A stretch of 64,000 bases of DNA from an uncultured Pseudoflavonifractor sp. (GTDB lineage: Bacteria > Bacillota > Clostridia > Oscillospirales > Oscillospiraceae): the NCBI GenBank assembly GCA_947425785.1, contig CANEAY010000004.1, positions 1 to 64,000 on the forward strand, read 5' to 3'. The position numbers and the translations under genes are program-made. How positions within the stretch are numbered: the first letter of the stretch is position 1; the number at the start of each line of letters is the position of its first letter. Below the pieces are notes generated by a model. The model saw only the letters and a list, made by a program, of their open reading frames with translations. It made no database searches and had not been told where the DNA came from. This document shows positions 1 to 64,000 of the stretch, one piece after another.

Positions 1-2045
1 AGCTTGAGCATCTCGGTGAGGACATAGCACAGCACCTGCTGGGCCTGCTCCTTGGCCTTCCCGTCCTCCCCCTGGAGGCGGGCCTTGGTGAATTCGATAT
101 ACCAGTCGCAGTAGTCATCCCAGATAAAGTCGTAGACCTTCTGGGCCGCCACGCCCAGCTCGTAGCTGTCCATGTTTTCGGTGACGGCGGGGATAAGGGC
201 GTTGAGCTTTGAGAGGATCCACTTGTCCTCCATGGTCAGCTCCCGGGGCAGCTCCACCCTGTCGATGGTCAGGTTCATCTGCACGAAGCGGGAGGCGTTC
301 CAGATCTTGTTGGCAAAGTTGCGCATGGCCTCGCACCGCTCGGGGAGGAAGCGCATGTCGTTGCCGGGAGAGTTGCCGGTGACCAAATTGAAGCGCAGGG
401 CGTCGGCGCCGTACTGCTCGGCCACCACCAGAGGATCCACGCCGTTGCCCAGGCTCTTGGACATCTTGCGGCCCTTGTCATCCCGCACCAGGCCGTGGAT
501 GAGCACTGTGTGGAAGGGGGCTTTCCCGGTGTGCTCACAGCCGGAGAAGATCATCCGGGCCACCCAGAAGAAGATGATGTCGTAGCCGGTGACCAGCACG
601 TCGGTGGGATAGAAGTACTTGAAGTCCTCGGTGTTCTCCGGCCAGCCCAGGGTGGAGAAGGGCCACAGAGCGCTGGAGAACCAGGTGTCCAGCACATCCT
701 CCTCCTGGTGGATGTGCTCACTTCCGCAGTGGCAGCAGTGGGTGGGGTCGGTCTCGGAGACGGTGAGCTTACCGCACTCGTCGCAGGTCCAGGCGGGGAT
801 GCGGTGGCCCCACCAGAGCTGGCGGGAGATGCACCAGTCCCGGACATTCTCCATCCAGTTAATATAGGTCTTGGAGAAGCGGTCGGGAACGAACCTGGTC
901 TCCCCTTCCCGGACGACCCGCAGGGCCTCCTTGGCCAAAGGCTCCATCTTCACGAACCACTGGGCGGAGATGAGGGGCTCCACATCGCTGTGACAGCGGT
1001 AGCAGGTACCCACATTGTGCTGGTGCTCCTCCACCTTCACCAGCCAGCCGCCTCCCTCCAGGTCGGCAATAATGGCCTTCCGGGCCTCGTAGCGATCCAT
1101 GCCGGAGTACTTGCCGTACCCCTCCACCACCTTGCCGTTGTCGTCCAGAACGCGGATGGTCTCCAGGTTGTGGCGCAGGCCCACCTCGAAGTCGTTGGGG
1201 TCGTGGGCGGGGGTCATTTTCACACAGCCGGTGCCGAACTCCACGTCCACGTACTCGTCGGCCACAATGGGCATCTCCCGGCCCACCAGGGGCAGGATGC
1301 ACTTCTTGCCCACGATGTCCTTGTACCGCTCGTCATTGGGGTTCACCGCCACGCCGGTGTCACCCAGCATGGTCTCCGGCCGGGTGGTGGCCACGATGAC
1401 ATACTTTTCCTTCTCCCCCTGGATGGGGTAGCGGATGTGCCACAGGTTGCCGGGCTTGTCCTTGTACTCCACCTCCGCGTCGGACAGGGCGGTGACACAG
1501 TGGGGGCACCAGTTGATAATACGGGAGCCCTTGTAGATGAGCCCCTTCTCGTAGAGGGACACGAACACGTGCCGCACCGCCTTGGAAAGGCCCTCATCCA
1601 TGGTGAACCGGGCCCGATCCCAGTCGCAGGACACGCCCAGCTTCTTCTGCTGCTCCACGATGCGCTCGCCGTACTTCTGCTTCCAGTCCCACACCCGCTC
1701 CAGGAATTTTTCCCGGCCCAGGTCATAGCGGGTCAGGCCCTCGTTCTCCCGCAGGGCCTCCTCCACCTTGATCTGGGTGGCGATACCGGCGTGGTCGGTG
1801 CCGGGCACCCACAGGGCGGCATAGCCCTCCATCCGCTTGAAGCGGGTCAGGATGTCCTGAAGAGTACAGTCCATGGCGTGGCCCATGTGGAGCTGTCCCG
1901 TCACGTTGGGGGGCGGCATGACGATGGTGAAGGGCTTCTTGTCCGGGTCACGGTGACCCTGGAAGCAGCCACCCTTCTCCCACATCTCATAAATACGGCC
2001 TTCTACCTCTTGGGGCTCGTAGGCCTTCGGCAATTCCTTTCCCAT
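1..2045 (-). CDS. valS: Valyl-tRNA synthetase, 3' end cut by window edge
   Basis: Charges tRNA-Val with valine in the cytoplasm. About 681 N-terminal codons are visible; the end of the anticodon-binding domain and the C-terminal coiled coil lie outside the window. The class I HIGH signature region ([13 protein letters not shown]) is at residues 44-56 and KMSKS near residue 528. An editing domain ([11 protein letters not shown]) sits between them. The start is the ATG at 2045 with an AAGGAGG ribosome-binding site just upstream. It follows the YcxB-like gene by 13 bp, and both genes lie behind the T-box leader at 2600-2822, so valine starvation should raise its expression. Assignment is firm from sequence motifs. 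Confidence 0.97.
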
Positions 2046-2058
2046 GTTCTCTTCCTCC

Positions 2059-2580
2059 TTACAGTTTTGCCGGGGCAAACTTCTTCCCCGTCTTCTCTTC
2101 GATAAAGGGCCCGAACTGCTCCGGCGTCCCCTTCAAAAATCCGCTCTTCGGCAGGATATAGCCCGCCCTGGAGCTCAAAAAGAGCACAAAATACTCCTCA
2201 CTCTCCGCCAGAGCAGAAAAGTCCCGGTAGCCGTGGAGCACCCGCTGTTCTCCGGCGGAGGCCACCAGGTTCTCCCCGGTGAAGAAAAAGGTCTGTTCCA
2301 GTCCGCTGGGGGTCTTGCGGCTCACCCGCCAAGTGGTGTAATTATACCACACCGCCCCCAGGGCCACACACGCTCCACTGAGCAGAGTGCCCAGCAGCAC
2401 AGTGGTGTTGAAGCCCGAAGTGGCAATACCGACGGCACAGATGGTCAATCCCAGGATGCCCGCCAGGAAAAGGGCTCCCCGTGTCATGGCGGTCTTCTTT
2501 CTCTGCACCGTCCTGCCTGTGATCCTCTGGTAGTCCACCAGAGTCTTGGCATCCAGCACGGTCTTTACCTCAAATTCCAT
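2059..2580 (-). CDS. YcxB-like membrane protein
   Basis: 173-residue protein of unknown function. Residues about 33-75 hold two closely spaced hydrophobic segments that would form a membrane hairpin. The C-terminal half (about 90-165) resembles the YcxB-like C-terminal domain, with the pattern Y-R-D-F-S-A-L and a terminal [14 protein letters not shown] site precedes the ATG. The gene lies between the T-box terminator and valS, so it is placed under valine-tRNA control. Whether that is functionally meaningful or only positional is not clear. Family assignment is by recollection of the family pattern. Confidence 0.75.
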
Positions 2581-2599
2581 CTTGTGCCCTCCTTCAAAA

Positions 2600-2822
2600 A
2601 TAAAACGCCCCGAGACCGTTCGGCCTCAGGGCGAAGGATTTCTCCGCGGTACCACCTGAATTTGTACTCATTGCCCCGTAACGAGGGAGACGGCGGTGCC
2701 TACTCTCTTTTCAGCGCCGCGGCTCCGGGGCGACCTTCCGCTTCAGGGTCACGGAGCCTTGCACCGGCCGGCTCCTCTCTCTGCTTCCCCTGGGGCGTAC
2801 TCCTCCCCATCACTGCCTTTGA
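2600..2822 (-). promoter_or_regulatory. T-box leader (tRNA-Val-sensing riboswitch)
   Basis: On the minus strand the conserved T-box sequence AGGTGGTACCGCGG is at 2657-2644. It is followed by a GC-rich terminator hairpin (2633-2606) and a T-rich run. Upstream lies a stem I region with the typical AG-bulge-like loop CGGTGCAAG. The best specifier candidate is GUC (2734-2732, followed by a purine), which reads valine and fits the downstream valS. The specifier is inferred from position; the T-box and terminator are seen directly. Confidence 0.9.
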
Positions 2823-2827
2823 CTGGT

Positions 2828-2856
2828 AGTATACGCAATTTCCCGAGAAAAGTCAA
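2828..2856 (-). promoter_or_regulatory. SigA-type promoter of the T-box/valS operon
   Basis: On the minus strand TTGACT (2856-2851), a 17-bp spacer and TATACT (2833-2828). The -35 box overlaps the stop codon of the upstream transporter gene, so the operon starts immediately behind it. Transcription would begin near 2821, just ahead of the T-box leader. Confidence 0.85.
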
Positions 2857-3758
2857 GCATTCCCTTCCGCTCCCCTGCCCCTGCGCAGAAAGCTCAGCTT
2901 GGTCTCGGAGCAGACCACTGCCACGAAAATAAGGGCAAATCCAAGCAAAAGCCTGGGTGTGACCGGGTCTCCGTAGCACAGCACGGAAAAGAGCACGCCG
3001 AACACCGACTCCAGAGACAGGATGATAGCCGCCGAGGCGGGGTCAGACCATACCTGGCCCACATTTTGAAAGAGCAGCGCCACGGTGGTACACATAACGA
3101 TAAAATAGCCCATCTGGAGCAGCAGGTCGCCGTTGATGACGGAAACCGGGGGCATTTTCTGGAACAGGAAGCCGCCGATCCAGGAATAGAGGGCCGCAAA
3201 GGCGAACTGGAACACCGTCAGCAGGTAGATGTCCTTCTCCGTGGATACCTTGGCCACCGATATGATATGGGCCGCGAAGAGGCCCGCCGCCCCCAGGGTC
3301 AGCAGGTCGCCCCTGGTGATGGAAAAGCCCTCGTTGAGAGACACCAGTCCCACCCCCGCCACACACAGCACCGCCGCAAGGATGTTGTAGACGTCGGGCC
3401 GCCGCCCCATCACCAGCCAGTGGAGAAAGGGCACCAGTACACAGTAGACCGCCGTCAGAAAGGCGCTTTTGGATGGGGTCGTCTGGGTCAGGCCAAAGGT
3501 CTGGACGGAATAGCCCGCAAAGAGGAAGACTCCCATAATAGCCCCCCGCCAGAGGTAGTCCACGGTAAAACCCTTCCACCGCTTCCAGCAGAACAGCCCC
3601 AGCAGCACAGCGCCGCCGGTAAAGCGGATGGCCAGGAGGAAAAAGGTGGGGATCACATCCACCGCCCCCTTCATCATAAAGAAGGAGGAGCCCCAGATCA
3701 AAGCGGCGGCAAAAAGCATGGGCTTTGCCAGCCGCCGCATCAACGCTTCATTCATCAT
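2853..3758 (-). CDS. EamA/DMT-family transporter
   Basis: 301-residue inner-membrane protein with about ten hydrophobic segments and the two-fold repeat of the drug/metabolite transporter (EamA) family. The first repeat begins with the typical A-A-L-I-W-G-S-S-F-F signature. Substrate cannot be told from sequence. The ATG at 3758 is chosen because AAGGAG lies 8 bases upstream; a GTG two codons earlier and an ATG one codon later are alternatives. It is divergent from the glycosylase gene at 3827 and its stop overlaps the -35 box of the valS promoter. Confidence 0.88.
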   Translation of the reverse strand: MMNEALMRRLAKPMLFAAALIWGSSFFMMKGAVDVIPTFFLLAIRFTGGAVLLGLFCWKRWKGFTVDYLWRGAIMGVFLFAGYSVQTFGLTQTTPSKSAFLTAVYCVLVPFLHWLVMGRRPDVYNILAAVLCVAGVGLVSLNEGFSITRGDLLTLGAAGLFAAHIISVAKVSTEKDIYLLTVFQFAFAALYSWIGGFLFQKMPPVSVINGDLLLQMGYFIVMCTTVALLFQNVGQVWSDPASAAIILSLESVFGVLFSVLCYGDPVTPRLLLGFALIFVAVVCSETKLSFLRRGRGAEGNA

Positions 3759-3826
3759 TGTCACAACTCCTTGGGTATGGTAGAATAGCGGTACGGCAAA
3801 AACGAAACACAGAGTGAGGTGAAGGT

Positions 3827-4423
3827 ATGGACAAGCTCACACGGGATTTCTATGACCGGGACACCATCGTGGTGGCCCGGGAGCTTCTGGGCAAACACCT
3901 TGTCCGGGTGGTAGACGGCGTCCCCACCGCCCTGCGCATCACCGAGACCGAGGCCTACATCGGCCGGATGGACAAGGCCTGCCACGCCTACGGCTATAAG
4001 CGCACCAAGCGCACCGAGACCCTTTTCGCCCCGCCGGGAACGGCCTATATCTATCTCATTTACGGGATGTACCACTGCCTCAACTTCGTCACCGAGGGGG
4101 AAAATGAGCCCGCCGCCGTCCTTCTCCGGGCGGGAGTGCCGGTGACTGGGGCTGACGCCCTGTCCATGTCCGTCAGGCGGTTTCACTGTACACCTAGTGA
4201 AATGTCCTCATATCAAAGGAAAAATTTCCTTAACGGTCCCGGAAAGCTCTGTAAAGCCCTATCCCTTACTAAAGAACAGAACGGTCTCTCCTTGCTTGGA
4301 GACGAACTCTATGTAGTGGACGCCGGGGAACGGCCCTCGGACATCCATATCTCCAAGCGCATCGGCATCGACTATGCCGAAGAGGCTGTTGACTTTCCCT
4401 GGAGGTTTTACTATGAACCCTGA
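3827..4423 (+). CDS. mpg: DNA-3-methyladenine glycosylase (AAG/Mpg family)
   Basis: 198-residue base-excision repair enzyme that removes alkylated purines. Family hallmarks are the N-terminal L-L-G-K-x-L (about 24-29), the catalytic-site stretch T-E-T-E-A-Y near residue 45, and T-A-Y-I-Y-L-I-Y-G-M-Y with C-L-N-F-V-T just after it. Length matches the bacterial family (about 190-205). The ATG follows a GAGGTGAAG ribosome site. Its last 11 bases overlap the next gene's start, so the two are translationally coupled. Confidence 0.93.
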   Translation: MDKLTRDFYDRDTIVVARELLGKHLVRVVDGVPTALRITETEAYIGRMDKACHAYGYKRTKRTETLFAPPGTAYIYLIYGMYHCLNFVTEGENEPAAVLLRAGVPVTGADALSMSVRRFHCTPSEMSSYQRKNFLNGPGKLCKALSLTKEQNGLSLLGDELYVVDAGERPSDIHISKRIGIDYAEEAVDFPWRFYYEP

Positions 4424-5051
4424 CATGATCTTCTTTGACCTGGACGGCACCCTCATCGACTCCAACGGCGTCTGGCTCCAGGTAGACCATGACTTTCTGG
4501 GCCGCCGAGGGTTGGAGGTCACCCAAGAATACCAGGCTGTTGTGTCCAACTCCATCTTCCCTGTAGCCGCCCAATTTACCAGAGACTACTATCACCTGCC
4601 CGACGAGCCCCAGGCCATCATGGACGAGTGGCAGGCCATGGCCCAGGGCGCCTACGCCAGGACTATCCCGCTAAAGCCGGGGGCCCAGGCCCTGCTGGAC
4701 AAGCTCCAGGCCCAGGGCCGGCCCATGGCTCTCCTCACTGCCGGGCTCCCGGCATTGGCGAAGGCAGCAGTGGAGCGCCACGGCCTTGAAAAGTACTTCC
4801 AGGGCCTCTTCTTTGCCCACGACGTGGGCCTGGAAAAGAGAGACCCAGAGGTCTACCGCATCGCCGCCAAACAGTACGGTGTCTCTCCCACCGGCTGCGT
4901 CCTCCTGGAGGACGCCCCTCACAACTGTGCCGCCGCCAAATCGGCGGGCTTCAAGGTGGTAGGGGTCTACGACGACTTCTACGCCGATCAGTGGGACACG
5001 GTACAGGAAAACAGCCACTTGGCGGTAAAAAGCCTCATCGAGCTTTTGTAA
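4413..5051 (+). CDS. HAD-superfamily phosphatase (beta-phosphoglucomutase/phosphoglycolate-phosphatase-like)
   Basis: 212-residue HAD hydrolase. Motif I F-F-D-L-D-G-T-L-I is at residues 7-15, motif II L-L-T-A-G in the middle, motif III around E-K-R-D-P-E, and motif IV L-L-E-D-A-P-H-N near residue 166. The alpha-helical cap between motifs I and II is the class I type. The ATG at 4413 is preferred over an in-frame upstream one because GGAGG lies 8 bases before it and the protein then begins just ahead of motif I. It overlaps the glycosylase stop by 11 bp. Substrate unknown. Confidence 0.88.
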   Translation: MNPDMIFFDLDGTLIDSNGVWLQVDHDFLGRRGLEVTQEYQAVVSNSIFPVAAQFTRDYYHLPDEPQAIMDEWQAMAQGAYARTIPLKPGAQALLDKLQAQGRPMALLTAGLPALAKAAVERHGLEKYFQGLFFAHDVGLEKRDPEVYRIAAKQYGVSPTGCVLLEDAPHNCAAAKSAGFKVVGVYDDFYADQWDTVQENSHLAVKSLIELL

Positions 5052-5060
5052 GACCATATG

Positions 5061-5092
5061 AAAAACGCCCTCCCTCCTGGGAGGGCGTTTTC
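5061..5092. terminator. Bidirectional terminator between HAD gene and pcrA
   Basis: Perfect hairpin AAAACGCCCTCCC / GGGAGGGCGTTTT with A and T runs on either side. It serves both convergent genes; pcrA ends 3 bases beyond it. Confidence 0.92.
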
Positions 5093-5094
5093 TG

Positions 5095-7620
5095 TCAGGA
5101 CAGCTTCTCCATGTACTGCTCCGCCGAGCGGAGCATCAGCTTCTTGGTGCCCACGTTGTCAAAGGCCACCTCAATAAGGGCGTCCCCGCCCATGGGGGTC
5201 AAGGTGAGGATCATGCCCTTGCCAAAGGCCTTGTGCATCACCATCTCCCCCTTGTGGAAATCGGGCAGAGGGGGCTGGGCCGGGCGGGCAATTTTGCGCT
5301 TGGGTGCCGGCTTTCTGGGGGCAGCAGGGGTGCGGCCGCTCTGGGCCCAGCCGCCGATCTTCCGGTCGCTGGTGTCCCGGCGCTCATAACTGCGTCCGCC
5401 GTAGGGGGCCGAATAGCTGTCCTCCTCGTCCTCCTCCCACTGGTCGTACCCATAGCTGCGCCGGGGGGCCGGACGCTCCTCCATCTGCCAAGTCCCGGCG
5501 CTCATGGGGCTCCTGCCGGAGCGCTCCACCCGCTCCTCGGGGATCTCCCCCAGGAACCTGGAGGGCAGGTTGGCGGAGGTACGGCCGTAGAGCATCCGCT
5601 GGTGGGCGCTGGTCATGTAGAGCCGCTCCTTGGCCCGGGTCATGGCCACATAGCACAGCCGCCGCTCCTCCTCCATCTCCTCCATATCACCAATGGAGCG
5701 GATGCCGGGGAAGATGCCCTCTTCCACTCCTACCACAAAGACCACGGGGAACTCCAGGCCCTTGGCCGAGTGCATGGTCATCATCACTACGCTCTCCTCG
5801 TTGGGGTCGTGGTTGTCCAGGTCGGTATAGAGGGCTATCTCGTCCAAAAAGCCCGCCAAAGAAGGCTCAACGGCGTTGTCCAGATAGCTCTGGATGGAGG
5901 ACTTCAGCTCCCGGACGTTCTCCAGCCGGGTGCGGTCCTCCACCGTGTCCTTGGCCTCCAGGGCCACGGCGTAGCCGCTGTCGGCGCAGACAATGTCGTA
6001 GAAATCGGTGAGCTCCATCTCCCCCATCTGCTCCTGGAGCTTGCGGATGAGCTCACAGAAGGCCGCCAGCTTCGCCGCCGCCTTTTGCAGGTCGGGGTAC
6101 TCTCTGGCGTTGCTGATGACCTCCCAGAGGGAGCGGCCGGTCTGGGCCGCCAGAGCCTGGGCGGTGTCGATGGTCTTCTGGCCGATGCCCCGGGGCGGGT
6201 TGTTGATGATGCGCTGAAGACGCAGGTCGTCGCCGGGGTTGTTCACTACGCAGAGGTAGGAGAGCATGTCCTTCACCTCCGCCCGGTCAAAGAACCGGGT
6301 GCCGCCGATGATGCGGTATGGTACGCCGTTGCGCTTGAAGGCCATTTCCAGCTCCCGGGACTGGGCGTTCATCCGGTAGAGCACGGCAAAATCCTTCCAG
6401 TGCCGTCCCCCGGAGTAGCCCGTCAATATCTCCGAGGCCACATACCGGGCCTCGTCGTCCTGATCCATGGCGGTGTAAAGCTGGAGCTTGTCCCCCGCCC
6501 CCTGCTCCGTCCAAAGCTCCTTGCCCTTGCGGCCCTGGTTGTTTTGGATGACCCGGTTGGCCGCCTCCAGAATGTTCTGGGTGGAGCGGTAATTCTGCTC
6601 CAGACGGATGGTGCGGCAGTTGGGATACTCCTTTTCAAAGGAGAGGATGTTCTCGATGGTGGCCCCCCGGAAACGGTAGATGGACTGGTCGTCATCGCCT
6701 ACCACGCAGAAGTTCCCATAGCCCCCTGCCAGCAGGGAAGAGAGCTGGTATTGCAGGTTGTTAGTGTCCTGGTACTCATCCACCAGCACATAGCGGAACT
6801 TCCGCTGGTAGTAATTGCGCACCTGTTCATCCTGCCGGAGCAGAAGCACCGTGCGCAGGATGAGGTCGTCAAAGTCCAGAGCATCAGCGGCCTTGAGCCG
6901 CTTTTCGTACTCGGTGTATATCTCCGCCATGCGCATGAGCCGCCGGTCACCCATCTTATTACACTGGGCGGCGTAGTCCGCGGCCAGCTGCATGGCGTCC
7001 TTGGCCCGGGAGATATACCCCAGCACCGTCTTGGGCGGGAAGGCCTTGTCGTCAATGTTCAAAGCCTTGATCACATCCTTCACCACCCGTTCCGAGTCGG
7101 CGGTGTCGTAGATGGTGAAGGAGGTGGAATACCCCAGCTTGTCAATGTCCCGCCGCAGGATACGGGCACAGCAGGAATGGAAGGTGGAGGCCCATACGTC
7201 GTTGGCGGAGGGCCCCAGCATCCGCTCCAGCCGCTCCTTCAGCTCCCCGGCGGCCTTGTTGGTAAAGGTGATGGCCAGGATCGACCAGGGGGCGGCAGGC
7301 TCATAGCGGCAGAGGGACTCCGCTCTGGCTCTCCCCTCCTCCGTGGGCTGGGCGGCATAGGTTTCCAGGAAAGCCAAGTCCTCCTGCGTGACCCCGTCGG
7401 GAACCAGGTCGCAGTCGGAGCCCTTTCCGTATTTCATAAGGTTGGCCACCCGGTGGATGAGGACGGTGGTCTTGCCGCTCCCTGCCCCTGCCAGCAGCAG
7501 AAGGGGGCCTTCCGTGGCCAGCACCGCCCGCCTCTGTTCCGGGTTCAGGCGGAGAAAATCCTGCTCAATGACCTTTCTCCGTGCCTTGCAAAATCTAAGT
7601 TCCTGCGCGTTATCCAGCAT
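5095..7620 (-). CDS. pcrA: ATP-dependent DNA helicase PcrA (UvrD/Rep family)
   Basis: 841-residue superfamily 1A 3'-5' helicase for repair and clearing of replication-transcription conflicts. Walker A A-G-A-G-S-G-K-T is at residues 44-51, motif II V-D-E-Y-Q-D near 280, and motifs III-VI follow ([26 protein letters not shown]). A low-complexity acidic/Arg-rich linker follows. The last about 60 residues form the PcrA C-terminal domain (G-x-x-V-x-H-x-x-F-G-x-G-x-V type), known in the family for RNA polymerase contact. The start has GGAGAG upstream. About 20 residues precede the usual helicase N-terminus. Confidence 0.96.
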
Positions 7621-7736
7621 AATTTCTCTCCGTTCTCACGTTTTCACAGCTTGTCTATTTTATATCAGAACCGCCCCCAGGTCAACGGCGGTTTTCGCCC
7701 TTCTCCCCCACTTTGTCGAAACATCAAAAGTTTTTC

Positions 7737-7765
7737 TTGCTTTTTCCCAAGGGAGTGTGTATACT
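7737..7765 (+). promoter_or_regulatory. SigA-type promoter of pyrB
   Basis: TTGCTT (7737-7742), 17-bp spacer, TATACT (7760-7765). The predicted transcript start is only about 25 bases before the pyrB ATG at 7796. There is therefore no room for a PyrR attenuator leader, and none is seen. Confidence 0.8.
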
Positions 7766-7795
7766 ATGGACAATTTGAGCAGAGGAGGAACCACC

Positions 7796-8884
7796 ATGCG
7801 ACATCTCATCAGCCCCATGGATCTGTCCGTGCAGGAGACGGAGGAACTGCTCCTTCTGGCCGAGCGCATCATGGATGCCCCCAAGGACTTTTCCCACCTG
7901 TGCGACGGCAAAAAGCTGGCCACCCTGTTTTTTGAACCCAGTACCCGGACCCGTTTGAGCTTTGAGGCGGCTATGCTCGAACTTGGGGGCCAGGTGTTGG
8001 GTTTTTCTTCTGCCGACTCCTCCTCTGCCGCCAAGGGCGAGACCGTCTCCGACACCGCCCGGGTGGTTTCCTGCTACGCCGACATCATCGCCATGCGCCA
8101 CCCCATTGAGGGTGCGGCTGCCGCCGCAGCAGCCAAGGCCACGGTGCCCGTCATCAACGCCGGGGACGGCGGCCACCACCACCCCACCCAGACCCTCACC
8201 GACCTGCTGACCATCCACCGCTGGAAGGGCGGGCTCCGAAACCTCACTGTGGGCCTGTGCGGTGACCTGAAATACGGCCGCACCGTCCACTCTCTCATCA
8301 AGGCCATGTGCCGCTATGAGGGCGTCCGCTTCCTGCTGGTGAGTCCCCCGGAGCTGCGGGTGCCCGACTACATCCGGGAGGATCTGACCGCCGGCAGCTT
8401 CCCCTTCCAGGAGGTGGAGCGGCTGGAGGATGCCATGGATCAGGTGGATATCCTCTACATGACGAGAGTTCAGCGGGAACGGTTCGCCAGTGAGGCGGAC
8501 TATCTCCGTTTGAAGGACAGCTATATTCTGGACACAGCGAAAATGAAGCTGGCAAAGGAAGACATGATCGTCCTCCACCCCCTCCCCCGGGTCAACGAGA
8601 TAGCCCCCCAGGTGGACAACGACCCCCGGGCCAGATATTTTGAGCAGGCCCTCTGCGGAAAGTATGTCCGCATGGCCCTCATCCTGAAGCTGTTGGGCCT
8701 GGCCCGGCCCTCCCTGCCGGAGGCGGCGGCCCCCCAGCCCCAGATCATCCCCTCCCTCTCCTGCGGCAACCCCAAGTGCATCACCGCCGTCCAGCCCGGC
8801 CTGCCCCACCTGTTCCACCCGGTGGAGGGCAATGCCCACCTCTGCCGCTGTGCCTACTGTGACCACACCTGCGGCGGCAAATGA
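7796..8884 (+). CDS. pyrB: Aspartate carbamoyltransferase catalytic chain with C-terminal PyrI-type zinc ribbon
   Basis: 362 residues. Carbamoyl phosphate plus aspartate gives N-carbamoylaspartate, the committed step of pyrimidine synthesis. The catalytic chain covers about 1-305, with S-T-R-T-R (carbamoyl phosphate loop) near residue 49, H-P-x-Q near 135 and H-P-L-P-R near 265. The last about 45 residues add C-x4-C, then 23 residues, then C-x2-C. That is the same spacing as the zinc-binding domain of the E. coli regulatory chain PyrI (Cys109, 114, 138, 141). The nucleotide-binding allosteric domain of PyrI is absent. The ATG is chosen for its AGAGGAGG site. No pyrI or other pyr gene adjoins it. 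Confidence 0.95.
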
Positions 8885-8898
8885 CTCCCTTTTCTAAA

Positions 8899-8932
8899 AA
8901 AAGACCTCATCCAAGTTGGATGAGGTCTTTTT
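8899..8932. terminator. Bidirectional terminator between pyrB and polC
   Basis: Perfect hairpin AAAGACCTCATCCAA / TTGGATGAGGTCTTT with A and T runs on both sides. polC ends immediately after it. Confidence 0.93.
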
Positions 8933-8934
8933 GT

Positions 8935-11900
8935 TCAAAACAGCATGATCTGACTGGTCTCCGGCAGCTCGTCAAAGGCCCCGGCGGCCTTGAGCTGCTC
9001 GATGTGGGTCTTGGACACCTTGGGGCAGGCGTCGGAGAACTCCTCAATGGAGACAAATTCCTTCCCCACCCGCTGCTCCACAATGGACAGGGCCGCCGTC
9101 TCCCCCAGGCCGGGGATGGCGGTAAAGGGTGGGATGAGGGTATCCTCCCCCTCGGGTACAAATTCCACCGCCGAGGACTGGTAGATGTCCACCGTACGGA
9201 ACTTTAACCCCCGCAGGTAGAACTCGTAGACCACCTCCAGGGTGGTGTAGGTATCCTCCTCCACAGCAGTCGCTTTTTTCTCGTCCATCTTGGCTTTGAT
9301 GCGCTTCATGTTCTCCTTCACCGTCTCCATCCCCTGGCACATGATGGTGGCGTCGAAGGCCTTGGCCCGGATGGAGAAAAAGGCGGCATAGAAGGCCAGA
9401 GGCCGGTGGACTTTGAACCAGGCGATACGGAAGGCCATCATCACGTAGGCCACCGCGTGGGCCTTGGGGAACAGATAGCCGATCTTGGCCAGGGAGTCGA
9501 TGTACCACTCGGGCACGTCATGGGCGCGCATATCCTCCGCCCAGCCCGGCTCAAAACCATTCTTCTTCACCTTGCCCTTACGGACAGACTCCATGATCTT
9601 AAAGGCCACCTTGGGCTCCATGCCCCGCTGGATGAGGTAGAGCATGATGTCATCACGACAGCCCACCGTCTCCAGAACGGTGGCGGTGCCATTCAAGATC
9701 AAGTCCTTGGCGTTGCCCGCCCACACGTCGGTGCCGTGGGAGAAGCCGGAAAGACGCACCAGAGTGTTGAAATCCTGGGGCTGGGTGTCCACCAGCATCT
9801 GGCGGGTAAAGCGGGTGTTGAACTCCGGGATGGCCACAGCTCCGGTAGGCCCCAGAACAGGGTCGTCCACAAAACCCAGCTTCTCCGAAGAGGTAAAGAG
9901 ACTCATGGTATCCGGGTCATCCAGAGAGATCTCTGTCCTGGCATTGATCCCCGTCAGCTCCTCCAGCATATGGATCATGGTGGGGTCATCGTGGCCCAGC
10001 ATATCCAGCTTCAGCAGGTTGGACTCCATGGAGTGGTATTCGAAATGGGTGGTGATGATGTCGGTGTTGGGGTCGTCGGCAGGGTGCTGGACGGGACAGA
10101 AATCGTAAATTTCCCGATCCTGGGGAATGACCACCATACCGCCGGGGTGCTGGCCGGTAGTCCGCTTGACCCCGGTACAGCCCAGGGCCAGCCGGTTCTC
10201 CTCCGCTCCCGTGGCCCGCTTCTCCCGCTTTTCCAGGTACTTCTTCACATAGCCGTAGGCGGTCTTCTCCGCCACAGTGCCGATGGTGCCCGCCCGGAAC
10301 ACATGGCTGTCGCCAAACAGCTCAAAGGTATAGCGGTGGGCCTTGGCCTGGTACTCGCCGGAGAAGTTCAGGTCGATATCCGGCACCTTCTCGCCGGAGA
10401 AGCCCAGGAAGGTCTCGAAGGGGATATCAAAGCCGTCCTTCACATAGGGCGTGCCGCACACCGGGCACACCGCGTCTGGCATATCCGCCCCGCAGCCGTA
10501 GCCGTTAGCCCGGCCATACTCAAAATCGGCGTGCTTGCACTTGGGACAGCGGTAGTGGGCAGGCAGGGAGTTGACCTCGGTGATGCCGGACAAAAAGGCC
10601 ACCAGCGACGAACCCACCGAGCCACGGGAGCCCACCAGGTACCCATGAGCCAGGGAGTCCTGCACCAGCTTCTGGGCGGACATATAGATGACGTCGTATT
10701 TCCGCCGGATAATACCGGGCAGCTCCAAGTCGATCCGATCCTGAACGGTCTTGGGTAGCTCCTCGCCGTAAAGCTCGTGGGCCCGGTCATAGGTCAGCCG
10801 CTCCAGTTCCTTGTCAGAGTCCACCAGCTTGGGCGCAAACAGTCCCTGGGGCAGTGGGTCGATGCGCTCACACCAATCGGCGATCATGTTGGGATCCCGG
10901 ATGACCACCCGCCGGCAGTCCTCGGTGCCCAGATAGGCGAACTCCTCCAACATCTCGTTGGTGGTCTTGAAGTAGATGGGCAGCGACTTGTCGCAGTCCT
11001 CAAAGCCCTTAGTATCCAAAAGGATGTGGCGGTAGACCTCCTCCTCCGGGTCTAAGAAGTGGACGTCTCCCGTGGCGCACACCGGCTTGTCCAATTCCTT
11101 GCCCAGAGCCAGGATGGTGCGGTTGAAGTCCTTCAGCTCCTCGATGCTGCTGGCCACCGGGCGGCCGGTGCGCTTGTCAGGCTGGAGCAGGAAGAGGTTG
11201 TTGCAGATGGGCTGTATCTCCAAAAAGTCGTACCAGGAGGCGATGCGCTTGAGCTCCTCCCAGTCCTTGCCCTGGCTCACGGCGGTATAGAGCTCTCCCG
11301 CCTCACAGGCAGAGCCGATGATGAGCCCCTCCCGGTACTTCTCGATCTCGCTCTTGGGCATAATGGGATACCGCTTATAGTGCACCAAAAAGGAGTCGGA
11401 GATAAGGCGGTAGAGGTTGCGCAGGCCCAGCTGGTTCTTGGCGATGACGATGAGGTGCTTGGGCTGGCGCTTGGCCTTTCCCCTGCCCCGGAGGGCGGTC
11501 ATGGCCGGGTTGATGTCCTGAAGAGTATGTACCCCCATGTCATCCAGCATCTGGAAGAAAGGCGGGAGCATATAGCCCACGGTGGCGGCGTCGTCACTGG
11601 CCCGGTGGTGGTTGAACATGGGCAGATTCAGCCGGTCGGCCACCGCGTCCAGCTTGTGCTTGCCCAGGTCGGGCAGCAGGTTCTGGGCCAGAATGAGGGA
11701 GTCGATCCAGGGATTGGGCAGCTCCCGGCCCATGCGGGCGCAGGCCGCGGAGATAAAGCCCATGTCAAACTCGGCGTTGTGGGCAGCCAAAGGCCGGTTC
11801 CCGGCAAAGTCCAAAAAGGCGTTCACCGCCTCCTCCTGGCTGGGGGCGCCGATGAGCATTTTATCCGTGATGCCGGTAAGCTCCACGATCTCCCGGGGCA

Positions 11901-13122
11901 GTGTCCGCTCGGGGCTGGCAAAGGTATTGAACCGCTCGCACACCTCTCCGTTTCGAAGCACCACGGCGCCGATCTCAACGATGACGTCGTCCCGCTTGCT
12001 TAGGCCCGTGGTCTCAATGTCGAAGCAGACGATCTCCCCGTGGAAGTCCTGCTTCACATTTCCGTGGATGGCCACCCGGTCATCCACATCGTTGAGAAAG
12101 TACGCCTCCACGCCATAGAGCACCTTGATGTCCTTGGCGGCGTGCCATGCCTCAGGGAAGGACTGGGCCACGCCGTGGTCGGTAATGGCGATGGCCCGGT
12201 GGCCCCAGCTCTCCGCCCGTTTCACCACCGCCTTGGTGGGGGTGAGGGCGTCCATGGCAGACATGGTGGTGTGCAGGTGGAGCTCCACCCGCTTCTCCCA
12301 GCCGGCGGAGTCCACCCGCTTCTCCTTCTTGCTCTCCATGACGGCGTAGGGCTCCAGCACCATGTCATTGGTGTAGCGGTCCAGGTTCAGCTTTCCCTGG
12401 ATGATGAGGTGCTGGCCCTCCTTGATGCCGTTGACCAGGGGCTTGGCCTCGTCCCCCAGGAAAAACTTGCTGACCCGGATGGCCCCGGTGTAGTCGGTGA
12501 CATCGAAGCTCACCATCCAGGCCCCACGCTTTTTCAGCTCCCGGCTGTTGACGGCAAAGACGTCGCCCTTGACGATGACGGTACCCATGTCCAGATGAAG
12601 GCTCCCCATCTCCACAGGGTCGCCCTTGATGTCCCGGCGGCCGTAGATCATCTTTCCCGCGCTCTTGCCGGAGCCCTTCCGCTCCTTCCCTCCCCCGCTT
12701 GCGGCGGAGGACTTCCGCAGGGCCGCCAGGGTCTGGCGGCGGATGGCCTCGGTGCGCTGGAAGGCGTCCATAGCCTCGGTCTCCGGCACAGCCTCCTCTG
12801 GGACAGACGGCTCCTCCGGGGGCGGCTCGGGCAGAGGGATATCGTCCGCAGGCGGGGCCGCCTGCTCCTGCCCGTCCGCCTCCTCACACACAAGCTCCAG
12901 CTCCACCTTGGCCACACCATAGGCAGCCGCCAGTTCGGACCCCACCCGCTGGCTCAATTCGTGGAAAACCGGGTGGTCGCAGATGGCCTTGATACGGATG
13001 ATACGGGTGGCCTTGTCCACCACGGCCTTCTCCACCCGCCAATTCACCACCTGCACCAGCACGTCCCGCTGGGGCCGGTAGGCGCTGAACAATTTCAAAA
13101 ATGAGGGGAATTCCTGTGCCAT
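8935..13122 (-). CDS. polC: DNA polymerase III alpha subunit, Gram-positive PolC type
   Basis: 1395-residue replicative polymerase. In order: an N-terminal domain; a variable Pro/Glu/Ser-rich linker; an OB-fold region (about 170-260); a PHP domain starting at H-L-H near residue 280, with the proofreading exonuclease inserted in it (D-I-E-T-T-G near 369); the catalytic core with the acidic P-D-I-D-L-N-F motif near 916; and fingers and duplex-binding regions to the end. Exonuclease inserted in PHP and lack of a C-terminal OB separate PolC from DnaE. It is the last gene of the leftward pyrH operon, 59 bp after ispG. Confidence 0.97.
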   Translation of the reverse strand: MAQEFPSFLKLFSAYRPQRDVLVQVVNWRVEKAVVDKATRIIRIKAICDHPVFHELSQRVGSELAAAYGVAKVELELVCEEADGQEQAAPPADDIPLPEPPPEEPSVPEEAVPETEAMDAFQRTEAIRRQTLAALRKSSAASGGGKERKGSGKSAGKMIYGRRDIKGDPVEMGSLHLDMGTVIVKGDVFAVNSRELKKRGAWMVSFDVTDYTGAIRVSKFFLGDEAKPLVNGIKEGQHLIIQGKLNLDRYTNDMVLEPYAVMESKKEKRVDSAGWEKRVELHLHTTMSAMDALTPTKAVVKRAESWGHRAIAITDHGVAQSFPEAWHAAKDIKVLYGVEAYFLNDVDDRVAIHGNVKQDFHGEIVCFDIETTGLSKRDDVIVEIGAVVLRNGEVCERFNTFASPERTLPREIVELTGITDKMLIGAPSQEEAVNAFLDFAGNRPLAAHNAEFDMGFISAACARMGRELPNPWIDSLILAQNLLPDLGKHKLDAVADRLNLPMFNHHRASDDAATVGYMLPPFFQMLDDMGVHTLQDINPAMTALRGRGKAKRQPKHLIVIAKNQLGLRNLYRLISDSFLVHYKRYPIMPKSEIEKYREGLIIGSACEAGELYTAVSQGKDWEELKRIASWYDFLEIQPICNNLFLLQPDKRTGRPVASSIEELKDFNRTILALGKELDKPVCATGDVHFLDPEEEVYRHILLDTKGFEDCDKSLPIYFKTTNEMLEEFAYLGTEDCRRVVIRDPNMIADWCERIDPLPQGLFAPKLVDSDKELERLTYDRAHELYGEELPKTVQDRIDLELPGIIRRKYDVIYMSAQKLVQDSLAHGYLVGSRGSVGSSLVAFLSGITEVNSLPAHYRCPKCKHADFEYGRANGYGCGADMPDAVCPVCGTPYVKDGFDIPFETFLGFSGEKVPDIDLNFSGEYQAKAHRYTFELFGDSHVFRAGTIGTVAEKTAYGYVKKYLEKREKRATGAEENRLALGCTGVKRTTGQHPGGMVVIPQDREIYDFCPVQHPADDPNTDIITTHFEYHSMESNLLKLDMLGHDDPTMIHMLEELTGINARTEISLDDPDTMSLFTSSEKLGFVDDPVLGPTGAVAIPEFNTRFTRQMLVDTQPQDFNTLVRLSGFSHGTDVWAGNAKDLILNGTATVLETVGCRDDIMLYLIQRGMEPKVAFKIMESVRKGKVKKNGFEPGWAEDMRAHDVPEWYIDSLAKIGYLFPKAHAVAYVMMAFRIAWFKVHRPLAFYAAFFSIRAKAFDATIMCQGMETVKENMKRIKAKMDEKKATAVEEDTYTTLEVVYEFYLRGLKFRTVDIYQSSAVEFVPEGEDTLIPPFTAIPGLGETAALSIVEQRVGKEFVSIEEFSDACPKVSKTHIEQLKAAGAFDELPETSQIMLF

Positions 13123-13181
13123 GCTCTCAAACTCCTTGGTAAAAAGGGCCTTTCCCGCCCTAAATTCGTCAGTTCATACCC

Positions 13182-14219
13182 TTAAAGGGCCTCAATGAGC
13201 CGGAAAAGCTCCTCCACCAGATGCTCCTGGGGGACTTTCTTCACGATCTGTCCCTTTTGGAAGAGAAGGCCCTCCCCCACTCCGCCGGCAATACCCACGT
13301 CGGCGGCGCCGGCCTCGCCAGGGCCGTTGACCACACAGCCCATGACCGCTACGGTGATGGGCTTGTCCACCGCTTTCAGCCCCTCCTCCACCTCATTGGC
13401 AAGGGCGATGAGGTCGATGCGGGTGCGGCCGCAGGTGGGACAGGAAATAAGCTCCGGGCCGTCCCGGCGCACTCCGGCAGCCTTCAGGATGTCCCGGGCG
13501 GCGTAGACCTCCTCCACCGGGTCGGCGGAGAGGGACACCCGGACGGTGTCCCCAATACCCAGGGCCAGCAGGCCGCCGATGCCCACGGCGGACTTCAAAA
13601 TGCCCATCTTGGGCGTCCCCGTCTCGGTGACGCCGATATGTAAGGGATAAGGGCTCTTTTCGCTCATCAGCTTGTAGGCCGCCATGGTGACCGGCACCGA
13701 GGAGGATTTGAGGGAGACACAGATGTCCTCAAAGCCACAGTCCTCCAGGAGCTTAATATGGCTGAAGGCGCTCTCCACCAGAGCTTGGGCCGTCACGCCG
13801 CCGTGCTTTTCCAGCAGGGGCTTTTCCAGGGAACCGCCGTTGACCCCAATGCGGATGGGGACGCCTCGCTCTTTGCAGGCTCCCGCCACAGCGGCCACCC
13901 GGTCGGAAGAGCCGATGTTGCCGGGGTTGATGCGCACCGCGTCACAGCCCTGTTCCACACAGGCCAGGGCCAGCTTGTAGTCGAAGTGGATGTCCACCAC
14001 CAGGGGGATGGAGATGCTCCGCCTGATGTCGCCCACCCTCTGGGCGGCCTCCATATCGGGAACGGCCACCCGGATGATCTGGCACCCGGCGGCCTCCAAA
14101 CGCTTGATCTGGGCCACCGTGGCCTCCACGTCCTGGGTGGGGGTGCTGCACATGGATTGAATGGTGACAGGGGCGCCCCCGCCCACGGGGACGCTCCCTA
14201 CCATGATCTGCTTCGTCAT
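13182..14219 (-). CDS. ispG: 4-hydroxy-3-methylbut-2-en-1-yl diphosphate synthase (flavodoxin/ferredoxin)
   Basis: 345 residues; reduces MEcPP to HMBPP in the MEP isoprenoid pathway. The N-terminal TIM barrel begins with V-G-x-V-x-x-G-G-x-x-x-x-I-Q-S-M. The C-terminal part holds the 4Fe-4S ligands: C-P-T-C-G-R near residue 260 and C-V-V-N-G-P-G-E near 303. Length fits the two-domain bacterial form. It lies 4 bp after rseP and in the same operon as dxr, another MEP pathway enzyme, and uppS, which uses the product. Confidence 0.97.
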   Translation of the reverse strand: MTKQIMVGSVPVGGGAPVTIQSMCSTPTQDVEATVAQIKRLEAAGCQIIRVAVPDMEAAQRVGDIRRSISIPLVVDIHFDYKLALACVEQGCDAVRINPGNIGSSDRVAAVAGACKERGVPIRIGVNGGSLEKPLLEKHGGVTAQALVESAFSHIKLLEDCGFEDICVSLKSSSVPVTMAAYKLMSEKSPYPLHIGVTETGTPKMGILKSAVGIGGLLALGIGDTVRVSLSADPVEEVYAARDILKAAGVRRDGPELISCPTCGRTRIDLIALANEVEEGLKAVDKPITVAVMGCVVNGPGEAGAADVGIAGGVGEGLLFQKGQIVKKVPQEHLVEELFRLIEAL

Positions 14220-14223
14220 GTCT

Positions 14224-15288
14224 CTACACTCCGAACTGCTTCAAAATGTCGCTGACGGTCACCGCCAGCATGAGGGCCATGAGGCAGGCAAAGCCTGCGG
14301 CGGAGACCCAGCCCTGGTACTTGGGATCCAGCTTCCGCCCCCGAAGGGCCAGCAGGATGCCGTTGACCGCCATAAGGAAGACCTGTCCTCCGTCCAGGGC
14401 GGGGATGGGCAGAAGGTTCATCACAGACAGGTTGATGGAGATAAAGGCCACAAACCACAATATCTCCGTCAGTGCCCCTAAGAGGGCGGACTTTCCATTC
14501 TTTTTCGCGGCCGCGGCTCCCTCCTGTCCCAGGTCGCCCACCATGTCCACGATGCCGACCACTCCGGACATATCCCGGACGCCCACCTGGCCGGTAATGA
14601 GGTCTCCCAGGCTCATCCACACCATGCGGACATAGTCCACCGCCTGATACCAGCTGTTTTTCAGTAAGACCAAGGGCGTGTTGGCCTCGGCGACCACATT
14701 GACCCCCAGCTTCAGCTCGTTTCCACTTTGAACCAGGCGGAAATTGTTTACTTCCAGGCGTTTCCCATCCCGGCGGACTTCCAGATCCACCAGGTCGTCG
14801 CCGCCCCGGGCAATGAACATACCGATGTCGGCGGTGAGGTAGATGGCGTGGCCGTCCACCTCCAAAATACGGTCACCGGGCAGGAGAAACTCCTGGGCGG
14901 CAGGGCTTGTGACCTCTGTTACCACAGGGGCAGAAAATCGCTCCTGTGGCAAAAAAAAGCACAAAATGATAAAAAACCCGGTCAAAAAGTTCATAAAGAC
15001 CCCGGCCAGCAGGATGATGAGCCGCTGGTACCAGGGGCGGTTGGGGAAGGCCCGGGGATCGTCGGAGACCCCCTCTTCCTCCCCCTCCATGGCGCAGAAG
15101 CCGCCGATGGGAAGCAGGCGGAGAGAGTATTCCGTCTCCCCTTTCTGCCGGTGAAGGAGCAGGGGGCCCATGCCGATGGCGAACTCGTTGACCTTGACGC
15201 CGCAGAGTTTTGCGGCAAAAAAGTGACCAAATTCGTGGAAAGCGATAAGGATCCCGAACATTAGGATGGCAACCAAAATATAGAGCAT
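14224..15288 (-). CDS. rseP: RIP zinc metalloprotease RseP/RasP (site-2 protease family)
   Basis: 354-residue intramembrane protease that trims anti-sigma factors and leftover signal peptides. The first transmembrane segment carries the catalytic H-E-F-G-H (about residues 18-22). A PDZ-like domain spans about 115-190. The C-terminal membrane segments include the N-L-L-P-I-P-x-L-D-G-G motif near 300, which supplies the third zinc ligand. It lies between dxr and ispG, the usual arrangement in Firmicutes. Confidence 0.95.
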   Translation of the reverse strand: MLYILVAILMFGILIAFHEFGHFFAAKLCGVKVNEFAIGMGPLLLHRQKGETEYSLRLLPIGGFCAMEGEEEGVSDDPRAFPNRPWYQRLIILLAGVFMNFLTGFFIILCFFLPQERFSAPVVTEVTSPAAQEFLLPGDRILEVDGHAIYLTADIGMFIARGGDDLVDLEVRRDGKRLEVNNFRLVQSGNELKLGVNVVAEANTPLVLLKNSWYQAVDYVRMVWMSLGDLITGQVGVRDMSGVVGIVDMVGDLGQEGAAAAKKNGKSALLGALTEILWFVAFISINLSVMNLLPIPALDGGQVFLMAVNGILLALRGRKLDPKYQGWVSAAGFACLMALMLAVTVSDILKQFGV

Positions 15289-15308
15289 GGTGTTCCCCCT
15301 TTGGTCAT

Positions 15309-15452
15309 GGGCTGGTTTTGGGCCGATTTTGGGCCGGTTATGGCTGATTTGGGCCGATTTTGGCTGATTTGGGCCTGTTTATGCCGTTTTTTGACTGATT
15401 TTTTCTGATCTTATCCAGTTTTTGGGCTGATTTTAGCCGGTTTTTGGGCCGG
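15309..15452. repeat. Degenerate tandem repeat (about 10-11 bp) over the dxr 3' end
   Basis: About a dozen imperfect copies of GGGCYGRTTTT on the plus strand, running from inside the dxr C-terminal codons across its stop into the dxr-rseP gap. In the coding direction the unit reads as Lys/Asn/Arg/Pro-rich codons. Confidence 0.85.
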
Positions 15453-16618
15453 TGTCTTGGAATGGCCGGAGCTTTATATAGCTCCCGGGCTGCCCGCCGG
15501 GCGGCCTGGTCGGCCTCCAAAATGTCCTCCAGGGACGGACTCTGTACAACCGAGACCTGTTTAAGGGACTTCAAAACTTGCGAAAACACTCCCAAAAAGG
15601 GTATTTTTCCGCTCAAAAACAGCGAAACAGCCTCCTCATTGGCTCCATTCAGGATCGCTGTCTGCGTACCGCCGACACGGGCCGCCTCCATAGCCAGGGA
15701 CAGGCAGGGAAATGCCTCCAGATCCGGCGGGGCGAAGGTGAGGGAGGGACAGGAGAGGAGATCCAGCTCCTTTGAGGGGCCGGGAAGGCGCTGGGGGTAG
15801 GTGAGGGCATACTGGATGGGCAGGCGCATATCCGGCGCGCCCAACTGGGCAAGGATGGCGTTATCACAGTATTCCACAAGAGAGTGAATGATACTCTCCC
15901 GGTGGATGACCACAGAAATTTTTTCCAGAGGCATGGCGTAAAGGCGCATGGCCTCGATGACCTCCAGGCCCTTGTTCATCATGGTGGCCGAGTCCACGGT
16001 GATCTTGGCCCCCATGGCCCAGTTGGGGTGCTTGAGGGCGTCCTGGAGCTTGACGGTCTCCAGCTCCTTCCGGCTCCTGCCAAAAAAAGGCCCGCCGGAG
16101 GCGGTGAGGATGAGCCGCTTGACCTCTCCCCTGTCCCTGTTCCCCTCCAGGCACTGGAAGAGGGCGGAGTGCTCCGAGTCCACGGGGATGATCTCCCCGC
16201 CGAAGCGGCGGGCGGCGTCCATCACCAGCTCCCCGGCGCAGACCAGGGTCTCCTTGTTGGCCAGAGCCACCCTTCTCCCCCGCTCCAGAGCCGCCAGGGT
16301 GGGCCGAAGCCCCACCATGCCCATGACGGCGGTGAGGACGATATCCGTGTCCTCCAGGGCGGCGGCCTCCACCAGGCCCTCCATGCCAGAGGCCACCTTC
16401 ACACCGGTGTCCGCCAGCTTGATGGCCAGGGTCTTGGCGGCACCGGCATCCATGCACACCGCCAGCCGGGGGCTGAATTTGCGGCACTGGGCCTCCAACA
16501 GCTCCACACTGCGGTTGGCCGTCAGGGCGGAGACTTGGAGGCCCAGAGCTTCTATGACCTCCAGGGACTGCCGGCCGATGGAGCCGGTGGAGCCCAGGAG
16601 GGAAACGGTCTTTTTCAT
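15338..16618 (-). CDS. dxr: 1-deoxy-D-xylulose-5-phosphate reductoisomerase with repeat-encoded C-terminal tail
   Basis: 426 residues; converts DXP to MEP using NADPH. The Rossmann signature L-G-S-T-G-S-I-G is at residues 7-14, the metal/substrate region D-S-E-H-S-A-L-F near 146, and S-A-T-M-M-N-K-G near 215. The family is usually about 380-400 residues; the last about 45 here are a basic Lys/Asn/Arg/Pro-rich tail encoded by the short tandem repeat at 15309-15452. The ATG at 16618 with AAGGTG upstream is preferred to a GTG three codons earlier. cdsA ends 10 bp upstream. Confidence 0.95.
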   Translation of the reverse strand: MKKTVSLLGSTGSIGRQSLEVIEALGLQVSALTANRSVELLEAQCRKFSPRLAVCMDAGAAKTLAIKLADTGVKVASGMEGLVEAAALEDTDIVLTAVMGMVGLRPTLAALERGRRVALANKETLVCAGELVMDAARRFGGEIIPVDSEHSALFQCLEGNRDRGEVKRLILTASGGPFFGRSRKELETVKLQDALKHPNWAMGAKITVDSATMMNKGLEVIEAMRLYAMPLEKISVVIHRESIIHSLVEYCDNAILAQLGAPDMRLPIQYALTYPQRLPGPSKELDLLSCPSLTFAPPDLEAFPCLSLAMEAARVGGTQTAILNGANEEAVSLFLSGKIPFLGVFSQVLKSLKQVSVVQSPSLEDILEADQAARRAARELYKAPAIPRHRPKNRLKSAQKLDKIRKNQSKNGINRPKSAKIGPNQP

Positions 16619-16628
16619 GGCGATCACC

Positions 16629-17447
16629 TTATTTCAGGATGGGCAGAAAGCGAAGCAGCAGCTCCACCAGGGGGGCGCAGAAGATGACGCTGTCGAAGCG
16701 GTCCAGAATGCCCCCGTGGCCGGGCAGGATATTGCCGAAGTCCTTGATGCCGTACTCCCGCTTGATGCAGGAGAAGGACAGGTCGCCCAGCTGGGAGACC
16801 AGGCTCCCCAGGGCCCCGTAGAGGGCCAGCACGGCATAGTTCACGTCCAGGCCCAGGCCGAAGCCCTTCTCCCAGAGAAGCCCGTAGGCCATGGCGCAGA
16901 CCACCGCGCCCGCCAGGCCGCCCACAGCGCCCTCCACCGTCTTTTTGGGGGAGAGGTCGGGGGCCAGCTTGTGCCTGCCGAAGAGCATCCCGGCAAAGAG
17001 GGCGCAGGCATCGGAGAGGAAGGCCACCACAAAGGGGAGCATGACGGTCATCTGCCAATCCGGCCGCAGGCGCAGGCGCACCAGGGAGCTCAAAAACCAG
17101 GGGATGAACACCGTCAGGAAAAAGGCGCCCCCCAGCCGCTCCAGCCCCAGGGTGTTGCGGCTGTATATGGCCTCGGCAAAGAGAAGGGTCACATAGACAA
17201 AAAGCCCTGCCAGGGCATACTCCGCCCTGGCGCCGCTGTACTCCCACAGGGGGATGAGGGCCCCCAGGGCGATGGAATAGGCGGCGATGCGGGTGTGCTT
17301 GAGGAAATTGGTGGCACACAGGGCCTCGTAGACGGCGATGGCGCAGATGACCGCCAGGGCGATGGGCACCGCTATTTCCGGCAGGGCGTAGACGATGACC
17401 AGCATCAGCGGGATGAAGACCACCGCCACCATAACACGTTTGAACAT
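16629..17447 (-). CDS. cdsA: Phosphatidate cytidylyltransferase (CDP-diglyceride synthase)
   Basis: 272-residue polytopic membrane enzyme that makes CDP-diacylglycerol for phospholipid synthesis. About eight hydrophobic segments are seen. The C-terminal CDS signature is S-x-x-K-R-x-x-x-x-K-D-x-x-x-x-x-P-G-H-G-G-x-x-D-R-x-D, around residues 215-245. Its ATG directly abuts the uppS stop (TGAATG), indicating coupled translation. Confidence 0.95.
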   Translation of the reverse strand: MFKRVMVAVVFIPLMLVIVYALPEIAVPIALAVICAIAVYEALCATNFLKHTRIAAYSIALGALIPLWEYSGARAEYALAGLFVYVTLLFAEAIYSRNTLGLERLGGAFFLTVFIPWFLSSLVRLRLRPDWQMTVMLPFVVAFLSDACALFAGMLFGRHKLAPDLSPKKTVEGAVGGLAGAVVCAMAYGLLWEKGFGLGLDVNYAVLALYGALGSLVSQLGDLSFSCIKREYGIKDFGNILPGHGGILDRFDSVIFCAPLVELLLRFLPILK

Positions 17448-18188
17448 TCAGATCCCTCCAAACCGGCGGCTGCGGCTCTGATAGGCCGCAAGCGCCTTGC
17501 GAAGCTCCTCTTTCCCGAAATCGGGCCAGTTCACGTCGGTGAAATAGAACTCGGAATAGGCCGACTGCCAGAGCAGGAAGTTGGACGTGCGCTCCTCCCC
17601 GCCGGGGCGGATCACCAGCTCCGGGTCGGGGATGCCCGCGGACCAGAGGCCCAGGGAGAACTCCTCCTCGGTGAGCTCCTCCGCCTTTCGCTTTCCCGCG
17701 GCGCAGTCGGCGGCAAAGGCCTTTGCCGCCCGGACGATCTCGTCCCGGCCGCCGTAGTTGACGCAGATGTTCACCTGACAGCCCTCAAACCGGGCGGAGT
17801 CGGACTGCACCTCCCTGCACAGCTGACGAAGCTCCTCCGGGAGAGGGGTCAGGTCGCCGAAGAAGACGAAACGGACTTTCTCCTTCTCCATGTCCCGGAC
17901 GGCCTCCAGCAGGTACTTCCTCAAAAGGCCCATGATGGCAGAGACCTCCTGGGCGGGCCGCTTCCAGTTCTCGGTGGAAAAGGCGTAGACCGTCAGGTAC
18001 TGGATGCCGATATCCCGGCAGTAGGTGGCGATGGTACGGAAGGTCTCCGCCCCGGCGGCGTGGCCGGCGGTGCGGGGCAGGCCCCGGCCCTTGGCCCAGC
18101 GGCCGTTGCCGTCCATGATGATGGCGATATGGCGGGGCAGGCAGCTGAAATCCACCTTGGCCTCCTCTTTTTTTCCGAACAGCGGCAT
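17448..18188 (-). CDS. uppS: Isoprenyl transferase (undecaprenyl diphosphate synthase)
   Basis: 246-residue cis-prenyltransferase building the lipid carrier for peptidoglycan. Signature H-I-A-I-I-M-D-G-N-G-R-W-A is at residues 20-32. Y-A-F-S-T-E-N-W follows near 68. The C-terminal R-P-G-G-E-E-R-T-S-N-F-L-L-W-Q region is near 196-210 and Y-F-T-D-x-x-W-P-x-F after it. It precedes cdsA with no gap. Confidence 0.96.
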   Translation of the reverse strand: MPLFGKKEEAKVDFSCLPRHIAIIMDGNGRWAKGRGLPRTAGHAAGAETFRTIATYCRDIGIQYLTVYAFSTENWKRPAQEVSAIMGLLRKYLLEAVRDMEKEKVRFVFFGDLTPLPEELRQLCREVQSDSARFEGCQVNICVNYGGRDEIVRAAKAFAADCAAGKRKAEELTEEEFSLGLWSAGIPDPELVIRPGGEERTSNFLLWQSAYSEFYFTDVNWPDFGKEELRKALAAYQSRSRRFGGI

Positions 18189-18275
18189 GGGGCGTCCCCC
18201 CTTTCCGTGAGCAAGGGATTTCCCGCCCAGGAACGGCGGGAAATCTCTGTGTGTGGTAAAATTGTGGGCCGGCGC

Positions 18276-18830
18276 TCAGACCGCCATGAGCTCCTTTTCC
18301 TTCTTGGCGCTCATGTCGTCCAGCTGCTTGCAGTACTTGTCGGTCAAGTCCTGGAGCTCCTTCTCGCAGAGCTTCCGGTCGTCCTCGGTCATCTCGCCCT
18401 TCTTCTCCTCCGCCTTCAGCTTATCCATGGCGTCCCGGCGGATGTTGCGGATGGCCACCTTGCCGTTCTCAGCGTACTTCTTCACCTGCTTGGTGAGCTC
18501 CTTGCGGCGCTCCTCGGTGAGCTGGGGGAAGAGAAGGCGGAGCACCTGGCCGTCGTTCTGGGGGTTGATGCCCAGGTCGGAGGTCTGGATGGCCTTTTCG
18601 ATGTCCTTCAGCAGGGACTTATCCCAGGGCTGGATCATCAGGCTCCGGGGGTCGGGGGAGGAGATGGTGGCCACCTGCTGGATGGGGGTGGGGGTGCCGT
18701 AGTAATCCACGACGATCTTGTCCAGTACGGCGGCGTTGGCCCGGCCCGCACGGACGGCGGCAAAATCGCCGGCCACCACATCGATGGTCTTTTGCATCTT
18801 AACATCAAATTCCTGATTAAATTCCTGCAT
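18276..18830 (-). CDS. frr: Ribosome recycling factor
   Basis: 184 residues, the normal length. Releases post-termination ribosomes together with EF-G. Features include the R-A-G-R-A-N-A near residue 27, Y-Y-G-x-P-x-P-I-x-Q near 43-52, the R-x-x-x-x-K-x-x-K-x-x-x-E-x-x-K-V-x-x-R-N-I-R-R-D segment, and the Lys/Glu-rich three-helix bundle. The TTGAG-to-ATG leader contains AAGGAA as the likely ribosome site. Located 36 bp after pyrH. Confidence 0.96.
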   Translation of the reverse strand: MQEFNQEFDVKMQKTIDVVAGDFAAVRAGRANAAVLDKIVVDYYGTPTPIQQVATISSPDPRSLMIQPWDKSLLKDIEKAIQTSDLGINPQNDGQVLRLLFPQLTEERRKELTKQVKKYAENGKVAIRNIRRDAMDKLKAEEKKGEMTEDDRKLCEKELQDLTDKYCKQLDDMSAKKEKELMAV

Positions 18831-18866
18831 ATTGAGTCTTCCTTTCCTTATTGGATTTCAGGGCGC

Positions 18867-19583
18867 TTACTCCCGAATGACGGTTCCGATCTTCTCTCCC
18901 ATCACCGCCCGGTAGATGTTCTCCGGGTCTTTCAGGGCAAAGAGGAGGACGGGTATCTTGTTGTCCATGGACAGGCTGGTGGCGGTGGAGTCCATGACCT
19001 GGAGGTGCTTGGAGAGCACCTCGTCATAGGTGATGGCGTCGAACTTCACCGCGGCGGCGTCCTTTCTGGGGTCGGCGGAGTAGACCCCGTCGATGTTCTT
19101 GGCCAGGAGGATCACGTCGGCGTCGATCTCGGCGGCCCGGAGCACGGCGGCGGTGTCGGTGGAGAAGAAGGGGTTGCCGGTGCCGCAGCCGAAGATGACC
19201 ACCCTTCCCTTCTCCAGGTGGCGGATGGCACGGGAGCGGATGTAGGGCTCGGCGATGGAGCGCATCTCGATGGCAGTCTGCACCCGCACCTCTACCCCGT
19301 TCTGCTCCAGCACGTCGGCCACGGCCAGGCAATTGAGGGTGGTGGCCAGCATACCCATATGGTCGGCCCGGGTACGCTCCATGCGGTCGCCGCCGTCCTT
19401 CAGGCCGCGCCAGAAGTTGCCGCCGCCCACCACGACGCCCACCTGGACGCCCTGGGCGATACACTTTTTGATGACCTGGCAGACCTGGCCGATGACGTCG
19501 AAGTCCAGGCCCCGGCCCGCGTCCCCTGCCAGAGCCTCCCCGCTGATCTTCAGCAGAACTCTGTGATACGCCGGTTTTGCCAT
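18867..19583 (-). CDS. pyrH: UMP kinase
   Basis: 238 residues; phosphorylates UMP to UDP. The amino-acid-kinase fold shows L-L-K-I-S-G-E-A-L near residue 8, G-G-G-N-F-W-R-G near 56, D-H-M-G-M-L-A-T near 77, and a C-terminal nucleotide site with T-D-T-A-A. The ATG at 19583 is chosen because GGGGG lies upstream and the protein then starts at the family position; longer in-frame readings run into the structured element upstream. First gene of the eight-gene operon ending in polC; rpsB-tsf, its frequent neighbours, are not here. Confidence 0.95.
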
Positions 19584-19613
19584 ATCCGCGCCCCCTTTGA
19601 TATTGTTATGGAC

Positions 19614-19890
19614 TAGCTTCGATTGACAAGGGAAAACACGCCCCAGAGAGGCCCAAAGGGCGTGCTGGCGTCGTTTTCCCCCTTGCCGGGCGACAGCCCG
19701 CCTGCGGGGTGCAGCCTTGCCATCCCACCCTTTGGACCCCTCTGGGGTCTGAAAGAGTTTTGCGGGAGCCCAAGGCGTTCCCGGCAAGGTTGTCGACGAA
19801 ACCTTACTGGCGTAAGGTGAGGAGACAAAACGCAGTCCGGGGGCGGCTTGGGCCCCGCAAAACCGTGTTTTCCCTTGCCAATCGAAGCTA
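19614..19890. repeat. 277-bp structured element with 27-bp terminal inverted repeats
   Basis: The ends 19614-19640 and 19864-19890 are inverted copies with one mismatch (outer end TAGCTTCGATTG). Inside are nested inverted pairs: CCCCAGAG..CAAAGGG near 19641-19660 matched with CCCTTTGG..CTGGGG near 19728-19748; GTTTTGCGGG near 19757 with CCCGCAAAAC near 19854-19863; and a small ACCTTAC/GTAAGGT hairpin near 19800. No coding gene is convincing. The form fits a MITE-like palindromic element or a structured leader RNA. It ends 30 bp before the pyrH start, so it should be transcribed with, or carry the promoter for, the pyrH operon. Which of these it is remains inference. Confidence 0.8.
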
Positions 19891-19973
19891 TCGTCCCTAT
19901 TTTAATATAGATTTCCAATTTTGCATAGGGGGAGAAGCAGAAATTTTACAATTTGTTTTTCCCCCGGGGCGAA

Positions 19974-20005
19974 AAAAGGCCCGGAGCCGGGGCTCCGGGC
20001 CTTTT
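19974..20005. terminator. Terminator after DUF951 gene
   Basis: Hairpin AAAAGGCCCGGAGCC / GGCTCCGGGCCTTTT. It lies between the structured element and the 3' end of the leftward DUF951 gene. Confidence 0.85.
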
Positions 20006-20028
20006 CGTCCAAATACTTTTCCGGCGGC

Positions 20029-20226
20029 TCACAGCGGCTTCACGTCCTCCGCCCGGAGGATCTTTTTGATGCTCTTTTCCGCCTTGGCCCGGGGGATCAT
20101 CAGCTCGTGGCCGCACTGGGCACAGCGGAGCTTGAAGTCCATACCCACCCGGAGCACCAGCCACTCATGGCTGCCGCAGGGGTGGGGCTTTTTCAGTTCC
20201 AGCCGGTCGCCGACCCGGATATCCAT
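20029..20226 (-). CDS. DUF951-family small protein
   Basis: 65-residue protein of unknown function, widespread in Firmicutes. Typical pattern: D-I-x-V-G-D at the N-terminus, K-K-P-H-P-C-G, then C-A-Q-C-G-H-E. The three or four Cys/His suggest metal binding and the fold may bind nucleic acid (inference). The ATG at 20226 puts the conserved start at the N-terminus; a longer frame upstream lacks family similarity. Divergent from the S1 gene. Confidence 0.88.
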   Translation of the reverse strand: MDIRVGDRLELKKPHPCGSHEWLVLRVGMDFKLRCAQCGHELMIPRAKAEKSIKKILRAEDVKPL

Positions 20227-20362
20227 AGCTTCACCGCGCTCCTTCTTCTGCTTTGTTACCATTATAAGGGCCCTTTTTCTCCCTGTCAATTCCTCTTGTC
20301 CCTTTGCATATCATATCCCATCCAGAAAATTACAGGGCACCAGCGGAAAGGATCTGATAAAA

Positions 20363-21292
20363 TTGACAAGGCGATTTCTCCCGGAGGGCCGGCTGCTGGA
20401 AACAGAGGAAAACAGGGCCCGATGCAGCACCTTGGAGGGCCTGGCCCAGGCCCTGGCGGAGGAGGCTGTTTTAGAGGGGACAGCCCTTTTGTGCGACGAA
20501 AACCACGATCTGCTTGTAAAGGTTGGATCCTTTATGGGCCGCATCCCACGGGAGGAAGCGGCCCTTGGCATTGCCGAGGGCACCACCCGGGATATCGCTA
20601 TTTTGTCCCGGGTCGGAAAGGCGGTTTCCTTTACAGTCAAGGCCATAGAGGGCTCCGCAGAGCCCCAGCTCCTCCTCTCCCGGCGGCGGGCCCAGGAGCT
20701 GGCCATGGAGCACATCCTGGAGCATTGGGAGCCGGGGCTGGTGGTGCCTGCCACGGTGACCCATCTGGAGCCCTTCGGCGCCTTTGTGGACATCGGCTGC
20801 GGGGCGCCCTCCATGATCGGAGTGGAGCGGCTGTCGGTCTCCCGCATTGCCCACGCCGGTGACCGGCTGGCCCTGGGGCAGGAGATCTACGCCGCGGTGC
20901 TGGGGGTCGACAGGGCACAGCGGCGGGTGCTCCTTACCCACCGGGAGCTGCTGGGCACCTGGGAGGAGAACGCCGCCCTCTTCCGGCCGGGGATGACGGT
21001 GCCGGGATATGTGCGGGGCGTCAAGGACTACGGCTCCTTCATCGAGCTCACCGCCAACCTCTCCGGCCTGGCGGAGTGCAGGGGGGGGCTCCAGGAGGGG
21101 GGGCGGGTGTCAGTGTACATCAAATCCATTCTGCCGGAGCGGATGAAGCTGAAGCTGCTGGTCATCGACCCCCTGCCCGACAAAAAAGTCCCGGAACCGC
21201 CCCGGTATTTCATTACCCAGGGAAAGCTGGAGCGGTGGCGGTACGCCCCGGAGGGATGTTTGAAGCCGGGGAGCGAGACGGTCTTTCAATGA
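20363..21292 (+). CDS. S1 RNA-binding domain protein (ribosomal protein S1-like)
   Basis: 309 residues with one degenerate and two clear S1/OB repeats. The repeats cover about 40-110, 128-205 (G-L-V-V-P-A-T-V-x-x-L-E-P-F-G-A-F-V-D-I) and 218-285 (G-M-T-V-P-G-Y-V-x-x-V-K-D-Y-G-S-F-I-E-L). It resembles the short S1-like proteins of clostridia, not full RpsA. The likely start is a TTG at 20363 with AAAGGAT 11 bases upstream; no ATG occurs before the first domain. Longer readings upstream run into non-coding sequence. Start uncertain. Confidence 0.82.
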   Translation: MTRRFLPEGRLLETEENRARCSTLEGLAQALAEEAVLEGTALLCDENHDLLVKVGSFMGRIPREEAALGIAEGTTRDIAILSRVGKAVSFTVKAIEGSAEPQLLLSRRRAQELAMEHILEHWEPGLVVPATVTHLEPFGAFVDIGCGAPSMIGVERLSVSRIAHAGDRLALGQEIYAAVLGVDRAQRRVLLTHRELLGTWEENAALFRPGMTVPGYVRGVKDYGSFIELTANLSGLAECRGGLQEGGRVSVYIKSILPERMKLKLLVIDPLPDKKVPEPPRYFITQGKLERWRYAPEGCLKPGSETVFQ

Positions 21293-21297
21293 AAAAG

Positions 21298-21329
21298 GCC
21301 CGGAAGAGGACATCTTCCGGGCTTTTTTT
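21298..21329. terminator. Terminator after S1 gene
   Basis: GCCCGGAAGA / TCTTCCGGGC hairpin followed by eight T; an A run on the other side lets it also serve the convergent DUF2752 gene. Confidence 0.92.
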
Positions 21330-21699
21330 ACAGATTTCGGGCCACGCCGAAGGCCAGCAGGAAAAGGGCCAGGGACAGCCAGGCCCGGTTTTCCCACCGG
21401 GATGGGGCCGCCCCTCTCACATAGCCCACTGCCCGCCAGGCCGATAGGCCCAGGAGCGCAGGCAGGGCCAGGCAGAGGGCGGGGTTGGCCGCCCAGGCCC
21501 CGGCCCAGTCGCCACGGAGGAGGGCCAGGCACAGCCGGGTCACCCCACAGCCGGGGCAGAGAAGCCCTGTCAGCGTATGGACGGGACAGGGGATGCCTAC
21601 TCCCAGGCGGGCCACCGCCCAGGCGTAGCCCAGCCCCAGAGCCAGAAGGGCCGCCAGGCCGGAGAGCAGACGCCTTAGCCGGGGCTTAGAGGCCGCCAT
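21328..21699 (-). CDS. DUF2752 membrane protein
   Basis: 123 residues with three or four hydrophobic segments and the DUF2752 signature C-P-G-C-G-V-T-R near residue 48, preceded by C-P-V-H-T-L-T-G. Function unknown. It overlaps the upstream DUF4234 gene by 14 bp, so the two small membrane proteins are co-translated and may act together, although no function can be assigned. Confidence 0.88.
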   Translation of the reverse strand: MAASKPRLRRLLSGLAALLALGLGYAWAVARLGVGIPCPVHTLTGLLCPGCGVTRLCLALLRGDWAGAWAANPALCLALPALLGLSAWRAVGYVRGAAPSRWENRAWLSLALFLLAFGVARNL

Positions 21700-22033
21700 A
21701 GCCCTGGAACCGGTTCAGCTCGCTCTGCATCAGGGCAAAGGCCACGATGTCCAGCTTGAAGAAGCTGAGCACCAGGTAGAGGATGCCCTGGGAACCGCCG
21801 GGGGTGCCCCTGGCCTCGTCCAGGAACTGGCCCATCTTGTAGTTCCAATACAGGCCATAGATGCCGCAGGTGACGAAGGTCAGCAGGATGACCATGCCGC
21901 CGCTCACCCCCATGGGATAGCCGCTGACCTCCTGGACGTCGTTGTGGATGCAGTACATCCAGTAAAAGGCATAGATGCCGCAGGTGATGATGGACAGGAC
22001 GATACACATTCCCACGCTTCGGTTTTGCTTCAT
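21686..22033 (-). CDS. DUF4234 membrane protein
   Basis: 115 residues. Two repeats of the pattern I-I-T-C-G-I-Y-x-x-Y-W-x-Y (about 15-28 and 52-64) mark the DUF4234 family, each followed by a hydrophobic helix. A third hydrophobic stretch lies near 85-100. Function unknown. A GGGGAGAG ribosome site precedes the ATG. Coupled to DUF2752. Confidence 0.88.
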   Translation of the reverse strand: MKQNRSVGMCIVLSIITCGIYAFYWMYCIHNDVQEVSGYPMGVSGGMVILLTFVTCGIYGLYWNYKMGQFLDEARGTPGGSQGILYLVLSFFKLDIVAFALMQSELNRFQGYGGL

Positions 22034-22079
22034 AGTGCTCTCCCCTTTCTGTTTTTGACCCTATGCGGTCGGGGCAGGT

Positions 22080-23351
22080 CTATCCTTCCTCCCCCTTGAT
22101 CTTATCCCAATACTGCTTGGCGGCCTGCTCGGTCTTGTTGTCGCCGTAGATATAATACTGTGTCCCCACCAGCTGGTCGGGCAGGTACTGCTGGGCTACC
22201 CAATGACCGGGGAAGCTGTGGGGGTAGAGGTAGCCCTGATCCCGCTCCATCCCCGCCGAGTCGGCGTGGACATTCTGGAGGTGCCGGGGATAGTCCCCGA
22301 TCTTCCCCGCCTTCACATCGGCCCGGGCGGCGCCGATGGCGGCTACCACCGAGTTGGATTTGGGGGCGGTGGCCAGGAGGATGGCGGCCTGGGCCAGGGG
22401 GAGCTGGGCCTCGGGAAGGCCCAGCTGGAGGGCACTGTCCACGCAGGCTTTTACGATGGACACCGCCTGGGGGTAAGCCATGCCCACATCCTCGCTGGCG
22501 GAGCACAAAAGCCGCCGGATGGCGGTGATCATGTCCCCCGCTTCCAGGAGCCGGGCCAGGTAGTGGAGGGCGGCGTCCGGGTCGGAGCCCCGGAGGGACT
22601 TCATCAGGGCGGAGGCGATGTCGTAATGGTCGTCCCCCTCCCTGTCGTAGCGCATGGCGGAGCGCTGGGCCACCATCTGGGCGTCGGACAGGGACACTGT
22701 CAGGGTCTTGCCCTTCCGGGTGGCGGAGTTCATGAGCAGCTCCACCGCGTTCATGGCCTTGCGGCAGTCGCCGCCGCAGGCCAGGGCCAGGTGCTCCACC
22801 ACCCCGTCCTCCAGCTTGGCCTTGGCCCCCAGCCGCTCCGACATCAGCCGGAAGCCCCGCTCCACGGCGGGCTTCAGGTCGTCGGCGGTGAGGGGCTTGA
22901 ACTCAAAGACGCTGGAGCGGGAGAGGACGGCGTTATAGACGTAGAAATAGGGGTTCTCCGTGGTGGAGGCGATGAGGGTCACGTCCCCCCGCTCGATGAC
23001 CTCCAGCAGGGACTGCTGCTGCTTTTTGTTGAAATACTGTATCTCGTCCAGGTAGAGGAGGACGCCCTCGGGGGCCAGAAGAGTTCCCACCTGGCCGATG
23101 ATCTCCTTCACATCGGACAAAGAGGCCGTGGTGGCGTTGAGCCGCCGCAGGGCACGGTTGGTGCGCCTGGCGATGATGTTGGCCACGGTGGTCTTGCCCG
23201 TGCCGGAGGGGCCGTAGAAAATGAGGTTGGGGATGTCCCCGGTCTCAATGATGCGGCGGAGGAGTCCTCCCTCCCCTAAGATGTGCTTCTGGCCTACCAC
23301 CTCATCCAGGGTCTCAGGGCGTATCTCGTCGGCCAAGGGGCGGTACGGCAT
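22080..23351 (-). CDS. rarA: Replication-associated recombination protein A (AAA+ ATPase)
   Basis: 423 residues; acts at stalled forks, related to clamp-loader ATPases. Residues 1-20 give the family start P-L-A-D-x-x-R-P-x-x-L-D-E-V-V-G-Q. Walker A G-P-S-G-T-G-K-T-T is at 47-55, Walker B L-Y-L-D-E-I near 103 and sensor 1 A-S-T-T-E-N-P near 132. The C-terminal tetramerisation region contains Y-P-R-H-L-Q-N. The ATG at 23351 has a GGAGGTGA site. Downstream small membrane proteins are unrelated. Confidence 0.95.
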   Translation of the reverse strand: MPYRPLADEIRPETLDEVVGQKHILGEGGLLRRIIETGDIPNLIFYGPSGTGKTTVANIIARRTNRALRRLNATTASLSDVKEIIGQVGTLLAPEGVLLYLDEIQYFNKKQQQSLLEVIERGDVTLIASTTENPYFYVYNAVLSRSSVFEFKPLTADDLKPAVERGFRLMSERLGAKAKLEDGVVEHLALACGGDCRKAMNAVELLMNSATRKGKTLTVSLSDAQMVAQRSAMRYDREGDDHYDIASALMKSLRGSDPDAALHYLARLLEAGDMITAIRRLLCSASEDVGMAYPQAVSIVKACVDSALQLGLPEAQLPLAQAAILLATAPKSNSVVAAIGAARADVKAGKIGDYPRHLQNVHADSAGMERDQGYLYPHSFPGHWVAQQYLPDQLVGTQYYIYGDNKTEQAAKQYWDKIKGEEG

Positions 23352-23435
23352 GGTCGTCACCTCCAAAAAGGCAGAATGGAGAGGAAATTTTCCTCTCCAT
23401 TCTAACATATGTTCGATTGGTTGTAAAGAGTCTTC

Positions 23436-25142
23436 TTAGCAGTTCACCTGTGGGGCCGAATAGGTTCGGCAGACCATCAGGACTGCTTGCTCAACGGTAC
23501 AGGGAGCTTTGGGAGAGAGCTGGTCTGCGCCGGTACCTGTCATAATGCCCCGGCTTACGATGCAGCTCAGGGCCTCTGCCGCCCAGTCGGAGATCAGCGA
23601 ATTGTCGGTATAGGCACTCAAATCGGTCTTGAGCTCTTCTGTGGCGCCAATTTGCTTTAGCGCCCGCCACAGCATGGCGGCAAGCTGCTCCCGGTTCAGC
23701 AGGTCATCGGGGGCAAAGCGCCCATCTCCTACTCCCTGAACGATCCCGGCGGTATATGCTTTCAACACGGCCTCATCAGTGGTATCGGTAAACGTGTCCT
23801 GGGAGGCGGGGACAAAGTTCTCCCCCATCTTTTCCAGATAGTTCACCGCCAGGGAGGCAAACTGGGCGCGGGTGATGGTATAGGTCTGGTAGTGGGCGCA
23901 GTCGCCGGTGACCAGTCCCACTTCCGTGGCCTTCTCCACCTCAGCCTTGGCCCAGTCGGAGACCGCGTCCCTTTTCAGCGGGTTCTTCAGCAGGCCGAAC
24001 ACCTCCCCTACCTTCACCACGGCATAGCCCCGGTCAAAATCCCCCACACCCGCATACATCACCGGGACAACGACGTTTCCATTCTTGTCGGCAAAGCCGT
24101 AGGGCCAGCCGAAGTCGTAGCCAAAGCCTGTGTTGCTTCCTACATCGGTAACGATCTTCAGCCCCTCATGGAGGGCAGTGGTAGAGCCGGAGACATTGTC
24201 CTCCACCCGGTTGCCCTGGGTGTCGATGTAGAAGCTCTCCCCATTCAGGGCCACTGCGGCAAGGCCGGTGGTTTCATCAAACTTGCAGCCCTGCATAATG
24301 CCCTTGGGGTCATAGGTCGGCTTACTGTACTGCGGCTCAATGACGACGTTTCCCGACTTGTCGATAAAGCCCACCTTTTTATTGTCCAGGATGGCGTAAA
24401 GTCCGCATCCGGCGTACCACAGGTCATTGAAGTAATTTTCAAAGAGGAGCCGGCCCGTCTTGTCCAGCAGGTTCCCGTGCAGAACCACATATCCGTTTTC
24501 GTCAAAGGCTCCGATGCCCCCCTGGTAGAACTGGCAGGGGATGACCTCCTCCCCCTTCTCGTTGACAAAGCCCCAGCCCAGGTCGTTTCCCTCCTCGTCC
24601 TGGCCGATGAACACCCCCAGCATCCCGTTAGAGTAGCCGGGATGGACGTCCCAATACTTATAGGGCGTAAGCAGATTCCCGTTCATATCAGCGATGGCGT
24701 ACTTCCAGCCTCCCGGTTCCATCACCGGCTTTGCCGTCACCCGCTCTTTGGCGTTGTGAAGTGTATCGTAGGTGAAATCCATCACCGTGTTGCCGTCCAG
24801 GTCGATGATGCCCCACTTACCGTTTTTTGCAGCGTAGGCCTGCCCACTGCCGTCGAACTCCTCCACCGCGTCGAAGGGCCCTGCCAAAATCTCGGTGCTG
24901 CCCAGCACGGCCAGATAGCTCAGCCCGCCCTTCACCAAAAGCATCCTGTCGGTGCCATAGCGACGCATAAGACCCTCGTACTCAGGAAACCAAGTGACCT
25001 GCAGGCCCTGTTCCTCACAGGTGCGGTTGACCTCCTCCATGGGTATTTTCCGCAGGGCAAGCTCCCCCTCCGCTCCGTGGGCGGCGGGGAGCAGACCAAT
25101 ACACATAGCCAGCATGATAGTAAGAGATATAAAGCGTTTCAT
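23436..25142 (-). CDS. Secreted WG-repeat protein with C-terminal SLH domains
   Basis: 568 residues. A signal peptide (M-K-R-F then a hydrophobic core, cleavage after A-H-G-A) is followed by at least five WG-type beta repeats (W-G-I-I-D-L-D-G-N, G-W-G-F-V-N-E-K-G-E, V-G-F-I-D-K-S-G-N, Y-G-F-A-D-K-N-G-N and others) between about 60 and 400. Two or three SLH repeats then run from about 410 to the end. The SLH part should anchor it to the cell wall. The ligand is unknown. The ATG at 25142 has GGAG upstream and puts the signal peptide at the start. Confidence 0.87.
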   Translation of the reverse strand: MKRFISLTIMLAMCIGLLPAAHGAEGELALRKIPMEEVNRTCEEQGLQVTWFPEYEGLMRRYGTDRMLLVKGGLSYLAVLGSTEILAGPFDAVEEFDGSGQAYAAKNGKWGIIDLDGNTVMDFTYDTLHNAKERVTAKPVMEPGGWKYAIADMNGNLLTPYKYWDVHPGYSNGMLGVFIGQDEEGNDLGWGFVNEKGEEVIPCQFYQGGIGAFDENGYVVLHGNLLDKTGRLLFENYFNDLWYAGCGLYAILDNKKVGFIDKSGNVVIEPQYSKPTYDPKGIMQGCKFDETTGLAAVALNGESFYIDTQGNRVEDNVSGSTTALHEGLKIVTDVGSNTGFGYDFGWPYGFADKNGNVVVPVMYAGVGDFDRGYAVVKVGEVFGLLKNPLKRDAVSDWAKAEVEKATEVGLVTGDCAHYQTYTITRAQFASLAVNYLEKMGENFVPASQDTFTDTTDEAVLKAYTAGIVQGVGDGRFAPDDLLNREQLAAMLWRALKQIGATEELKTDLSAYTDNSLISDWAAEALSCIVSRGIMTGTGADQLSPKAPCTVEQAVLMVCRTYSAPQVNC

Positions 25143-25179
25143 TTTGGCTCCTTTCTCCAAAAGGCGGAGAGATAAAAAA

Positions 25180-25209
25180 GATGGAAACAGTAAAAACACT
25201 GTTTCCATC
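25180..25209 (-). terminator. glyA terminator
   Basis: GATGGAAACAGT / ACTGTTTCCATC hairpin followed on the minus strand by a T run. It separates glyA from the WG-repeat gene. Confidence 0.92.
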
Positions 25210-25241
25210 TTATCATGGTTACTGGGGAAAAGCAACCAAAC

Positions 25242-26489
25242 TCAGCCCTCGTAGAGGGGGTACTTGGCGGTCAGGTCGGCCACCATGGCCCGGATGGCAT
25301 CGGCCTGGGCGTCGAAGTCAGTGGCGGCCAGGGCGATGCACCGGGCGATGACCGCCATCTCCTCCTCCTTGAAGCCACGGCTGGTGACGGCGGGGGTGCC
25401 CAGGCGGACGCCGCTGGTGACGAAGGGCTTCTCCGGGTCGTTGGGGACGGCGTTTTTGTTGGCGGTGATGTTCACCTCGTCCAGGCGGCGCTCCAGCTCC
25501 TTGCCGGTGAGGCCCATCCGGCGCAGGTCAAGGAGCATCAGGTGGTTGTCGGTGCCGCCGGAGACCAGGTCGAGGCCCTGGTCGAGAAGGCCCTTCGCCA
25601 GGGCGGCGGCGTTTTTCACGATCTGCTCCTGATAGGCCTTGAACTCCGGCTTCAGAGCTTCGCCCAGCACGGCGGCTTTGGCGGCGATGACGTGCTCCAG
25701 GGGGCCGCCCTGGCTGCCGGGGAAGATGGCGGAGTCGATCTTTTTGGCGTACTCCTCCCTGCAGAGGATCATGCCGCCCCGGGGGCCCCGGAGGGTCTTG
25801 TGGGTGGTGGTGGTGACCACGTCGGCGTAGGGCACCGGGTTGGGGTGGAGCCCCGCCGCCACCAGGCCGGCGATGTGGGCCATGTCCACGAAGAGGCAGG
25901 CCCCCACCTCGTGGGCGATGTCGGCAAAGGTCTTGAAGTCGATGATGCGGGGGTAGGCAGAGGCCCCGGCGATGATCATTTTGGGCTTTTCCTTCTTCGC
26001 GACGTCCCGCACCTTGTCGTAGTCGATGCGGCCGTCGGCGCCCACGCCGTAAAAGACCATATGGTAGTTCTTGCCGGAAAAGTTCACGGGGGAGCCGTGG
26101 GTCAGGTGGCCGCCGTTGGAGAGATCCATGCCCAGCACCGTGTCGCCGGGGGTGCACAGGGCGGCGTAGACGGCGTAGTTGGCCTGGGCGCCGGAGTGGG
26201 GCTGGACGTTGGCGTGGTCGGCGCCGAAGAGCTGCTTCGCCCTTGTGCGGGCCAGCTCCTCCACCACATCCACGCACTGGCAGCCGCCGTAGTAGCGCTT
26301 GCCGGGGTAGCCCTCGGCATATTTATTGGTCAGGACGCTGCCCTGGGCAAGCATCACCGCGGGGCTGGTGAAGTTCTCCGAGGCGATGAGCTCAATGTTC
26401 CTCTGCTGGCGGGCGTACTCGGCCTTGATGGCCTCCCCCAGCTCCGGGTCCTGGGCAGCAATATAGTCCATCATTTCTTTCAGCATCAT
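25242..26489 (-). CDS. glyA: Serine hydroxymethyltransferase
   Basis: 415-residue PLP enzyme interconverting serine and glycine with tetrahydrofolate. Family landmarks: [10 protein letters not shown] near residue 31, [13 protein letters not shown] near 57, and the PLP lysine in [14 protein letters not shown] near 227. Length is normal. Two adjacent ATG codons (26489 and 26486) follow a GGGGG ribosome site; the first is given. Its own terminator follows at 25180. Confidence 0.97.
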
Positions 26490-26576
26490 GGTTTCCCCCT
26501 TGTGTGATTTTCCTGTCGCAATTTTGCTTTTTCTATGATAGAATATTCTCACCGATTTTGCAAGGGGAGGATCCAC

Positions 26577-27215
26577 ATGAAAAAGAAAGAAAGAGCCGCC
26601 CTCATTGTGGACGCGTTGAAAAAGGAGTACCCGGAGGGCATCTGCTCCCTTCAATATCCCAAGCCCCACGAGCTTCTTTTCGCCGTGCGGCTGTCCGCCC
26701 AGTGCACCGACGAACGGGTCAACCAGGTGACTCCCGCCCTCTATGCCAGGTTCCCCACCCTGGAGGCCTTCGCCCAGGCGGACGTCCACGAGGTGGAGGA
26801 GCTCATCCACTCCTGCGGCTTCTTCCGGGCCAAGGCAAAGGACATCGTGGGCGCCGCCCAGATGCTCCTGAAGGACTTCGGCGGCAAGGTGCCCGACAAC
26901 ATGGACGACCTTTTGAAGCTCCCCGGGGTGGGAAGAAAGACCGCAAACCTCATTTTGGGGGACATCTACAACGCCCCGGGGGTGGTCATCGCCGACACCC
27001 ACTGCATCCGCATCGCCGGGCGGCTGGGCCTTACCGACGGCACCAAGGATCCCGGCAAGGTGGAGGAGCAGCTGCGCAAGGTGCTCCCCCCGGAGGAGAG
27101 CAACAACTTCTGCCACCGGCTGGTGCTCCACGGCCGGGCGGTGTGCACCGCCCGGGTGCCCTATTGCGAAAAATGCGTCCTGCGGCCCTGGTGCGGCACC
27201 TTCAACAAAAAATAA
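26577..27215 (+). CDS. nth: Endonuclease III
   Basis: 212-residue bifunctional DNA glycosylase/AP lyase for oxidised pyrimidines. The helix-hairpin-helix [10 protein letters not shown] (about 113-122) carries the catalytic Lys. The catalytic Asp lies in V-I-A-D-T-H-C-I-R. The C-terminal 4Fe-4S loop C-x6-C-x2-C-x5-C is intact. The ATG at 26577 has GGGGAGG upstream. Divergent from glyA. Confidence 0.96.
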
Positions 27216-27217
27216 GA

Positions 27218-27250
27218 AAGGAGGGGACAGCCATAGGCTGTCCCCTCCTT
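27218..27250. terminator. Bidirectional terminator between nth and XRE gene
   Basis: AAGGAGGGGACAGCC / GGCTGTCCCCTCCTT perfect hairpin, 3-base loop, between convergent genes. Confidence 0.92.
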
Positions 27251-27258
27251 ATTTGCGG

Positions 27259-27714
27259 TCAGGTCTTTTTGCGCTGTCTCCACACCTGGAACAGGATATC
27301 CTTCAGAACCAGCATGGCGTCCTGCCCGCTGTAGCCGTAGTCCCCCTTCAGCTCCTCCAGCAGGGTGTTCAGCCGGAAGGCGTAGCGGTCAACGTTTACC
27401 ATCTCCTGATATTGGAGGAGGACGGGGTACTTTTTCCCCCAGGCCTTTGTCCAGTCGATCTTTTCGTTCAGGGTCTCGCTGCTGCGCCCGATGGCCTCCT
27501 CCACCTCCCGGACTTCCAGGTCGAAGTTGATGAGTTCATCCAGGGTCACGTGGTAGAGGACGGACAGGCGCTTGGCCTGGCGGATATCGGGCAGGGTCTC
27601 CCCCGTCTCCCACTTGGAGACGGTCTGGCGGCTCACCCCCAGCGTTTCCGCCACCGCCTCCTGGGACAGCCCCTGCTTTTTTCTGGCGTGGAACAGATGA
27701 TCTCCCAATTCCAT
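27259..27714 (-). CDS. XRE-family transcriptional regulator
   Basis: 151 residues. An N-terminal Cro/C1 helix-turn-helix (about 4-58) contains Q-E-A-V-A-E-x-L-G-V-S-R-Q-T-V-S-K-W-E. The C-terminal about 90 residues have no recognisable domain and may serve for dimerisation or ligand binding. The ATG at 27714 follows GGAGG. It is flanked by terminators on both sides, so it is probably monocistronic. Targets unknown. Confidence 0.85.
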   Translation of the reverse strand: MELGDHLFHARKKQGLSQEAVAETLGVSRQTVSKWETGETLPDIRQAKRLSVLYHVTLDELINFDLEVREVEEAIGRSSETLNEKIDWTKAWGKKYPVLLQYQEMVNVDRYAFRLNTLLEELKGDYGYSGQDAMLVLKDILFQVWRQRKKT

Positions 27715-27805
27715 GCCGGCATCCCTCCTTTGGCTTTCAGTATACGGAAATCCGGGGGGAATGTCCACCCCCCTTTTCCGGCACTTTCGCCCGGATATGT
27801 TACAG

Positions 27806-27836
27806 AAAAAGGCGCTCCCGCCGGGAGCGCCTTTTT
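27806..27836. terminator. Terminator of the tsaE-HAD operon
   Basis: AAAAAGGCGCTCCCG / CGGGAGCGCCTTTTT hairpin directly after the last gene of the leftward operon. Confidence 0.92.
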
Positions 27837-27838
27837 GC

Positions 27839-28660
27839 TTACTGTTCCAGGACGAATTTCTCCACCATTTGGCCCACGCCCGCCGCTGTGTTGGAAGGGG
27901 CCGGGTATCTGGCGGCGGCTTTGGCTTCCTCCGTGGCGTTTTCCATGGCGAAAGACCACTCGGCCCAGGAGAGCATTTCCAGGTCGTTGCCCGCGTCGCC
28001 GAAGGCCATGACCTCCGCCGCCGTTAGGCCCAGGTGTTCGGCCAGGGCCTGGAGGGCCTTCCCCTTACTGGCGCCGCCTACGGCGAACTCCAGGTTGTTT
28101 CCGAAGGAGTTGGCCAGCTCCACCGCCCCGGTGGCCCGGACGGCCGCCTCCAGGGCGGCGCGCTTTTCCGGCGGGACGTAGAAGAGATTGAACTTCTCCA
28201 CGTCCCGGCCCGCCAGGGCGGTGAGGAGGTCGCCGGCGAAGCAGGTATGGGCCTCAAAAAACTCGGAATAGCCCGCCATATTGTGCTCACGCACCAGGAG
28301 CCTGTCGGCGGCGCGGACGTAGTTTTGGCCGTCGCAGTAGACCTCGAAGGGGATGCCCTCCCGGTGGAGGAGGGCGATGATGGCGGCGGCCTGGGCATGG
28401 GGCATGAGGTGGCGGTAGACCATCTTCCCCGCTGCCACGTCCCACACAGCGGCGCCGTTGGCGGTGAGGGCGTAGTCCAGCCCTCCCAGCTGCTCCACCG
28501 CCCCGGCCAGAAGGCTCCAGGAGCGGCCGCTGGCGATGGCCAGCTTCACCCCCCTGTCCCGGGCCGCCCGGAGGGCGGCCACGTTCCGGGGGGGGACGGT
28601 CACATGGTCGTCGGAGAGCAGGGTGCCGTCCAGATCCATGGCAATGAGTTTGATAGACAA
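27839..28660 (-). CDS. Cof-type HAD-IIB sugar-phosphatase-like hydrolase
   Basis: 273 residues. Motif I A-M-D-L-D-G-T-L-L is at residues 7-15, motif II I-A-S-G-R near 42 and motif IV G-D-A-G-N-D-x-x-M near 215. The large cap between II and III is the class IIB (Cof/YidA) type. Probably dephosphorylates a sugar phosphate or flavin-type metabolite; substrate not determinable. It is the last gene of a seven-gene operon, 5 bp after the transketolase subunit. Location beside carbohydrate enzymes hints at a sugar phosphate. Confidence 0.88.
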   Translation of the reverse strand: MSIKLIAMDLDGTLLSDDHVTVPPRNVAALRAARDRGVKLAIASGRSWSLLAGAVEQLGGLDYALTANGAAVWDVAAGKMVYRHLMPHAQAAAIIALLHREGIPFEVYCDGQNYVRAADRLLVREHNMAGYSEFFEAHTCFAGDLLTALAGRDVEKFNLFYVPPEKRAALEAAVRATGAVELANSFGNNLEFAVGGASKGKALQALAEHLGLTAAEVMAFGDAGNDLEMLSWAEWSFAMENATEEAKAAARYPAPSNTAAGVGQMVEKFVLEQ

Positions 28661-28665
28661 GGTGA

Positions 28666-29616
28666 TTACCCCTTTTTCAGCTTCAGGGCCTGACGGACTT
28701 TCTCCGCGATGCCCTCCGGGGTGAGGCCGTAGTGCTCCAGCACCTGCTCCGCCTTGCCGGAGCGGCCGAAGGTGTCCTCCACACCGTGGCGCACCACGGG
28801 CACGGGGCAGCTCCCGCTGACACAGGCGCAGACCGCCTCACCCAGGCCGCCGATGATGTTGTGCTCCTCGGTGGTGACGATACAGCCCGTCTCTTCGGCG
28901 GCCTTCAATACCAGCTCGGTATCCAGGGGCTTTACAGTGTGCATATCGATGACCCGGAGGCTGACGCCCTCGGCGGCCAGCAGTTCGGCGGCGGCCAGGG
29001 CCTTCTGCACCATGAGGCCCACAGCGATGACGGCGGCGTCGCTCCCCTCCCGGAGCTCGACCCCCTTGCCCAGCTCAAACTTGTAGCCGGGGATGGCGTC
29101 GGTGACGGTGTCCACCGCCAGGCGGCCCAGGCGGAGGTAGGCGGGGCCGTCGTAGTCCAGCAGGGCCTTGACGGCGGCGGTCATCTCATTGCCGTCGCAG
29201 GGGCAGCACACCACCATGCCAGGGATGCTGCGCATGGTGGCGAAGTCCTCGCAGCACTGGTGGGTGGCGCCGTCCTCCCCCACGCTGAGGCCGCCGTGGG
29301 AGCCCACTACCTTCACGTTCAGGCGGGGGTAGGCCACGCTGTTGCGCACCTGCTCAAAGGCCCGGCCGACGGTGAACATGGCGAAGGAGTTGGCGAAGGG
29401 CTTCTTGCCGCAGGCGGCCAGGCCCGCGGCCACGCCCACCATATTGCACTCGGCGATGCCCATGTCAAAGAACCGCTCGGGATATGCCTTGGCAAAGCCG
29501 TTGGTCATGGTGGCGGTGGACAGGTCGGCGTCCAGCACCACCAGGTCGGGGTACTCCTCGGCCAGGGCGACCAGAGCCTTGCCGTAGGCGGCTCTTGTGG
29601 CGATCTTCTCTCCCAT
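28666..29616 (-). CDS. Transketolase, C-terminal (pyrimidine-binding) subunit
   Basis: 316 residues; the second half of a split transketolase. It begins with A-T-R-A-A-Y-G-K-A-L, typical of this subunit, and contains the central transketolase Pyr domain (F-D-M-G-I-A-E-C-N-M-V near 49) and the C-terminal domain. The catalytic partner is the adjacent N-terminal subunit, one base upstream; together they transfer ketol groups in the non-oxidative pentose phosphate pathway. Start ATG at 29616 has GGAGGGG upstream. Confidence 0.94.
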   Translation of the reverse strand: MGEKIATRAAYGKALVALAEEYPDLVVLDADLSTATMTNGFAKAYPERFFDMGIAECNMVGVAAGLAACGKKPFANSFAMFTVGRAFEQVRNSVAYPRLNVKVVGSHGGLSVGEDGATHQCCEDFATMRSIPGMVVCCPCDGNEMTAAVKALLDYDGPAYLRLGRLAVDTVTDAIPGYKFELGKGVELREGSDAAVIAVGLMVQKALAAAELLAAEGVSLRVIDMHTVKPLDTELVLKAAEETGCIVTTEEHNIIGGLGEAVCACVSGSCPVPVVRHGVEDTFGRSGKAEQVLEHYGLTPEGIAEKVRQALKLKKG

Positions 29617-29617
29617 G

Positions 29618-30469
29618 TTACTTCCCCTCCTTTTCCAGCTTTTCAAGGACAGCGGCCAGCTCGGCGCGGGCCTTCTCGTACTGCTCAGCGTTGGGGGCCT
29701 TGCCGTGCCAGCCGGCGTCGTTCTCCATGAAGGAGACCCCCTTGCCCTTCACCGTCTTTGCCAGGATGACGGTGGGCTTATCCTTGAGCGTGGCGGCCTT
29801 GTCCAGAGCGGCGGCAATGGCCTCTATATCGTGGCCGTCCACCTTGAGCACGTGCCAGTTGAAGGACTCGAACTTCTTGTCCAGGGGCTCGGAGGGCATC
29901 ACGTCGGCGGTGGCGCCGTCGATCTGCAGGCCGTTGACATCCACGATGGCACAGAAATTGTCCAGATGGTACTTGGCCGCCGCCATGGCGGCCTCCCACA
30001 CCTGGCCCTCCTCGATCTCGCCGTCCCCCAGGACGGCGTAGACCCGGTAGTCCTTCTTGTCCAGCTTTCCCGCCAGGGCCATGCCCACGGCGGCGGAGAT
30101 TCCCTGGCCCAAAGAGCCGGTGGACATATCCACACCCTTGACGTGGACCATGTCCGGGTGGCCGGAGAAGTGGCCCTGGATGGAGCGGAAGAGCTTCAGC
30201 TCCTCCTGGGGGAAGAAGCCTTTCAGAGCCAGAGCGGCGTAAAGGGCGGGGCTGGTGTGGCCCTTGGAGAGCACCAGCCGGTCACGGCCGGGGGCGGTGG
30301 GGTCGGCGGGATCCACCTTCATGGTGTGGAAGTAGAGCACCGTGAGGATATCCGCCACCGACAGGGAGCCGCCGATGTGGCCCGAGGAGGCGGCAAAGAC
30401 CGCGTCCAGGGCCAGGGAACGGACTTTGGCCGCGGTCAGGGTCAGGGAATGGAGTTCTTTCGCGTCCAT
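29618..30469 (-). CDS. Transketolase, N-terminal (TPP-binding) subunit
   Basis: 283 residues. It has the thiamine-diphosphate motif G-D-G-E-I-E-E-G-Q-V-W-E near residue 143 and D-V-N-G-L-Q-I-D-G after it. The early G-H-I-G-G-S-L-S is near 31 and L-S-K-G-H near 68. It forms the active enzyme with the downstream subunit. Split transketolases are common in Clostridia. The start lies 22 bp after the phosphohexomutase stop. Confidence 0.94.
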   Translation of the reverse strand: MDAKELHSLTLTAAKVRSLALDAVFAASSGHIGGSLSVADILTVLYFHTMKVDPADPTAPGRDRLVLSKGHTSPALYAALALKGFFPQEELKLFRSIQGHFSGHPDMVHVKGVDMSTGSLGQGISAAVGMALAGKLDKKDYRVYAVLGDGEIEEGQVWEAAMAAAKYHLDNFCAIVDVNGLQIDGATADVMPSEPLDKKFESFNWHVLKVDGHDIEAIAAALDKAATLKDKPTVILAKTVKGKGVSFMENDAGWHGKAPNAEQYEKARAELAAVLEKLEKEGK

Positions 30470-30491
30470 GAGATCACCTTTCCTATCGTAA

Positions 30492-31970
30492 TTAGTCTAA
30501 AACGGACAGATCAAGGCCGGGAAGGCCCCGGAGCAGTTCTTTCGCTGTGGCCAGGAGCCTTTGCGCACCGCCGGGGGCGTTCCCCTCGGCATTCAGGGGC
30601 AGGAGGGGGTCGTGAAGGGACTGGCGCAGGAGCATCCAGCCCTCGGGCAGAGTGAGGCGCACCCCTTCACAGGTGGGGGCCAGAGTGAAACCCTTCTCCT
30701 CCGCCCGGCGGCGGAAGGCCTCCAGGGCGGCGGCGCCCTTCTCCTGAAAGTCCTCCCCGGCAATGGGGATGCGGCGCTCCGTCTCCTCCACGCCGGGGGG
30801 AAGGGCTTCGATGAGGGAGGCCAGGCTTCCCCGTTGAGTAAGCGCGATGACCAGCTTCACCGCCAGATAGGCCCCGTCGTCCAGGGCGTAGTTCTCCATG
30901 AGGGCACCGTGGCCGGAGGTCTCCATGGCCAGGGGGCAGTCCACCCCTTCGGCGTTCAGCCGGAGCATCTCGTTGATGACGTTCTTATAGCCCCGCTTGA
31001 ACCGGCGGTGCTTCAGCCCCAGCTCCCCCTCCAGAAAGGCGGTGAGCCGGTCGGAGGTCACCGAGTCGGTGACGATAGTGCCCCCCGGGTGGTGGGGGGC
31101 CAGGATGGCGGCGGCCAGGGCGATGATGGCGTCCCGGTTCACCTCCGTCCCGCCGGGGAGGACGGCGGACATCCGGTCCACGTCGGTGTCGAAGATAAGG
31201 CCCAGGCCGGCCCCGCTGGAGAGCACCGCCTTCTGGATGGCGGCCATGGCGGCGGGGTTTTCCGGGTTGGGGATGTGGTTGGGAAAATGGCCGTCCGGCT
31301 CCAGGAACTGGCTGCCGGAGCAGTCACAGCCCAGGGGCTCCAGCACCTGCCGGACAAAGAAGCCCCCGGCCCCGTTGCCCGCGTCCACCACGATGTGGAG
31401 GCCGGCCAGGGGCCTGTCCCCCTTCCCCGCTCCAGTGACGATCCTGCCCCGAAGGTGGGCGCAGTAGAGGCCCATCAAGTCCAAAGGCTCCGCCGGGGGG
31501 GCGGTCTCCGGCACCTGGGGCAGGCTCCCGGCCAGGGTGAGGAGTGCCTTTACGTCCCCCTTGTCAAAGCCGCCCTGGGCGGTGAAGAACTTCATGCCGT
31601 TGCGCTCCATGGGCAGGTGGCTGGCGGTGAGCATGATGGAGCCATCCAGGGCCGTTTCGGAAAAGACGGTGCCCATGAACATGGCGGGGGTGGAGGCAAG
31701 GCCGCAGTCCAGGCCCCTGGCCCCCTGGCTCCCGATGCCCCGAAGGGCGGCGGCTTTCAGGCTCTGGGCCGTCAGCCGGGAGTCGTGGCCCACCCCCACC
31801 CGGAGGGCGGCGGGGGCCTTCCCCGTCTTCTCCGCCAGCCACAGCACAAAGGCGGCGGCGATCTGGGCGCAGGCTTCCGGGGTGAGGGTCACCCCGCCCC
31901 CGCCGGGGACGGACAGGGCCACCCCACGGACGTCGCTCCCATTCTGGAGCTTTTGAAGGCCGTCAAACAT
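30492..31970 (-). CDS. Phosphomannomutase/phosphoglucomutase
   Basis: 492-residue alpha-D-phosphohexomutase. The phosphoserine loop T-A-S-H-L-P-M-E-R-N-G-M-K is near residue 115, the metal loop F-D-T-D-V-D-R near 257, and a sugar-specificity loop E-T-S-G-H-G-A near 350. The N-terminal N-G-S-D-V-R-G matches the substrate-contact start. Typical phosphoserine loops read T-A-S-H-N-P; L replaces N here. Probably supplies sugar-1-phosphates for cell-envelope polymers. AAAGGAGGG precedes the ATG. Confidence 0.92.
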   Translation of the reverse strand: MFDGLQKLQNGSDVRGVALSVPGGGGVTLTPEACAQIAAAFVLWLAEKTGKAPAALRVGVGHDSRLTAQSLKAAALRGIGSQGARGLDCGLASTPAMFMGTVFSETALDGSIMLTASHLPMERNGMKFFTAQGGFDKGDVKALLTLAGSLPQVPETAPPAEPLDLMGLYCAHLRGRIVTGAGKGDRPLAGLHIVVDAGNGAGGFFVRQVLEPLGCDCSGSQFLEPDGHFPNHIPNPENPAAMAAIQKAVLSSGAGLGLIFDTDVDRMSAVLPGGTEVNRDAIIALAAAILAPHHPGGTIVTDSVTSDRLTAFLEGELGLKHRRFKRGYKNVINEMLRLNAEGVDCPLAMETSGHGALMENYALDDGAYLAVKLVIALTQRGSLASLIEALPPGVEETERRIPIAGEDFQEKGAAALEAFRRRAEEKGFTLAPTCEGVRLTLPEGWMLLRQSLHDPLLPLNAEGNAPGGAQRLLATAKELLRGLPGLDLSVLD

Positions 31971-32000
31971 AAGCGTGCCCTCCTTTGAGGGGGAAAGGAT

Positions 32001-32651
32001 TTATTTGGTGCCGAAAATACGGTCGCCGGCGTCGCCCAGGCCGGGGACGATGTAGCCGTGCTCGTTGAGCTTCTCGTCCACAGCGCCGGCGTAGATGTCC
32101 ACGTCGGGGTGCTGGGCCTGGACAGCGTCGATACCGTAGGGGGCGGCCACCAGCACCATGAGCTTGATGTTCTTACAGCCCCGCTTCTTCATCTCGTCGA
32201 TGGCGGCGCAGGCGCTCCCGCCGGTGGCCAGCATGGGATCCACGATCATGATGTCCCGCTCGGCGATGTCCTTGGGCATCTTGCAGAAGTAGACATGGGG
32301 CTCCAGGGTCTCCTCGTCCCGGAACATACCGATGTGGCCCACACGGGCGGAGGGGATCATTTTCAGAACGCCGTCCACCAGGCCAAGGCCCGCCCGGAGG
32401 ATGGGCACCACGGCGATCTTCTTGCCCGCCAGGGTGGGCTGCATGGTCTTGCAGATGGGGGTCTCGATCTCCTTGGTGGTCATGGGCAGGTCACGGGTGG
32501 CCTCGTAGGTGATGAGCATACCCACCTCCCCTACCAGCTCCCGGAAATCCTTAACGCTGGTCTCCTTCTTGCGCATGATGGTCAGCTTGTGGGCCACCAG
32601 AGGGTGATCCATCACATGGACTTTGCTGTTTCCTTCGTACATCGTTGTCAT
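32001..32651 (-). CDS. upp: Uracil phosphoribosyltransferase
   Basis: 216 residues; uracil plus PRPP gives UMP (pyrimidine salvage). Features: H-P-L-V-x-H-K-L-T near residue 16, P-I-L-R-A-G-L-G near 83, the PRPP loop D-P-M-L-A-T-G-G-S near 137 and the uracil-binding G-L-G-D-A-G-D-R at the C-terminus. Start has GGAAGGGG upstream. It is the third gene of the operon, 10 bp after tsaB. Confidence 0.97.
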
Positions 32652-32661
32652 ACCCCTTCCG

Positions 32662-33369
32662 TCAATGTTTGGATTTTTCCCGTTCCAGCCGCTCCCGCTC
32701 GGCTTGAGAGAGGCGGTGGTAATGAGGCGTCAGTTGGTCGGCGGTGGTCAGCTCCCCCGCCTGGGCCTGCCCCAGGGCGGCCCGGGCCACCCCCCAGGCG
32801 CTCTGAAAGCGCAGGTTGGGCGGCGGCATATGGACTTCCAGGCCCATCCCGGTCAGGGCCTCACAGGCCAGGGCCGCCCCATCTCCCGCCAAGAGAGGGA
32901 CGGCCCCGTCCCTCTTCAGCTCCTCCCCCAGCTCTTCCAAGCCGATGGCCCGGTCGGGGGTGAGGCGGATGACGGCCGCCCCGTCGGAGGAGAAGCGGGC
33001 GTTGTAGACCTGGCTGCGCCGGGCGTCCATGACGCAGCACACCTCCCCCCGCCAGAGGGAGAGGTTCCAGGCCATGGCCTCCAGAGTGGAGACTCCGGCG
33101 CAGGGCTTGTCCAGGGCCCAGGCAAGGCCCTTGCAGGCAGAGACCCCGATGCGCAGGCCGGTGAAGGAGCCGGGTCCGGCGGCCACGGCGAACACGTCCA
33201 CATCCTTCAGGGCCATGCCGCAGTTTTTCAGCAGTTCCTCCGCCATAGGCAGGAGGGTCTTGGAATGGGTGAGGCCGCTGTTCTCGTAGGACTGGGCGAT
33301 GAGGTGGTCATCCTCGGTCAGGCACACGGAGCAGGCCACAGCGGAGGATTCCAGAGCCAATATCTTCAT
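32662..33369 (-). CDS. tsaB: tRNA threonylcarbamoyladenosine biosynthesis protein TsaB
   Basis: 235 residues; the non-catalytic TsaD partner needed for t6A37 in tRNA. The N-terminal ASKHA fold begins I-L-A-L-E-S-S-A and shows H-S-K-T-L-L-P near 35 and [11 protein letters not shown] near 66-76. The ATG at 33369 overlaps tsaE by 4 bp (ATGA). TsaD is not in the window. Confidence 0.95.
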
Positions 33370-33788
33370 TGCGTCCCCTCCTCTATGGTGATGACCCGGT
33401 CGGTGTCCCCCTCCCCCCGGCGGATGTCCACCCGGAGGGCGCCAGTGAGGGCGTCGGAGACCTTTTCGCTCCACTCCACGGCGCACACGCCCCCCCGGCC
33501 CAGGTAGTCCTCCCAGCCGATGTCGAAGAGCTCGTCGGAGGACTCCAGGCGGTACATATCAAAGTGGAACAGGGGCAGGCGGCCCCCCTCGTACTCGTTG
33601 ACGATGGTGAAGGTGGGGCTGGTGATCCGGTCGGTGAGGCCCAGGCCACGGGCCAGGCCACGGGTGAAGGCGGTCTTTCCCGCCCCCAGGTCGCCGGTGA
33701 AGGCAATGACGGCGCCCGGCGCCAGGCTTTGGGCCAGGGACTCCCCTACCGCCTCGGTCTCCCCCTCGCTGTGGGTGCGGTATTCCAT
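33366..33788 (-). CDS. tsaE: tRNA threonylcarbamoyladenosine biosynthesis ATPase TsaE
   Basis: 140 residues; small P-loop ATPase of t6A synthesis. Walker A G-D-L-G-A-G-K-T is at 32-39, T-S-P-T-F near 57, H-F-D-x-Y-R-L near 74 and E-W-x-E near 105. It is the first gene of the leftward operon tsaE-tsaB-upp-mutase-transketolase-HAD. A TATACT sequence at 33831-33836 (minus strand) is a candidate -10 box, but no good -35 is seen. Confidence 0.95.
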   Translation of the reverse strand: MEYRTHSEGETEAVGESLAQSLAPGAVIAFTGDLGAGKTAFTRGLARGLGLTDRITSPTFTIVNEYEGGRLPLFHFDMYRLESSDELFDIGWEDYLGRGGVCAVEWSEKVSDALTGALRVDIRRGEGDTDRVITIEEGTQ

Positions 33789-33900
33789 GCCTTCTCCCCC
33801 TTTTCTAATGTTTTTCTAAATTCCAATATTGTAGTATAGCATAACCGCGCAAGAAATGGTATACTATCTGGGAAAGATTTCTGAAAAGGAGGCGGCGGCT

Positions 33901-35082
33901 TTGTCCTGGCTCACCGATTCCCTCCGGGAATTCAAGGCCCGGGGAGATAAGCTCCTGCTGGCGTTGTGCCTGATCCTCAGCCTTTTCGGCGTGGCCCTGG
34001 TCTACTCCGCCACCCGCTATACCAAGAGCAGCCGCAGCGCGGTGGTACAACTCATCGGCATCGTTCTGGGCGTTATCCTTTACATCCTTTTGTCCTCGGT
34101 GGACTTTGAGCTGTTCACCCAGCGGACGTGGAAGTGGCTCTTCCCCTTCTCCGTCCTCTTCATCCTCACCACCCTCACCCCCTGGGGGGTGGAGTATAAC
34201 GGCAACCGCAGCTGGCTCCAGATCCCCCACTTCCCCACCACCATCCAGCCGGCGGAGATCTCCAAGGTGTTTTTCATCCTCCTGCTGGCCCTGCAGTTCA
34301 GCAAGCTGCGGGAGCGGGGCATCTCCCGGCCTGCCTCGGTCTTCTCTACAGCGGGGCACACCCTGTTCATGTGCGGCGTTATCGCCGTGGCCTCCGGGGA
34401 CTTCGGCATGGCCCTCATCTACGGTCTTATCTTTGTGGTGATGGCCTGGGCGGCGGGGGTGAAGCTGCGGTGGTTCGTGCTGGCCGCCGTGGTCATCGCT
34501 GTGGCCGCCGCCATCCTCTGGCCCCATTTGGCGAGTGACGTCCACTTCCGGCGCATCTCCATCGTCATCGACCACCTGACGGGCAATGAGGCCACCCTCT
34601 ACGACCAGACCATGGACACCGGCTGGCAGCAGACCCGCTCCATCATGGCCATCGGCTCCGGGGGACTGTGGGGCCAGGGCTATCTGAAGGGCATCCAGAC
34701 CCAGAGCCCCTACCGCACCTCCCTCCCTGCCCGGATGGACGACGAAATTTTTGCCGTGTGCGGCGAGGAGCTGGGGCTGGTGGGCTGTCTGGTGCTCCTT
34801 CTGCTGCTGGCGGCCATCATCGTCCGCTGCCTGTGGGTGGCCCGGCAGGCCAGCAGTTACCAGTCCGCCCTGGTGGCCACGGGCATGGCGGGGATGCTGG
34901 CGGCCCAGGTGTGCATCAACGTGGGCATGTGCCTCTACCTCTTCCCGGTGGTGGGCATCACCCTGCCCTTCGTCAGCGCGGGAGGCACTTCCCTCATCAC
35001 CATGTTCGCCGCCATGGGGGCGGTGTCCTCCATCAAGACCCGCTCCCTGCCCAGTTGGCTGCGGGATCGAAGCCAGCTTTGA
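33901..35082 (+). CDS. rodA: FtsW/RodA/SpoVE-family glycosyltransferase, likely RodA
   Basis: 393 residues with about ten membrane segments. Family marks: N-R-S-W-L-Q-I near residue 103, Q-P-A-E-I-S-K after it, and the C-terminal G-I-T-L-P-F-V-S-A-G-G-T-S. SEDS enzymes polymerise lipid II. The TTG at 33901 is chosen because AAAAGGAGG lies 8 bases upstream. An in-frame ATG at 33856 overlaps a TGGTATACT promoter-like box and has no ribosome site. RodA rather than FtsW is inferred from context and short length. Confidence 0.9.
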   Translation: MSWLTDSLREFKARGDKLLLALCLILSLFGVALVYSATRYTKSSRSAVVQLIGIVLGVILYILLSSVDFELFTQRTWKWLFPFSVLFILTTLTPWGVEYNGNRSWLQIPHFPTTIQPAEISKVFFILLLALQFSKLRERGISRPASVFSTAGHTLFMCGVIAVASGDFGMALIYGLIFVVMAWAAGVKLRWFVLAAVVIAVAAAILWPHLASDVHFRRISIVIDHLTGNEATLYDQTMDTGWQQTRSIMAIGSGGLWGQGYLKGIQTQSPYRTSLPARMDDEIFAVCGEELGLVGCLVLLLLLAAIIVRCLWVARQASSYQSALVATGMAGMLAAQVCINVGMCLYLFPVVGITLPFVSAGGTSLITMFAAMGAVSSIKTRSLPSWLRDRSQL

Positions 35083-35222
35083 TTCTCTTTAAAAGTTTCA
35101 AAAATTTTCGAGACAAACCCAAATTCGAAGAATTTTGGTTCTATTAGAATAACCTCCTTGTTACAGGCAAGACTACCAACAGCCCAATTCTGGTGTCAAA
35201 CCCATACAAGGAGGTTTTTTCA

Positions 35223-36506
35223 TTGAAACACAGTCTTACCCGCCGCCTGCTGGCCCTGACCTGCGCCGGGGCCCTGGCCTTCACCCTGCCCGCCGCCTCC
35301 GCCCTCTTCGGCGGCGGCAGCGAGCCTGCCGCCGTGGCTACCTTCTCCAAGAACGGCCCCGCGGCGGAGCCCATCACCTTCTCCCCTGACGACTTCCGGG
35401 TCACCGGGGACGGGGAGCTGCGCTCCATCGTCCTCACCTCCCTGCCCGACCCCGCCGCCGGCATCCTCACCATCGGCGGCCAGACTGTCCCCGAGGGCAG
35501 CGAGGTGGCCATGAGCGCCATGGCTGGGCTCCAGTTCAGCCCCCTGTCCTCCCCCATGCTCTCCGCCACCAGCTTCACCTTCGCTCCCGTCTTTGCCGAC
35601 GGCAGCGCCGGGGAGGATGTGACGGTGGGGCTCTATCTCCTCTCCGCCCCCAACGAGGCCCCGGTGGCGGAGGCCCTGGAGCTGTGCACCTATAAGAATG
35701 TGGAGATCCAGGGCACCTTCGCCGGGGTGGATCCAGAGGGGGATCTGCTCACCTTCCAGCTGGTGAGCAAGCCCGCCCGGGGGGCGGTGACCCAGGCGGA
35801 GGAGGGCTCCGCGGCCTTCACCTACACCCCCTATGAGAACAAAACCGGCAAGGACGCCTTCACCTATGTGGCGGTGGACGCCCTGGGCAACACCTCCCAG
35901 CCCGCCACCGTGTCCATCAAGATCGAGAAGCAGAAGACCAAGGTCACCTATTCCGACATGGCCGGCGTGGAGGGCCACCGGGAGGCGGTGCGCCTGGCCG
36001 AGGCCGGGGTGCTGGTGGGCGAGACCATGGACGGCCAGTATTTCTTCCACCCGGAGCAGACCATGTCCCGGGCCCAGTTCACCGCCCTGGCCCTGTCGGT
36101 CTCCGGCATGGAGGCGCTGAAGGATGTGACGCTCACCGGCTTTGCCGACGATGAGGCCATGGCGGTGTGGGCCAAGCCCTATGTCTCCTCCGCCCTGCGC
36201 TCCGGCGTGGTGCGGGGCTCCTTCGACCCGGAGGGCCGGGTGGTCTTTCAGGCCGGGGAGGACATCACCGCCGCCGAGGCCGCGGTGGTGCTCAACCGGG
36301 CCGTCAACGTCACCGACGTGACCGGCACCATGGCGGACGCCCCGGCCTGGTGCGCCCAGGCTGTGTCCAACCTGGACAGCTGCGGGATGCTCCCCGCCTC
36401 CGCCGCCCTGGACCAGCCCCTGACCCGGGCCCAGGCCGCCGTCATGCTCTCCGGCGCCCTGGACGTGATGGAGGCCAGGGACTCCGGCGGCTGGTTCCTC
36501 TGGTAA
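35223..36506 (+). CDS. Secreted surface protein with cadherin-like and SLH domains
   Basis: 427 residues. A signal peptide (about 1-27, cleavage near A-A-S-A) is followed by an Ala/Pro-rich region. One bacterial Ig/cadherin-like repeat comes next (about 145-240, with G-V-D-P-E-G-D-L-L-T-F and F-T-Y-T-P-Y). Two or three SLH repeats (about 250-420) should attach it to the wall. The start is a TTG at 35223 with AAGGAGG 8 bases upstream; the reading begins K-H-S-L-T-R-R. Role unknown. The region between it and rodA (35083-35222) holds only AT-rich inverted repeats. Confidence 0.83.
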   Translation: MKHSLTRRLLALTCAGALAFTLPAASALFGGGSEPAAVATFSKNGPAAEPITFSPDDFRVTGDGELRSIVLTSLPDPAAGILTIGGQTVPEGSEVAMSAMAGLQFSPLSSPMLSATSFTFAPVFADGSAGEDVTVGLYLLSAPNEAPVAEALELCTYKNVEIQGTFAGVDPEGDLLTFQLVSKPARGAVTQAEEGSAAFTYTPYENKTGKDAFTYVAVDALGNTSQPATVSIKIEKQKTKVTYSDMAGVEGHREAVRLAEAGVLVGETMDGQYFFHPEQTMSRAQFTALALSVSGMEALKDVTLTGFADDEAMAVWAKPYVSSALRSGVVRGSFDPEGRVVFQAGEDITAAEAAVVLNRAVNVTDVTGTMADAPAWCAQAVSNLDSCGMLPASAALDQPLTRAQAAVMLSGALDVMEARDSGGWFLW

Positions 36507-36515
36507 ATGCCTATG

Positions 36516-36546
36516 ATACGGCCCCGCCCCAGCGGCGGGGCCGTAT
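36516..36546 (+). terminator. Terminator after SLH surface-protein gene
   Basis: ATACGGCCCCGCC / GGCGGGGCCGTAT perfect hairpin, 5-base loop, followed by TTTCC. Confidence 0.85.
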
Positions 36547-36648
36547 TTCCATACGCACAATTTACAAACTGTTCATCCCTTCCCCGGCCTTGTCCGTTGC
36601 GAAATGTTACCATTTGTGCTATGATACCCCAAAAGGAGCGTGAGCTTT

Positions 36649-38325
36649 ATGGACAACGAAATTCCTATCAAGAAAAGCCGCAAGCCCAAGAGCAAGCTGG
36701 GCCGCACCCTCACCAACCTGGTGGTGACCCTGGTGGTGGGCGCCGTCTACTTTTACCTTACTCTGCCCGCCATCAACCTGCAGAACCCGGACTTCTTCTC
36801 CTTCCTGTTCCTGCTGTGTGTGGTGTATATCGTCTCCGCCCTCATCACCTCCGGTTTCCAGGCCAAGGGGAACGGGGGCCTCCGGGAATACCTGCACTTC
36901 ATCAAGTCCCAGTGCCTGCCCGTCGGCATCCTGGTGCTGATCCTGGTAGCCATTTTCCTGGTGGGCCAGGTCATCTCCCAGCCCATCTTCCGGGCCTCCG
37001 CCTACCGGGATCTGCTGGACGCCCCCACCGGGGACTTTGTCACCGACGTGTCCCAGATCTCCTTTGACGAGATCCCCACCCTTGACCGGGATTCCGCCAA
37101 CTATCTGGGCGACCGGCAGATGGGTACCCTCTCCGACATGGTGAGCCAGTTCGAGTACTCCAACGACTCCACCCAGATCAACTACAAGGGCCGGCCCGTC
37201 CGGGTGGCTCCCATCGGCTACGCCGACCTCTTCAAGTGGTTCACCAACCGGGGCAGCGGCCTGCCCGCCTATGTGGTGGTGGACATGGTGACCCAGGAGG
37301 CCACCGTCCACCGGCTGAACGAGGGGATGAAGTACTCCTTCTCGGAGCCTCTGAACCGCAACGTTATGCGCCACCTGCGCTTCAACTTCCCCACCATGAT
37401 GTTCGCCCAGCCCGAGTTCGAAATTGACGAGAACGGCGATCCCTGGTGGATCGCCCCCCGGCTGGTGAAGACTATCGGCCTCTTCGGCGGCACCGATATT
37501 CAGGGCGCTGTGCTCCTCAACGCCGTCACCGGCGAGTGCACCTACTACGACAGCGCCGACGTACCCACCTGGGTGGATAACCTCTACGCCCCCGCCCTGG
37601 TGATGCAGCAGTATGACTACCACGGCACCCTGGTCAACGGTTTCCTCAACTCCATCTTCGGCCAGCGGGACGTGACTCAGACCACCCAGGGCTACAACTA
37701 TATCGCCATGAACGACGACGTGTATATGTACACCGGCGTCACCTCCGCCAACGCTGACCAGTCCAACCTGGGCTTCCTGCTGTGCAACCTGCGCACCAAG
37801 GACACCAGGTTCTACGCCGCCCCCGGCGCCACCGAGGACGCGGCCAAGGCCTCCGCCCAGGGCGTGGTGCAGGATCTGGGCTATATCTCCACCTTCCCCA
37901 TCCTGCTGAACATCTCCAACCAGCCCACCTACTTCATCCCCATGAAGGACGCGGCCAATCTGGTGAAGATGTACGCCATGGTCAACGTGGCCCGGTATGA
38001 CATCGTGGCCACCGGCACCACCGTCACTGCCGCCGAGGCGGAGTATATCCGCCTGTTGGGCGACCGGGGCGTTGTGGCGCCCGAGACGCTGCCCTCCACC
38101 TCTGCCACCGGCGTTATTGAGAAACTGCGCTCGGCGGTGCTGGACGGGAACACCTACTATTTTATCCGCCTTCAGGGTGAGGAGGTCTACTACTCCGTCT
38201 CTGCCGCCGACAACAATGTGGCAGTGATCCTGAACGAGGGGGACAGGGTGACCATCGAGCACGCCCAGCCGGACGAGGAGCACCCTGCCCTGATCCTCAA
38301 CGGCTACTCGGTGACCCTGCACTAA
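36649..38325 (+). CDS. Membrane-anchored conserved protein of unknown function
   Basis: 558 residues. A basic N-terminus is followed by three hydrophobic segments (about 22-42, 48-65, 85-110) and a long extracytoplasmic-looking domain (about 115-558) rich in beta-strand patterns. No catalytic motif is recognised. The protein has few Cys and no SLH domain. I recall similar long proteins in Oscillospiraceae annotated only as hypothetical. The ATG at 36649 has AAAGGAG 10 bases upstream; a GTG at 36640 is possible. Own terminator at 38342. Confidence 0.75.
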   Translation: MDNEIPIKKSRKPKSKLGRTLTNLVVTLVVGAVYFYLTLPAINLQNPDFFSFLFLLCVVYIVSALITSGFQAKGNGGLREYLHFIKSQCLPVGILVLILVAIFLVGQVISQPIFRASAYRDLLDAPTGDFVTDVSQISFDEIPTLDRDSANYLGDRQMGTLSDMVSQFEYSNDSTQINYKGRPVRVAPIGYADLFKWFTNRGSGLPAYVVVDMVTQEATVHRLNEGMKYSFSEPLNRNVMRHLRFNFPTMMFAQPEFEIDENGDPWWIAPRLVKTIGLFGGTDIQGAVLLNAVTGECTYYDSADVPTWVDNLYAPALVMQQYDYHGTLVNGFLNSIFGQRDVTQTTQGYNYIAMNDDVYMYTGVTSANADQSNLGFLLCNLRTKDTRFYAAPGATEDAAKASAQGVVQDLGYISTFPILLNISNQPTYFIPMKDAANLVKMYAMVNVARYDIVATGTTVTAAEAEYIRLLGDRGVVAPETLPSTSATGVIEKLRSAVLDGNTYYFIRLQGEEVYYSVSAADNNVAVILNEGDRVTIEHAQPDEEHPALILNGYSVTLH

Positions 38326-38341
38326 AGCACCGAAAAAAAGC

Positions 38342-38372
38342 GCGGGGCGGAACCAGCCCGGTTCCGCCCCGC
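38342..38372. terminator. Terminator between the 558-aa protein gene and the cysteine-rich gene
   Basis: GCGGGGCGGAACC / GGTTCCGCCCCGC hairpin with an A run before and T-rich sequence after, so it can serve both convergent genes. Confidence 0.9.
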
Positions 38373-38391
38373 TTCTTATTTACGCTGTGTT

Positions 38392-38544
38392 TCAGCAGCA
38401 GCCGTTGTTGCAGCCGCAGTTGTTCCCACAGCCGCAGCCGCAGCTGCCGCCGTTGCCGCAGCAGCAGCAAATGATGATGAGGATCAGGATGATCCACAGG
38501 CAGCCACCGCCGCCCCAACCGCAGCCATTATTGCAGCACCCCAT
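38392..38544 (-). CDS. 50-residue Cys/Gly-rich membrane peptide (chorion-class high-cysteine HCB protein 13-like)
   Basis: M-G-C-C-N-N-G-C-G-W start, then a Gly run, a hydrophobic segment L-W-I-I-L-I-L-I-I-I (16-25), four consecutive Cys (26-29), and a Gly/Asn/Cys tail ending C-N-N-G-C-C. 15 of 50 residues are Cys. A GGGAGG ribosome site lies 9 bases before the ATG and a terminator follows, so this is a real gene despite its size. Such proteins are annotated as high-cysteine proteins in clostridia. Function unknown; metal binding or a disulphide-rich surface layer are guesses. Confidence 0.8.
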   Translation of the reverse strand: MGCCNNGCGWGGGGCLWIILILIIICCCCGNGGSCGCGCGNNCGCNNGCC

Positions 38545-38636
38545 ATAGAAGTACCTCCCAAAAAGAGAATTTGAGACCGGCGGGTCTTCCCTGCCCGGCT
38601 CTGATTCATCTTATGCGGCAGGAGGCGGTTGGTGCG

Positions 38637-39311
38637 TCAGTTTTCCTCCCCGGGCTCTTCTTTTTGCTCCGGCAGGTCTCCCATGGTGCCCACGCAGCGG
38701 TTGATGGGGGTGCCCAGCTGGTAAAATTTCTCCTCGTAGTCGGTCATCACCCCGGTGGGGCCCTGGCCGTGGAGGTCACGGGTGACCTCGGAGAGGACAA
38801 AGCCCGCCTTGGGGAACTGGAACAGGGACCACTCAAACAGGTCATGGTTGTCGGTCTTAAAGTGGATCTGGCCGCCGGTGGCAAGCACCTTACGATCTTT
38901 GAGAAGGAAGCCGGGATGGGTCAGCCGCCGCTTGGCATACCGGGCGCCGGGCCAGGGGTCGCAGAAGTTGATGTACACCCGTCCCACCTCGCCGGGGGCA
39001 AAGTAGGCCTCCAGGTCGGCGGCGTCGGCGTCGATGAAGAAGACGTTGGTGAGGCCCAGCTCCCTGGCCCGCTCGGCGGCGATGACCATGGCGTCGGGCA
39101 CCCGCTCAATGGCGATCAGGAGCACATCCGGCTCGGCCTGGGCGGTGCCCACGGTGAAGCGGCCCTTGCCGCAGCCCAGTTCCACATGCACCTCCCGGCA
39201 GCCGGGCAGCAGCTCCTTCCAGCGGCCCCGGTGCTCCTTGGGGTCGGTGACGACCAGTTCTCCGCAGGCCTCCAGCCGGGGGATCAAGTTGGTTTTTTTC
39301 CGCATCCGCAT
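38637..39311 (-). CDS. trmB: tRNA (guanine-N7-)-methyltransferase
   Basis: 224 residues; makes m7G46 in tRNA. The SAM motif E-L-G-C-G-K-G-R-F is near residue 44. N-F-C-D-P-W-P follows near 116, then K-x-R-L-x-x-P and G-G-x-I-H-F-K-T-D-N near 146. The C-terminal T-D-Y-E-E-K-F region is also family-typical. Leftward; its start lies 53 bp from the -35 box of the divergent tRNA-Pro promoter. Confidence 0.95.
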   Translation of the reverse strand: MRMRKKTNLIPRLEACGELVVTDPKEHRGRWKELLPGCREVHVELGCGKGRFTVGTAQAEPDVLLIAIERVPDAMVIAAERARELGLTNVFFIDADAADLEAYFAPGEVGRVYINFCDPWPGARYAKRRLTHPGFLLKDRKVLATGGQIHFKTDNHDLFEWSLFQFPKAGFVLSEVTRDLHGQGPTGVMTDYEEKFYQLGTPINRCVGTMGDLPEQKEEPGEEN

Positions 39312-39364
39312 AGTCTTGTCCTCGCTTCAGTGATTTGCTTTAGCATACCACAGACAACAAGTTC

Positions 39365-39393
39365 TTGCAATAGATGGAATTTTGGCTTATAAT
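39365..39393 (+). promoter_or_regulatory. Promoter of the tRNA-Pro locus
   Basis: TTGCAA (39365-39370), 17-bp spacer, TATAAT (39388-39393). It lies about 40 bp before the truncated tRNA-Pro copy and about 230 bp before the intact one. Confidence 0.8.
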
Positions 39394-39431
39394 AGAGTCT
39401 GTTCTCTTGATAGGGAAAATGAATTTCATAT

Positions 39432-39469
39432 CCGGGTATAGCGGAGTTGGTACCGCGCCACATTTGGGA
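39432..39469 (+). pseudogene. Orphan 5' half of tRNA-Pro(UGG)
   Basis: 38 bases identical to the 5' half of the intact tRNA-Pro at 39623, from the acceptor stem through the anticodon loop TTTGGGA. The sequence then departs completely. The break in the anticodon loop is the expected crossover point of a tRNA-targeting tyrosine integrase. It has the tRNA promoter in front of it, so it is probably the original chromosomal 5' half, now cut off from a 3' half. Confidence 0.88.
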
Positions 39470-39622
39470 GTGCCATGGCTGTATCCGGGGCGGGGTGAAG
39501 GGAAACGCCGGGAAGCCTTGCGGAGACTGTGTTTAATGGATTTTCCTCCTCGGCTAAACTGGGCAGAAAAAAACCTTTGACCACAGGAATGACCACAGAC
39601 AGGAAAACGAAAAATTCAATAT
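39470..39622. other. Scar of an earlier integrated element
   Basis: 153 bp between the tRNA half and the intact tRNA. Positions 39557-39602 (AACTGGGC... TTTGACCACA ... ACCACAGACAG) match 59620-59664, the right end of the present island, at most positions. This looks like the leftover right end of a related element that inserted in the same anticodon loop and was largely deleted. The repeated TGACCACA motifs may be integrase arm sites. No gene. Confidence 0.65.
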
Positions 39623-39698
39623 CCGGGTATAGCGGAGTTGGTACCGCGCCACATTTGGGATGTGGAGATCGTGCGTTCGAGTCGCACTACTCGGACCA
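39623..39698 (+). tRNA. tRNA-Pro (anticodon UGG)
   Basis: 76 bases including encoded CCA. The acceptor CCGGGTA pairs with TACTCGG, and the D stem GCGG pairs with CCGC. The anticodon stem is CCACA/TGTGG with loop TTTGGGA (anticodon TGG), and the T stem is GTGCG/CGCAC with loop TTCGAGT. It is the complete copy at the left boundary of the island; its 3' 45 bases are probably element-supplied. Confidence 0.96.
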
Positions 39699-39719
39699 AT
39701 TATGCGGTTTTGACCGCAC

Positions 39720-39757
39720 AAACGGCCGCAAAGTAAAACGCTTTGCGGCCGTTTCTT
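39720..39757 (+). terminator. Terminator after tRNA-Pro
   Basis: AAACGGCCGCAAAG / CTTTGCGGCCGTTT hairpin followed by TCTTGTT. A smaller GCGG..CCGC hairpin precedes it. Confidence 0.85.
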
Positions 39758-39787
39758 GTTATGCTTCAGATTCTATGGAGGGATAAT

Positions 39788-41431
39788 ATGTTTAATGAGG
39801 ATTTTAATGCAATTTTTATGACAAGACCCTTTTGGAATGAGATGAATGTACCTCAAAGTCTTATTCAAAGAATCTACAGGGAATATTTGGGCACCAAGAA
39901 CATGGCTATTACTTCACGCTCAGAATCAATAGAATATATTTCGCCTATTGTTGAGCGCTTGCAAAGTGAAATTTTAAATTGGATTAAGTCGACGAATACA
40001 AACCAAGTTATTAAAGAGTTATATCTGATTTTTGACAAATGTTTTAAATTCTATGTTACTGAAAAAAAGGCGCGAAAGCAACTTGTTAAATTAAATATTT
40101 CTGATGATGACATTTTAGACGCATTTAATTATAATCGGAATATGAGCGTGAATGTGATTAATTCGATAAACCTTTGGTTGGAAAATGCTGTGCTGTATCA
40201 AAACGAGGCAGATCCAACCCAAGTAGATAAAGCTTCTGCTACTGACTGTGAGTTGTTTGTTAAGCTGTATCTGTATGGGCTGACCTCAAAAACACTATCA
40301 CTTTTATCGTTAAGTAAAAAGTTTGGAGAAAAAGACTTATTTTATGGAATCGAGTTATCGCTCGAGTCAAATGAACCTATTAATTTAGTAAGGTACCACC
40401 CGGTTATATATTATAATCCCGCTCTCACTGGGAATCAGGATGCATTTAAGCTTACGGCAGATGATTACAACCACGTTGATCATTCACTGTTTGGTATAGG
40501 CTTTCAAAACGAGTATGGCCTTAGTTTCCTTCTTTCCATGCGCGTAATATCAACTTTTCAAAAATATCTTTTACTGGATGGCAAATATGCACATATAGTT
40601 ATCAGTAAGTCCCATTTTCTTGAATTAATAACGCAATATAGCTTCGGGCAAGTTGACGCTCAAAAATTCTTTGATGCATTTACACTAACATATTCTAATG
40701 TTGCTTCACAATTGCGAAGAGAAGAAAACTTAATCTGGTTAATGGGCACAAATAAATACCGACATGAAATTCGCCCCTTTATTTGCCTTGAAAATGATAA
40801 TGTCGCAATTTCGTATAGCGCTCTGAACCAATCAAAAAATATCTGGCTCTCTTATTTTGCGAATGGTGGGATGATTTATACTACAGGAAAAGACCAGCTA
40901 ACTGCGTCAATTGAGGAAAGGAACTCCGAGCTATCCCAACTACTTGTAAAAATGATTCGAGAAATTTTAAGGAATCGGTATCATGCTGACTTTGACAGAA
41001 TTGATGTAAAATACGATGCTATATTCGGATCTCAAAGCACGGATTATGGTGATTATGACATAGTTTTTTATACCAAGGACACCAATGAATTATTTTTAAT
41101 AGAGGCCAAGTTTTTTTCCGACTCCCTAAATAATAGCGGAACGATTAATGACTATCAAAAGCTTTTTGCGAGAAATGGGTATTATGACCACTGTAGGAAC
41201 AGATATGATTTAGTAATTCGTGAGAAGCAAGCGATGAAAGATTTTGTTGGTGCGGTCGGGAGTATAACCGTGCATTTTTTATTTGTCTCCTCTAAACCAT
41301 TAGAAATTGAATTTACCGACAAAGATGGAATTGTATCATTCCCGTGTTTTTCGATATTTGAACACTATCTTAAAGGAAATCTTATTTCAGAAGATGGTAC
41401 ATCTGTAATCAGACCTACTATTCAACTATAG
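39788..41431 (+). CDS. Putative PD-(D/E)XK-type nuclease, island cargo
   Basis: 547 residues, strongly AT-rich. Most of the protein is helical and not recognised. A candidate nuclease core lies at about 405-450: Y-G-D-Y-D-I-V-F-Y (D424), then F-L-I-E-A-K-F-F (E439, K441). The D-x14-E-x-K pattern with flanking strands is that of PD-(D/E)XK enzymes. No methyltransferase, helicase or other partner adjoins it. Position at the island edge and base composition suggest recently gained cargo, possibly anti-phage. GGAGGG precedes the ATG at 39788. Function is inference only. Confidence 0.65.
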   Translation: MFNEDFNAIFMTRPFWNEMNVPQSLIQRIYREYLGTKNMAITSRSESIEYISPIVERLQSEILNWIKSTNTNQVIKELYLIFDKCFKFYVTEKKARKQLVKLNISDDDILDAFNYNRNMSVNVINSINLWLENAVLYQNEADPTQVDKASATDCELFVKLYLYGLTSKTLSLLSLSKKFGEKDLFYGIELSLESNEPINLVRYHPVIYYNPALTGNQDAFKLTADDYNHVDHSLFGIGFQNEYGLSFLLSMRVISTFQKYLLLDGKYAHIVISKSHFLELITQYSFGQVDAQKFFDAFTLTYSNVASQLRREENLIWLMGTNKYRHEIRPFICLENDNVAISYSALNQSKNIWLSYFANGGMIYTTGKDQLTASIEERNSELSQLLVKMIREILRNRYHADFDRIDVKYDAIFGSQSTDYGDYDIVFYTKDTNELFLIEAKFFSDSLNNSGTINDYQKLFARNGYYDHCRNRYDLVIREKQAMKDFVGAVGSITVHFLFVSSKPLEIEFTDKDGIVSFPCFSIFEHYLKGNLISEDGTSVIRPTIQL

Positions 41432-41440
41432 ATAAACAAT

Positions 41441-41485
41441 GAAAAGCACCGACATGGTGCTGAATAATCAATACCATGTCGCTGT
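41441..41485. terminator. Terminator between the nuclease-like gene and the integrases
   Basis: CGACATGGT / ACCATGTCG stem with a 14-base loop, A-rich before and TTTTATTATTTTT after. Between convergent genes. Confidence 0.7.
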
Positions 41486-41495
41486 TTTATTATTT

Positions 41496-42989
41496 TTATC
41501 TTGCCCGTTTGCCTTTCTTCCCCTCTGAGGGTTTACCATCCCTTTTTCCCAGCTCCTTCAGCCGCTGTGCCTCCACGATCTCCGCCTTCATCTCCACGAT
41601 GAGCCGCTTCAGTTTCTCCTCACACTCCTCCCGGGTATGGGCGTAAACATTGCGGGCGTGCTTTTTGCCGTCGGGCCACTTGGGTGAGTAGCGGCCTTCA
41701 AAGAGGTGGTCGTTGATTTCGCTGATACACCCGGTGCCGGGTTTGCGCTTGCGGCCCATGTAGGGCTTGAAGTCGGTCATCCTCGGCTTTTCCGGCGTGG
41801 CTGGTGTAGCATCCTGCCCCGGCGCCGAGGTGTCATCCTGCGGTGTTACCTTGCCGATGCCCCGGTCGATGTTGGCGGCGGCCGTGCGGCGCATATCGTC
41901 GGTGATGTGGGTGTAGATGTCCAGGGTGGTGGCCGCCGACACATGGCCCAGCATGGCGGAGAGGGTCTTCACATCCATGCCGTTCTCCAGAGCCAGGGTC
42001 GCAAAGGTATGCCGCAGGTCGTGGAACCGCACACGCTTGCACTCCGCGTGCTCCAGAATGAGCTGCAGGCGGGAGCGTACTGCGCCGGGGCTCAGCGGCA
42101 TATCCTCCTTCACCGGGGAGGGAAACATCCACCGGGAGTCCACCGTCTTTTTATACTCCCGCAACGCCTCCACCACGGCGGGCGGCAGGACGAGCTTGCG
42201 GATGGAGTTCTTCGTCTTGGGCGTGCTGAACTGGAGCTGGCCCCGCACATCGTAGACCTGTTTATTGATGCTCAGCACACCTGTCTTGAAATTCAGGTCA
42301 TCCCACTGAAGGGCCAGCAGTTCGCCTCGGCGCAGGCCGGTGGCCAAGTCCAGAAGGAAGAGTTCATAGTACCCCTCCGCCTGTGCCTGGATGAGAAACC
42401 GCTGCAGTTCCTCCCGCGTCAGCACCTGCATCTCCCGCGCCTTCTTGGGCGGCAGCTTACAACCAATAGCCGGGTTCACACGGATCAGCCCATCCTGTAC
42501 CGCCTTCTCCAGTGCGGAGCGGCAGGTGGCGTGACAGGCTCGCACCATCCGGTCGGATAGTCCCTCGCCGTATTGTTCGGCAAGGCGCTTCCGACCATTT
42601 TTCTTGAGCCGTCCATAAAACTGCTGCAGGTCATTCTGGGTCAGCTTGTTCAGCGGGATGCCGCCGAGCTCCGGGACAATATGCAGACGGATGCGGCTCT
42701 CGTAGGTCTCCTGGGTGGTGGGACGGATCCTGGGCTTGGCGTGATTTTCATACCAGTACTCCAGCCAGTCGGCAAAGGGCATTTCGGGGCGTATCTTCTC
42801 CAGCTTCAGCCCGCCACACTCTTCCTTGAGCTTCTGGAGCTTTTCGATGCACTCCTTTTTCGATTTGCCAAAGACACTCTTCGTCTTGGGATAGCCCTTA
42901 TCATCATAGCCGATGACGACCCGGCCCTCCCAGCGCCCGTCCTTGCGCTGTCTTACAGTCCCGTCGCCGGCTTTTCGTTTTCTTGCCAC
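41496..42989 (-). CDS. Tyrosine site-specific integrase with extra C-terminal DNA-binding-like segment
   Basis: 497 residues. An N-terminal AP2-like arm-binding domain (about 1-60) is followed by a SAM-like core-binding domain (about 70-165) and a catalytic domain (about 180-380) with T-G-L-R-R-G-E, H-D-L-R-H-T-F and the nucleophile in L-D-I-Y-T-H. About 110 residues follow the catalytic domain. They begin M-G-R-K-R-K-P-G-T-G and resemble the N-terminal arm-binding domain again. Most integrases end shortly after the tyrosine. The start overlaps the preceding integrase by 37 bp. Confidence 0.92.
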   Translation of the reverse strand: MARKRKAGDGTVRQRKDGRWEGRVVIGYDDKGYPKTKSVFGKSKKECIEKLQKLKEECGGLKLEKIRPEMPFADWLEYWYENHAKPRIRPTTQETYESRIRLHIVPELGGIPLNKLTQNDLQQFYGRLKKNGRKRLAEQYGEGLSDRMVRACHATCRSALEKAVQDGLIRVNPAIGCKLPPKKAREMQVLTREELQRFLIQAQAEGYYELFLLDLATGLRRGELLALQWDDLNFKTGVLSINKQVYDVRGQLQFSTPKTKNSIRKLVLPPAVVEALREYKKTVDSRWMFPSPVKEDMPLSPGAVRSRLQLILEHAECKRVRFHDLRHTFATLALENGMDVKTLSAMLGHVSAATTLDIYTHITDDMRRTAAANIDRGIGKVTPQDDTSAPGQDATPATPEKPRMTDFKPYMGRKRKPGTGCISEINDHLFEGRYSPKWPDGKKHARNVYAHTREECEEKLKRLIVEMKAEIVEAQRLKELGKRDGKPSEGKKGKRAR

Positions 42990-44155
42990 GGTTTCAGTTC
43001 CTTTCCGAACAGGTCTTCCATGAAGCCGCCCACGATGCCGCAGGCCTGTTTCTGCATATCCGATGTGACATGGGTGTATGTGTCCAGGGTGAAGGACGCA
43101 TTGGTATGGCCCAGGATACCGGAGAGGGTCTTGGCGTCCACACCGCTGGTGAGGGCGTGGGTGGCAAAGGTGTGGCGCAGGTCGTGGAAGCGGATGCTGG
43201 GCAGGCCCGCCCGCTGGAGCAGGGTCTTCATGTGGCAGTAGACTGTGTTGGGATTGACAGGATCCTCCGGTTTCACCGGGTCAGGAAATATCCACGGGCC
43301 GATGGCATCCTCCCTGCGCCGCCGCAGGATGTCGGCCACGGTGTTCGGCAGGATAATGGTGCGCATACCTTTTCCAGTCTTTGTCTCGCCGGTGGTGTAC
43401 TCCCCTTTCCTCTCACTATGGAGGGTACGGCACACCTTCAGCGTCCCGGCCTCCCCATCGAAGTCGCTCCACCGCAGACCGCAGATCTCACCCCGCCGCA
43501 GGCCGGTCATCAGCTCGGTCTGGAAGAAATCGTGCCACACCTCGTCCTGCTCCACCACCTCGAGGAAGGCGTCCAGCTCTGCGCGGGTCAGGATGCGCTT
43601 GGGCTTGTAGTTGGGCTTGGGCGCCGTCGTGCCCTCGGTGGGGTTGCGGGGAATGACATGGGCCTGCACCGCATCCTTCAGTGCGGCGTGGAGCGTGGAG
43701 TGGATGTGGCGAACCATGGAGTCAGAGAGTTGATGTCCCAATTCGGGGTGCTCGTGGATACGCCCATCTGTTTTCAGGCGGCGGTACATCCGCTGGATAT
43801 CTTGCCGGGAGATGAGGGAGATTTGTTTGTCGCCCAACTGCGGTTTGATGTAGCTTTCGATGTATTGGCGGTAACTGGTAAGGGTACCGGGACGCACTGT
43901 TCCCTCCTTGTACTCCGACAGCCAGCGATCCAGCCACTCGCCCAGCGTCATGCGGCTGTCCTCGGTCAGCTCCACATCGCGGTAACACTCGATGTTCTGG
44001 TGGAGCTTGTCCAACAGCGCCTTCTGGGTCTTGGCGTAGACATGGCGGAACAGTGGCTCGCCGTTTTCCTTGTGGCCGATGACGATACGGCCCTCCCAGC
44101 GGCCATCCTCCCGCTTTCGCACCATGCCGTCACCGGAGGGTCTACGCTTTGCCAT
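42953..44155 (-). CDS. Tyrosine site-specific integrase
   Basis: 400 residues, the usual Tn916/phage-type length. The N-terminal arm-binding domain is K-R-R-P-S-G-D-G-M-V-R-K-R-E-D-G-R-W. Core-binding and catalytic domains follow with T-G-L-R-R-G-E, H-D-L-R-H-T-F-A-T-H, G-H and the tyrosine in L-D-T-Y-T-H. The ATG at 44155 overlaps the DUF6809 stop by one base (TGATG), and the downstream integrase starts within its 3' end. The three genes form one translation-coupled unit. Which integrase made the present insertion cannot be told. Confidence 0.94.
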   Translation of the reverse strand: MAKRRPSGDGMVRKREDGRWEGRIVIGHKENGEPLFRHVYAKTQKALLDKLHQNIECYRDVELTEDSRMTLGEWLDRWLSEYKEGTVRPGTLTSYRQYIESYIKPQLGDKQISLISRQDIQRMYRRLKTDGRIHEHPELGHQLSDSMVRHIHSTLHAALKDAVQAHVIPRNPTEGTTAPKPNYKPKRILTRAELDAFLEVVEQDEVWHDFFQTELMTGLRRGEICGLRWSDFDGEAGTLKVCRTLHSERKGEYTTGETKTGKGMRTIILPNTVADILRRRREDAIGPWIFPDPVKPEDPVNPNTVYCHMKTLLQRAGLPSIRFHDLRHTFATHALTSGVDAKTLSGILGHTNASFTLDTYTHVTSDMQKQACGIVGGFMEDLFGKELKPWQENEKPATGL

Positions 44156-44433
44156 CAGTCTCCCTCCTCCCTGCCCAAGCACTCCACCATGATCCGAACG
44201 CCCAGCCGAAAGCCCATGATGAAGTTTTCCTCGGCGGTCACGCCGTCCATATCTTGCTGGGTCTTTAGGAGTTCTTCCAACAGCGTTTTCTCCTCTGGGC
44301 CAAGCTGCTCCTTCAACTTTGTCTCGCACTGGGTAAGATGTGCGCTCAGCTTGCGTATGGGGGAGCCGCTGGGGATGGGGTGGTCAAAGAGGGTGAGGTT
44401 CCCATAGTATAGATTTTTCAGCGTTTTCGTCAT
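44155..44433 (-). CDS. DUF6809-family protein
   Basis: 92 residues. Pattern L-Y-Y-G-N-L at the N-terminus and E-N-F-I-M-G-F-R-L-G-V-R-I-M near the end fits DUF6809, small proteins common in clostridial integrative elements and often beside integrases. Function unknown; mostly helical. GGAGG lies just upstream of the ATG. Confidence 0.82.
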   Translation of the reverse strand: MTKTLKNLYYGNLTLFDHPIPSGSPIRKLSAHLTQCETKLKEQLGPEEKTLLEELLKTQQDMDGVTAEENFIMGFRLGVRIMVECLGREEGD

Positions 44434-44745
44434 ATTGTGCGCCTCCTTTGGTAGCTACACACAATACCATGCCCCGGTTCGGAAAGCTACCGAACCGGGG
44501 CAGAGTTATCAGAAAGTTATCAATTGATCTGACGGGCCTCTTCATTGTTTATTGTGGGGTAACTGTTGCTCATTGAAATTAGCAGCTAATCTGCTGGATT
44601 TCCCCTCCCTCTAATGGGGCTTACACCGTCCTCTATATTTCTGAGGTAGTTATATTATAGCCGAGGGATAGTTCTATTAAATTCGACTTTCCCTTGAAAC
44701 CCTTTCTTTCTCCATGTATAATGAAAATACTTGGAGGCGATAGAT
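44434..44745. other. Divergent intergenic region between DUF6809 and the TPR-like gene
   Basis: About 310 bp without a gene. It contains a strong hairpin CCCCGGTTCGG / CCGAACCGGGG (44472-44500) and AT-rich sequence that probably holds divergent promoters. GCAGAGTTATCAG at 44501-44513 recurs at 47901-47913 upstream of the transglutaminase-like gene, apart from one base at the left end. Confidence 0.55.
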
Positions 44746-46611
44746 TTGATTGATGTATTATGGACTATTCTTCAAAGTTGGAATATTTCCAATTGGATCA
44801 TTTCCGTCGTTTGTACACTATCTTTATGCACATACCTTCTGATAAAAGAATATGGCCACACTTTTATTTCGCACATCTTACACCGGCGAAACCTCCCCTC
44901 ACTATGCTGCATGCTTTTTTTCTTTTGTACTTTCATAATACTGTTTCAAACTGGACTTTTTATTCGTATTCCTTTGCCCTTTCGCATCTTGCTTATCCTT
45001 CTTGATGCATTTTACACTGCAATAGTTTTATATTCAGTACAGAGCCTCACCCTTTTTTCTAAACGCTATCTCAAAAGATATCAGAAGTGGCTGAAGCTCG
45101 GTCAGGCTCACGAACACAGCGATATCCTCATGAAAATGCCGTGGTACTTCCTTGACACAAATGAAAAAGTTAGCTATCTGATATTGAAAGGGAAATATCT
45201 GTTTGAAATAGGAAATCATCGCGCAGCCTACGAAGTTATGTCTGGTATTGATCAAAAATTTTTGTACCCTGAAGAAATTACCGAACTGACAGTCGATTTA
45301 GTTTATATGACTTTAGCTTTAGGTAATTTTACTAAAGCTGAATTGCTTGTGGAACGAATTAAGACTGTCGCCCCACCCGCCTACTACTTTCTTAAATCCT
45401 ATCTCTCGGAGCTCCAAGGGGATTTAGACACCGCCTGGGAATACGCTCGTAGCGGAGAAAACTTTATCTCTACAAAAGAGAAAAATGCCAGGATACTAAC
45501 TGCCCTCTATACTCAATTGGGTCGTCTTTCATTCTTTCGCAACAATGTTACTGAGATGTTTCGTTATTACTATCTTGCGCTTGAGCAAGCGAAGCGCTAC
45601 GGCGATACTCGTTTGCTCCATTCCACTTATCAAAATCTTATTTCACAAATTCAAATGCAACACTTACACGAAGATAAAATGGATGACCTGATGGCTGAAT
45701 ATACATCTGCCATCTCTGGTTCTTCATTGCAAAATATGTTGGAGTTTTCCAATTTCCGCATATCGTTGGCCCGGCAACAACATGACAAAACGAAAGAATA
45801 TGAGATGATCCTTGCAGGGTATCGCCTTCTTCATCAGAAAACCTCACCACCTGAACAGTATATAATGGAAATGTCCACTTTAACTATGCTTACAAATGGT
45901 GACTATGACGCCACTATTGTATTAAACGATATTGCACAGCATTTTGATGCTTATTTCTCCTTACCGTTGCCTTCCCGCTTTATTGTACTTCAAGGGCTAA
46001 CGCGCCCACAGCATCTGACCATTGAACAGGCTAAATTATACGAGCTCTGGACACCCAAGCTTGTAAACTACGCCAAAAACTTTGCCGCAAAAGACTTAGA
46101 GGAATATGAACGCACTCTGCCAACTGATTGCGTTAATGAGCGTTGCTGGGTCATTCATCAGCGAATTGATTTTTTGAGACGCAGCGGCCCTCAATATGAT
46201 GGTCAGCAGGTATTGCAGTGGCTACAGGAAATTGCTCAAATCTATCGAGATCATAACCAAGCATTTCATGAAATTGAAACTGAAGTTACAATTCTAAGAC
46301 AATTTGATGAAATGATTTATCTTAAACAGCTTCTTCCTGATGCAGATACATTGGGGCGAATGAGAGACACCCTTTCAGATGCATGCAAAAAATCCGAACT
46401 GCTTCCAGCGGCAACTTTAGGTGGTCTTCTTATTGATCTTGCGTATTTTAGCCACAAATTAGGAGCCAACCGACAGGCCATAGAGTCTTTAACTCGCTTC
46501 TATAGCTCGAATTTGTCATCACAGGACCTATCGCAGGAATATCGTCAAAAACAGTCCATGCTGGAGCAAACTCTTCAATTGCATTCTGTAGAACAAACCG
46601 GTTTGAAATAG
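44746..46611 (+). CDS. Membrane-anchored TPR-like protein, island cargo
   Basis: 621 residues, AT-rich. Three N-terminal hydrophobic segments (about 14-34, 50-75, 80-100) are followed by a Lys/Arg-rich stretch (S-K-R-Y-L-K-R-Y) and then about 500 residues of helix pairs that resemble TPR or SEL1-type solenoids (for example A-L-G-N-F-T-K-A-E-L, Y-L-A-L-E-Q-A-K-R-Y-G-D). No enzyme motif. The likely start is the TTG at 44746, 8 bases after GGAGG; a TTG at 44731 lacks such a site. It is flanked by element backbone genes and might be a sensor or scaffold; function unknown. Confidence 0.72.
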   Translation: MIDVLWTILQSWNISNWIISVVCTLSLCTYLLIKEYGHTFISHILHRRNLPSLCCMLFFFCTFIILFQTGLFIRIPLPFRILLILLDAFYTAIVLYSVQSLTLFSKRYLKRYQKWLKLGQAHEHSDILMKMPWYFLDTNEKVSYLILKGKYLFEIGNHRAAYEVMSGIDQKFLYPEEITELTVDLVYMTLALGNFTKAELLVERIKTVAPPAYYFLKSYLSELQGDLDTAWEYARSGENFISTKEKNARILTALYTQLGRLSFFRNNVTEMFRYYYLALEQAKRYGDTRLLHSTYQNLISQIQMQHLHEDKMDDLMAEYTSAISGSSLQNMLEFSNFRISLARQQHDKTKEYEMILAGYRLLHQKTSPPEQYIMEMSTLTMLTNGDYDATIVLNDIAQHFDAYFSLPLPSRFIVLQGLTRPQHLTIEQAKLYELWTPKLVNYAKNFAAKDLEEYERTLPTDCVNERCWVIHQRIDFLRRSGPQYDGQQVLQWLQEIAQIYRDHNQAFHEIETEVTILRQFDEMIYLKQLLPDADTLGRMRDTLSDACKKSELLPAATLGGLLIDLAYFSHKLGANRQAIESLTRFYSSNLSSQDLSQEYRQKQSMLEQTLQLHSVEQTGLK

Positions 46612-46648
46612 AAAATCATTTTGCATTGCGCCTTTTGGGGTAAATATC

Positions 46649-46678
46649 GAGGCACCGCCTATATTTAAGCGGTGCCTC
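46649..46678 (+). terminator. Terminator after the TPR-like gene
   Basis: GAGGCACCGC / GCGGTGCCTC hairpin with a 10-base loop, followed by TGCTTTC. Confidence 0.75.
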
Positions 46679-46718
46679 TGCTTTCTAACGGCCATCTACT
46701 TTTATTGCTTGCTTTCAC

Positions 46719-47816
46719 TCACCTTCTTATCCCCGGTACCAGCACCTCCTGGGCGAAGTGGGTGGTCTCCGGGTCTTCATCTGGGAAGGAACCTTCAGTT
46801 CGCAGCACCCGGTCAGCGGTGACATAGAACTGCTCCCGAAAGTCGTCTGTGCCGTCGAAGGGGCGGTGCCTTGTTGAACCATCGGTTTCGTGGAACATCA
46901 CCCCATCGCAGTCGTGGGCGGTCATGTCCACATCCCACCAGCGGCCCTCGGCGTAGACCGTGTTCCACTGGTGGTTGCCCCCGTGCTTGAGGAGACAGGG
47001 GATGCCCGCTTGCTGGCAGAGGAACTGGAAGCTGTACGCGTAGGACATACAAGCGCCCCGGAGGATACCGTCCTGGGCCAGCACTTCACTGGGCCAGATG
47101 TAGCAGGTCTTGTCGTAGGCGATGCGGTCGCAGACATACCAGGCCATGCGCTGAACCTTCTCCCGGTCGCTCAACCCAGCAAGGCTGGCGATGAAGTCCT
47201 TGGTGTGTTCGGCGGCGGAAATCATGTTTTCCGAATACCTTGCCCGGCAGAGGTATCCGCTCCCATCCTCCGAGGCAACCAACTCGTAGCTTGGGTATCT
47301 GCCCAGGGTAGCGAGGACGGCTTGGATCTGTTGGATATCTTGCTCACCTTTTTGGAACAGCGTCTCGTCATCCCCATACTTCAACCCCATCATGCCGGAG
47401 ACGGCAGAGCCGAAGGGAGTGGTTTGACCAGTGACCACTGCCTGACGGATGGTGTTGTAGACCTCTCTGGTGAGGTAGCCGGTGAACGCCGAGGAGCTGG
47501 CCTGGGCGGCGCGGCTGGTGAGCGTAGGTATGGCCTCCTCCTGATAGGGACTCCCGCTGGTGACGATGACCGAGTTGGTCTGCGGGTCGTAGCGCACACC
47601 GAAGTCCACCGCCTTGCCGATGTCCCGAAGTTTTACGAAGTTGTGCCCTTCGATGGCGTAGGCTTCCAGTTCCACCCTCTGACCGTCCACGAAGAACTGC
47701 TGGGTGCTGGGGGTGGCCTTGAGCCACGTCTCTGTGGCAGAGGCCACCGGGCCAACGAGGGTCGCTCCTACGATAATTCCTGCTGTCAGTGTGAGGATGT
47801 TTTGCTTAGTTTTCAT
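46719..47816 (-). CDS. Secreted protein with copper-amine-oxidase N-terminal-like and transglutaminase-like domains
   Basis: 365 residues. The signal peptide ends near A-S-A-T-E. A short stalk-like domain (about 38-90) has V-E-L-E-A-Y-A-I-E-G-H-N-F-V-K-L-R-D-I-G, the pattern of copper amine oxidase N-terminal domains. The C-terminal transglutaminase/protease-like domain has a Cys-His-Asp triad: C256 (R-G-A-C-M-S-Y-A), H282 (G-N-H-Q-W-N) and D295 (W-W-D-V-D). Such proteins are cell-surface peptidases or cross-linkers. Its GC is like the backbone. Role in the element unclear. Confidence 0.85.
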   Translation of the reverse strand: MKTKQNILTLTAGIIVGATLVGPVASATETWLKATPSTQQFFVDGQRVELEAYAIEGHNFVKLRDIGKAVDFGVRYDPQTNSVIVTSGSPYQEEAIPTLTSRAAQASSSAFTGYLTREVYNTIRQAVVTGQTTPFGSAVSGMMGLKYGDDETLFQKGEQDIQQIQAVLATLGRYPSYELVASEDGSGYLCRARYSENMISAAEHTKDFIASLAGLSDREKVQRMAWYVCDRIAYDKTCYIWPSEVLAQDGILRGACMSYAYSFQFLCQQAGIPCLLKHGGNHQWNTVYAEGRWWDVDMTAHDCDGVMFHETDGSTRHRPFDGTDDFREQFYVTADRVLRTEGSFPDEDPETTHFAQEVLVPGIRR

Positions 47817-47972
47817 GCGATTCCTTCTTTCTCCCGCCGTGCGGGTGTTATTACAAAAGGAACCATACTCTAAAGTTTTTCAGAAAGCTATGGTTTTGGA
47901 GCAGAGTTATCAGTCCAGACACATTTTCCTTTGGGCCGTTTCTCATTGTATATGCAGCGCAATATTTGAACC

Positions 47973-49760
47973 CTACCACCCCATGGTCATGCCGCCCATG
48001 CCTTGCTGTTGGGCTTGGCGTTGATCTTCGTGGTCATCCGGCTTGTGGCCCATGGCCAGCTTCTTTTCTCTGAGCTGTTCCATTCGCTTGCGGTCGATTT
48101 GGATACCGCCGGGGATCGTTGGGGCTGGTGTTGTAGATTGGAGGATACGGCTCATGTGATGAAGGAGCCGAGTGACGGAGAGCATGACAGAGGGCGGGCC
48201 GAGACTATCCCAACGATCCAGAAAGAATTGGGCGTAGGTGTTGCCCTGGGCTGTTGACTGAGTAAACCAGGCGTGGGCCTGCTCATAGTCCTCTTGCTCC
48301 AGATAATATTTCCCCAGCGCATATTGGGCGTACTGGTTCCCAGATTCGGCAGAGGCAGTCAGGTATGCCACCGCCTTTTCCTCGTTCTTGGGAATTCCCT
48401 TATCGGTCAGATAGAGCTTACCCAGCCGATAGTCGGCATGCCGGTTGCCCTGGGTAGAGGCCTTCTCATACCAGCGAACGGCCTCCTCTACTCGTTGTTC
48501 AGATTGGAGGAGTTTCCCCAACGCATATCGGGAAAAGCCCAGGCCCTTTTCTGCCGCCGCCCGAAACCATGTCTCTGCTTCTTCATCATCCGGGATCACG
48601 CCCAGGCCGTCCCGATAGCATTTGCCCAACTGATGGGCAGCCACAGTGAAACTCTGTTCCCAAAGTTGCTCCAATGTGCGGACGGCTTCTTCTTTCTCAC
48701 TCCACACCGTATCGTCATCATATAGGACAGCCTTGGCCTGACGATATACCGCCGCCATCTGGTAGACGGTTTGGAACCGGGAAGACGCTTCTTCCTCCTG
48801 GACTTCATCTTCCATGTCCTTGTCCTCAAAGGTGACCACGCCAAGCCTGATGTTCTCCGCCTCCTGAATGACAGCGTTTTTGATCTGCCGGAACTCCTTT
48901 TGCTCAGAGAGCTTAGGCCGCTTTCTCTCTGGCTGCTCCGAGTAGTAGTCCATCACCTGGCATTGGAGCTGCCACCATGCCTCATAGGCATTCTTCACAG
49001 CAGGTACCTTTTCCAACTCATCCACGATGCTGTCCACGGTGGCCTTGGTATCTTTCCTGAGGTAGCCATAGATCTTCTTCCCTTTAGCTGATTCCAGTTG
49101 TGCAGAGAGGGTCAACATCAGTTGTTCTATCTCCGGGTTGCTGCATACGCCCTTTCTCATCTCTTGGGCCAGTGTTTTCATCTTCTCTTTGGCCTGACAA
49201 ACCAGTTCATCCCTGCTAACAGATTTTTGCTCATAGGTATGGAGCATCTCCATCTTGAAAATATCGTTGGTCAGCTCTGATTTGATCTTCTTGATCCCCT
49301 CTTTGTTCAAGTATGCCTGCCCCGGTTTTACTGACCAGGCCATCATGTGGACATGGGGATGGTCACCCTCATCGTGGAAGGCGGCATACCAACGGAAGTC
49401 ACCAGGTGGGATGCGCATGGCGGCAGCGATGTCGTTGCGGTGAGTGCGAAGCAGGTTGCGCCATTGGTCGGCGTGGTCGTATCCCAATCGGACGGCATCC
49501 TCCCGCTTGAGAGAAATGATGTGCGTCCAGATATTGCCGGGGTACCCATCCAACTCCTTCACGGCTTCAGTCATGCCGATGCTGTCCTCATCACCAAAGA
49601 GACCGTGGGAGCGAGGCCGCTGTGCCATGTACTCCATGTAACCGGAGGGGGACTGCTGGATCAACTCTACGCCGTCCCTTGTCCCGATGTACTCCAGATA
49701 GCCACCAGCTTTACCACTGCTACCCTTGATATAGGGGCTCTTGACGATGAGCCGGGCCAT
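47973..49760 (-). CDS. MobP-type relaxase fused to Sel1-like repeats
   Basis: 595 residues. The relaxase domain (about 1-200) has the motif I region G-G-Y-L-E-Y-I-G-T-R (Tyr21/24) and the metal-binding H-D-E-G-D-H-P-H-V-H at 129-138 (three His). A helical linker (200-370) leads to four or five Sel1/TPR-like repeats (about 375-525) and a Gln/Met/Gly tail. It would nick the element's oriT for conjugative transfer. The start overlaps the accessory gene stop (TGATG). Fusion of relaxase to Sel1 repeats is known in Firmicutes but unexplained. Confidence 0.9.
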   Translation of the reverse strand: MARLIVKSPYIKGSSGKAGGYLEYIGTRDGVELIQQSPSGYMEYMAQRPRSHGLFGDEDSIGMTEAVKELDGYPGNIWTHIISLKREDAVRLGYDHADQWRNLLRTHRNDIAAAMRIPPGDFRWYAAFHDEGDHPHVHMMAWSVKPGQAYLNKEGIKKIKSELTNDIFKMEMLHTYEQKSVSRDELVCQAKEKMKTLAQEMRKGVCSNPEIEQLMLTLSAQLESAKGKKIYGYLRKDTKATVDSIVDELEKVPAVKNAYEAWWQLQCQVMDYYSEQPERKRPKLSEQKEFRQIKNAVIQEAENIRLGVVTFEDKDMEDEVQEEEASSRFQTVYQMAAVYRQAKAVLYDDDTVWSEKEEAVRTLEQLWEQSFTVAAHQLGKCYRDGLGVIPDDEEAETWFRAAAEKGLGFSRYALGKLLQSEQRVEEAVRWYEKASTQGNRHADYRLGKLYLTDKGIPKNEEKAVAYLTASAESGNQYAQYALGKYYLEQEDYEQAHAWFTQSTAQGNTYAQFFLDRWDSLGPPSVMLSVTRLLHHMSRILQSTTPAPTIPGGIQIDRKRMEQLREKKLAMGHKPDDHEDQRQAQQQGMGGMTMGW

Positions 49761-50161
49761 CAGGTATCACCCTCTGCGGCCTTCTCCTCAAAGGTCAGCT
49801 TGCCGTTTGTCGCTTTCACATTTTTGATGCTCTCCACTCTCCGTTTCTTCAGATAGTCCTCGCTCAAGTTCACACAGTCTATCAGAGTAGAAATGCCCAT
49901 GTCCATCTCCACCGCCAGCTTGTAGAGCAGCTTAGCCATGCGATCCTCGAAGGTACCGATACGACCATCGATAGCAGACTGAATGGCAGGAGGTAGCACC
50001 GTGTTCTCCAATCCTTCCAGATAGTCAGTATAGAAGTTGATTGCCCGGAGGATAAAATTATTCCGGCTCTGACAGCCGTCCTGCTCATACCATCGTTCCA
50101 CCTTGAACCGGGTTAGTACATCCAGCCGCAGGGGGAAACGGCTTTCATCGTGTTTGCTCAT
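49760..50161 (-). CDS. Mobilization accessory protein (MobC/RHH-like)
   Basis: 133 residues. The N-terminal F-P-L-R-L-D-V-L-T-R-F-K-V-E-R-W-Y and S-R-N-N-F-I-L-R-A-I-N-F-Y match ribbon-helix-helix accessory proteins that help relaxases at oriT. The C-terminal half is helical and charged. It overlaps the relaxase by one base, the usual order for such pairs. Confidence 0.78.
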   Translation of the reverse strand: MSKHDESRFPLRLDVLTRFKVERWYEQDGCQSRNNFILRAINFYTDYLEGLENTVLPPAIQSAIDGRIGTFEDRMAKLLYKLAVEMDMGISTLIDCVNLSEDYLKKRRVESIKNVKATNGKLTFEEKAAEGDT

Positions 50162-50348
50162 AAAATTGCTCCTTTTTGCTCAAATACATCATGTGTAGAG
50201 CTTGGGGTAGTAAGGTTTGGGCGGATTGTGACCTCAAATCACATTTTTCTCCTTGCCCATGACCCCATGCCCTTATGCCCTTCAACTGCCCGCACTGCGG
50301 GCAGAAGTGGGTGCCGGGGCGGCTCAAAGACGTCACGGCTTTATCCTG

Positions 50349-50720
50349 CTATTCCTCACGCTGGAAGTCCTTGCCTCTCCACTTGGCATTGGTGTAGTAC
50401 TCCACTGCCTCCCGGATAGGTAGGATGATGTACTTCAGGTTGGCGTTCCGCTTGAGACCATCCTTTGTCCAGAGGGTCGTGTTCTCCGTTCGGATGAGCC
50501 GCTTGTCCACCAGTTCAGAGACATACTTCCGCACTGTGTTTGGACTCATGCGGACACTGTCCCCGATGGTAGAGTAGCTTGGGTGGCAAGAATAGCTTTT
50601 CCGGCCTTCGATGTAGAGTAGGTAGGCATAAACAGCGATGGCACCTGCGGAGAGGTCAAGACAAAAAAGCTCGTTGGGCAGAGTGAATCGGTGAGAGAGT
50701 TTTGGCTGTTGGATCATCAC
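50349..50720 (-). CDS. Winged-helix DNA-binding protein
   Basis: 123 residues. The pattern L-S-A-G-A-I-A-V-Y-A-Y-L-L followed by S-Y-S-T-I-G-D-S-V-R-M-S-P-N-T-V-R-K-Y-V is a winged helix-turn-helix, of the type found in RepA/replication initiator N-domains and element regulators. The basic C-terminus has no extra domain. It overlaps the excisionase-like gene by 4 bp (ATGA). Probably an element regulator; full replication initiators are longer. Confidence 0.8.
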   Translation of the reverse strand: MMIQQPKLSHRFTLPNELFCLDLSAGAIAVYAYLLYIEGRKSYSCHPSYSTIGDSVRMSPNTVRKYVSELVDKRLIRTENTTLWTKDGLKRNANLKYIILPIREAVEYYTNAKWRGKDFQREE

Positions 50721-50932
50721 TGACTGTCACCTCCCATCGTTTGTTTCTCCACCCACTGACAGAGCTTATCCTTGGGTACCACGATACGGTTGCCGATACG
50801 GATAGCCGGGAAGCCTTGCTCCGCCATCAACTCATAGGCGCTGGAGATTGAGATACCCAGGGTTTGGGCCACGAGCTTTGCGCTGAGAAACAGCGGCAGT
50901 TCATCGTAGGATTTGAATTCAGATTCTTTCAT
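50717..50932 (-). CDS. Excisionase-family helix-turn-helix protein
   Basis: 71 residues. The pattern L-F-L-S-A-K-L-V-A-Q-T-L-G-I-S-I-S-S-A-Y-E-L-M followed by F-P-A-I-R-I-G-N-R-I-V-V-P-K-D is the MerR-like/Xis fold (excisionase family DNA-binding protein). It would direct the integrase towards excision or regulate element genes. The ATG at 50932 has AAGGGA upstream; a longer reading has no family similarity. Confidence 0.83.
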   Translation of the reverse strand: MKESEFKSYDELPLFLSAKLVAQTLGISISSAYELMAEQGFPAIRIGNRIVVPKDKLCQWVEKQTMGGDSQ

Positions 50933-51252
50933 TAAATCCCTTCTTTCAAAAAATTTATTTGCCACACACCGTACCGCTTCCTGCCCCGGACTTTTACCGC
51001 GGCGTCTTTCCTCTGTCGGTGCGCTCTTTCGCATTGCGAGATCCTGGCGCACTTCCCCCAGGGGCTTATCTTCTCCGGTGGTGGGTATTCACTTGTCAAG
51101 GTGCAGAATAAACCATGAGCCACTTTCATTTTTCGATTGACAATCTATATTTATTTTGGTATAGTCTATTCACGATTAGACTTTAACACTTGTAAAAAGA
51201 ATTGTCAATAGTTTTTCAGAGACAAATTGTCTATTGTAAGGGAGGACTTCTC
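50933..51252. promoter_or_regulatory. Divergent control region with SigA promoter and ATTGWCAAT-type repeats
   Basis: About 320 bp without a gene. The rightward promoter is TTGACA (51137-51142), 17 bp, TATAGT (51160-51165). Three similar short sites, ATTGACAAT (51136), ATTGTCAAT (51201) and ATTGTCTAT (51226), lie at the promoter and between it and the DUF6076 start. They are candidate operators for an element regulator. Confidence 0.7.
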
Positions 51253-52017
51253 ATGGGATTTCCTAAACTGACTTTCCCGCTGACCGTGGACTTTTCGTCT
51301 GCCGGATATTGGATCGGCGATACCGGTCCCTACAAATACGGAGCGGCAGTGACCGCCTTTTTCATAGGAGATGTCCTGACCGAACATGTTGCTAACGACG
51401 GCATACCTCTGATGCAGGAGCTGGAGCGCTACCTCCGCGCCTTTGGCGGCCATCTTCAGCCCTATGTGCGGGAGGAGGACAATGGCTCAGTCGCCCCGCA
51501 GGTGTTCCTTGACCCCGGTGCTGCTCATGCAAATTGCGACCTCTGTTTTGCCTTCCATCCAATCGAGGAAGCGAGCATTATCGTGGAGCGATGCACTTTT
51601 TCTTCTCTGCGAGACTTTCTATATGTGGAACTGGGCAAGGCCATTCTTCATGGTAATGCGCCCCGGCAATGCAGGCTGTGCGGCCGCTGGTTCCTCCACG
51701 AGCAGGGCGATCGCTCCATCTACTGTGAGCGTGTTGCCCCCGGTGAGGAGATCAAGACCTGCCGGGAGGTGGGTGCACGGGCAGTGTTTGAGAACAAGCT
51801 TCAGAGTGAGGAGACCTGGAGGATCTATAAGCGCGCCTATAAGAAATATTACGCCCGCGTGATGAAGGGTAACATGAGCCGGGAAGACTTCAACGCCTGG
51901 GTAAAGAAGGCAGCGGCGAAGCGGGACACCGCCATTCTGCTGCTGGAATCTACCAAGGGAGCCGAGGAGCGGGCTACACTGGTAGAGAAGCTTCGGGAAG
52001 AACTGAATCGGGCATAA
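51253..52017 (+). CDS. DUF6076-family protein
   Basis: 254 residues. The central C-R-L-C-G-R-W-F ... I-Y-C-E-R ... T-C-R-E-V-G is a small zinc-finger-like module (about 143-175). The flanking helices match DUF6076, found almost only in clostridial integrative elements. A basic K-R-A-Y-K-K-Y-Y-A-R segment follows, and nucleic acid binding is plausible (inference). The ATG at 51253 has GGGAGG upstream. It has its own promoter at 51137 and terminator at 52029. Confidence 0.82.
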   Translation: MGFPKLTFPLTVDFSSAGYWIGDTGPYKYGAAVTAFFIGDVLTEHVANDGIPLMQELERYLRAFGGHLQPYVREEDNGSVAPQVFLDPGAAHANCDLCFAFHPIEEASIIVERCTFSSLRDFLYVELGKAILHGNAPRQCRLCGRWFLHEQGDRSIYCERVAPGEEIKTCREVGARAVFENKLQSEETWRIYKRAYKKYYARVMKGNMSREDFNAWVKKAAAKRDTAILLLESTKGAEERATLVEKLREELNRA

Positions 52018-52028
52018 AAAGTAAAAGC

Positions 52029-52048
52029 AGGACTGACCGGTCAGTCCT
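52029..52048 (+). terminator. Terminator after DUF6076 gene
   Basis: Perfect palindrome AGGACTGACCGGTCAGTCCT followed by GTTCTTCTTTG. Confidence 0.75.
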
Positions 52049-52093
52049 GTTCTTCTTTGTCTGTAGCGACGCAGCTATTGAGTTAGTATTCCT

Positions 52094-52567
52094 TCACCCC
52101 ATACTCCCGGCCTTGTTGCCGTCCTCGTATATCATCTCATCATAAATCGCCGTGCCTTCGCCCTGGCTCTCCACCTAACCAAAACCGGGTACGTAGACCA
52201 TGTTGTCGGGCCGCAGATCAACGGTCGTCGGTGTGGGGCCGGGTGTAGTTTCCTGGGGGAGATGATTTTCGGCTTGGAGATCGGTTCAGGCGTTGGTGTC
52301 GGGACAGATTCGGAAGCTGCGACGGATTCCGTAGGCACTATCTCCAGTTCACTGATGGCCGGACGGTACAGTTCCGGCCTTGGGTTTTCTATCTCTTCTT
52401 CTCTGTCTCCGGTACCTCCTTATGCTCCGCAACGGGTGGCTCTGGAGCGCTCACGGCGGGAGTTGGGTCTGGTGTGAGTGTTTTCCGACCACTCCGCTCT
52501 GCGGCCACACAACGGTGCACAGAGCGATACAGGTGGCAATCACGGTCACTATAATGAGCTTCTTTAT
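52094..52567 (-). pseudogene. Decayed DUF6550-type lipoprotein/secreted-protein gene
   Basis: Pieces of one protein can be read in three frames on the minus strand. First comes a signal-peptide-like K-K-L-I-I-V-T-V-I-A-T-C-I-A-L at 52567, starting with ATA instead of ATG behind an intact AGGAGG. A Pro/Glu-rich segment (T-P-D-P-T-P-A-V-S-A-P-E-P) in another frame follows. The C-terminal M-V-Y-V-P-G-F-G, an in-frame TAG, and V-E-S-Q-G-E-G come last, ending D-G-N-K-A-G-S-M-G. The last block is the conserved end of DUF6550 proteins. Lost start, at least two frameshifts and an internal stop make it non-functional. Confidence 0.82.
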
Positions 52568-52749
52568 TCTTCTTCCTCCTTTTTGTATATGAAACGAGCG
52601 CTCGGTCTCAACGCCATGCGGCGAGAGACTGAGCGCTCGTTTTCATAGTGATTCAATTCTGTGGAGAGCTTCCACGCCAGCTCGAATCCAGAGAAGAAGC
52701 TGTCAATGGCGGTGTCCTCCGCAATACGGCCTTTGGCTTGTGATACCAC
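52564..52749 (-). pseudogene. C-terminal remnant of a DUF6809-like protein
   Basis: Sixty codons open from a weak GTG. D-S-F-F-S-G-F-E-L-A-W-K-L resembles the F-I-M-G-F-R-L-G-V-R-I-M block of the DUF6809 protein at 44155, but the N-terminal half is missing. The reading then runs through an inverted repeat. The break near 52745 is probably where the dnd cargo entered the backbone. Confidence 0.5.
52588..52647. repeat. 28-bp near-perfect inverted repeat
   Basis: Arms 52588-52615 and 52620-52647 around a 4-base loop, core CGAGCGCTC. It is probably a bidirectional terminator or a relic end of a mobile piece. It lies between the DUF6550 pseudogene and the dnd cargo. Confidence 0.75.
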
Positions 52750-52870
52750 TCTTTATCAAATAAATTGATAATCTGTTTTTGTTTGCCATACCGCATACCA
52801 CCTATCAGTACTATACTCTTATCTTTACATAAGACCTCGTATTGCTTCTCATTCAGAACCCCAAGGGTAA
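52750..52870. other. Unassigned segment after dndE
   Basis: About 120 bp. On the minus strand a frame that is +2 to dndE stays open through L-N-E-K-Q-Y-E-V-L-C and F-D-K-E-W-Y-H-K-P-K, which reads like genuine protein but has no start codon or ribosome site. It could be the truncated end of a gene lost when the dnd block joined the element. No other feature seen. Confidence 0.35.
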
Positions 52871-53245
52871 TTACAACCCTTTGTCCAACTCCGTCAAATG
52901 CATAAGTAAATCTCTTGAATACTTTTTTTCTTGTTCCAACAAACGGGCACCACGTTCCAAATGACCTTTCACATAAGTGGGAAAGTATTCTTCGTCAGGG
53001 ATATGCCGGCCTTCTTGCAATTCAATCAGGCATTTATAGAGACTGTCTGCATCTCCGGTGATTGTTGGACGGTTCAGCTCTTTACCCAGACTATCAGAAT
53101 ATAACTCAATCTCCATCAAAGGCCCTTGGCGAATAGATAGAGATAACGCAAGCCTCATGAGAGTAGGCCACGGAAGTTTTTCACTTGCCTCAATTTGATT
53201 GAAGATTTCTTCCGTTTGCCGGGATGTTTTAAGTTTAAACGCCAT
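52871..53245 (-). CDS. dndE: DNA sulfur modification protein DndE
   Basis: 124 residues, the size of DndE. It begins F-K-L-K-T-S-R-Q-T-E-E-I-F-N-Q-I, typical of the family, with a helical, Leu-rich middle and C-terminal R-G-A-R-L-L. DndE binds nicked DNA and is needed for phosphorothioate formation. Last gene of the dndBCDE operon, overlapping the dndD stop by one base (TAATG). Confidence 0.92.
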   Translation of the reverse strand: MAFKLKTSRQTEEIFNQIEASEKLPWPTLMRLALSLSIRQGPLMEIELYSDSLGKELNRPTITGDADSLYKCLIELQEGRHIPDEEYFPTYVKGHLERGARLLEQEKKYSRDLLMHLTELDKGL

Positions 53246-55383
53246 TATTTCACCTCGAAATAGCTTCCCTCGGAAATCCGAGTACGCTTGTCCTCTCCAT
53301 ATTCGAGCATATACACTTTTGCAATCTGCTGGTCAAGTGAGACCATGTGTTCGTGCCGGATCTCTTCATTTGTAGAGAGCACAAAAAGCTGCCCCTGAAG
53401 TTCTTTGAAGAACTTTTCAGTAATGTTGGCGCGATGCTCAGTGTCGATGCGCGCAAACGGAGTGTCAATAATAAACGGCAATTTGTTGTGACTTTGATTC
53501 ATAATTGCCCAATACAATGACATTACGAGAACCTGCTTTTCGCCATTGGAAAAACGAGTATAGTCAAGTTCTACAGGAAGTGTAATCGTCTCTTCAGTAA
53601 AATCAGTCAAGGCAAAGCCAAGAGATTCTTCCGTTGTATTCAGCTGAGTTATCAGTGATTGAAATCCAACCTGATTCAGACTCCCTTTCAGAGCGGCGGC
53701 ACCATGCCTCTTTGCTGTAAGCTTAAGTGCGGAGACCTCAACTGCCTGATTTCGGACGAGGTGCAGAGAGAAGTCATCGCCAAGGTAGATCCGATCAACA
53801 AAATCGTCTTTTCGAATAAGCTCTCTGAACTTTCGGTTGAGATCGTATTCAACATCTGCAATTAACTTTTTGTATTGCTGTTCCTGAAGTTCTTCTACCA
53901 GCAGAAGCATTCGATCAGAAAGTGCGGACACAGATTGCTTTTTCAGCTCAGCCTCCAGTGCCTTTCGACTGTGATCCAATGCCTTTTTCAATTCTTCTGT
54001 TCGATCTTGAAGTTCTTGTAGAGCGTTCTCTTTACTCGCCAACTCGGATTTAAGGCGATCAATCTGATTTGTTAAGTCAGAAACACATTTGACATGACTT
54101 TCAAAATTTTCGATGGAACTCTTTTGCAATTGTGTTCTGATCTCTGTGCTTCGCTGAATTGATTCCTCGATTCTCTGCCTGTCTTTGCTAAAGGTAGCGG
54201 TCTTGTATTCCTCCACATCTGCAATTTTGTTAAGAATTGAGAGCCCGTCATCCTCTGATAGCATAAAAATTGGGGTTTTGTTCTCCAAGTCTCGATTTTC
54301 AAAGAAAGACTGTATTGCACTTACGAGGAGCATCGTATCTTCAGTGGGGCTATCACTACTTGTTTTCTTCATTGTGTTGGAGATGCACCGCTTGAACTGG
54401 GATGTATTCAGAGAACTCTGTAGAATTCTATAGGCCTGGAGATCCTTCTCAGTCAAAATTTGCTCTTTAACATTTGTCAGCAAGTCCTTCACAATTATAA
54501 ATGGTAGGATCTCTGACGCCGCACTCTTTAATTTCCAATTAATCCGCTCGCGCCGGTCTTCTTCATCTTTTAAGGCGTTCTGCAAATCTTTCCAAACTTC
54601 GAGTGTAATGCCTCCGTTGGCGGCATACGCTTTGTTTTCGTGATTCAGATCAGCCACAAGACGCTCAACATCTGTACGCAGTTCGGCAATCTCACCGATT
54701 AATCGCGCCTCTTCTTGAGAATACTTTGCCAAGGTCTCTCTCTGATCTGCATAATTTTGAGCAATGGACTCATTGTCGGATTCGACTCCGTTTAAAAGTC
54801 GTCGAATATTGTTGTATAGCAGTTCATATGTATCATTACCGCTTAGGATAAGCAATGCGTCTTTGATGTTATTGTGTTGCTCATCCAAAAAGTAGTCAGC
54901 AATTTCTTCACCATCGAAGAAGTACAGTTTGTGTAATTCTGGCGGAATAAGGTGCAAGAGGTAATTTTGGAAATTCATTGCGGCTTCTTCATCCAGCAAT
55001 ACACCATTCTGCTTTACCGAAAAAACTTCGGTAATTATGCTGTTGCTCCAAGTCCAAAACCGAGTTACCTCATAATGATCAGTATCAATCCGACTTTCAG
55101 AAAAACAAATCTTCACATATGCAGATTTGCTCTCGTCCAACCTGGCTTGATTGTTGATTAAGTCATAGATTTCCTTTAGATATCGTTTTCCCGAAGTTTT
55201 AAAGCCGAAAGATGCATGCCCGTACAAACAAATCTGTATGGCTGTAAAAAGGGTAGTTTTTCCTGCGCCATTTTTTCCACCAATGATGACAATTCGTTTG
55301 GATTGATCATCGGTCATGACATTAAAGGAGTTAAAGTCTTCGTATGATCCAAAGTTATTTAGTTCGATTCGTTCAATCTTCAT
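53245..55383 (-). CDS. dndD: DNA sulfur modification protein DndD (SMC-like ATPase)
   Basis: 712 residues. Walker A G-G-K-N-G-A-G-K-T-T is at 35-44. A long coiled-coil region (about 200-530) separates it from the ABC signature F-S-N-G-E-K-Q-V near 610 and Walker B F-I-I-D-T-P near 640. DndD is the ATPase of the phosphorothioation complex, proposed to open or nick DNA with DndC/E. It overlaps dndC by 11 bp. AT-rich like the whole module. Confidence 0.94.
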   Translation of the reverse strand: MKIERIELNNFGSYEDFNSFNVMTDDQSKRIVIIGGKNGAGKTTLFTAIQICLYGHASFGFKTSGKRYLKEIYDLINNQARLDESKSAYVKICFSESRIDTDHYEVTRFWTWSNSIITEVFSVKQNGVLLDEEAAMNFQNYLLHLIPPELHKLYFFDGEEIADYFLDEQHNNIKDALLILSGNDTYELLYNNIRRLLNGVESDNESIAQNYADQRETLAKYSQEEARLIGEIAELRTDVERLVADLNHENKAYAANGGITLEVWKDLQNALKDEEDRRERINWKLKSAASEILPFIIVKDLLTNVKEQILTEKDLQAYRILQSSLNTSQFKRCISNTMKKTSSDSPTEDTMLLVSAIQSFFENRDLENKTPIFMLSEDDGLSILNKIADVEEYKTATFSKDRQRIEESIQRSTEIRTQLQKSSIENFESHVKCVSDLTNQIDRLKSELASKENALQELQDRTEELKKALDHSRKALEAELKKQSVSALSDRMLLLVEELQEQQYKKLIADVEYDLNRKFRELIRKDDFVDRIYLGDDFSLHLVRNQAVEVSALKLTAKRHGAAALKGSLNQVGFQSLITQLNTTEESLGFALTDFTEETITLPVELDYTRFSNGEKQVLVMSLYWAIMNQSHNKLPFIIDTPFARIDTEHRANITEKFFKELQGQLFVLSTNEEIRHEHMVSLDQQIAKVYMLEYGEDKRTRISEGSYFEVK

Positions 55384-56746
55384 TTTCGAGTCCTTCTTGG
55401 ATATTGCTGTAGTGCAACCACCCCTGGTTCATAATTTTCTCAACCTCGCGGGCACTTACAGCAGATCGGGTATAGAATTTTGTGTTGTCAACAGCAATCA
55501 AAAGCTTAGAAACCAGTTCGAAAGGAACCCCATATTTCTGACATAACGCCTCAATCCGTTGAACGGTATCATTATCGTATTTTGCGTATTTGAATTGATC
55601 CCAAGGAAGGCGTTTATTTCGCACCTCATAATAGATATCTACGAGAGCCCGTCTGGAAAGATCTCCTTCGTCTTCCCACATTTTATCAATCATTTTCAAT
55701 TCTTCAATTGTAATGAGCTCGAATCCTGTTTCATCTTCTAATTGCAAAAGACGCTTTAGGATTTCTTTTCGCGTATCCAGTGTGAATGGTCCCCGACCAA
55801 AGTCGCCATCGGAATTGAAGTAGACAGCTCCATTTCTACGGCGCCAATCCCGCGCCTCGGGTTTAGCTCTCAACTCTACCAACCAGTTTCTAAATCTCCG
55901 GAGCGGAATCAGATTCTCTGCCCCATGATCAATGAAATTTTGCAGCGACTTGTCCTCTTTGACCATAGTGCAACACCAGCACCCAAAACGAGAATTACCA
56001 GTAATCGGGATCTTGTCCTTATCCACTTCACCGACTACGCTTTGCTCTTCGCCCAGCGTTTCGCCTTGATAAAGACTGAACAAATACTTGTTATCAGTTC
56101 CCCATGCGCTACGAGCATCGTCTTTGAGAAGATACTCCCACACAATGGAGTTTTCAACTTCTGTCAGAGGGTTATATACATAGGCTTTGGGAATTGAGGT
56201 ATGGGGAGATAATATCTTCCCTTCAATCTCATGGGAAGATATGCTTTTTGAACGAGCAGCGCTTTCTGCCTTTCGAACACCTAAAAGGATTACAATCTCG
56301 CCATCTTTTTTGATGGTATCGTAAGTGAACTTATTTGAAGGGTTAATCTTCAACCGTTCGGTACACCATCTGAAACCAGGAGCTTCTGGGGTCGGATATC
56401 CCAGACCGATTACCAAACTCCAGAAAGTTTGTCGAATCTCTGGATGCAGCATATGTGCTTCAACATTGAGATGTTCGCTTTCGCTGGCGGTATTGATCGC
56501 CGCATTCATACGATACATGTAGTCCTTTACAATGGGGTTCTCTACCATAGTATCCGATGTGACAACATATATCTTTTTCGTTCTTTCTTCTGGTTTCAAA
56601 GTGTGGAGCATTTCAAAAACGAGCTGACAGAGTAAGGTAGAGTCTTTTCCACCACTAAATCCAAGCATCCACGGGCGCTGATCGTGCTGGTAGACAAGTC
56701 GCATCTCCGCAATGATATCGTTAAATACTGTAAACATAAGTCTCAT
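55373..56746 (-). CDS. dndC: DNA sulfur modification protein DndC (PAPS-reductase family)
   Basis: 457 residues. The PP-loop S-G-G-K-D-S-T is at 31-37. R-W-C-T-E-R-L-K follows near 127, and the cysteine cluster F-G-C-W-C-C-T near 256-262 is placed for an iron-sulfur cluster as in known DndC. It activates the DNA phosphate and passes sulfur onto it. The sulfur donor, a cysteine desulfurase (DndA or IscS), is not encoded here and must come from elsewhere in the genome. It overlaps dndB by 4 bp (ATGA). Confidence 0.95.
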   Translation of the reverse strand: MRLMFTVFNDIIAEMRLVYQHDQRPWMLGFSGGKDSTLLCQLVFEMLHTLKPEERTKKIYVVTSDTMVENPIVKDYMYRMNAAINTASESEHLNVEAHMLHPEIRQTFWSLVIGLGYPTPEAPGFRWCTERLKINPSNKFTYDTIKKDGEIVILLGVRKAESAARSKSISSHEIEGKILSPHTSIPKAYVYNPLTEVENSIVWEYLLKDDARSAWGTDNKYLFSLYQGETLGEEQSVVGEVDKDKIPITGNSRFGCWCCTMVKEDKSLQNFIDHGAENLIPLRRFRNWLVELRAKPEARDWRRRNGAVYFNSDGDFGRGPFTLDTRKEILKRLLQLEDETGFELITIEELKMIDKMWEDEGDLSRRALVDIYYEVRNKRLPWDQFKYAKYDNDTVQRIEALCQKYGVPFELVSKLLIAVDNTKFYTRSAVSAREVEKIMNQGWLHYSNIQEGLENED

Positions 56747-57810
56747 TTCCCTTTAGTGAAGTTTTCTTCGTATACTAAGTCTTCGGGATCCAAAGGAATC
56801 TCTAACGTTTCCTTCAGCACGTTGCAGGCCAGCCGTGCTGCATCATTACTGTTGATGATCTTACCGTTGGTACGGATAACCCTGCCTTTCCAACATTCAG
56901 CACTTCTAAGCCAATCAACTTTTTCTAACCCAGCGATACTTTTCTCAAGCTCTTTGTCATCGTTCATTAGAAAATGGTTGCCTAAAACGCCAAGTGCTTG
57001 AATAATAATGGCTTGTGTGATGATGTATTTCTCGCGTAAATCCACTTTGCTGAGTTCCTTATTGGTCAATTCGTTCCACGGAAGAATGTGCCTTACCACA
57101 GCGGACCAATACTGCTTCAAAAAAGCCTCTGCAGCATCATTACATTCGGCATGCTTTAAGATTTTTTTGTTAGCCTTGTAAAATGTGTTCAGCGTAAAAA
57201 AGTTCGATGAAAATTTTCCAAGAATGTCTTTTTCCTTGTCTGTATACTGGTCAAAAAATTCAATTTCACTGATAACACGTCTTGTCACCACAGCCAAAGC
57301 ATCACGGGAGTCATAAAGTTCGGCAATGGAGTTAGATGTTTTCACAGCATGCTTATTGAGGTCGGTAAACATCTGCTGCCCATGTTGCAGTCCCTTATCT
57401 TCGTAGAAAACGACGGAAATGGTTTCAGTATTGAGCGTCTCGTCTTCCGTGATGGCCTCGATAATTGAAGCTTTTCTATGTTGACCGTCGACAATCATGA
57501 ACCGCGCGTCCATGGAAACTTCTAAAATTCCCAGATCTGCAGAGCCCATCGATGGGGCGAAGTTGTACTCGCCATCAATTGCCGCAGCCAAGGCAGAGAA
57601 GACATACGAATCACGGTTATCCAAAATATAGTCTTTTATTACAGGAATGCGGGTAGTATTCAGCCGTCGTTGGGCACGATATTCAGGCGGAATATACTCG
57701 TCATCATTTCCAAAAATTTTGCTCAAGAGTCTAAGGGGAATCATCGCAATATAATATTCCTTGCCGGCCTGCAATCCCTTTACTGCAGGAAATCTGTAAC
57801 AGAAGTCCAT
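56743..57810 (-). CDS. dndB: DNA sulfur modification protein DndB (DGQHR-domain)
   Basis: 355 residues. V-D-G-Q-H-R at 107-112 is the signature of the ParB/sulfiredoxin-like DGQHR domain; F-T-D-L-N near 150 fits too. DndB is reported in other bacteria to repress dnd transcription and tune modification level. Here a perfect palindrome covers the -10 box of this operon's promoter, a plausible operator for it. The ATG at 57810 has GGAGGT upstream. First gene of dndBCDE. Confidence 0.93.
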   Translation of the reverse strand: MDFCYRFPAVKGLQAGKEYYIAMIPLRLLSKIFGNDDEYIPPEYRAQRRLNTTRIPVIKDYILDNRDSYVFSALAAAIDGEYNFAPSMGSADLGILEVSMDARFMIVDGQHRKASIIEAITEDETLNTETISVVFYEDKGLQHGQQMFTDLNKHAVKTSNSIAELYDSRDALAVVTRRVISEIEFFDQYTDKEKDILGKFSSNFFTLNTFYKANKKILKHAECNDAAEAFLKQYWSAVVRHILPWNELTNKELSKVDLREKYIITQAIIIQALGVLGNHFLMNDDKELEKSIAGLEKVDWLRSAECWKGRVIRTNGKIINSNDAARLACNVLKETLEIPLDPEDLVYEENFTKGK

Positions 57811-57828
57811 GTGGATACCTCCGAAACC

Positions 57829-57873
57829 ACTTAAGTATATTCGCATTATATACTTAAGTAGTGAAAAAGTCAA
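57829..57873 (-). promoter_or_regulatory. dndB promoter with overlapping 31-bp palindromic operator
   Basis: On the minus strand TTGACT (57873-57868), 17 bp, TATAAT (57850-57845): a near-consensus promoter. ACTTAAGTATAT at 57829-57840 and its exact inverted copy at 57848-57859, 7 bp apart, cover the -10 box and its flanks. Binding there would block RNA polymerase. Confidence 0.9.
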
Positions 57874-57880
57874 GAAAAAA

Positions 57881-57903
57881 CCACCCAGTCAATGACTGGG
57901 TGG
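57881..57903 (-). terminator. Terminator after the AIPR gene
   Basis: CCACCCAGTC / GACTGGGTGG hairpin followed on the minus strand by TTTTTTC, directly ahead of the dndB promoter. It makes AIPR and dndBCDE separate transcription units. Confidence 0.92.
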
Positions 57904-57913
57904 TCGAAAGTGC

Positions 57914-59092
57914 TTAGTTGCTCATTGCGGTAAGCATCACACGCATATACAGTGTCTGCCAGTTGACGGAATCTTTGCCAACCTTTACAGGATCATTTCC
58001 GGAGTTACGGCTTCTTTCTACTGTAATCGATACCAGCTCGGGTCCGATTTTTTCTAACACTTCATAAGGGTCGCATTTCCATCTATACACGCCATTTTTT
58101 TCTTCGAGAAGTGCCCGAAGCGAACCAAGAATGGGGTAAATAAATCCATTAGGCGAACCATGGGACAAAGTCTTTTCATAGAACTTAGAAACAGGCGGCT
58201 TACGGTTCTCCTTCGGAGTGGTAACTCCGGAAATTGCTCCATACTTACCATTAGGATTTTTAATGCGGTAGTATTCAGGAATTTTGGACTCCACATAGTC
58301 GTAGAGCTTAAAAATCTCAATCATGATTGGCTTCATTTTTACATGGGGATTTTCGGGGCTATCACCGTACTGTTCATAGAGGTGAATGTAGTTATCAATA
58401 CAGCGCTTCTTGCTACTGAAGGAAACAACAGGACAGCTGTCCATTCCGGGATACGTATCCAAATTAAACATATTCAAGATTGCGAGGATATCACCGACGT
58501 CAATATTTCCATCGTCGTTCTCCATGAAATACACTCTGTCCTTGAACGGCTCGGTCGAAACAGCCTGTTTGATGATATCAAAGTAGTCTCTCAAGTTTGC
58601 AATGGACTTGTCCTGAACCTGGGTAGACGTGTTTCTGGCGGCAGCAAGATCCTCAAAAATACCTTCTACACCCGTCAAAATCTCAAGTTTCACAAACTGC
58701 TGACCACGCTCCAGATCATCACGATTTTCAAGGATAACCATCAAGGTGTGGCCGCCGTCAACATTGCCATGATATTCCTTGTCCGTAAATACCAACTTCA
58801 TAGTGCTGTCATAATTGTTGAATGTTACATCATCAGCCGAAAGGAGAATGCCGCGGTTCAGGAGATGAAAATCTTTGCCTTCAACAAGAGATGCTCTGAT
58901 TTTTTTCGCTACGCCGCTGTTGATATTCTGTTTTCGGGGATTTGTTTCCATCCAGTCGATCAGATCTTCGGGCAAATCCTTGACATCACAGATAGCGGTA
59001 TACATCTGCGATACACTGCTCGGCCCTTCTTTGTAGGGGTTAGGAATCTTGCGGAAGGATTCTACGGGAATATTGAATGTTCTCTTTGCCAT
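57914..59092 (-). CDS. AIPR-family protein (abortive-infection phage-resistance family) next to dnd genes
   Basis: 392 residues. Family features: N-P-R-K-Q-N-I-N-S-G near residue 51, F-H-L-L-N-R-G-I near 75, V-D-G-G-H-T at 111-116, Q-F-V-K-L-E-I-L near 131, and A-A-R-N-T-S-T-Q-V near 150. The V-D-G-G-H-T block parallels V-D-G-Q-H-R of DndB. AIPR proteins are linked to phage resistance, but their activity is not established for this form. It stands where dndFGH restriction genes would be expected and has its own promoter and terminator. AAAGGAG precedes the ATG. A restriction or sensing role with phosphorothioated DNA is inference. Confidence 0.85.
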   Translation of the reverse strand: MAKRTFNIPVESFRKIPNPYKEGPSSVSQMYTAICDVKDLPEDLIDWMETNPRKQNINSGVAKKIRASLVEGKDFHLLNRGILLSADDVTFNNYDSTMKLVFTDKEYHGNVDGGHTLMVILENRDDLERGQQFVKLEILTGVEGIFEDLAAARNTSTQVQDKSIANLRDYFDIIKQAVSTEPFKDRVYFMENDDGNIDVGDILAILNMFNLDTYPGMDSCPVVSFSSKKRCIDNYIHLYEQYGDSPENPHVKMKPIMIEIFKLYDYVESKIPEYYRIKNPNGKYGAISGVTTPKENRKPPVSKFYEKTLSHGSPNGFIYPILGSLRALLEEKNGVYRWKCDPYEVLEKIGPELVSITVERSRNSGNDPVKVGKDSVNWQTLYMRVMLTAMSN

Positions 59093-59153
59093 TGTGATTG
59101 CTCCTTTACTCAGAAAGTTTATTAGATACGTGGTACAACCACCATCTGAGTCT

Positions 59154-59197
59154 ATTTTACAAAAAATCTTAGAAATCTCAACGCTATATATAGCGTT
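59154..59197 (-). promoter_or_regulatory. AIPR promoter and shared 18-bp palindromic operator
   Basis: On the minus strand TTGAGA (59181-59176), 16 bp, TAAAAT (59159-59154). AACGCTATATATAGCGTT (59180-59197) is a perfect palindrome that abuts this -35 box and lies just upstream of the rightward TATAAT (59214-59219) of the XRE gene. It is placed to control both directions, most likely through the XRE protein. Confidence 0.82.
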
Positions 59198-59237
59198 TTT
59201 TTCGCTTTTGCAGTATAATATTTTTGAGGTGAGTGTC

Positions 59238-59462
59238 GTGTATGCTTACAATATAAATGTAGCTTTAGGTAATGTCCTGCGAAAATATCGCGAAGGACGT
59301 GGTTTTACTCAAGATGAATTCGCTACATATTGCGGCCTTAGCCGTGCGTACTACGGGCGAGTCGAACGCGGCGAACACAGCCTCACCATAGAAAAATGCC
59401 AAAAGATTGCTACTACTCTGAATGTCAGATTGGCAGATCTATTTGGGGAACTGCAGGAGTAA
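59238..59462 (+). CDS. XRE-family regulator of the dnd/AIPR cargo
   Basis: 74 residues consisting of little more than a Cro/C1 helix-turn-helix: L-R-K-Y-R-E-G-R-G-F-T-Q-D-E-F-A, then C-G-L-S-R-A-Y-Y-G-R-V-E-R-G-E-H. The likely start is the GTG at 59238, 6 bases after GAGGTG. The TATAAT at 59214-59219 would start the transcript only about 12 bases before it. Divergent from AIPR with a palindrome between them, so autoregulation is likely. Looks like the controller proteins of restriction-modification systems. Confidence 0.87.
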   Translation: MYAYNINVALGNVLRKYREGRGFTQDEFATYCGLSRAYYGRVERGEHSLTIEKCQKIATTLNVRLADLFGELQE

Positions 59463-59485
59463 TAAAATCATGATCCGTTCATTCC

Positions 59486-59774
59486 TTGTTTATAGCGGCT
59501 CAAACTTTGAGCCACTCTCCAGGCAGAAAGCACTTGCATAACCTCTTCCGCAAAGTTACAATGCAGACGATCCGAAACGCAAAACGCTTCCTGTCCGGCG
59601 CCGGTGAATGTTCACCGGGAACTGGGCGGGAAGCGTTTTTGACCACATGGATTACCACAGACAGCCCCGGAACACCTGTAAAACGCAGGTGCAAAGAGCG
59701 CCAAAGAGTAAGTGAAATTGAGCGGAAACAACCAAAAAGCGCTATAAATAATTAGAAAAAGTGTTCTCGAAAAC
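59486..59774. other. Right end of the island (integrase-site region)
   Basis: Non-coding. It has a perfect CCGGTGAATGTTCACCGG hairpin (59601-59618) inside a larger AAAACGCTTCC / GGAAGCGTTTT stem. A block (59620-59664) with TTGACCACA and ACCACAGACAG recurs at 39557-39602 in the left scar. These repeats are candidate integrase arm sites. The tRNA-Pro 3' half follows. Confidence 0.65.
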
Positions 59775-59819
59775 TTTGGGACATGGAGGTCGCACGTTCA
59801 AGTCGCATCACTCGAACCA
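59775..59819 (+). pseudogene. 3' half of tRNA-Pro (right attachment site)
   Basis: 45 bases from the anticodon loop TTTGGGA through the T arm (GTTCAAGTC) to ACTCGAACCA. It has the same length as, and close similarity to, the 3' half of the intact tRNA (39654-39698), but with differences in the stems. No 5' half precedes it. This is the chromosomal 3' half displaced by integration, hence the right boundary. Confidence 0.85.
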
Positions 59820-59823
59820 AAAA

Positions 59824-59848
59824 CCCTCTGGAGCAATGCTCCAGAGGG
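59824..59848. terminator. Terminator at the island/chromosome junction
   Basis: CCCTCTGGAGC / GCTCCAGAGGG hairpin. On the minus strand TTTTTGG follows, so it ends the CMD operon; it could also have ended the original tRNA transcript. Confidence 0.85.
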
Positions 59849-59863
59849 CTTTGGGTTCATTTC

Positions 59864-60193
59864 TCATAAATCATCTTTCCAGACCTCTTTCGCTATCCGA
59901 AAGGCGGCCCAGGCCTTGGGCCAGCCGGCATAGAAGGCGGCGTGGGTCAAGATCTCGGCGATCTCCTCTTTGGTGACGCCGTTATTTTTCGCGCTTTGAA
60001 GGTGATATTGGAAAGAGCTGTCCACCAGCCCCTGGGCCATAAGGGAGACCACCGTCACCAGAGAGCGGTCACGAAGGGACAGCTTATCCTCCCTGCTCCA
60101 GACCTCCCCAAAGAGCACATCATCGTTCAGCTGGGCAAACTTGGGGGCAAAGTCCCCCAAGTCCCGCCGGCCTGCAGTCTGCTTTACCGCCAT
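59864..60193 (-). CDS. Carboxymuconolactone decarboxylase family protein
   Basis: 109 residues, the normal size. Typical helices: L-S-L-R-D-R-S-L-V-T-V, H-L-Q-S-A-K-N-N-G-V-T-K-E-E-I-A-E-I-L-T-H-A-A-F-Y-A-G-W-P-K-A. The CxxC of AhpD peroxidases is absent, so it is not a classical AhpD. It is next to a cupin gene, a frequent pairing in redox-related operons. Substrate unknown. Confidence 0.9.
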   Translation of the reverse strand: MAVKQTAGRRDLGDFAPKFAQLNDDVLFGEVWSREDKLSLRDRSLVTVVSLMAQGLVDSSFQYHLQSAKNNGVTKEEIAEILTHAAFYAGWPKAWAAFRIAKEVWKDDL

Positions 60194-60196
60194 CGT

Positions 60197-60634
60197 TCAG
60201 CCCTCCAATTTGTTGTATTCTTCATCCCTCACCGGCTCCAGCCACTGGTTGGACGGCTCCTCACCGGGGATATCCATGGCGATGTGGGCAAACCAGCTGT
60301 CCTTTCTGGCCCCATGCCAGTGCTTGACCCCGGCGGGGATGGTGATGATACTGCCGGGAACGAGAGGCACAGCGCTCTTGCCCCACTCCTGATACCAGCC
60401 CTCCCCCGCCGTACAGATGAGAAGCTGGCCGCCGCCGCTCCTGGCGTGGTGGATGTGCCAGTTGTTCCGGCAGCCCGGTTCAAAGGTCACATTGAACAGA
60501 GCAAGACCACATCGGGGATCGGTGAGCGGGTTCAAATAGGAGTCCCCAATAAAGTACTGGGCAAAGCCGGTGTTTGGGGCACCCATCCCAAACACATTGA
60601 CGGCGTCAAACTGCTGTTGATCCTGTATCTTCAT
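60197..60634 (-). CDS. Cupin-domain protein
   Basis: 145 residues. The cupin metal motif 1 N-N-W-H-I-H-H near residue 58 (W-H-I-H-H-A-x8-L-L-I-C-T-A-G-E-G) and motif 2 P-A-G-V-K-H-W-H-G near 100 give the expected His/Glu ligands. Close in type to cupins fused to or next to CMD proteins. Three bases separate it from the CMD gene. Activity unknown. Confidence 0.9.
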   Translation of the reverse strand: MKIQDQQQFDAVNVFGMGAPNTGFAQYFIGDSYLNPLTDPRCGLALFNVTFEPGCRNNWHIHHARSGGGQLLICTAGEGWYQEWGKSAVPLVPGSIITIPAGVKHWHGARKDSWFAHIAMDIPGEEPSNQWLEPVRDEEYNKLEG

Positions 60635-60710
60635 CCTTGCATCACTCCTTACTTATTTGGCGGCAGGGCTTTCCCCGGGCCGAACGTCAACTTCTTGTGC
60701 CTGGAAAGCG

Positions 60711-61778
60711 TTAAAACTCCAGTCCCAAGCTGTCCACCCAGCTTTCCACCGCCTCCTGACCTGCGCCGCCGGAAAAGCGGCGGCCGGTGAGCCAGGTGAC
60801 ATCATCCCCGGCCAGCTCCTGGACAGCCCTGTCGTTGTATCCGCTGGAACCGCTGGTGCAGAAGGGGATGACCGTCTTGCCTCCAAAGTCGTAGCTCTCC
60901 ATAAAGGTCTGCATGATCTTGGGCGGCACCCCCCACCAGATGGGGTAACCCAGGAACACCACGTCGTAGTCCTCCCAATCCTCCACACTGCCGCTGATGG
61001 CGGGGCGGGCCTCCGGGTCGTTCTGCTCCCGGTTGGCCCGGCAGTCGGTGTTGTAGTTCAGGTCAGCGGCGGTGTAGGGCACCTCCGGGACGATCTGGTA
61101 AAGGTCGGCGTGATCGAAGCAGGCGGCGATCTTCTCGGCCACGCCCTTGGTGTTATTGGTGTTGGAGAAGTAAGCCACCAGCACCCTGCCGCCTTCCGGG
61201 GCAGGCTCCGGGGTCACTTCAGGGCCGGGCGTCTCCGCCTTCAGCGCCGCCATGAGGGCCACCGCCACCTGGGCCCGGACAGCGGCCTGGGCCTTGGTGG
61301 GATCGCCCACCCATTCCTGCTCCTTCCCGGTGTAGCGGGCCAGAATGACCTCCATCTGCTCCACGCTCACCGGGTCGTCGGTGCCGAAAAGTCCGTTGCC
61401 GTAGCCCCGGACAACGCCCTGCTGGTTGGCCCATACTACGGCGTTGGAGTACCAAGTCCCGGCCCGGGTATCGGTGAAGCCGGGGGCGCCGCTGACGGCG
61501 GGCTCCCCTGCCGCCCGGTAGAGGGCGGTGACGAGCATGGCACGGGAAAGGCTGGTATCGGGCTCAAAGGTGGTATCGGAAATGCCCTTGAGAATGCCCT
61601 TCTCATGGCACCAGGCCACAGCTTCGGCGTAGTCCGCATCGGCGGGCACATCGGTGAAGGGGACGTCGGCTGCCCCGCTCCGGGTCGGCTCCGGAGAATG
61701 GTCGGCCGCTTGACCGCCGCAGGCGCACAGAGGGAGACAGAGCGACAGGGCAAAAAGCCGCAAAATAACCTTTTTCAT
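60711..61778 (-). CDS. Exported lipoprotein with SLH repeats and a flavodoxin domain
   Basis: 355 residues. The signal peptide ends in a lipobox L-C-A-C (Cys20). Two or three SLH repeats follow (about 38-170, F-T-D-V-P-A-D-A-D-Y-A-E-A-V), then a Pro/Glu linker. A flavodoxin-like domain runs from about 195 to the end, with the phosphate loop Y-F-S-N-T-N-N-T near 202, G-Y-P-I-W-W-G near 275 and F-C-T-S-G-S-S-G near 304. An FMN protein fixed outside the membrane is unusual; flavodoxins are normally cytoplasmic. Upstream of the cupin/CMD genes in one likely operon. Confidence 0.88.
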   Translation of the reverse strand: MKKVILRLFALSLCLPLCACGGQAADHSPEPTRSGAADVPFTDVPADADYAEAVAWCHEKGILKGISDTTFEPDTSLSRAMLVTALYRAAGEPAVSGAPGFTDTRAGTWYSNAVVWANQQGVVRGYGNGLFGTDDPVSVEQMEVILARYTGKEQEWVGDPTKAQAAVRAQVAVALMAALKAETPGPEVTPEPAPEGGRVLVAYFSNTNNTKGVAEKIAACFDHADLYQIVPEVPYTAADLNYNTDCRANREQNDPEARPAISGSVEDWEDYDVVFLGYPIWWGVPPKIMQTFMESYDFGGKTVIPFCTSGSSGYNDRAVQELAGDDVTWLTGRRFSGGAGQEAVESWVDSLGLEF

Positions 61779-61792
61779 ATTGTTCCTCCTAT

Positions 61793-62158
61793 TTATTTTT
61801 TCAGATCCTGCTCTTGGTTTTTCCTGATCTCAAATCGGAGATAGTCCATCCGCTCCAGCTGACGCTCTTTCAGATGAAGCTCGTCCAGGGCCTTGCTCCG
61901 GCGCTCGTTCAGCATCCGAAGCCGCCGCTCCTGGGTCTGGGAGCCCTGGATCAGCAGACGCATATAGGTCTCCACCTCCCCGTTGGTAAAACCCATGTCG
62001 TGGAGGGCCATGACCATCCCCAGCCGTTCCAGGTCGTGGTCATCATACTGCCAGTCATCCATGGCCATCTGTACCACCCCGCACAGCCCCCAGCTTTGGT
62101 ACTCGTCCAGGATGCTGACGGGGATGTTATACCGCCTGCTGACCTCTTCCTTTGTCAT
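61793..62158 (-). CDS. MerR-family regulator
   Basis: 121 residues. N-terminal winged helix: V-S-R-R-Y-N-I-P-V-S-I-L-D-E-Y, W-G-L-C, Y-D-D-H-D-L-E-R-L. A dimerisation helix (about 75-115) follows. It lacks a long effector domain. It sits 14 bp before the flavodoxin-SLH gene and probably controls this four-gene operon. The start has GGTGG upstream. Confidence 0.87.
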   Translation of the reverse strand: MTKEEVSRRYNIPVSILDEYQSWGLCGVVQMAMDDWQYDDHDLERLGMVMALHDMGFTNGEVETYMRLLIQGSQTQERRLRMLNERRSKALDELHLKERQLERMDYLRFEIRKNQEQDLKK

Positions 62159-62178
62159 TCCACCACCCTCTCAACAAA

Positions 62179-62211
62179 AAAATGCAGGTGCCCCTCTCCG
62201 GGACACCTACA
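62179..62211 (-). terminator. Terminator after the LysR gene
   Basis: AATGTAGGTGTCCC / GGGCACCTGCATT hairpin on the minus strand followed by TTTTTTTG. Confidence 0.85.
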
Positions 62212-62243
62212 TTGTAAATGCCTGTACTTGAAATGTCTAATGC

Positions 62244-63134
62244 TTAGTTTTCATCATAAGATATACTATTTTTGTATTTCTTCGCAAACTGAACAAAGGC
62301 GCCCATGGCGTCAGAATAGACCTGATGCTCCTTCCAGGCCAGAACGGAGCTCAACTCCAAACCGGGTGAGAGAGGGATGAATTTCAGGCCATCATAATGG
62401 CAGGCCAAGTCCAGGCTGATAAAGACCCCCATCCCACTGCGGACCAGGGCGGCCATATTGTAGGCCAGGTTACCGCCGGCCGCCCACTCCGTCTGCTCTG
62501 CATAGGGGCCGAGCCAGTTCAGCACTTCCCGCCTGACGGCCTCCCTGTCGGAATAGATCAGCCGCTGTCCGGCCATATCCTGGGGCGAAAGGGTCTCCAG
62601 CGGAGCCAGGGGAGAGTCCGCCCGCACAAAGGCGCCCCAGCGCTCTTTCACCGGCATACGGATGAAGCTGTACTTGCTCACGTCCACCGGCTCCAGCAGC
62701 AGCCCCAAGTCCAGGCTGCCCTGCTCCATGCGCTCTTTGATGTTGTCGGAATTGCCGCTGTATATTCGGAACTGTACCCGCGGGTATTGCCCCTGAAAAG
62801 CCGCAAGCAGGTCGGCCATGTACTGGGAACTGCGCAGCTCTCCACAGCCGATCAATATCTCCCCGGAGATATCCTCCTCTCCGGGAAGCAGCTCCCCCTT
62901 GGCCTTCTCCGCCAGGGCCACGATCTCCTGGGCCCTGCGCCGGAACAGAAGGCCCTCGGCGGTGAGGTAGATGCTGTGCTTGCTCCGCTGGAACAGCTTG
63001 ACCCCCAGTTCCTCCTCCAACTGCCGGAGCTGGCGGGAGAGGGTGGGCTGGGTGATGTGCAGAAGCTGGGCCGCCCTTGTGATGTTTTCCTCCCTGGCCA
63101 CGGTCAGGTAGTATTGCAAGACCCGCAGATCCAT
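62244..63134 (-). CDS. LysR-family transcriptional regulator
   Basis: 296 residues, the normal length. N-terminal winged helix: L-Q-Y-Y-L-T-V-A-R-E-E-N-I-T-R-A-A-Q-L-L-H-I-T-Q-P-T-L-S-R-Q-L. The effector-binding domain covers about 90-290 and its ligand is unknown. The ATG at 63134 has GGAGGTGA upstream. It has a terminator after it, so it is monocistronic; it may control the MerR/flavodoxin genes downstream, but that is only positional. Confidence 0.93.
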   Translation of the reverse strand: MDLRVLQYYLTVAREENITRAAQLLHITQPTLSRQLRQLEEELGVKLFQRSKHSIYLTAEGLLFRRRAQEIVALAEKAKGELLPGEEDISGEILIGCGELRSSQYMADLLAAFQGQYPRVQFRIYSGNSDNIKERMEQGSLDLGLLLEPVDVSKYSFIRMPVKERWGAFVRADSPLAPLETLSPQDMAGQRLIYSDREAVRREVLNWLGPYAEQTEWAAGGNLAYNMAALVRSGMGVFISLDLACHYDGLKFIPLSPGLELSSVLAWKEHQVYSDAMGAFVQFAKKYKNSISYDEN

Positions 63135-63185
63135 GCCCTCACCTCCTTGGTTCTCTATTATAATGGAGATGAGGCAAAAAATCAA

Positions 63186-64000
63186 TCAAGCTCCCTGCTC
63201 AATGACCACCAGCCGGACTTTGGCGGTGGTGCCCAGCTTACCGCTGTAGTAGACGGTGTAGCTGTCGGTATAGCCCTTGGCCGCCGCCAGGTCGATCCAA
63301 CTGTCGGTTTCCGAGTTATAGACCTGTACGTCGTCAGCAATGGGTACCCGGATGTCCTCCAGCACTGCCGCATCCTCCCCATCAAAGGCAGAGCGGGGCA
63401 CCTGCTGCACCTTGGTCAAGGCGGCGAATCCGGCGATCTTCTCTGTGCCGGCGCAGGCAATGCCGCCGGCCGTCCCGCTGCGCACAAACTGCAACGTCCG
63501 AAAATAGGCCGTGGTGCCGCCGCTGTTCTCAATGGCCACAGTGGTGTAGCTGTTGGTAGTGGGCGCCTCTCCCTGGCCAAGGCCCTGCACCGTCTCGGTC
63601 ACTGTCTTGGTGCGGTAGATGCCGTAGGTATAGCCGTCCCCGGTCACATTGTCCAGCACCAGCAGATCCACCTCTCCCTTTCCGTTGGTGCCCACATAGA
63701 GGATGCTTTTGGCCGCCACGGTGTCGGTGAGGATATCCTCCAGTTTGATTTCTGCCGGAACGGCTCCGCTGACCTGGTCGTAGAGCTTTACATTGGCAGA
63801 GAGAGCCACTGTCCCCAGCTTTTTGGAGGCCACATTCAGGTCTGCGCTGGTGCTGCCAGAGGAGAGGGCCGTCACGGAACACTTGCCCTGGCCGCTGGGG
63901 TTGACCTTTACCAGCGTCCCCTCCAGCTCCTGGGCTTTGCTGGTATTGGATATTTCCGCATTGAGGGCCAGGCCGCTGATATGGGTGAATTTCCCCTGCC
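63186..64000 (-). CDS. C-terminal part of a probable secreted/surface protein (5' end outside window)
   Basis: 271 codons are visible and the frame stays open to the window edge, so this is the 3' end of a larger gene. The sequence is Thr/Val/Ala-rich with beta-strand patterns (V-Y-N-S-E-T-D-S-W-I-D-L-A-A-A-K, Y-T-V-Y-Y-S-G-K-L) and no Cys cluster or enzyme motif. It resembles the C-terminal parts of clostridial S-layer/SLH proteins, but no SLH repeat is visible here. A GTG at 63875 inside the frame is not the true start. Confidence 0.7.
   Translation of the reverse strand, partial: QGKFTHISGLALNAEISNTSKAQELEGTLVKVNPSGQGKCSVTALSSGSTSADLNVASKKLGTVALSANVKLYDQVSGAVPAEIKLEDILTDTVAAKSILYVGTNGKGEVDLLVLDNVTGDGYTYGIYRTKTVTETVQGLGQGEAPTTNSYTTVAIENSGGTTAYFRTLQFVRSGTAGGIACAGTEKIAGFAALTKVQQVPRSAFDGEDAAVLEDIRVPIADDVQVYNSETDSWIDLAAAKGYTDSYTVYYSGKLGTTAKVRLVVIEQGA

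Follow-up and report, generated by a model that had tools for sequence, protein, structure and literature searches.

Background

Dnd modification systems that are decoupled from the DndFGH restriction genes and bordered by "suicide" nucleases have already been published (PMC10853773, in the part of its text that treats such borders). In their sections on these families, PMC2292703 and PMC3506569 report AbiU1/AIPR genes near modification genes and link them to restriction-modification, and the latter also places the N-terminal domain of DndB in the AbiU1/AIPR family; no solitary dnd case appears in those sections of either paper. AIPR and DndB are both covered by PMC5608340, which, in the pertinent sections, reports no Dnd system in its own strains. 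In Salmonella, DndB has been described in the pertinent part of PMC4507180 as repressing its own operon via palindromes. Here we describe a solitary dndBCDE operon that is preceded by an XRE-regulated AIPR gene, and use contextual and comparative analysis to weigh how the two might be related.

The dnd/AIPR cargo of an integrated element

The window, meaning the whole 64,000-nucleotide stretch analyzed, from an uncultured Pseudoflavonifractor species, contains an integrated element of this gut Clostridia bacterium, which is probably mobilisable and carries the dnd/AIPR cargo as its right-hand part. Its left end lies at an intact tRNA-Pro gene, and a diverged copy of the 3' end of that gene is predicted to mark its right end; similarity to the related element of Anaerotruncus massiliensis AT3 (locus L045) stops at 59821. 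The G+C content per kilobase is 41–46% in the cargo versus 58–64% in the flanking chromosome. The recognizable parts of the element are:

39623..39698, + strand: tRNA-Pro (TGG), intact, left end of the integrated element
41496..42989, − strand: tyrosine integrase 1
42953..44329, − strand: tyrosine integrase 2
47973..49760, − strand: MobP3/MobL relaxase with Sel1 repeats
50717..51052, − strand: AlpA/HTH_17 excisionase-like protein
59775..59820, + strand: diverged copy of the tRNA-Pro 3' end, with 37/46 bases identical to 39654–39699; putative right end

The element also encodes a 626-aa ORF (44731–46611, + strand) without a confident family match.

The cargo genes were identified with Pfam, NCBIfam and PADLOC models, and every frame of dndB-C-D-E, AIPR and XRE is open. 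On the minus strand they are read in the order AIPR, dndB, dndC, dndD and dndE, with the XRE gene divergent on the plus strand:

52871..53245, − strand: dndE; PF08870 70 bits (cut-off 25), TIGR03184 46 bits, below the cut-off of 72
53245..55383, − strand: dndD; TIGR03185 318 bits (cut-off 246)
55373..56746, − strand: dndC; TIGR03183 395 (cut-off 290)
56743..57810, − strand: dndB, with a DGQHR domain; TIGR03233 405 (cut-off 328); scanned as 56743–57822, start corrected to the ATG at 57810
57914..59092, − strand: AIPR, 392 aa; PF10592 92.3 bits (cut-off 25)
59238..59462, + strand: XRE/Cro-type HTH regulator; HTH_3 E 4e-16, PADLOC 'control protein' E 1.9e-14; scanned as 59241–59462, start probably the GTG at 59238

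Curated models thus recover DndB, DndC, DndD and DndE in operon order (52871–57810), the Dnd modification gene set that a sequence-only reading of this DNA had proposed as complete. The same reading had placed an AIPR gene with its own XRE controller directly upstream, and the PF10592 and HTH_3 matches of the divergent pair adjoining dndB bear this out. No cysteine desulfurase was found among the cargo ORFs scanned.

No DndFGH or Pbe partner found

Family scans detected no match to DndF, DndG, DndH or the Pbe genes in the cargo, in line with the claim that the island lacks DndFGH. A dndFGH set elsewhere in the genome would have spoken against the earlier reading; the DndH of a relative, which matches the control genome G266, finds no match in the window's genome or in G072, the genome that carries a related locus discussed below. 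PbeA, which matches the controls G056 and G227, is likewise without a match in the window's genome, and in G072 the PbeA query yields a single 77-residue match (E 9.6e-4), taken for an unrelated helicase. Neither query returned anything from the genomes of L045 and of a further solitary locus, L070, with the controls matching. The NCBIfam models TIGR03238 and TIGR03237 gave no match in the window's genome in a scan without a matching positive control. As this genome, in 39 contigs, is 93.4% complete, the absence of DndH and PbeA is strong rather than absolute.

An orphan ORF near the left end of the element (39779–41431, + strand; 550 aa), without a Pfam or PADLOC match, shows a PD-(D/E)xK-like stretch (DYDIVFY...LIEAKF) by eye. 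It was considered as a hidden restriction partner and set aside, as it was not found in three other solitary-dnd genomes and has no plasmid match.

A block that moves together under purifying selection

The AT3 element encodes XRE, AIPR and dndBCDE at 93–98% protein identity to the window. The DNA identity is 93.2% over window positions 52827–59821 and stops at both ends, as against 65–78% in the aligning pieces of the element backbone. The XRE-AIPR-dndBCDE block moves together. Between the window and L045 the dN/dS ratios are 0.048 for AIPR, 0.074 for dndB, 0.090 for dndC, 0.135 for dndD, 0.059 for dndE and 0.173 for XRE (eight changes); AIPR is under strong purifying selection and is kept as strictly as dnd.

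Two apparent control units

The intergenic regions of the block contain the following sites:

57826..57862: 15-nt inverted repeat with 93% complementarity that contains TACTTAAGTA and lies across the dndB −10
57845..57873, − strand: dndB promoter-like site TTGACT-17-TATAAT, 11/12, best of the scan
57879..57905, − strand: terminator-like hairpin of 12 pairs plus T-run, between AIPR and dndB
59154..59181, − strand: AIPR promoter-like site TTGAGA-16-TAAAAT, 10/12, with a weak −35, touching the palindrome
59180..59197: perfect palindrome AACGCTATATATAGCGTT, common to AIPR and XRE

From this arrangement AIPR and dnd look like separate transcription units. Co-transcription of AIPR with dnd is unlikely, given that both the hairpin with its T-run, which would terminate AIPR transcripts, and a separate dndB promoter-like site lie between them. 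The 101-nt stretch of the AIPR-dndB gap with both hairpins has a folding z of −7.5. Over the whole scan the numbers of sites were near chance (20 promoter-like versus 12.5 expected; 4 terminator-like versus 5.9), so the case for separation depends on how strong the hairpin and the dndB promoter-like site are and where they lie. For the same reason the lone match at 59181–59154, the counterpart of the promoter that the earlier reading had assigned to AIPR, is weak evidence for it.

The AACGCTATATATAGCGTT palindrome, equalled by 2 of 200 shuffles, may be the operator of XRE, and the repeat at 57826–57862 may be that of DndB. With at most one mismatch, TACTTAAGTA is present in 33 of the 34 loci that could be read, located within 160 bases ahead of dndB or right at its beginning, as compared with 20 of 680 shuffles; 46 loci were tried, among which L067 is cut off, 11 have no usable dndB start and L085 is the miss. 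Since it is present alike beside FGH, Pbe or AIPR, TACTTAAGTA belongs to dnd, and it is the probable DndB operator of this DndB group. It differs from the Salmonella DndB site TACG-N10-CGTA given in the relevant part of PMC4507180. The nearest AIPR relative outside L045, in genome G037 (AIPR 56% and XRE 61% identical), has AACGTCATATATGACGTT at the same place beside XRE, as seen by eye. G037 is without a DndC match; as the genome is 81% complete and the contig ends 223 bases past AIPR, it may still possess dnd.

An effector-less clade of dndC loci

A pattern scan with the DndC alignment over a genome collection of 84,980 species yielded 45 loci, 46 with the window. Ten of these contain FGH, 30 Pbe, three an AIPR module (the window, L045 and L046), and three none, L067 and L085 being cut by contig ends and L070 intact. 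Two assignments are marginal: L049 is an FGH locus with an additional weak PbeA-like match (22%), and L053 counts as Pbe only by a PbeB fragment at the contig end (E 2e-7), which a stricter tblastn limit excludes. Accordingly, a tblastn check of the 45 loci gave Pbe in 29, FGH in nine, both in one and none in six (L045, L046, L053, L067, L070 and L085). With 16 AIPR proteins as tblastn queries only L045 and L046 matched, so AIPR of this family stands at 0/40 in the FGH/Pbe loci, the flanks of some of which are incomplete. In one DndC subclade (L073–L077, L080 and L088) the Pbe genes follow dndE and do not precede dndB, and L077 and L088 contain an extra gene between dndB and dndC that is PAPS-reductase-like by similarity to L034 7332–8432.

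A DndC tree built with a quick method joins the window, L045, L046 and L070 in a single clade (SH-aLRT 97). Next to it is a group of six loci: five carry FGH, including one with the weak Pbe match, and the sixth carries Pbe. Of the four intact loci that lack FGH/Pbe, three carry an AIPR module immediately ahead of dndB. Counting the window and L045 as one lineage, AIPR occurs in two of three effector-less lineages versus none of 40 loci, which by hand arithmetic corresponds to 3/903 = 0.003, a figure that applies to non-independent loci and to a clade picked after being seen. In the fourth locus, L070, dndBCDE is solitary, and the 10 kb to each side of it contain no AIPR, FGH or Pbe gene; the neighbors look by eye like housekeeping genes. 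It follows that dnd needs no neighboring effector.

A second AIPR module at the same spot

L046, which is the same locus as that in G072, encodes dnd proteins 76–88% identical to those of the window, yet its AIPR is only 32% identical and its HTH is of another type. The module is also reversed: AIPR points away from dndB, from which it is separated by the HTH gene. The dndB of L046 has a TTGATA-17-TATAAT site; ahead of it, an inverted repeat of 12 bp (loop of 19 nt, T-run) was recognized by eye, which the terminator scan, restricted to short loops, does not report. The closest relatives of the L046 AIPR (72%) belong to modules in G088 and G008 that are without adjacent dnd. A single clade of the three dnd-linked AIPRs, and with it a single origin, was rejected (p-AU 2.0e-5); hence two different modules reached, or replaced each other in, one spot. 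Directly after dndE, G072 (L029) contains a DUF4145 gene (14567–15304), which may be this genome's own effector, and an unknown 319-aa gene (15319–16278).

The AIPR family away from dnd

In the sample of the order, AIPR of this family is present in nine of 394 genomes and lies beside dnd in two of the nine. None of seven plasmid loci (among 24 records) and none of four viral loci has dnd beside AIPR, and no dnd relative was confirmed on the viral contigs. HTH-AIPR pairs without dnd occur on six plasmids, one of which is only 5.6 kb in size. The DndB family gave 11 matches in 398 genomes of the phylum, and none of the ten other DndB loci has an AIPR by HMM or tblastn with queries of this AIPR family, which would miss distant AIPRs. 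Eight of 43 plasmid records with ≥80% cover, all dndC-bearing and from other taxa, were read together with 8 kb of flank in both directions; just five carry a dndBCDE operon. No AIPR was annotated on any of the eight, and none was found by tblastn with 16 AIPR proteins. This family as a regular partner of dnd was thus rejected. The sequence-only reading, which saw in AIPR a possible alternative effector or sensor of modification status, had tied this to AIPR homologues not lying mostly far from dnd; for the family they largely do, and the proposal is supported in part, by the three of four FGH/Pbe-less loci with modules of two unrelated origins.

Two plasmids in this sample show other genes at the borders of dnd. 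In the Ruegeria plasmid pTHAF33_d (L124 5503–6620) an Xre-RES toxin-antitoxin pair directly precedes dndB, and in a Candidatus Chlorohelix plasmid (L126 11899–12966) dndE is followed by a second DndB-annotated gene and then by an HNH gene on the opposite strand.

The AIPR protein and its possible likeness to DndB

PF10592 spans residues 49–354 of the 392-aa AIPR. Nuclease, helicase and HEPN families have no match in it (Pfam, NCBIfam and PADLOC), and no related solved structure was found by sequence. By eye, its conserved motifs DGGHT and ARNTSxQV resemble the DGQHR pattern of DndB. When the profile of AIPR was compared with that of DndB in search of a shared ParB/Srx (DGQHR) fold, the best of four runs gave a collinear match of 170 columns (P 0.0034) that sets DGGH opposite DGQH, with a probability of only 9.6%. 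The other runs gave P 0.010, 0.015 and 0.034, the AIPR controls 0.058 and worse, and smaller alignments P 0.09. If the two formed a toxin-antitoxin pair, XRE would neutralize a toxic AIPR; what the sequence shows is the gene pair and the shared palindrome. We favor a putative nucleotide-binding, XRE-repressed AIPR module of the abortive type beside a solitary modification operon; the module might also sense phosphorothioation.

How AIPR and dnd might be related

The explanation that we tentatively prefer, though we give it somewhat less than an even chance, is that an autonomous XRE-AIPR module was recruited as a stand-in or back-up effector by the dnd clade lacking FGH and Pbe. The 7-kb cargo block would then comprise two separately controlled modules. 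One, the solitary dndBCDE operon for phosphorothioation, would have a promoter of its own and an operator to which DndB probably binds. In the other, XRE would bind the palindrome between XRE and AIPR and keep AIPR low until infection or stress either relieves this repression or turns the AIPR protein active; AIPR might then halt the infected cell or the invader in the manner of abortive infection. AIPR would act without reading phosphorothioation, and may be toxic and functionally complement the operon. What the sequence itself offers in favor are the gene content, the hairpin and the palindromes, the identity of the block in two elements, the purifying selection on AIPR, the HTH-AIPR pairs on plasmids without dnd, and the two origins of the AIPR module. 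Against this reading count the L070 operon, which does without an adjacent effector, and the DUF4145 gene of G072 as a candidate effector there; moreover, recruitment is seen with only two origins and in one clade, and defence genes gather on mobile elements anyway.

That last point is the core of a different explanation, which we consider rather unlikely: mobile elements simply collect defence cargo, dndBCDE serves an epigenetic or redox role, and AIPR acts alone. Such hitch-hiking would fit the occurrence of the AIPR family mostly away from dnd, the apparent transcriptional separation of the two modules, the L070 operon without AIPR, and the right end of the element as a natural cargo slot; it sits poorly with two unrelated AIPR modules upstream of dndB in the FGH/Pbe-less clade when FGH/Pbe loci have none in 40. 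That AIPR is instead a phosphorothioation-coupled effector, restricting unmodified DNA or firing once the mark is lost, appears unlikely to us. Modified host DNA would in that case silence AIPR, by analogy with DndI and SspE, the readers of the mark in their respective systems, and XRE would delay AIPR until the host DNA is marked, like the controller protein of a restriction-modification system. Coupling would account for AIPR modules of two origins in the place of the missing FGH/Pbe, for an XRE-AIPR-dnd unit that two elements share in similar form as one block, and for the XRE score as a 'control protein'; the collinear AIPR-DndB alignment (probability only 9.6%) hints at a shared fold, and IscS-DndBCDE-DndI offers a precedent in the part of PMC11662687 that describes it. 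Against it speak the HTH-AIPR pairs that exist without dnd, even on the 5.6-kb plasmid, the insulated look of the AIPR and dnd modules, the AIPR protein without a nuclease or helicase family, and L070 without AIPR. More specific, and doubtful in our view, is a distinct type of phosphorothioation defence whose effector, replacing DndFGH/Pbe, would be an AIPR under repressor control that may be related to DndB and senses loss or absence of the mark; if true, this type arose at least twice, when unrelated HTH-AIPR modules were recruited to effector-less dndBCDE.

Under the preferred recruitment of an independent module, effector-less dnd operons would be paired with independent defence modules; were AIPR phosphorothioation-dependent, it would be a new effector type and would provide a function for the poorly understood AIPR family. 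Either way the locus bears on why many dnd operons are without FGH, and its clade offers a natural test, with four solitary dndBCDE loci, of which three have AIPR of two origins and one does not.

Comparison with known systems

The FGH and Pbe dnd loci of related Clostridia and others share the DndC family and TACTTAAGTA with the window; they differ from its clade, which is without FGH/Pbe. The AbiU1/AIPR proteins treated in the relevant sections of PMC2292703 and PMC3506569 possess an N-terminal HEPN domain, which was not detected in the AIPR of the window. An AIPR beside solitary dnd is not described among the matches listed in a search of the open literature (few subscription papers and no preprints). 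The systems of PMC10853773, as presented there in its account of borders, likewise combine solitary modification genes with stand-alone border effectors; their partners are HKD, HNH, REase, URI, HEPN and PIN nucleases, and the term AIPR is absent from its main text. As decoupling and border effectors are published there, the frame is known and the AIPR partner is new as far as searched. The Salmonella IscS-DndBCDE-DndI system, in the part of PMC11662687 devoted to it, is similar to the window in joining dndBCDE to a single-gene defence effector that acts without DndFGH. There the partner, DndI, is an ATPase/nuclease whose gene is co-transcribed with dndFGH; in the window it is a PF10592 AIPR served by an XRE and a promoter-like site of its own.
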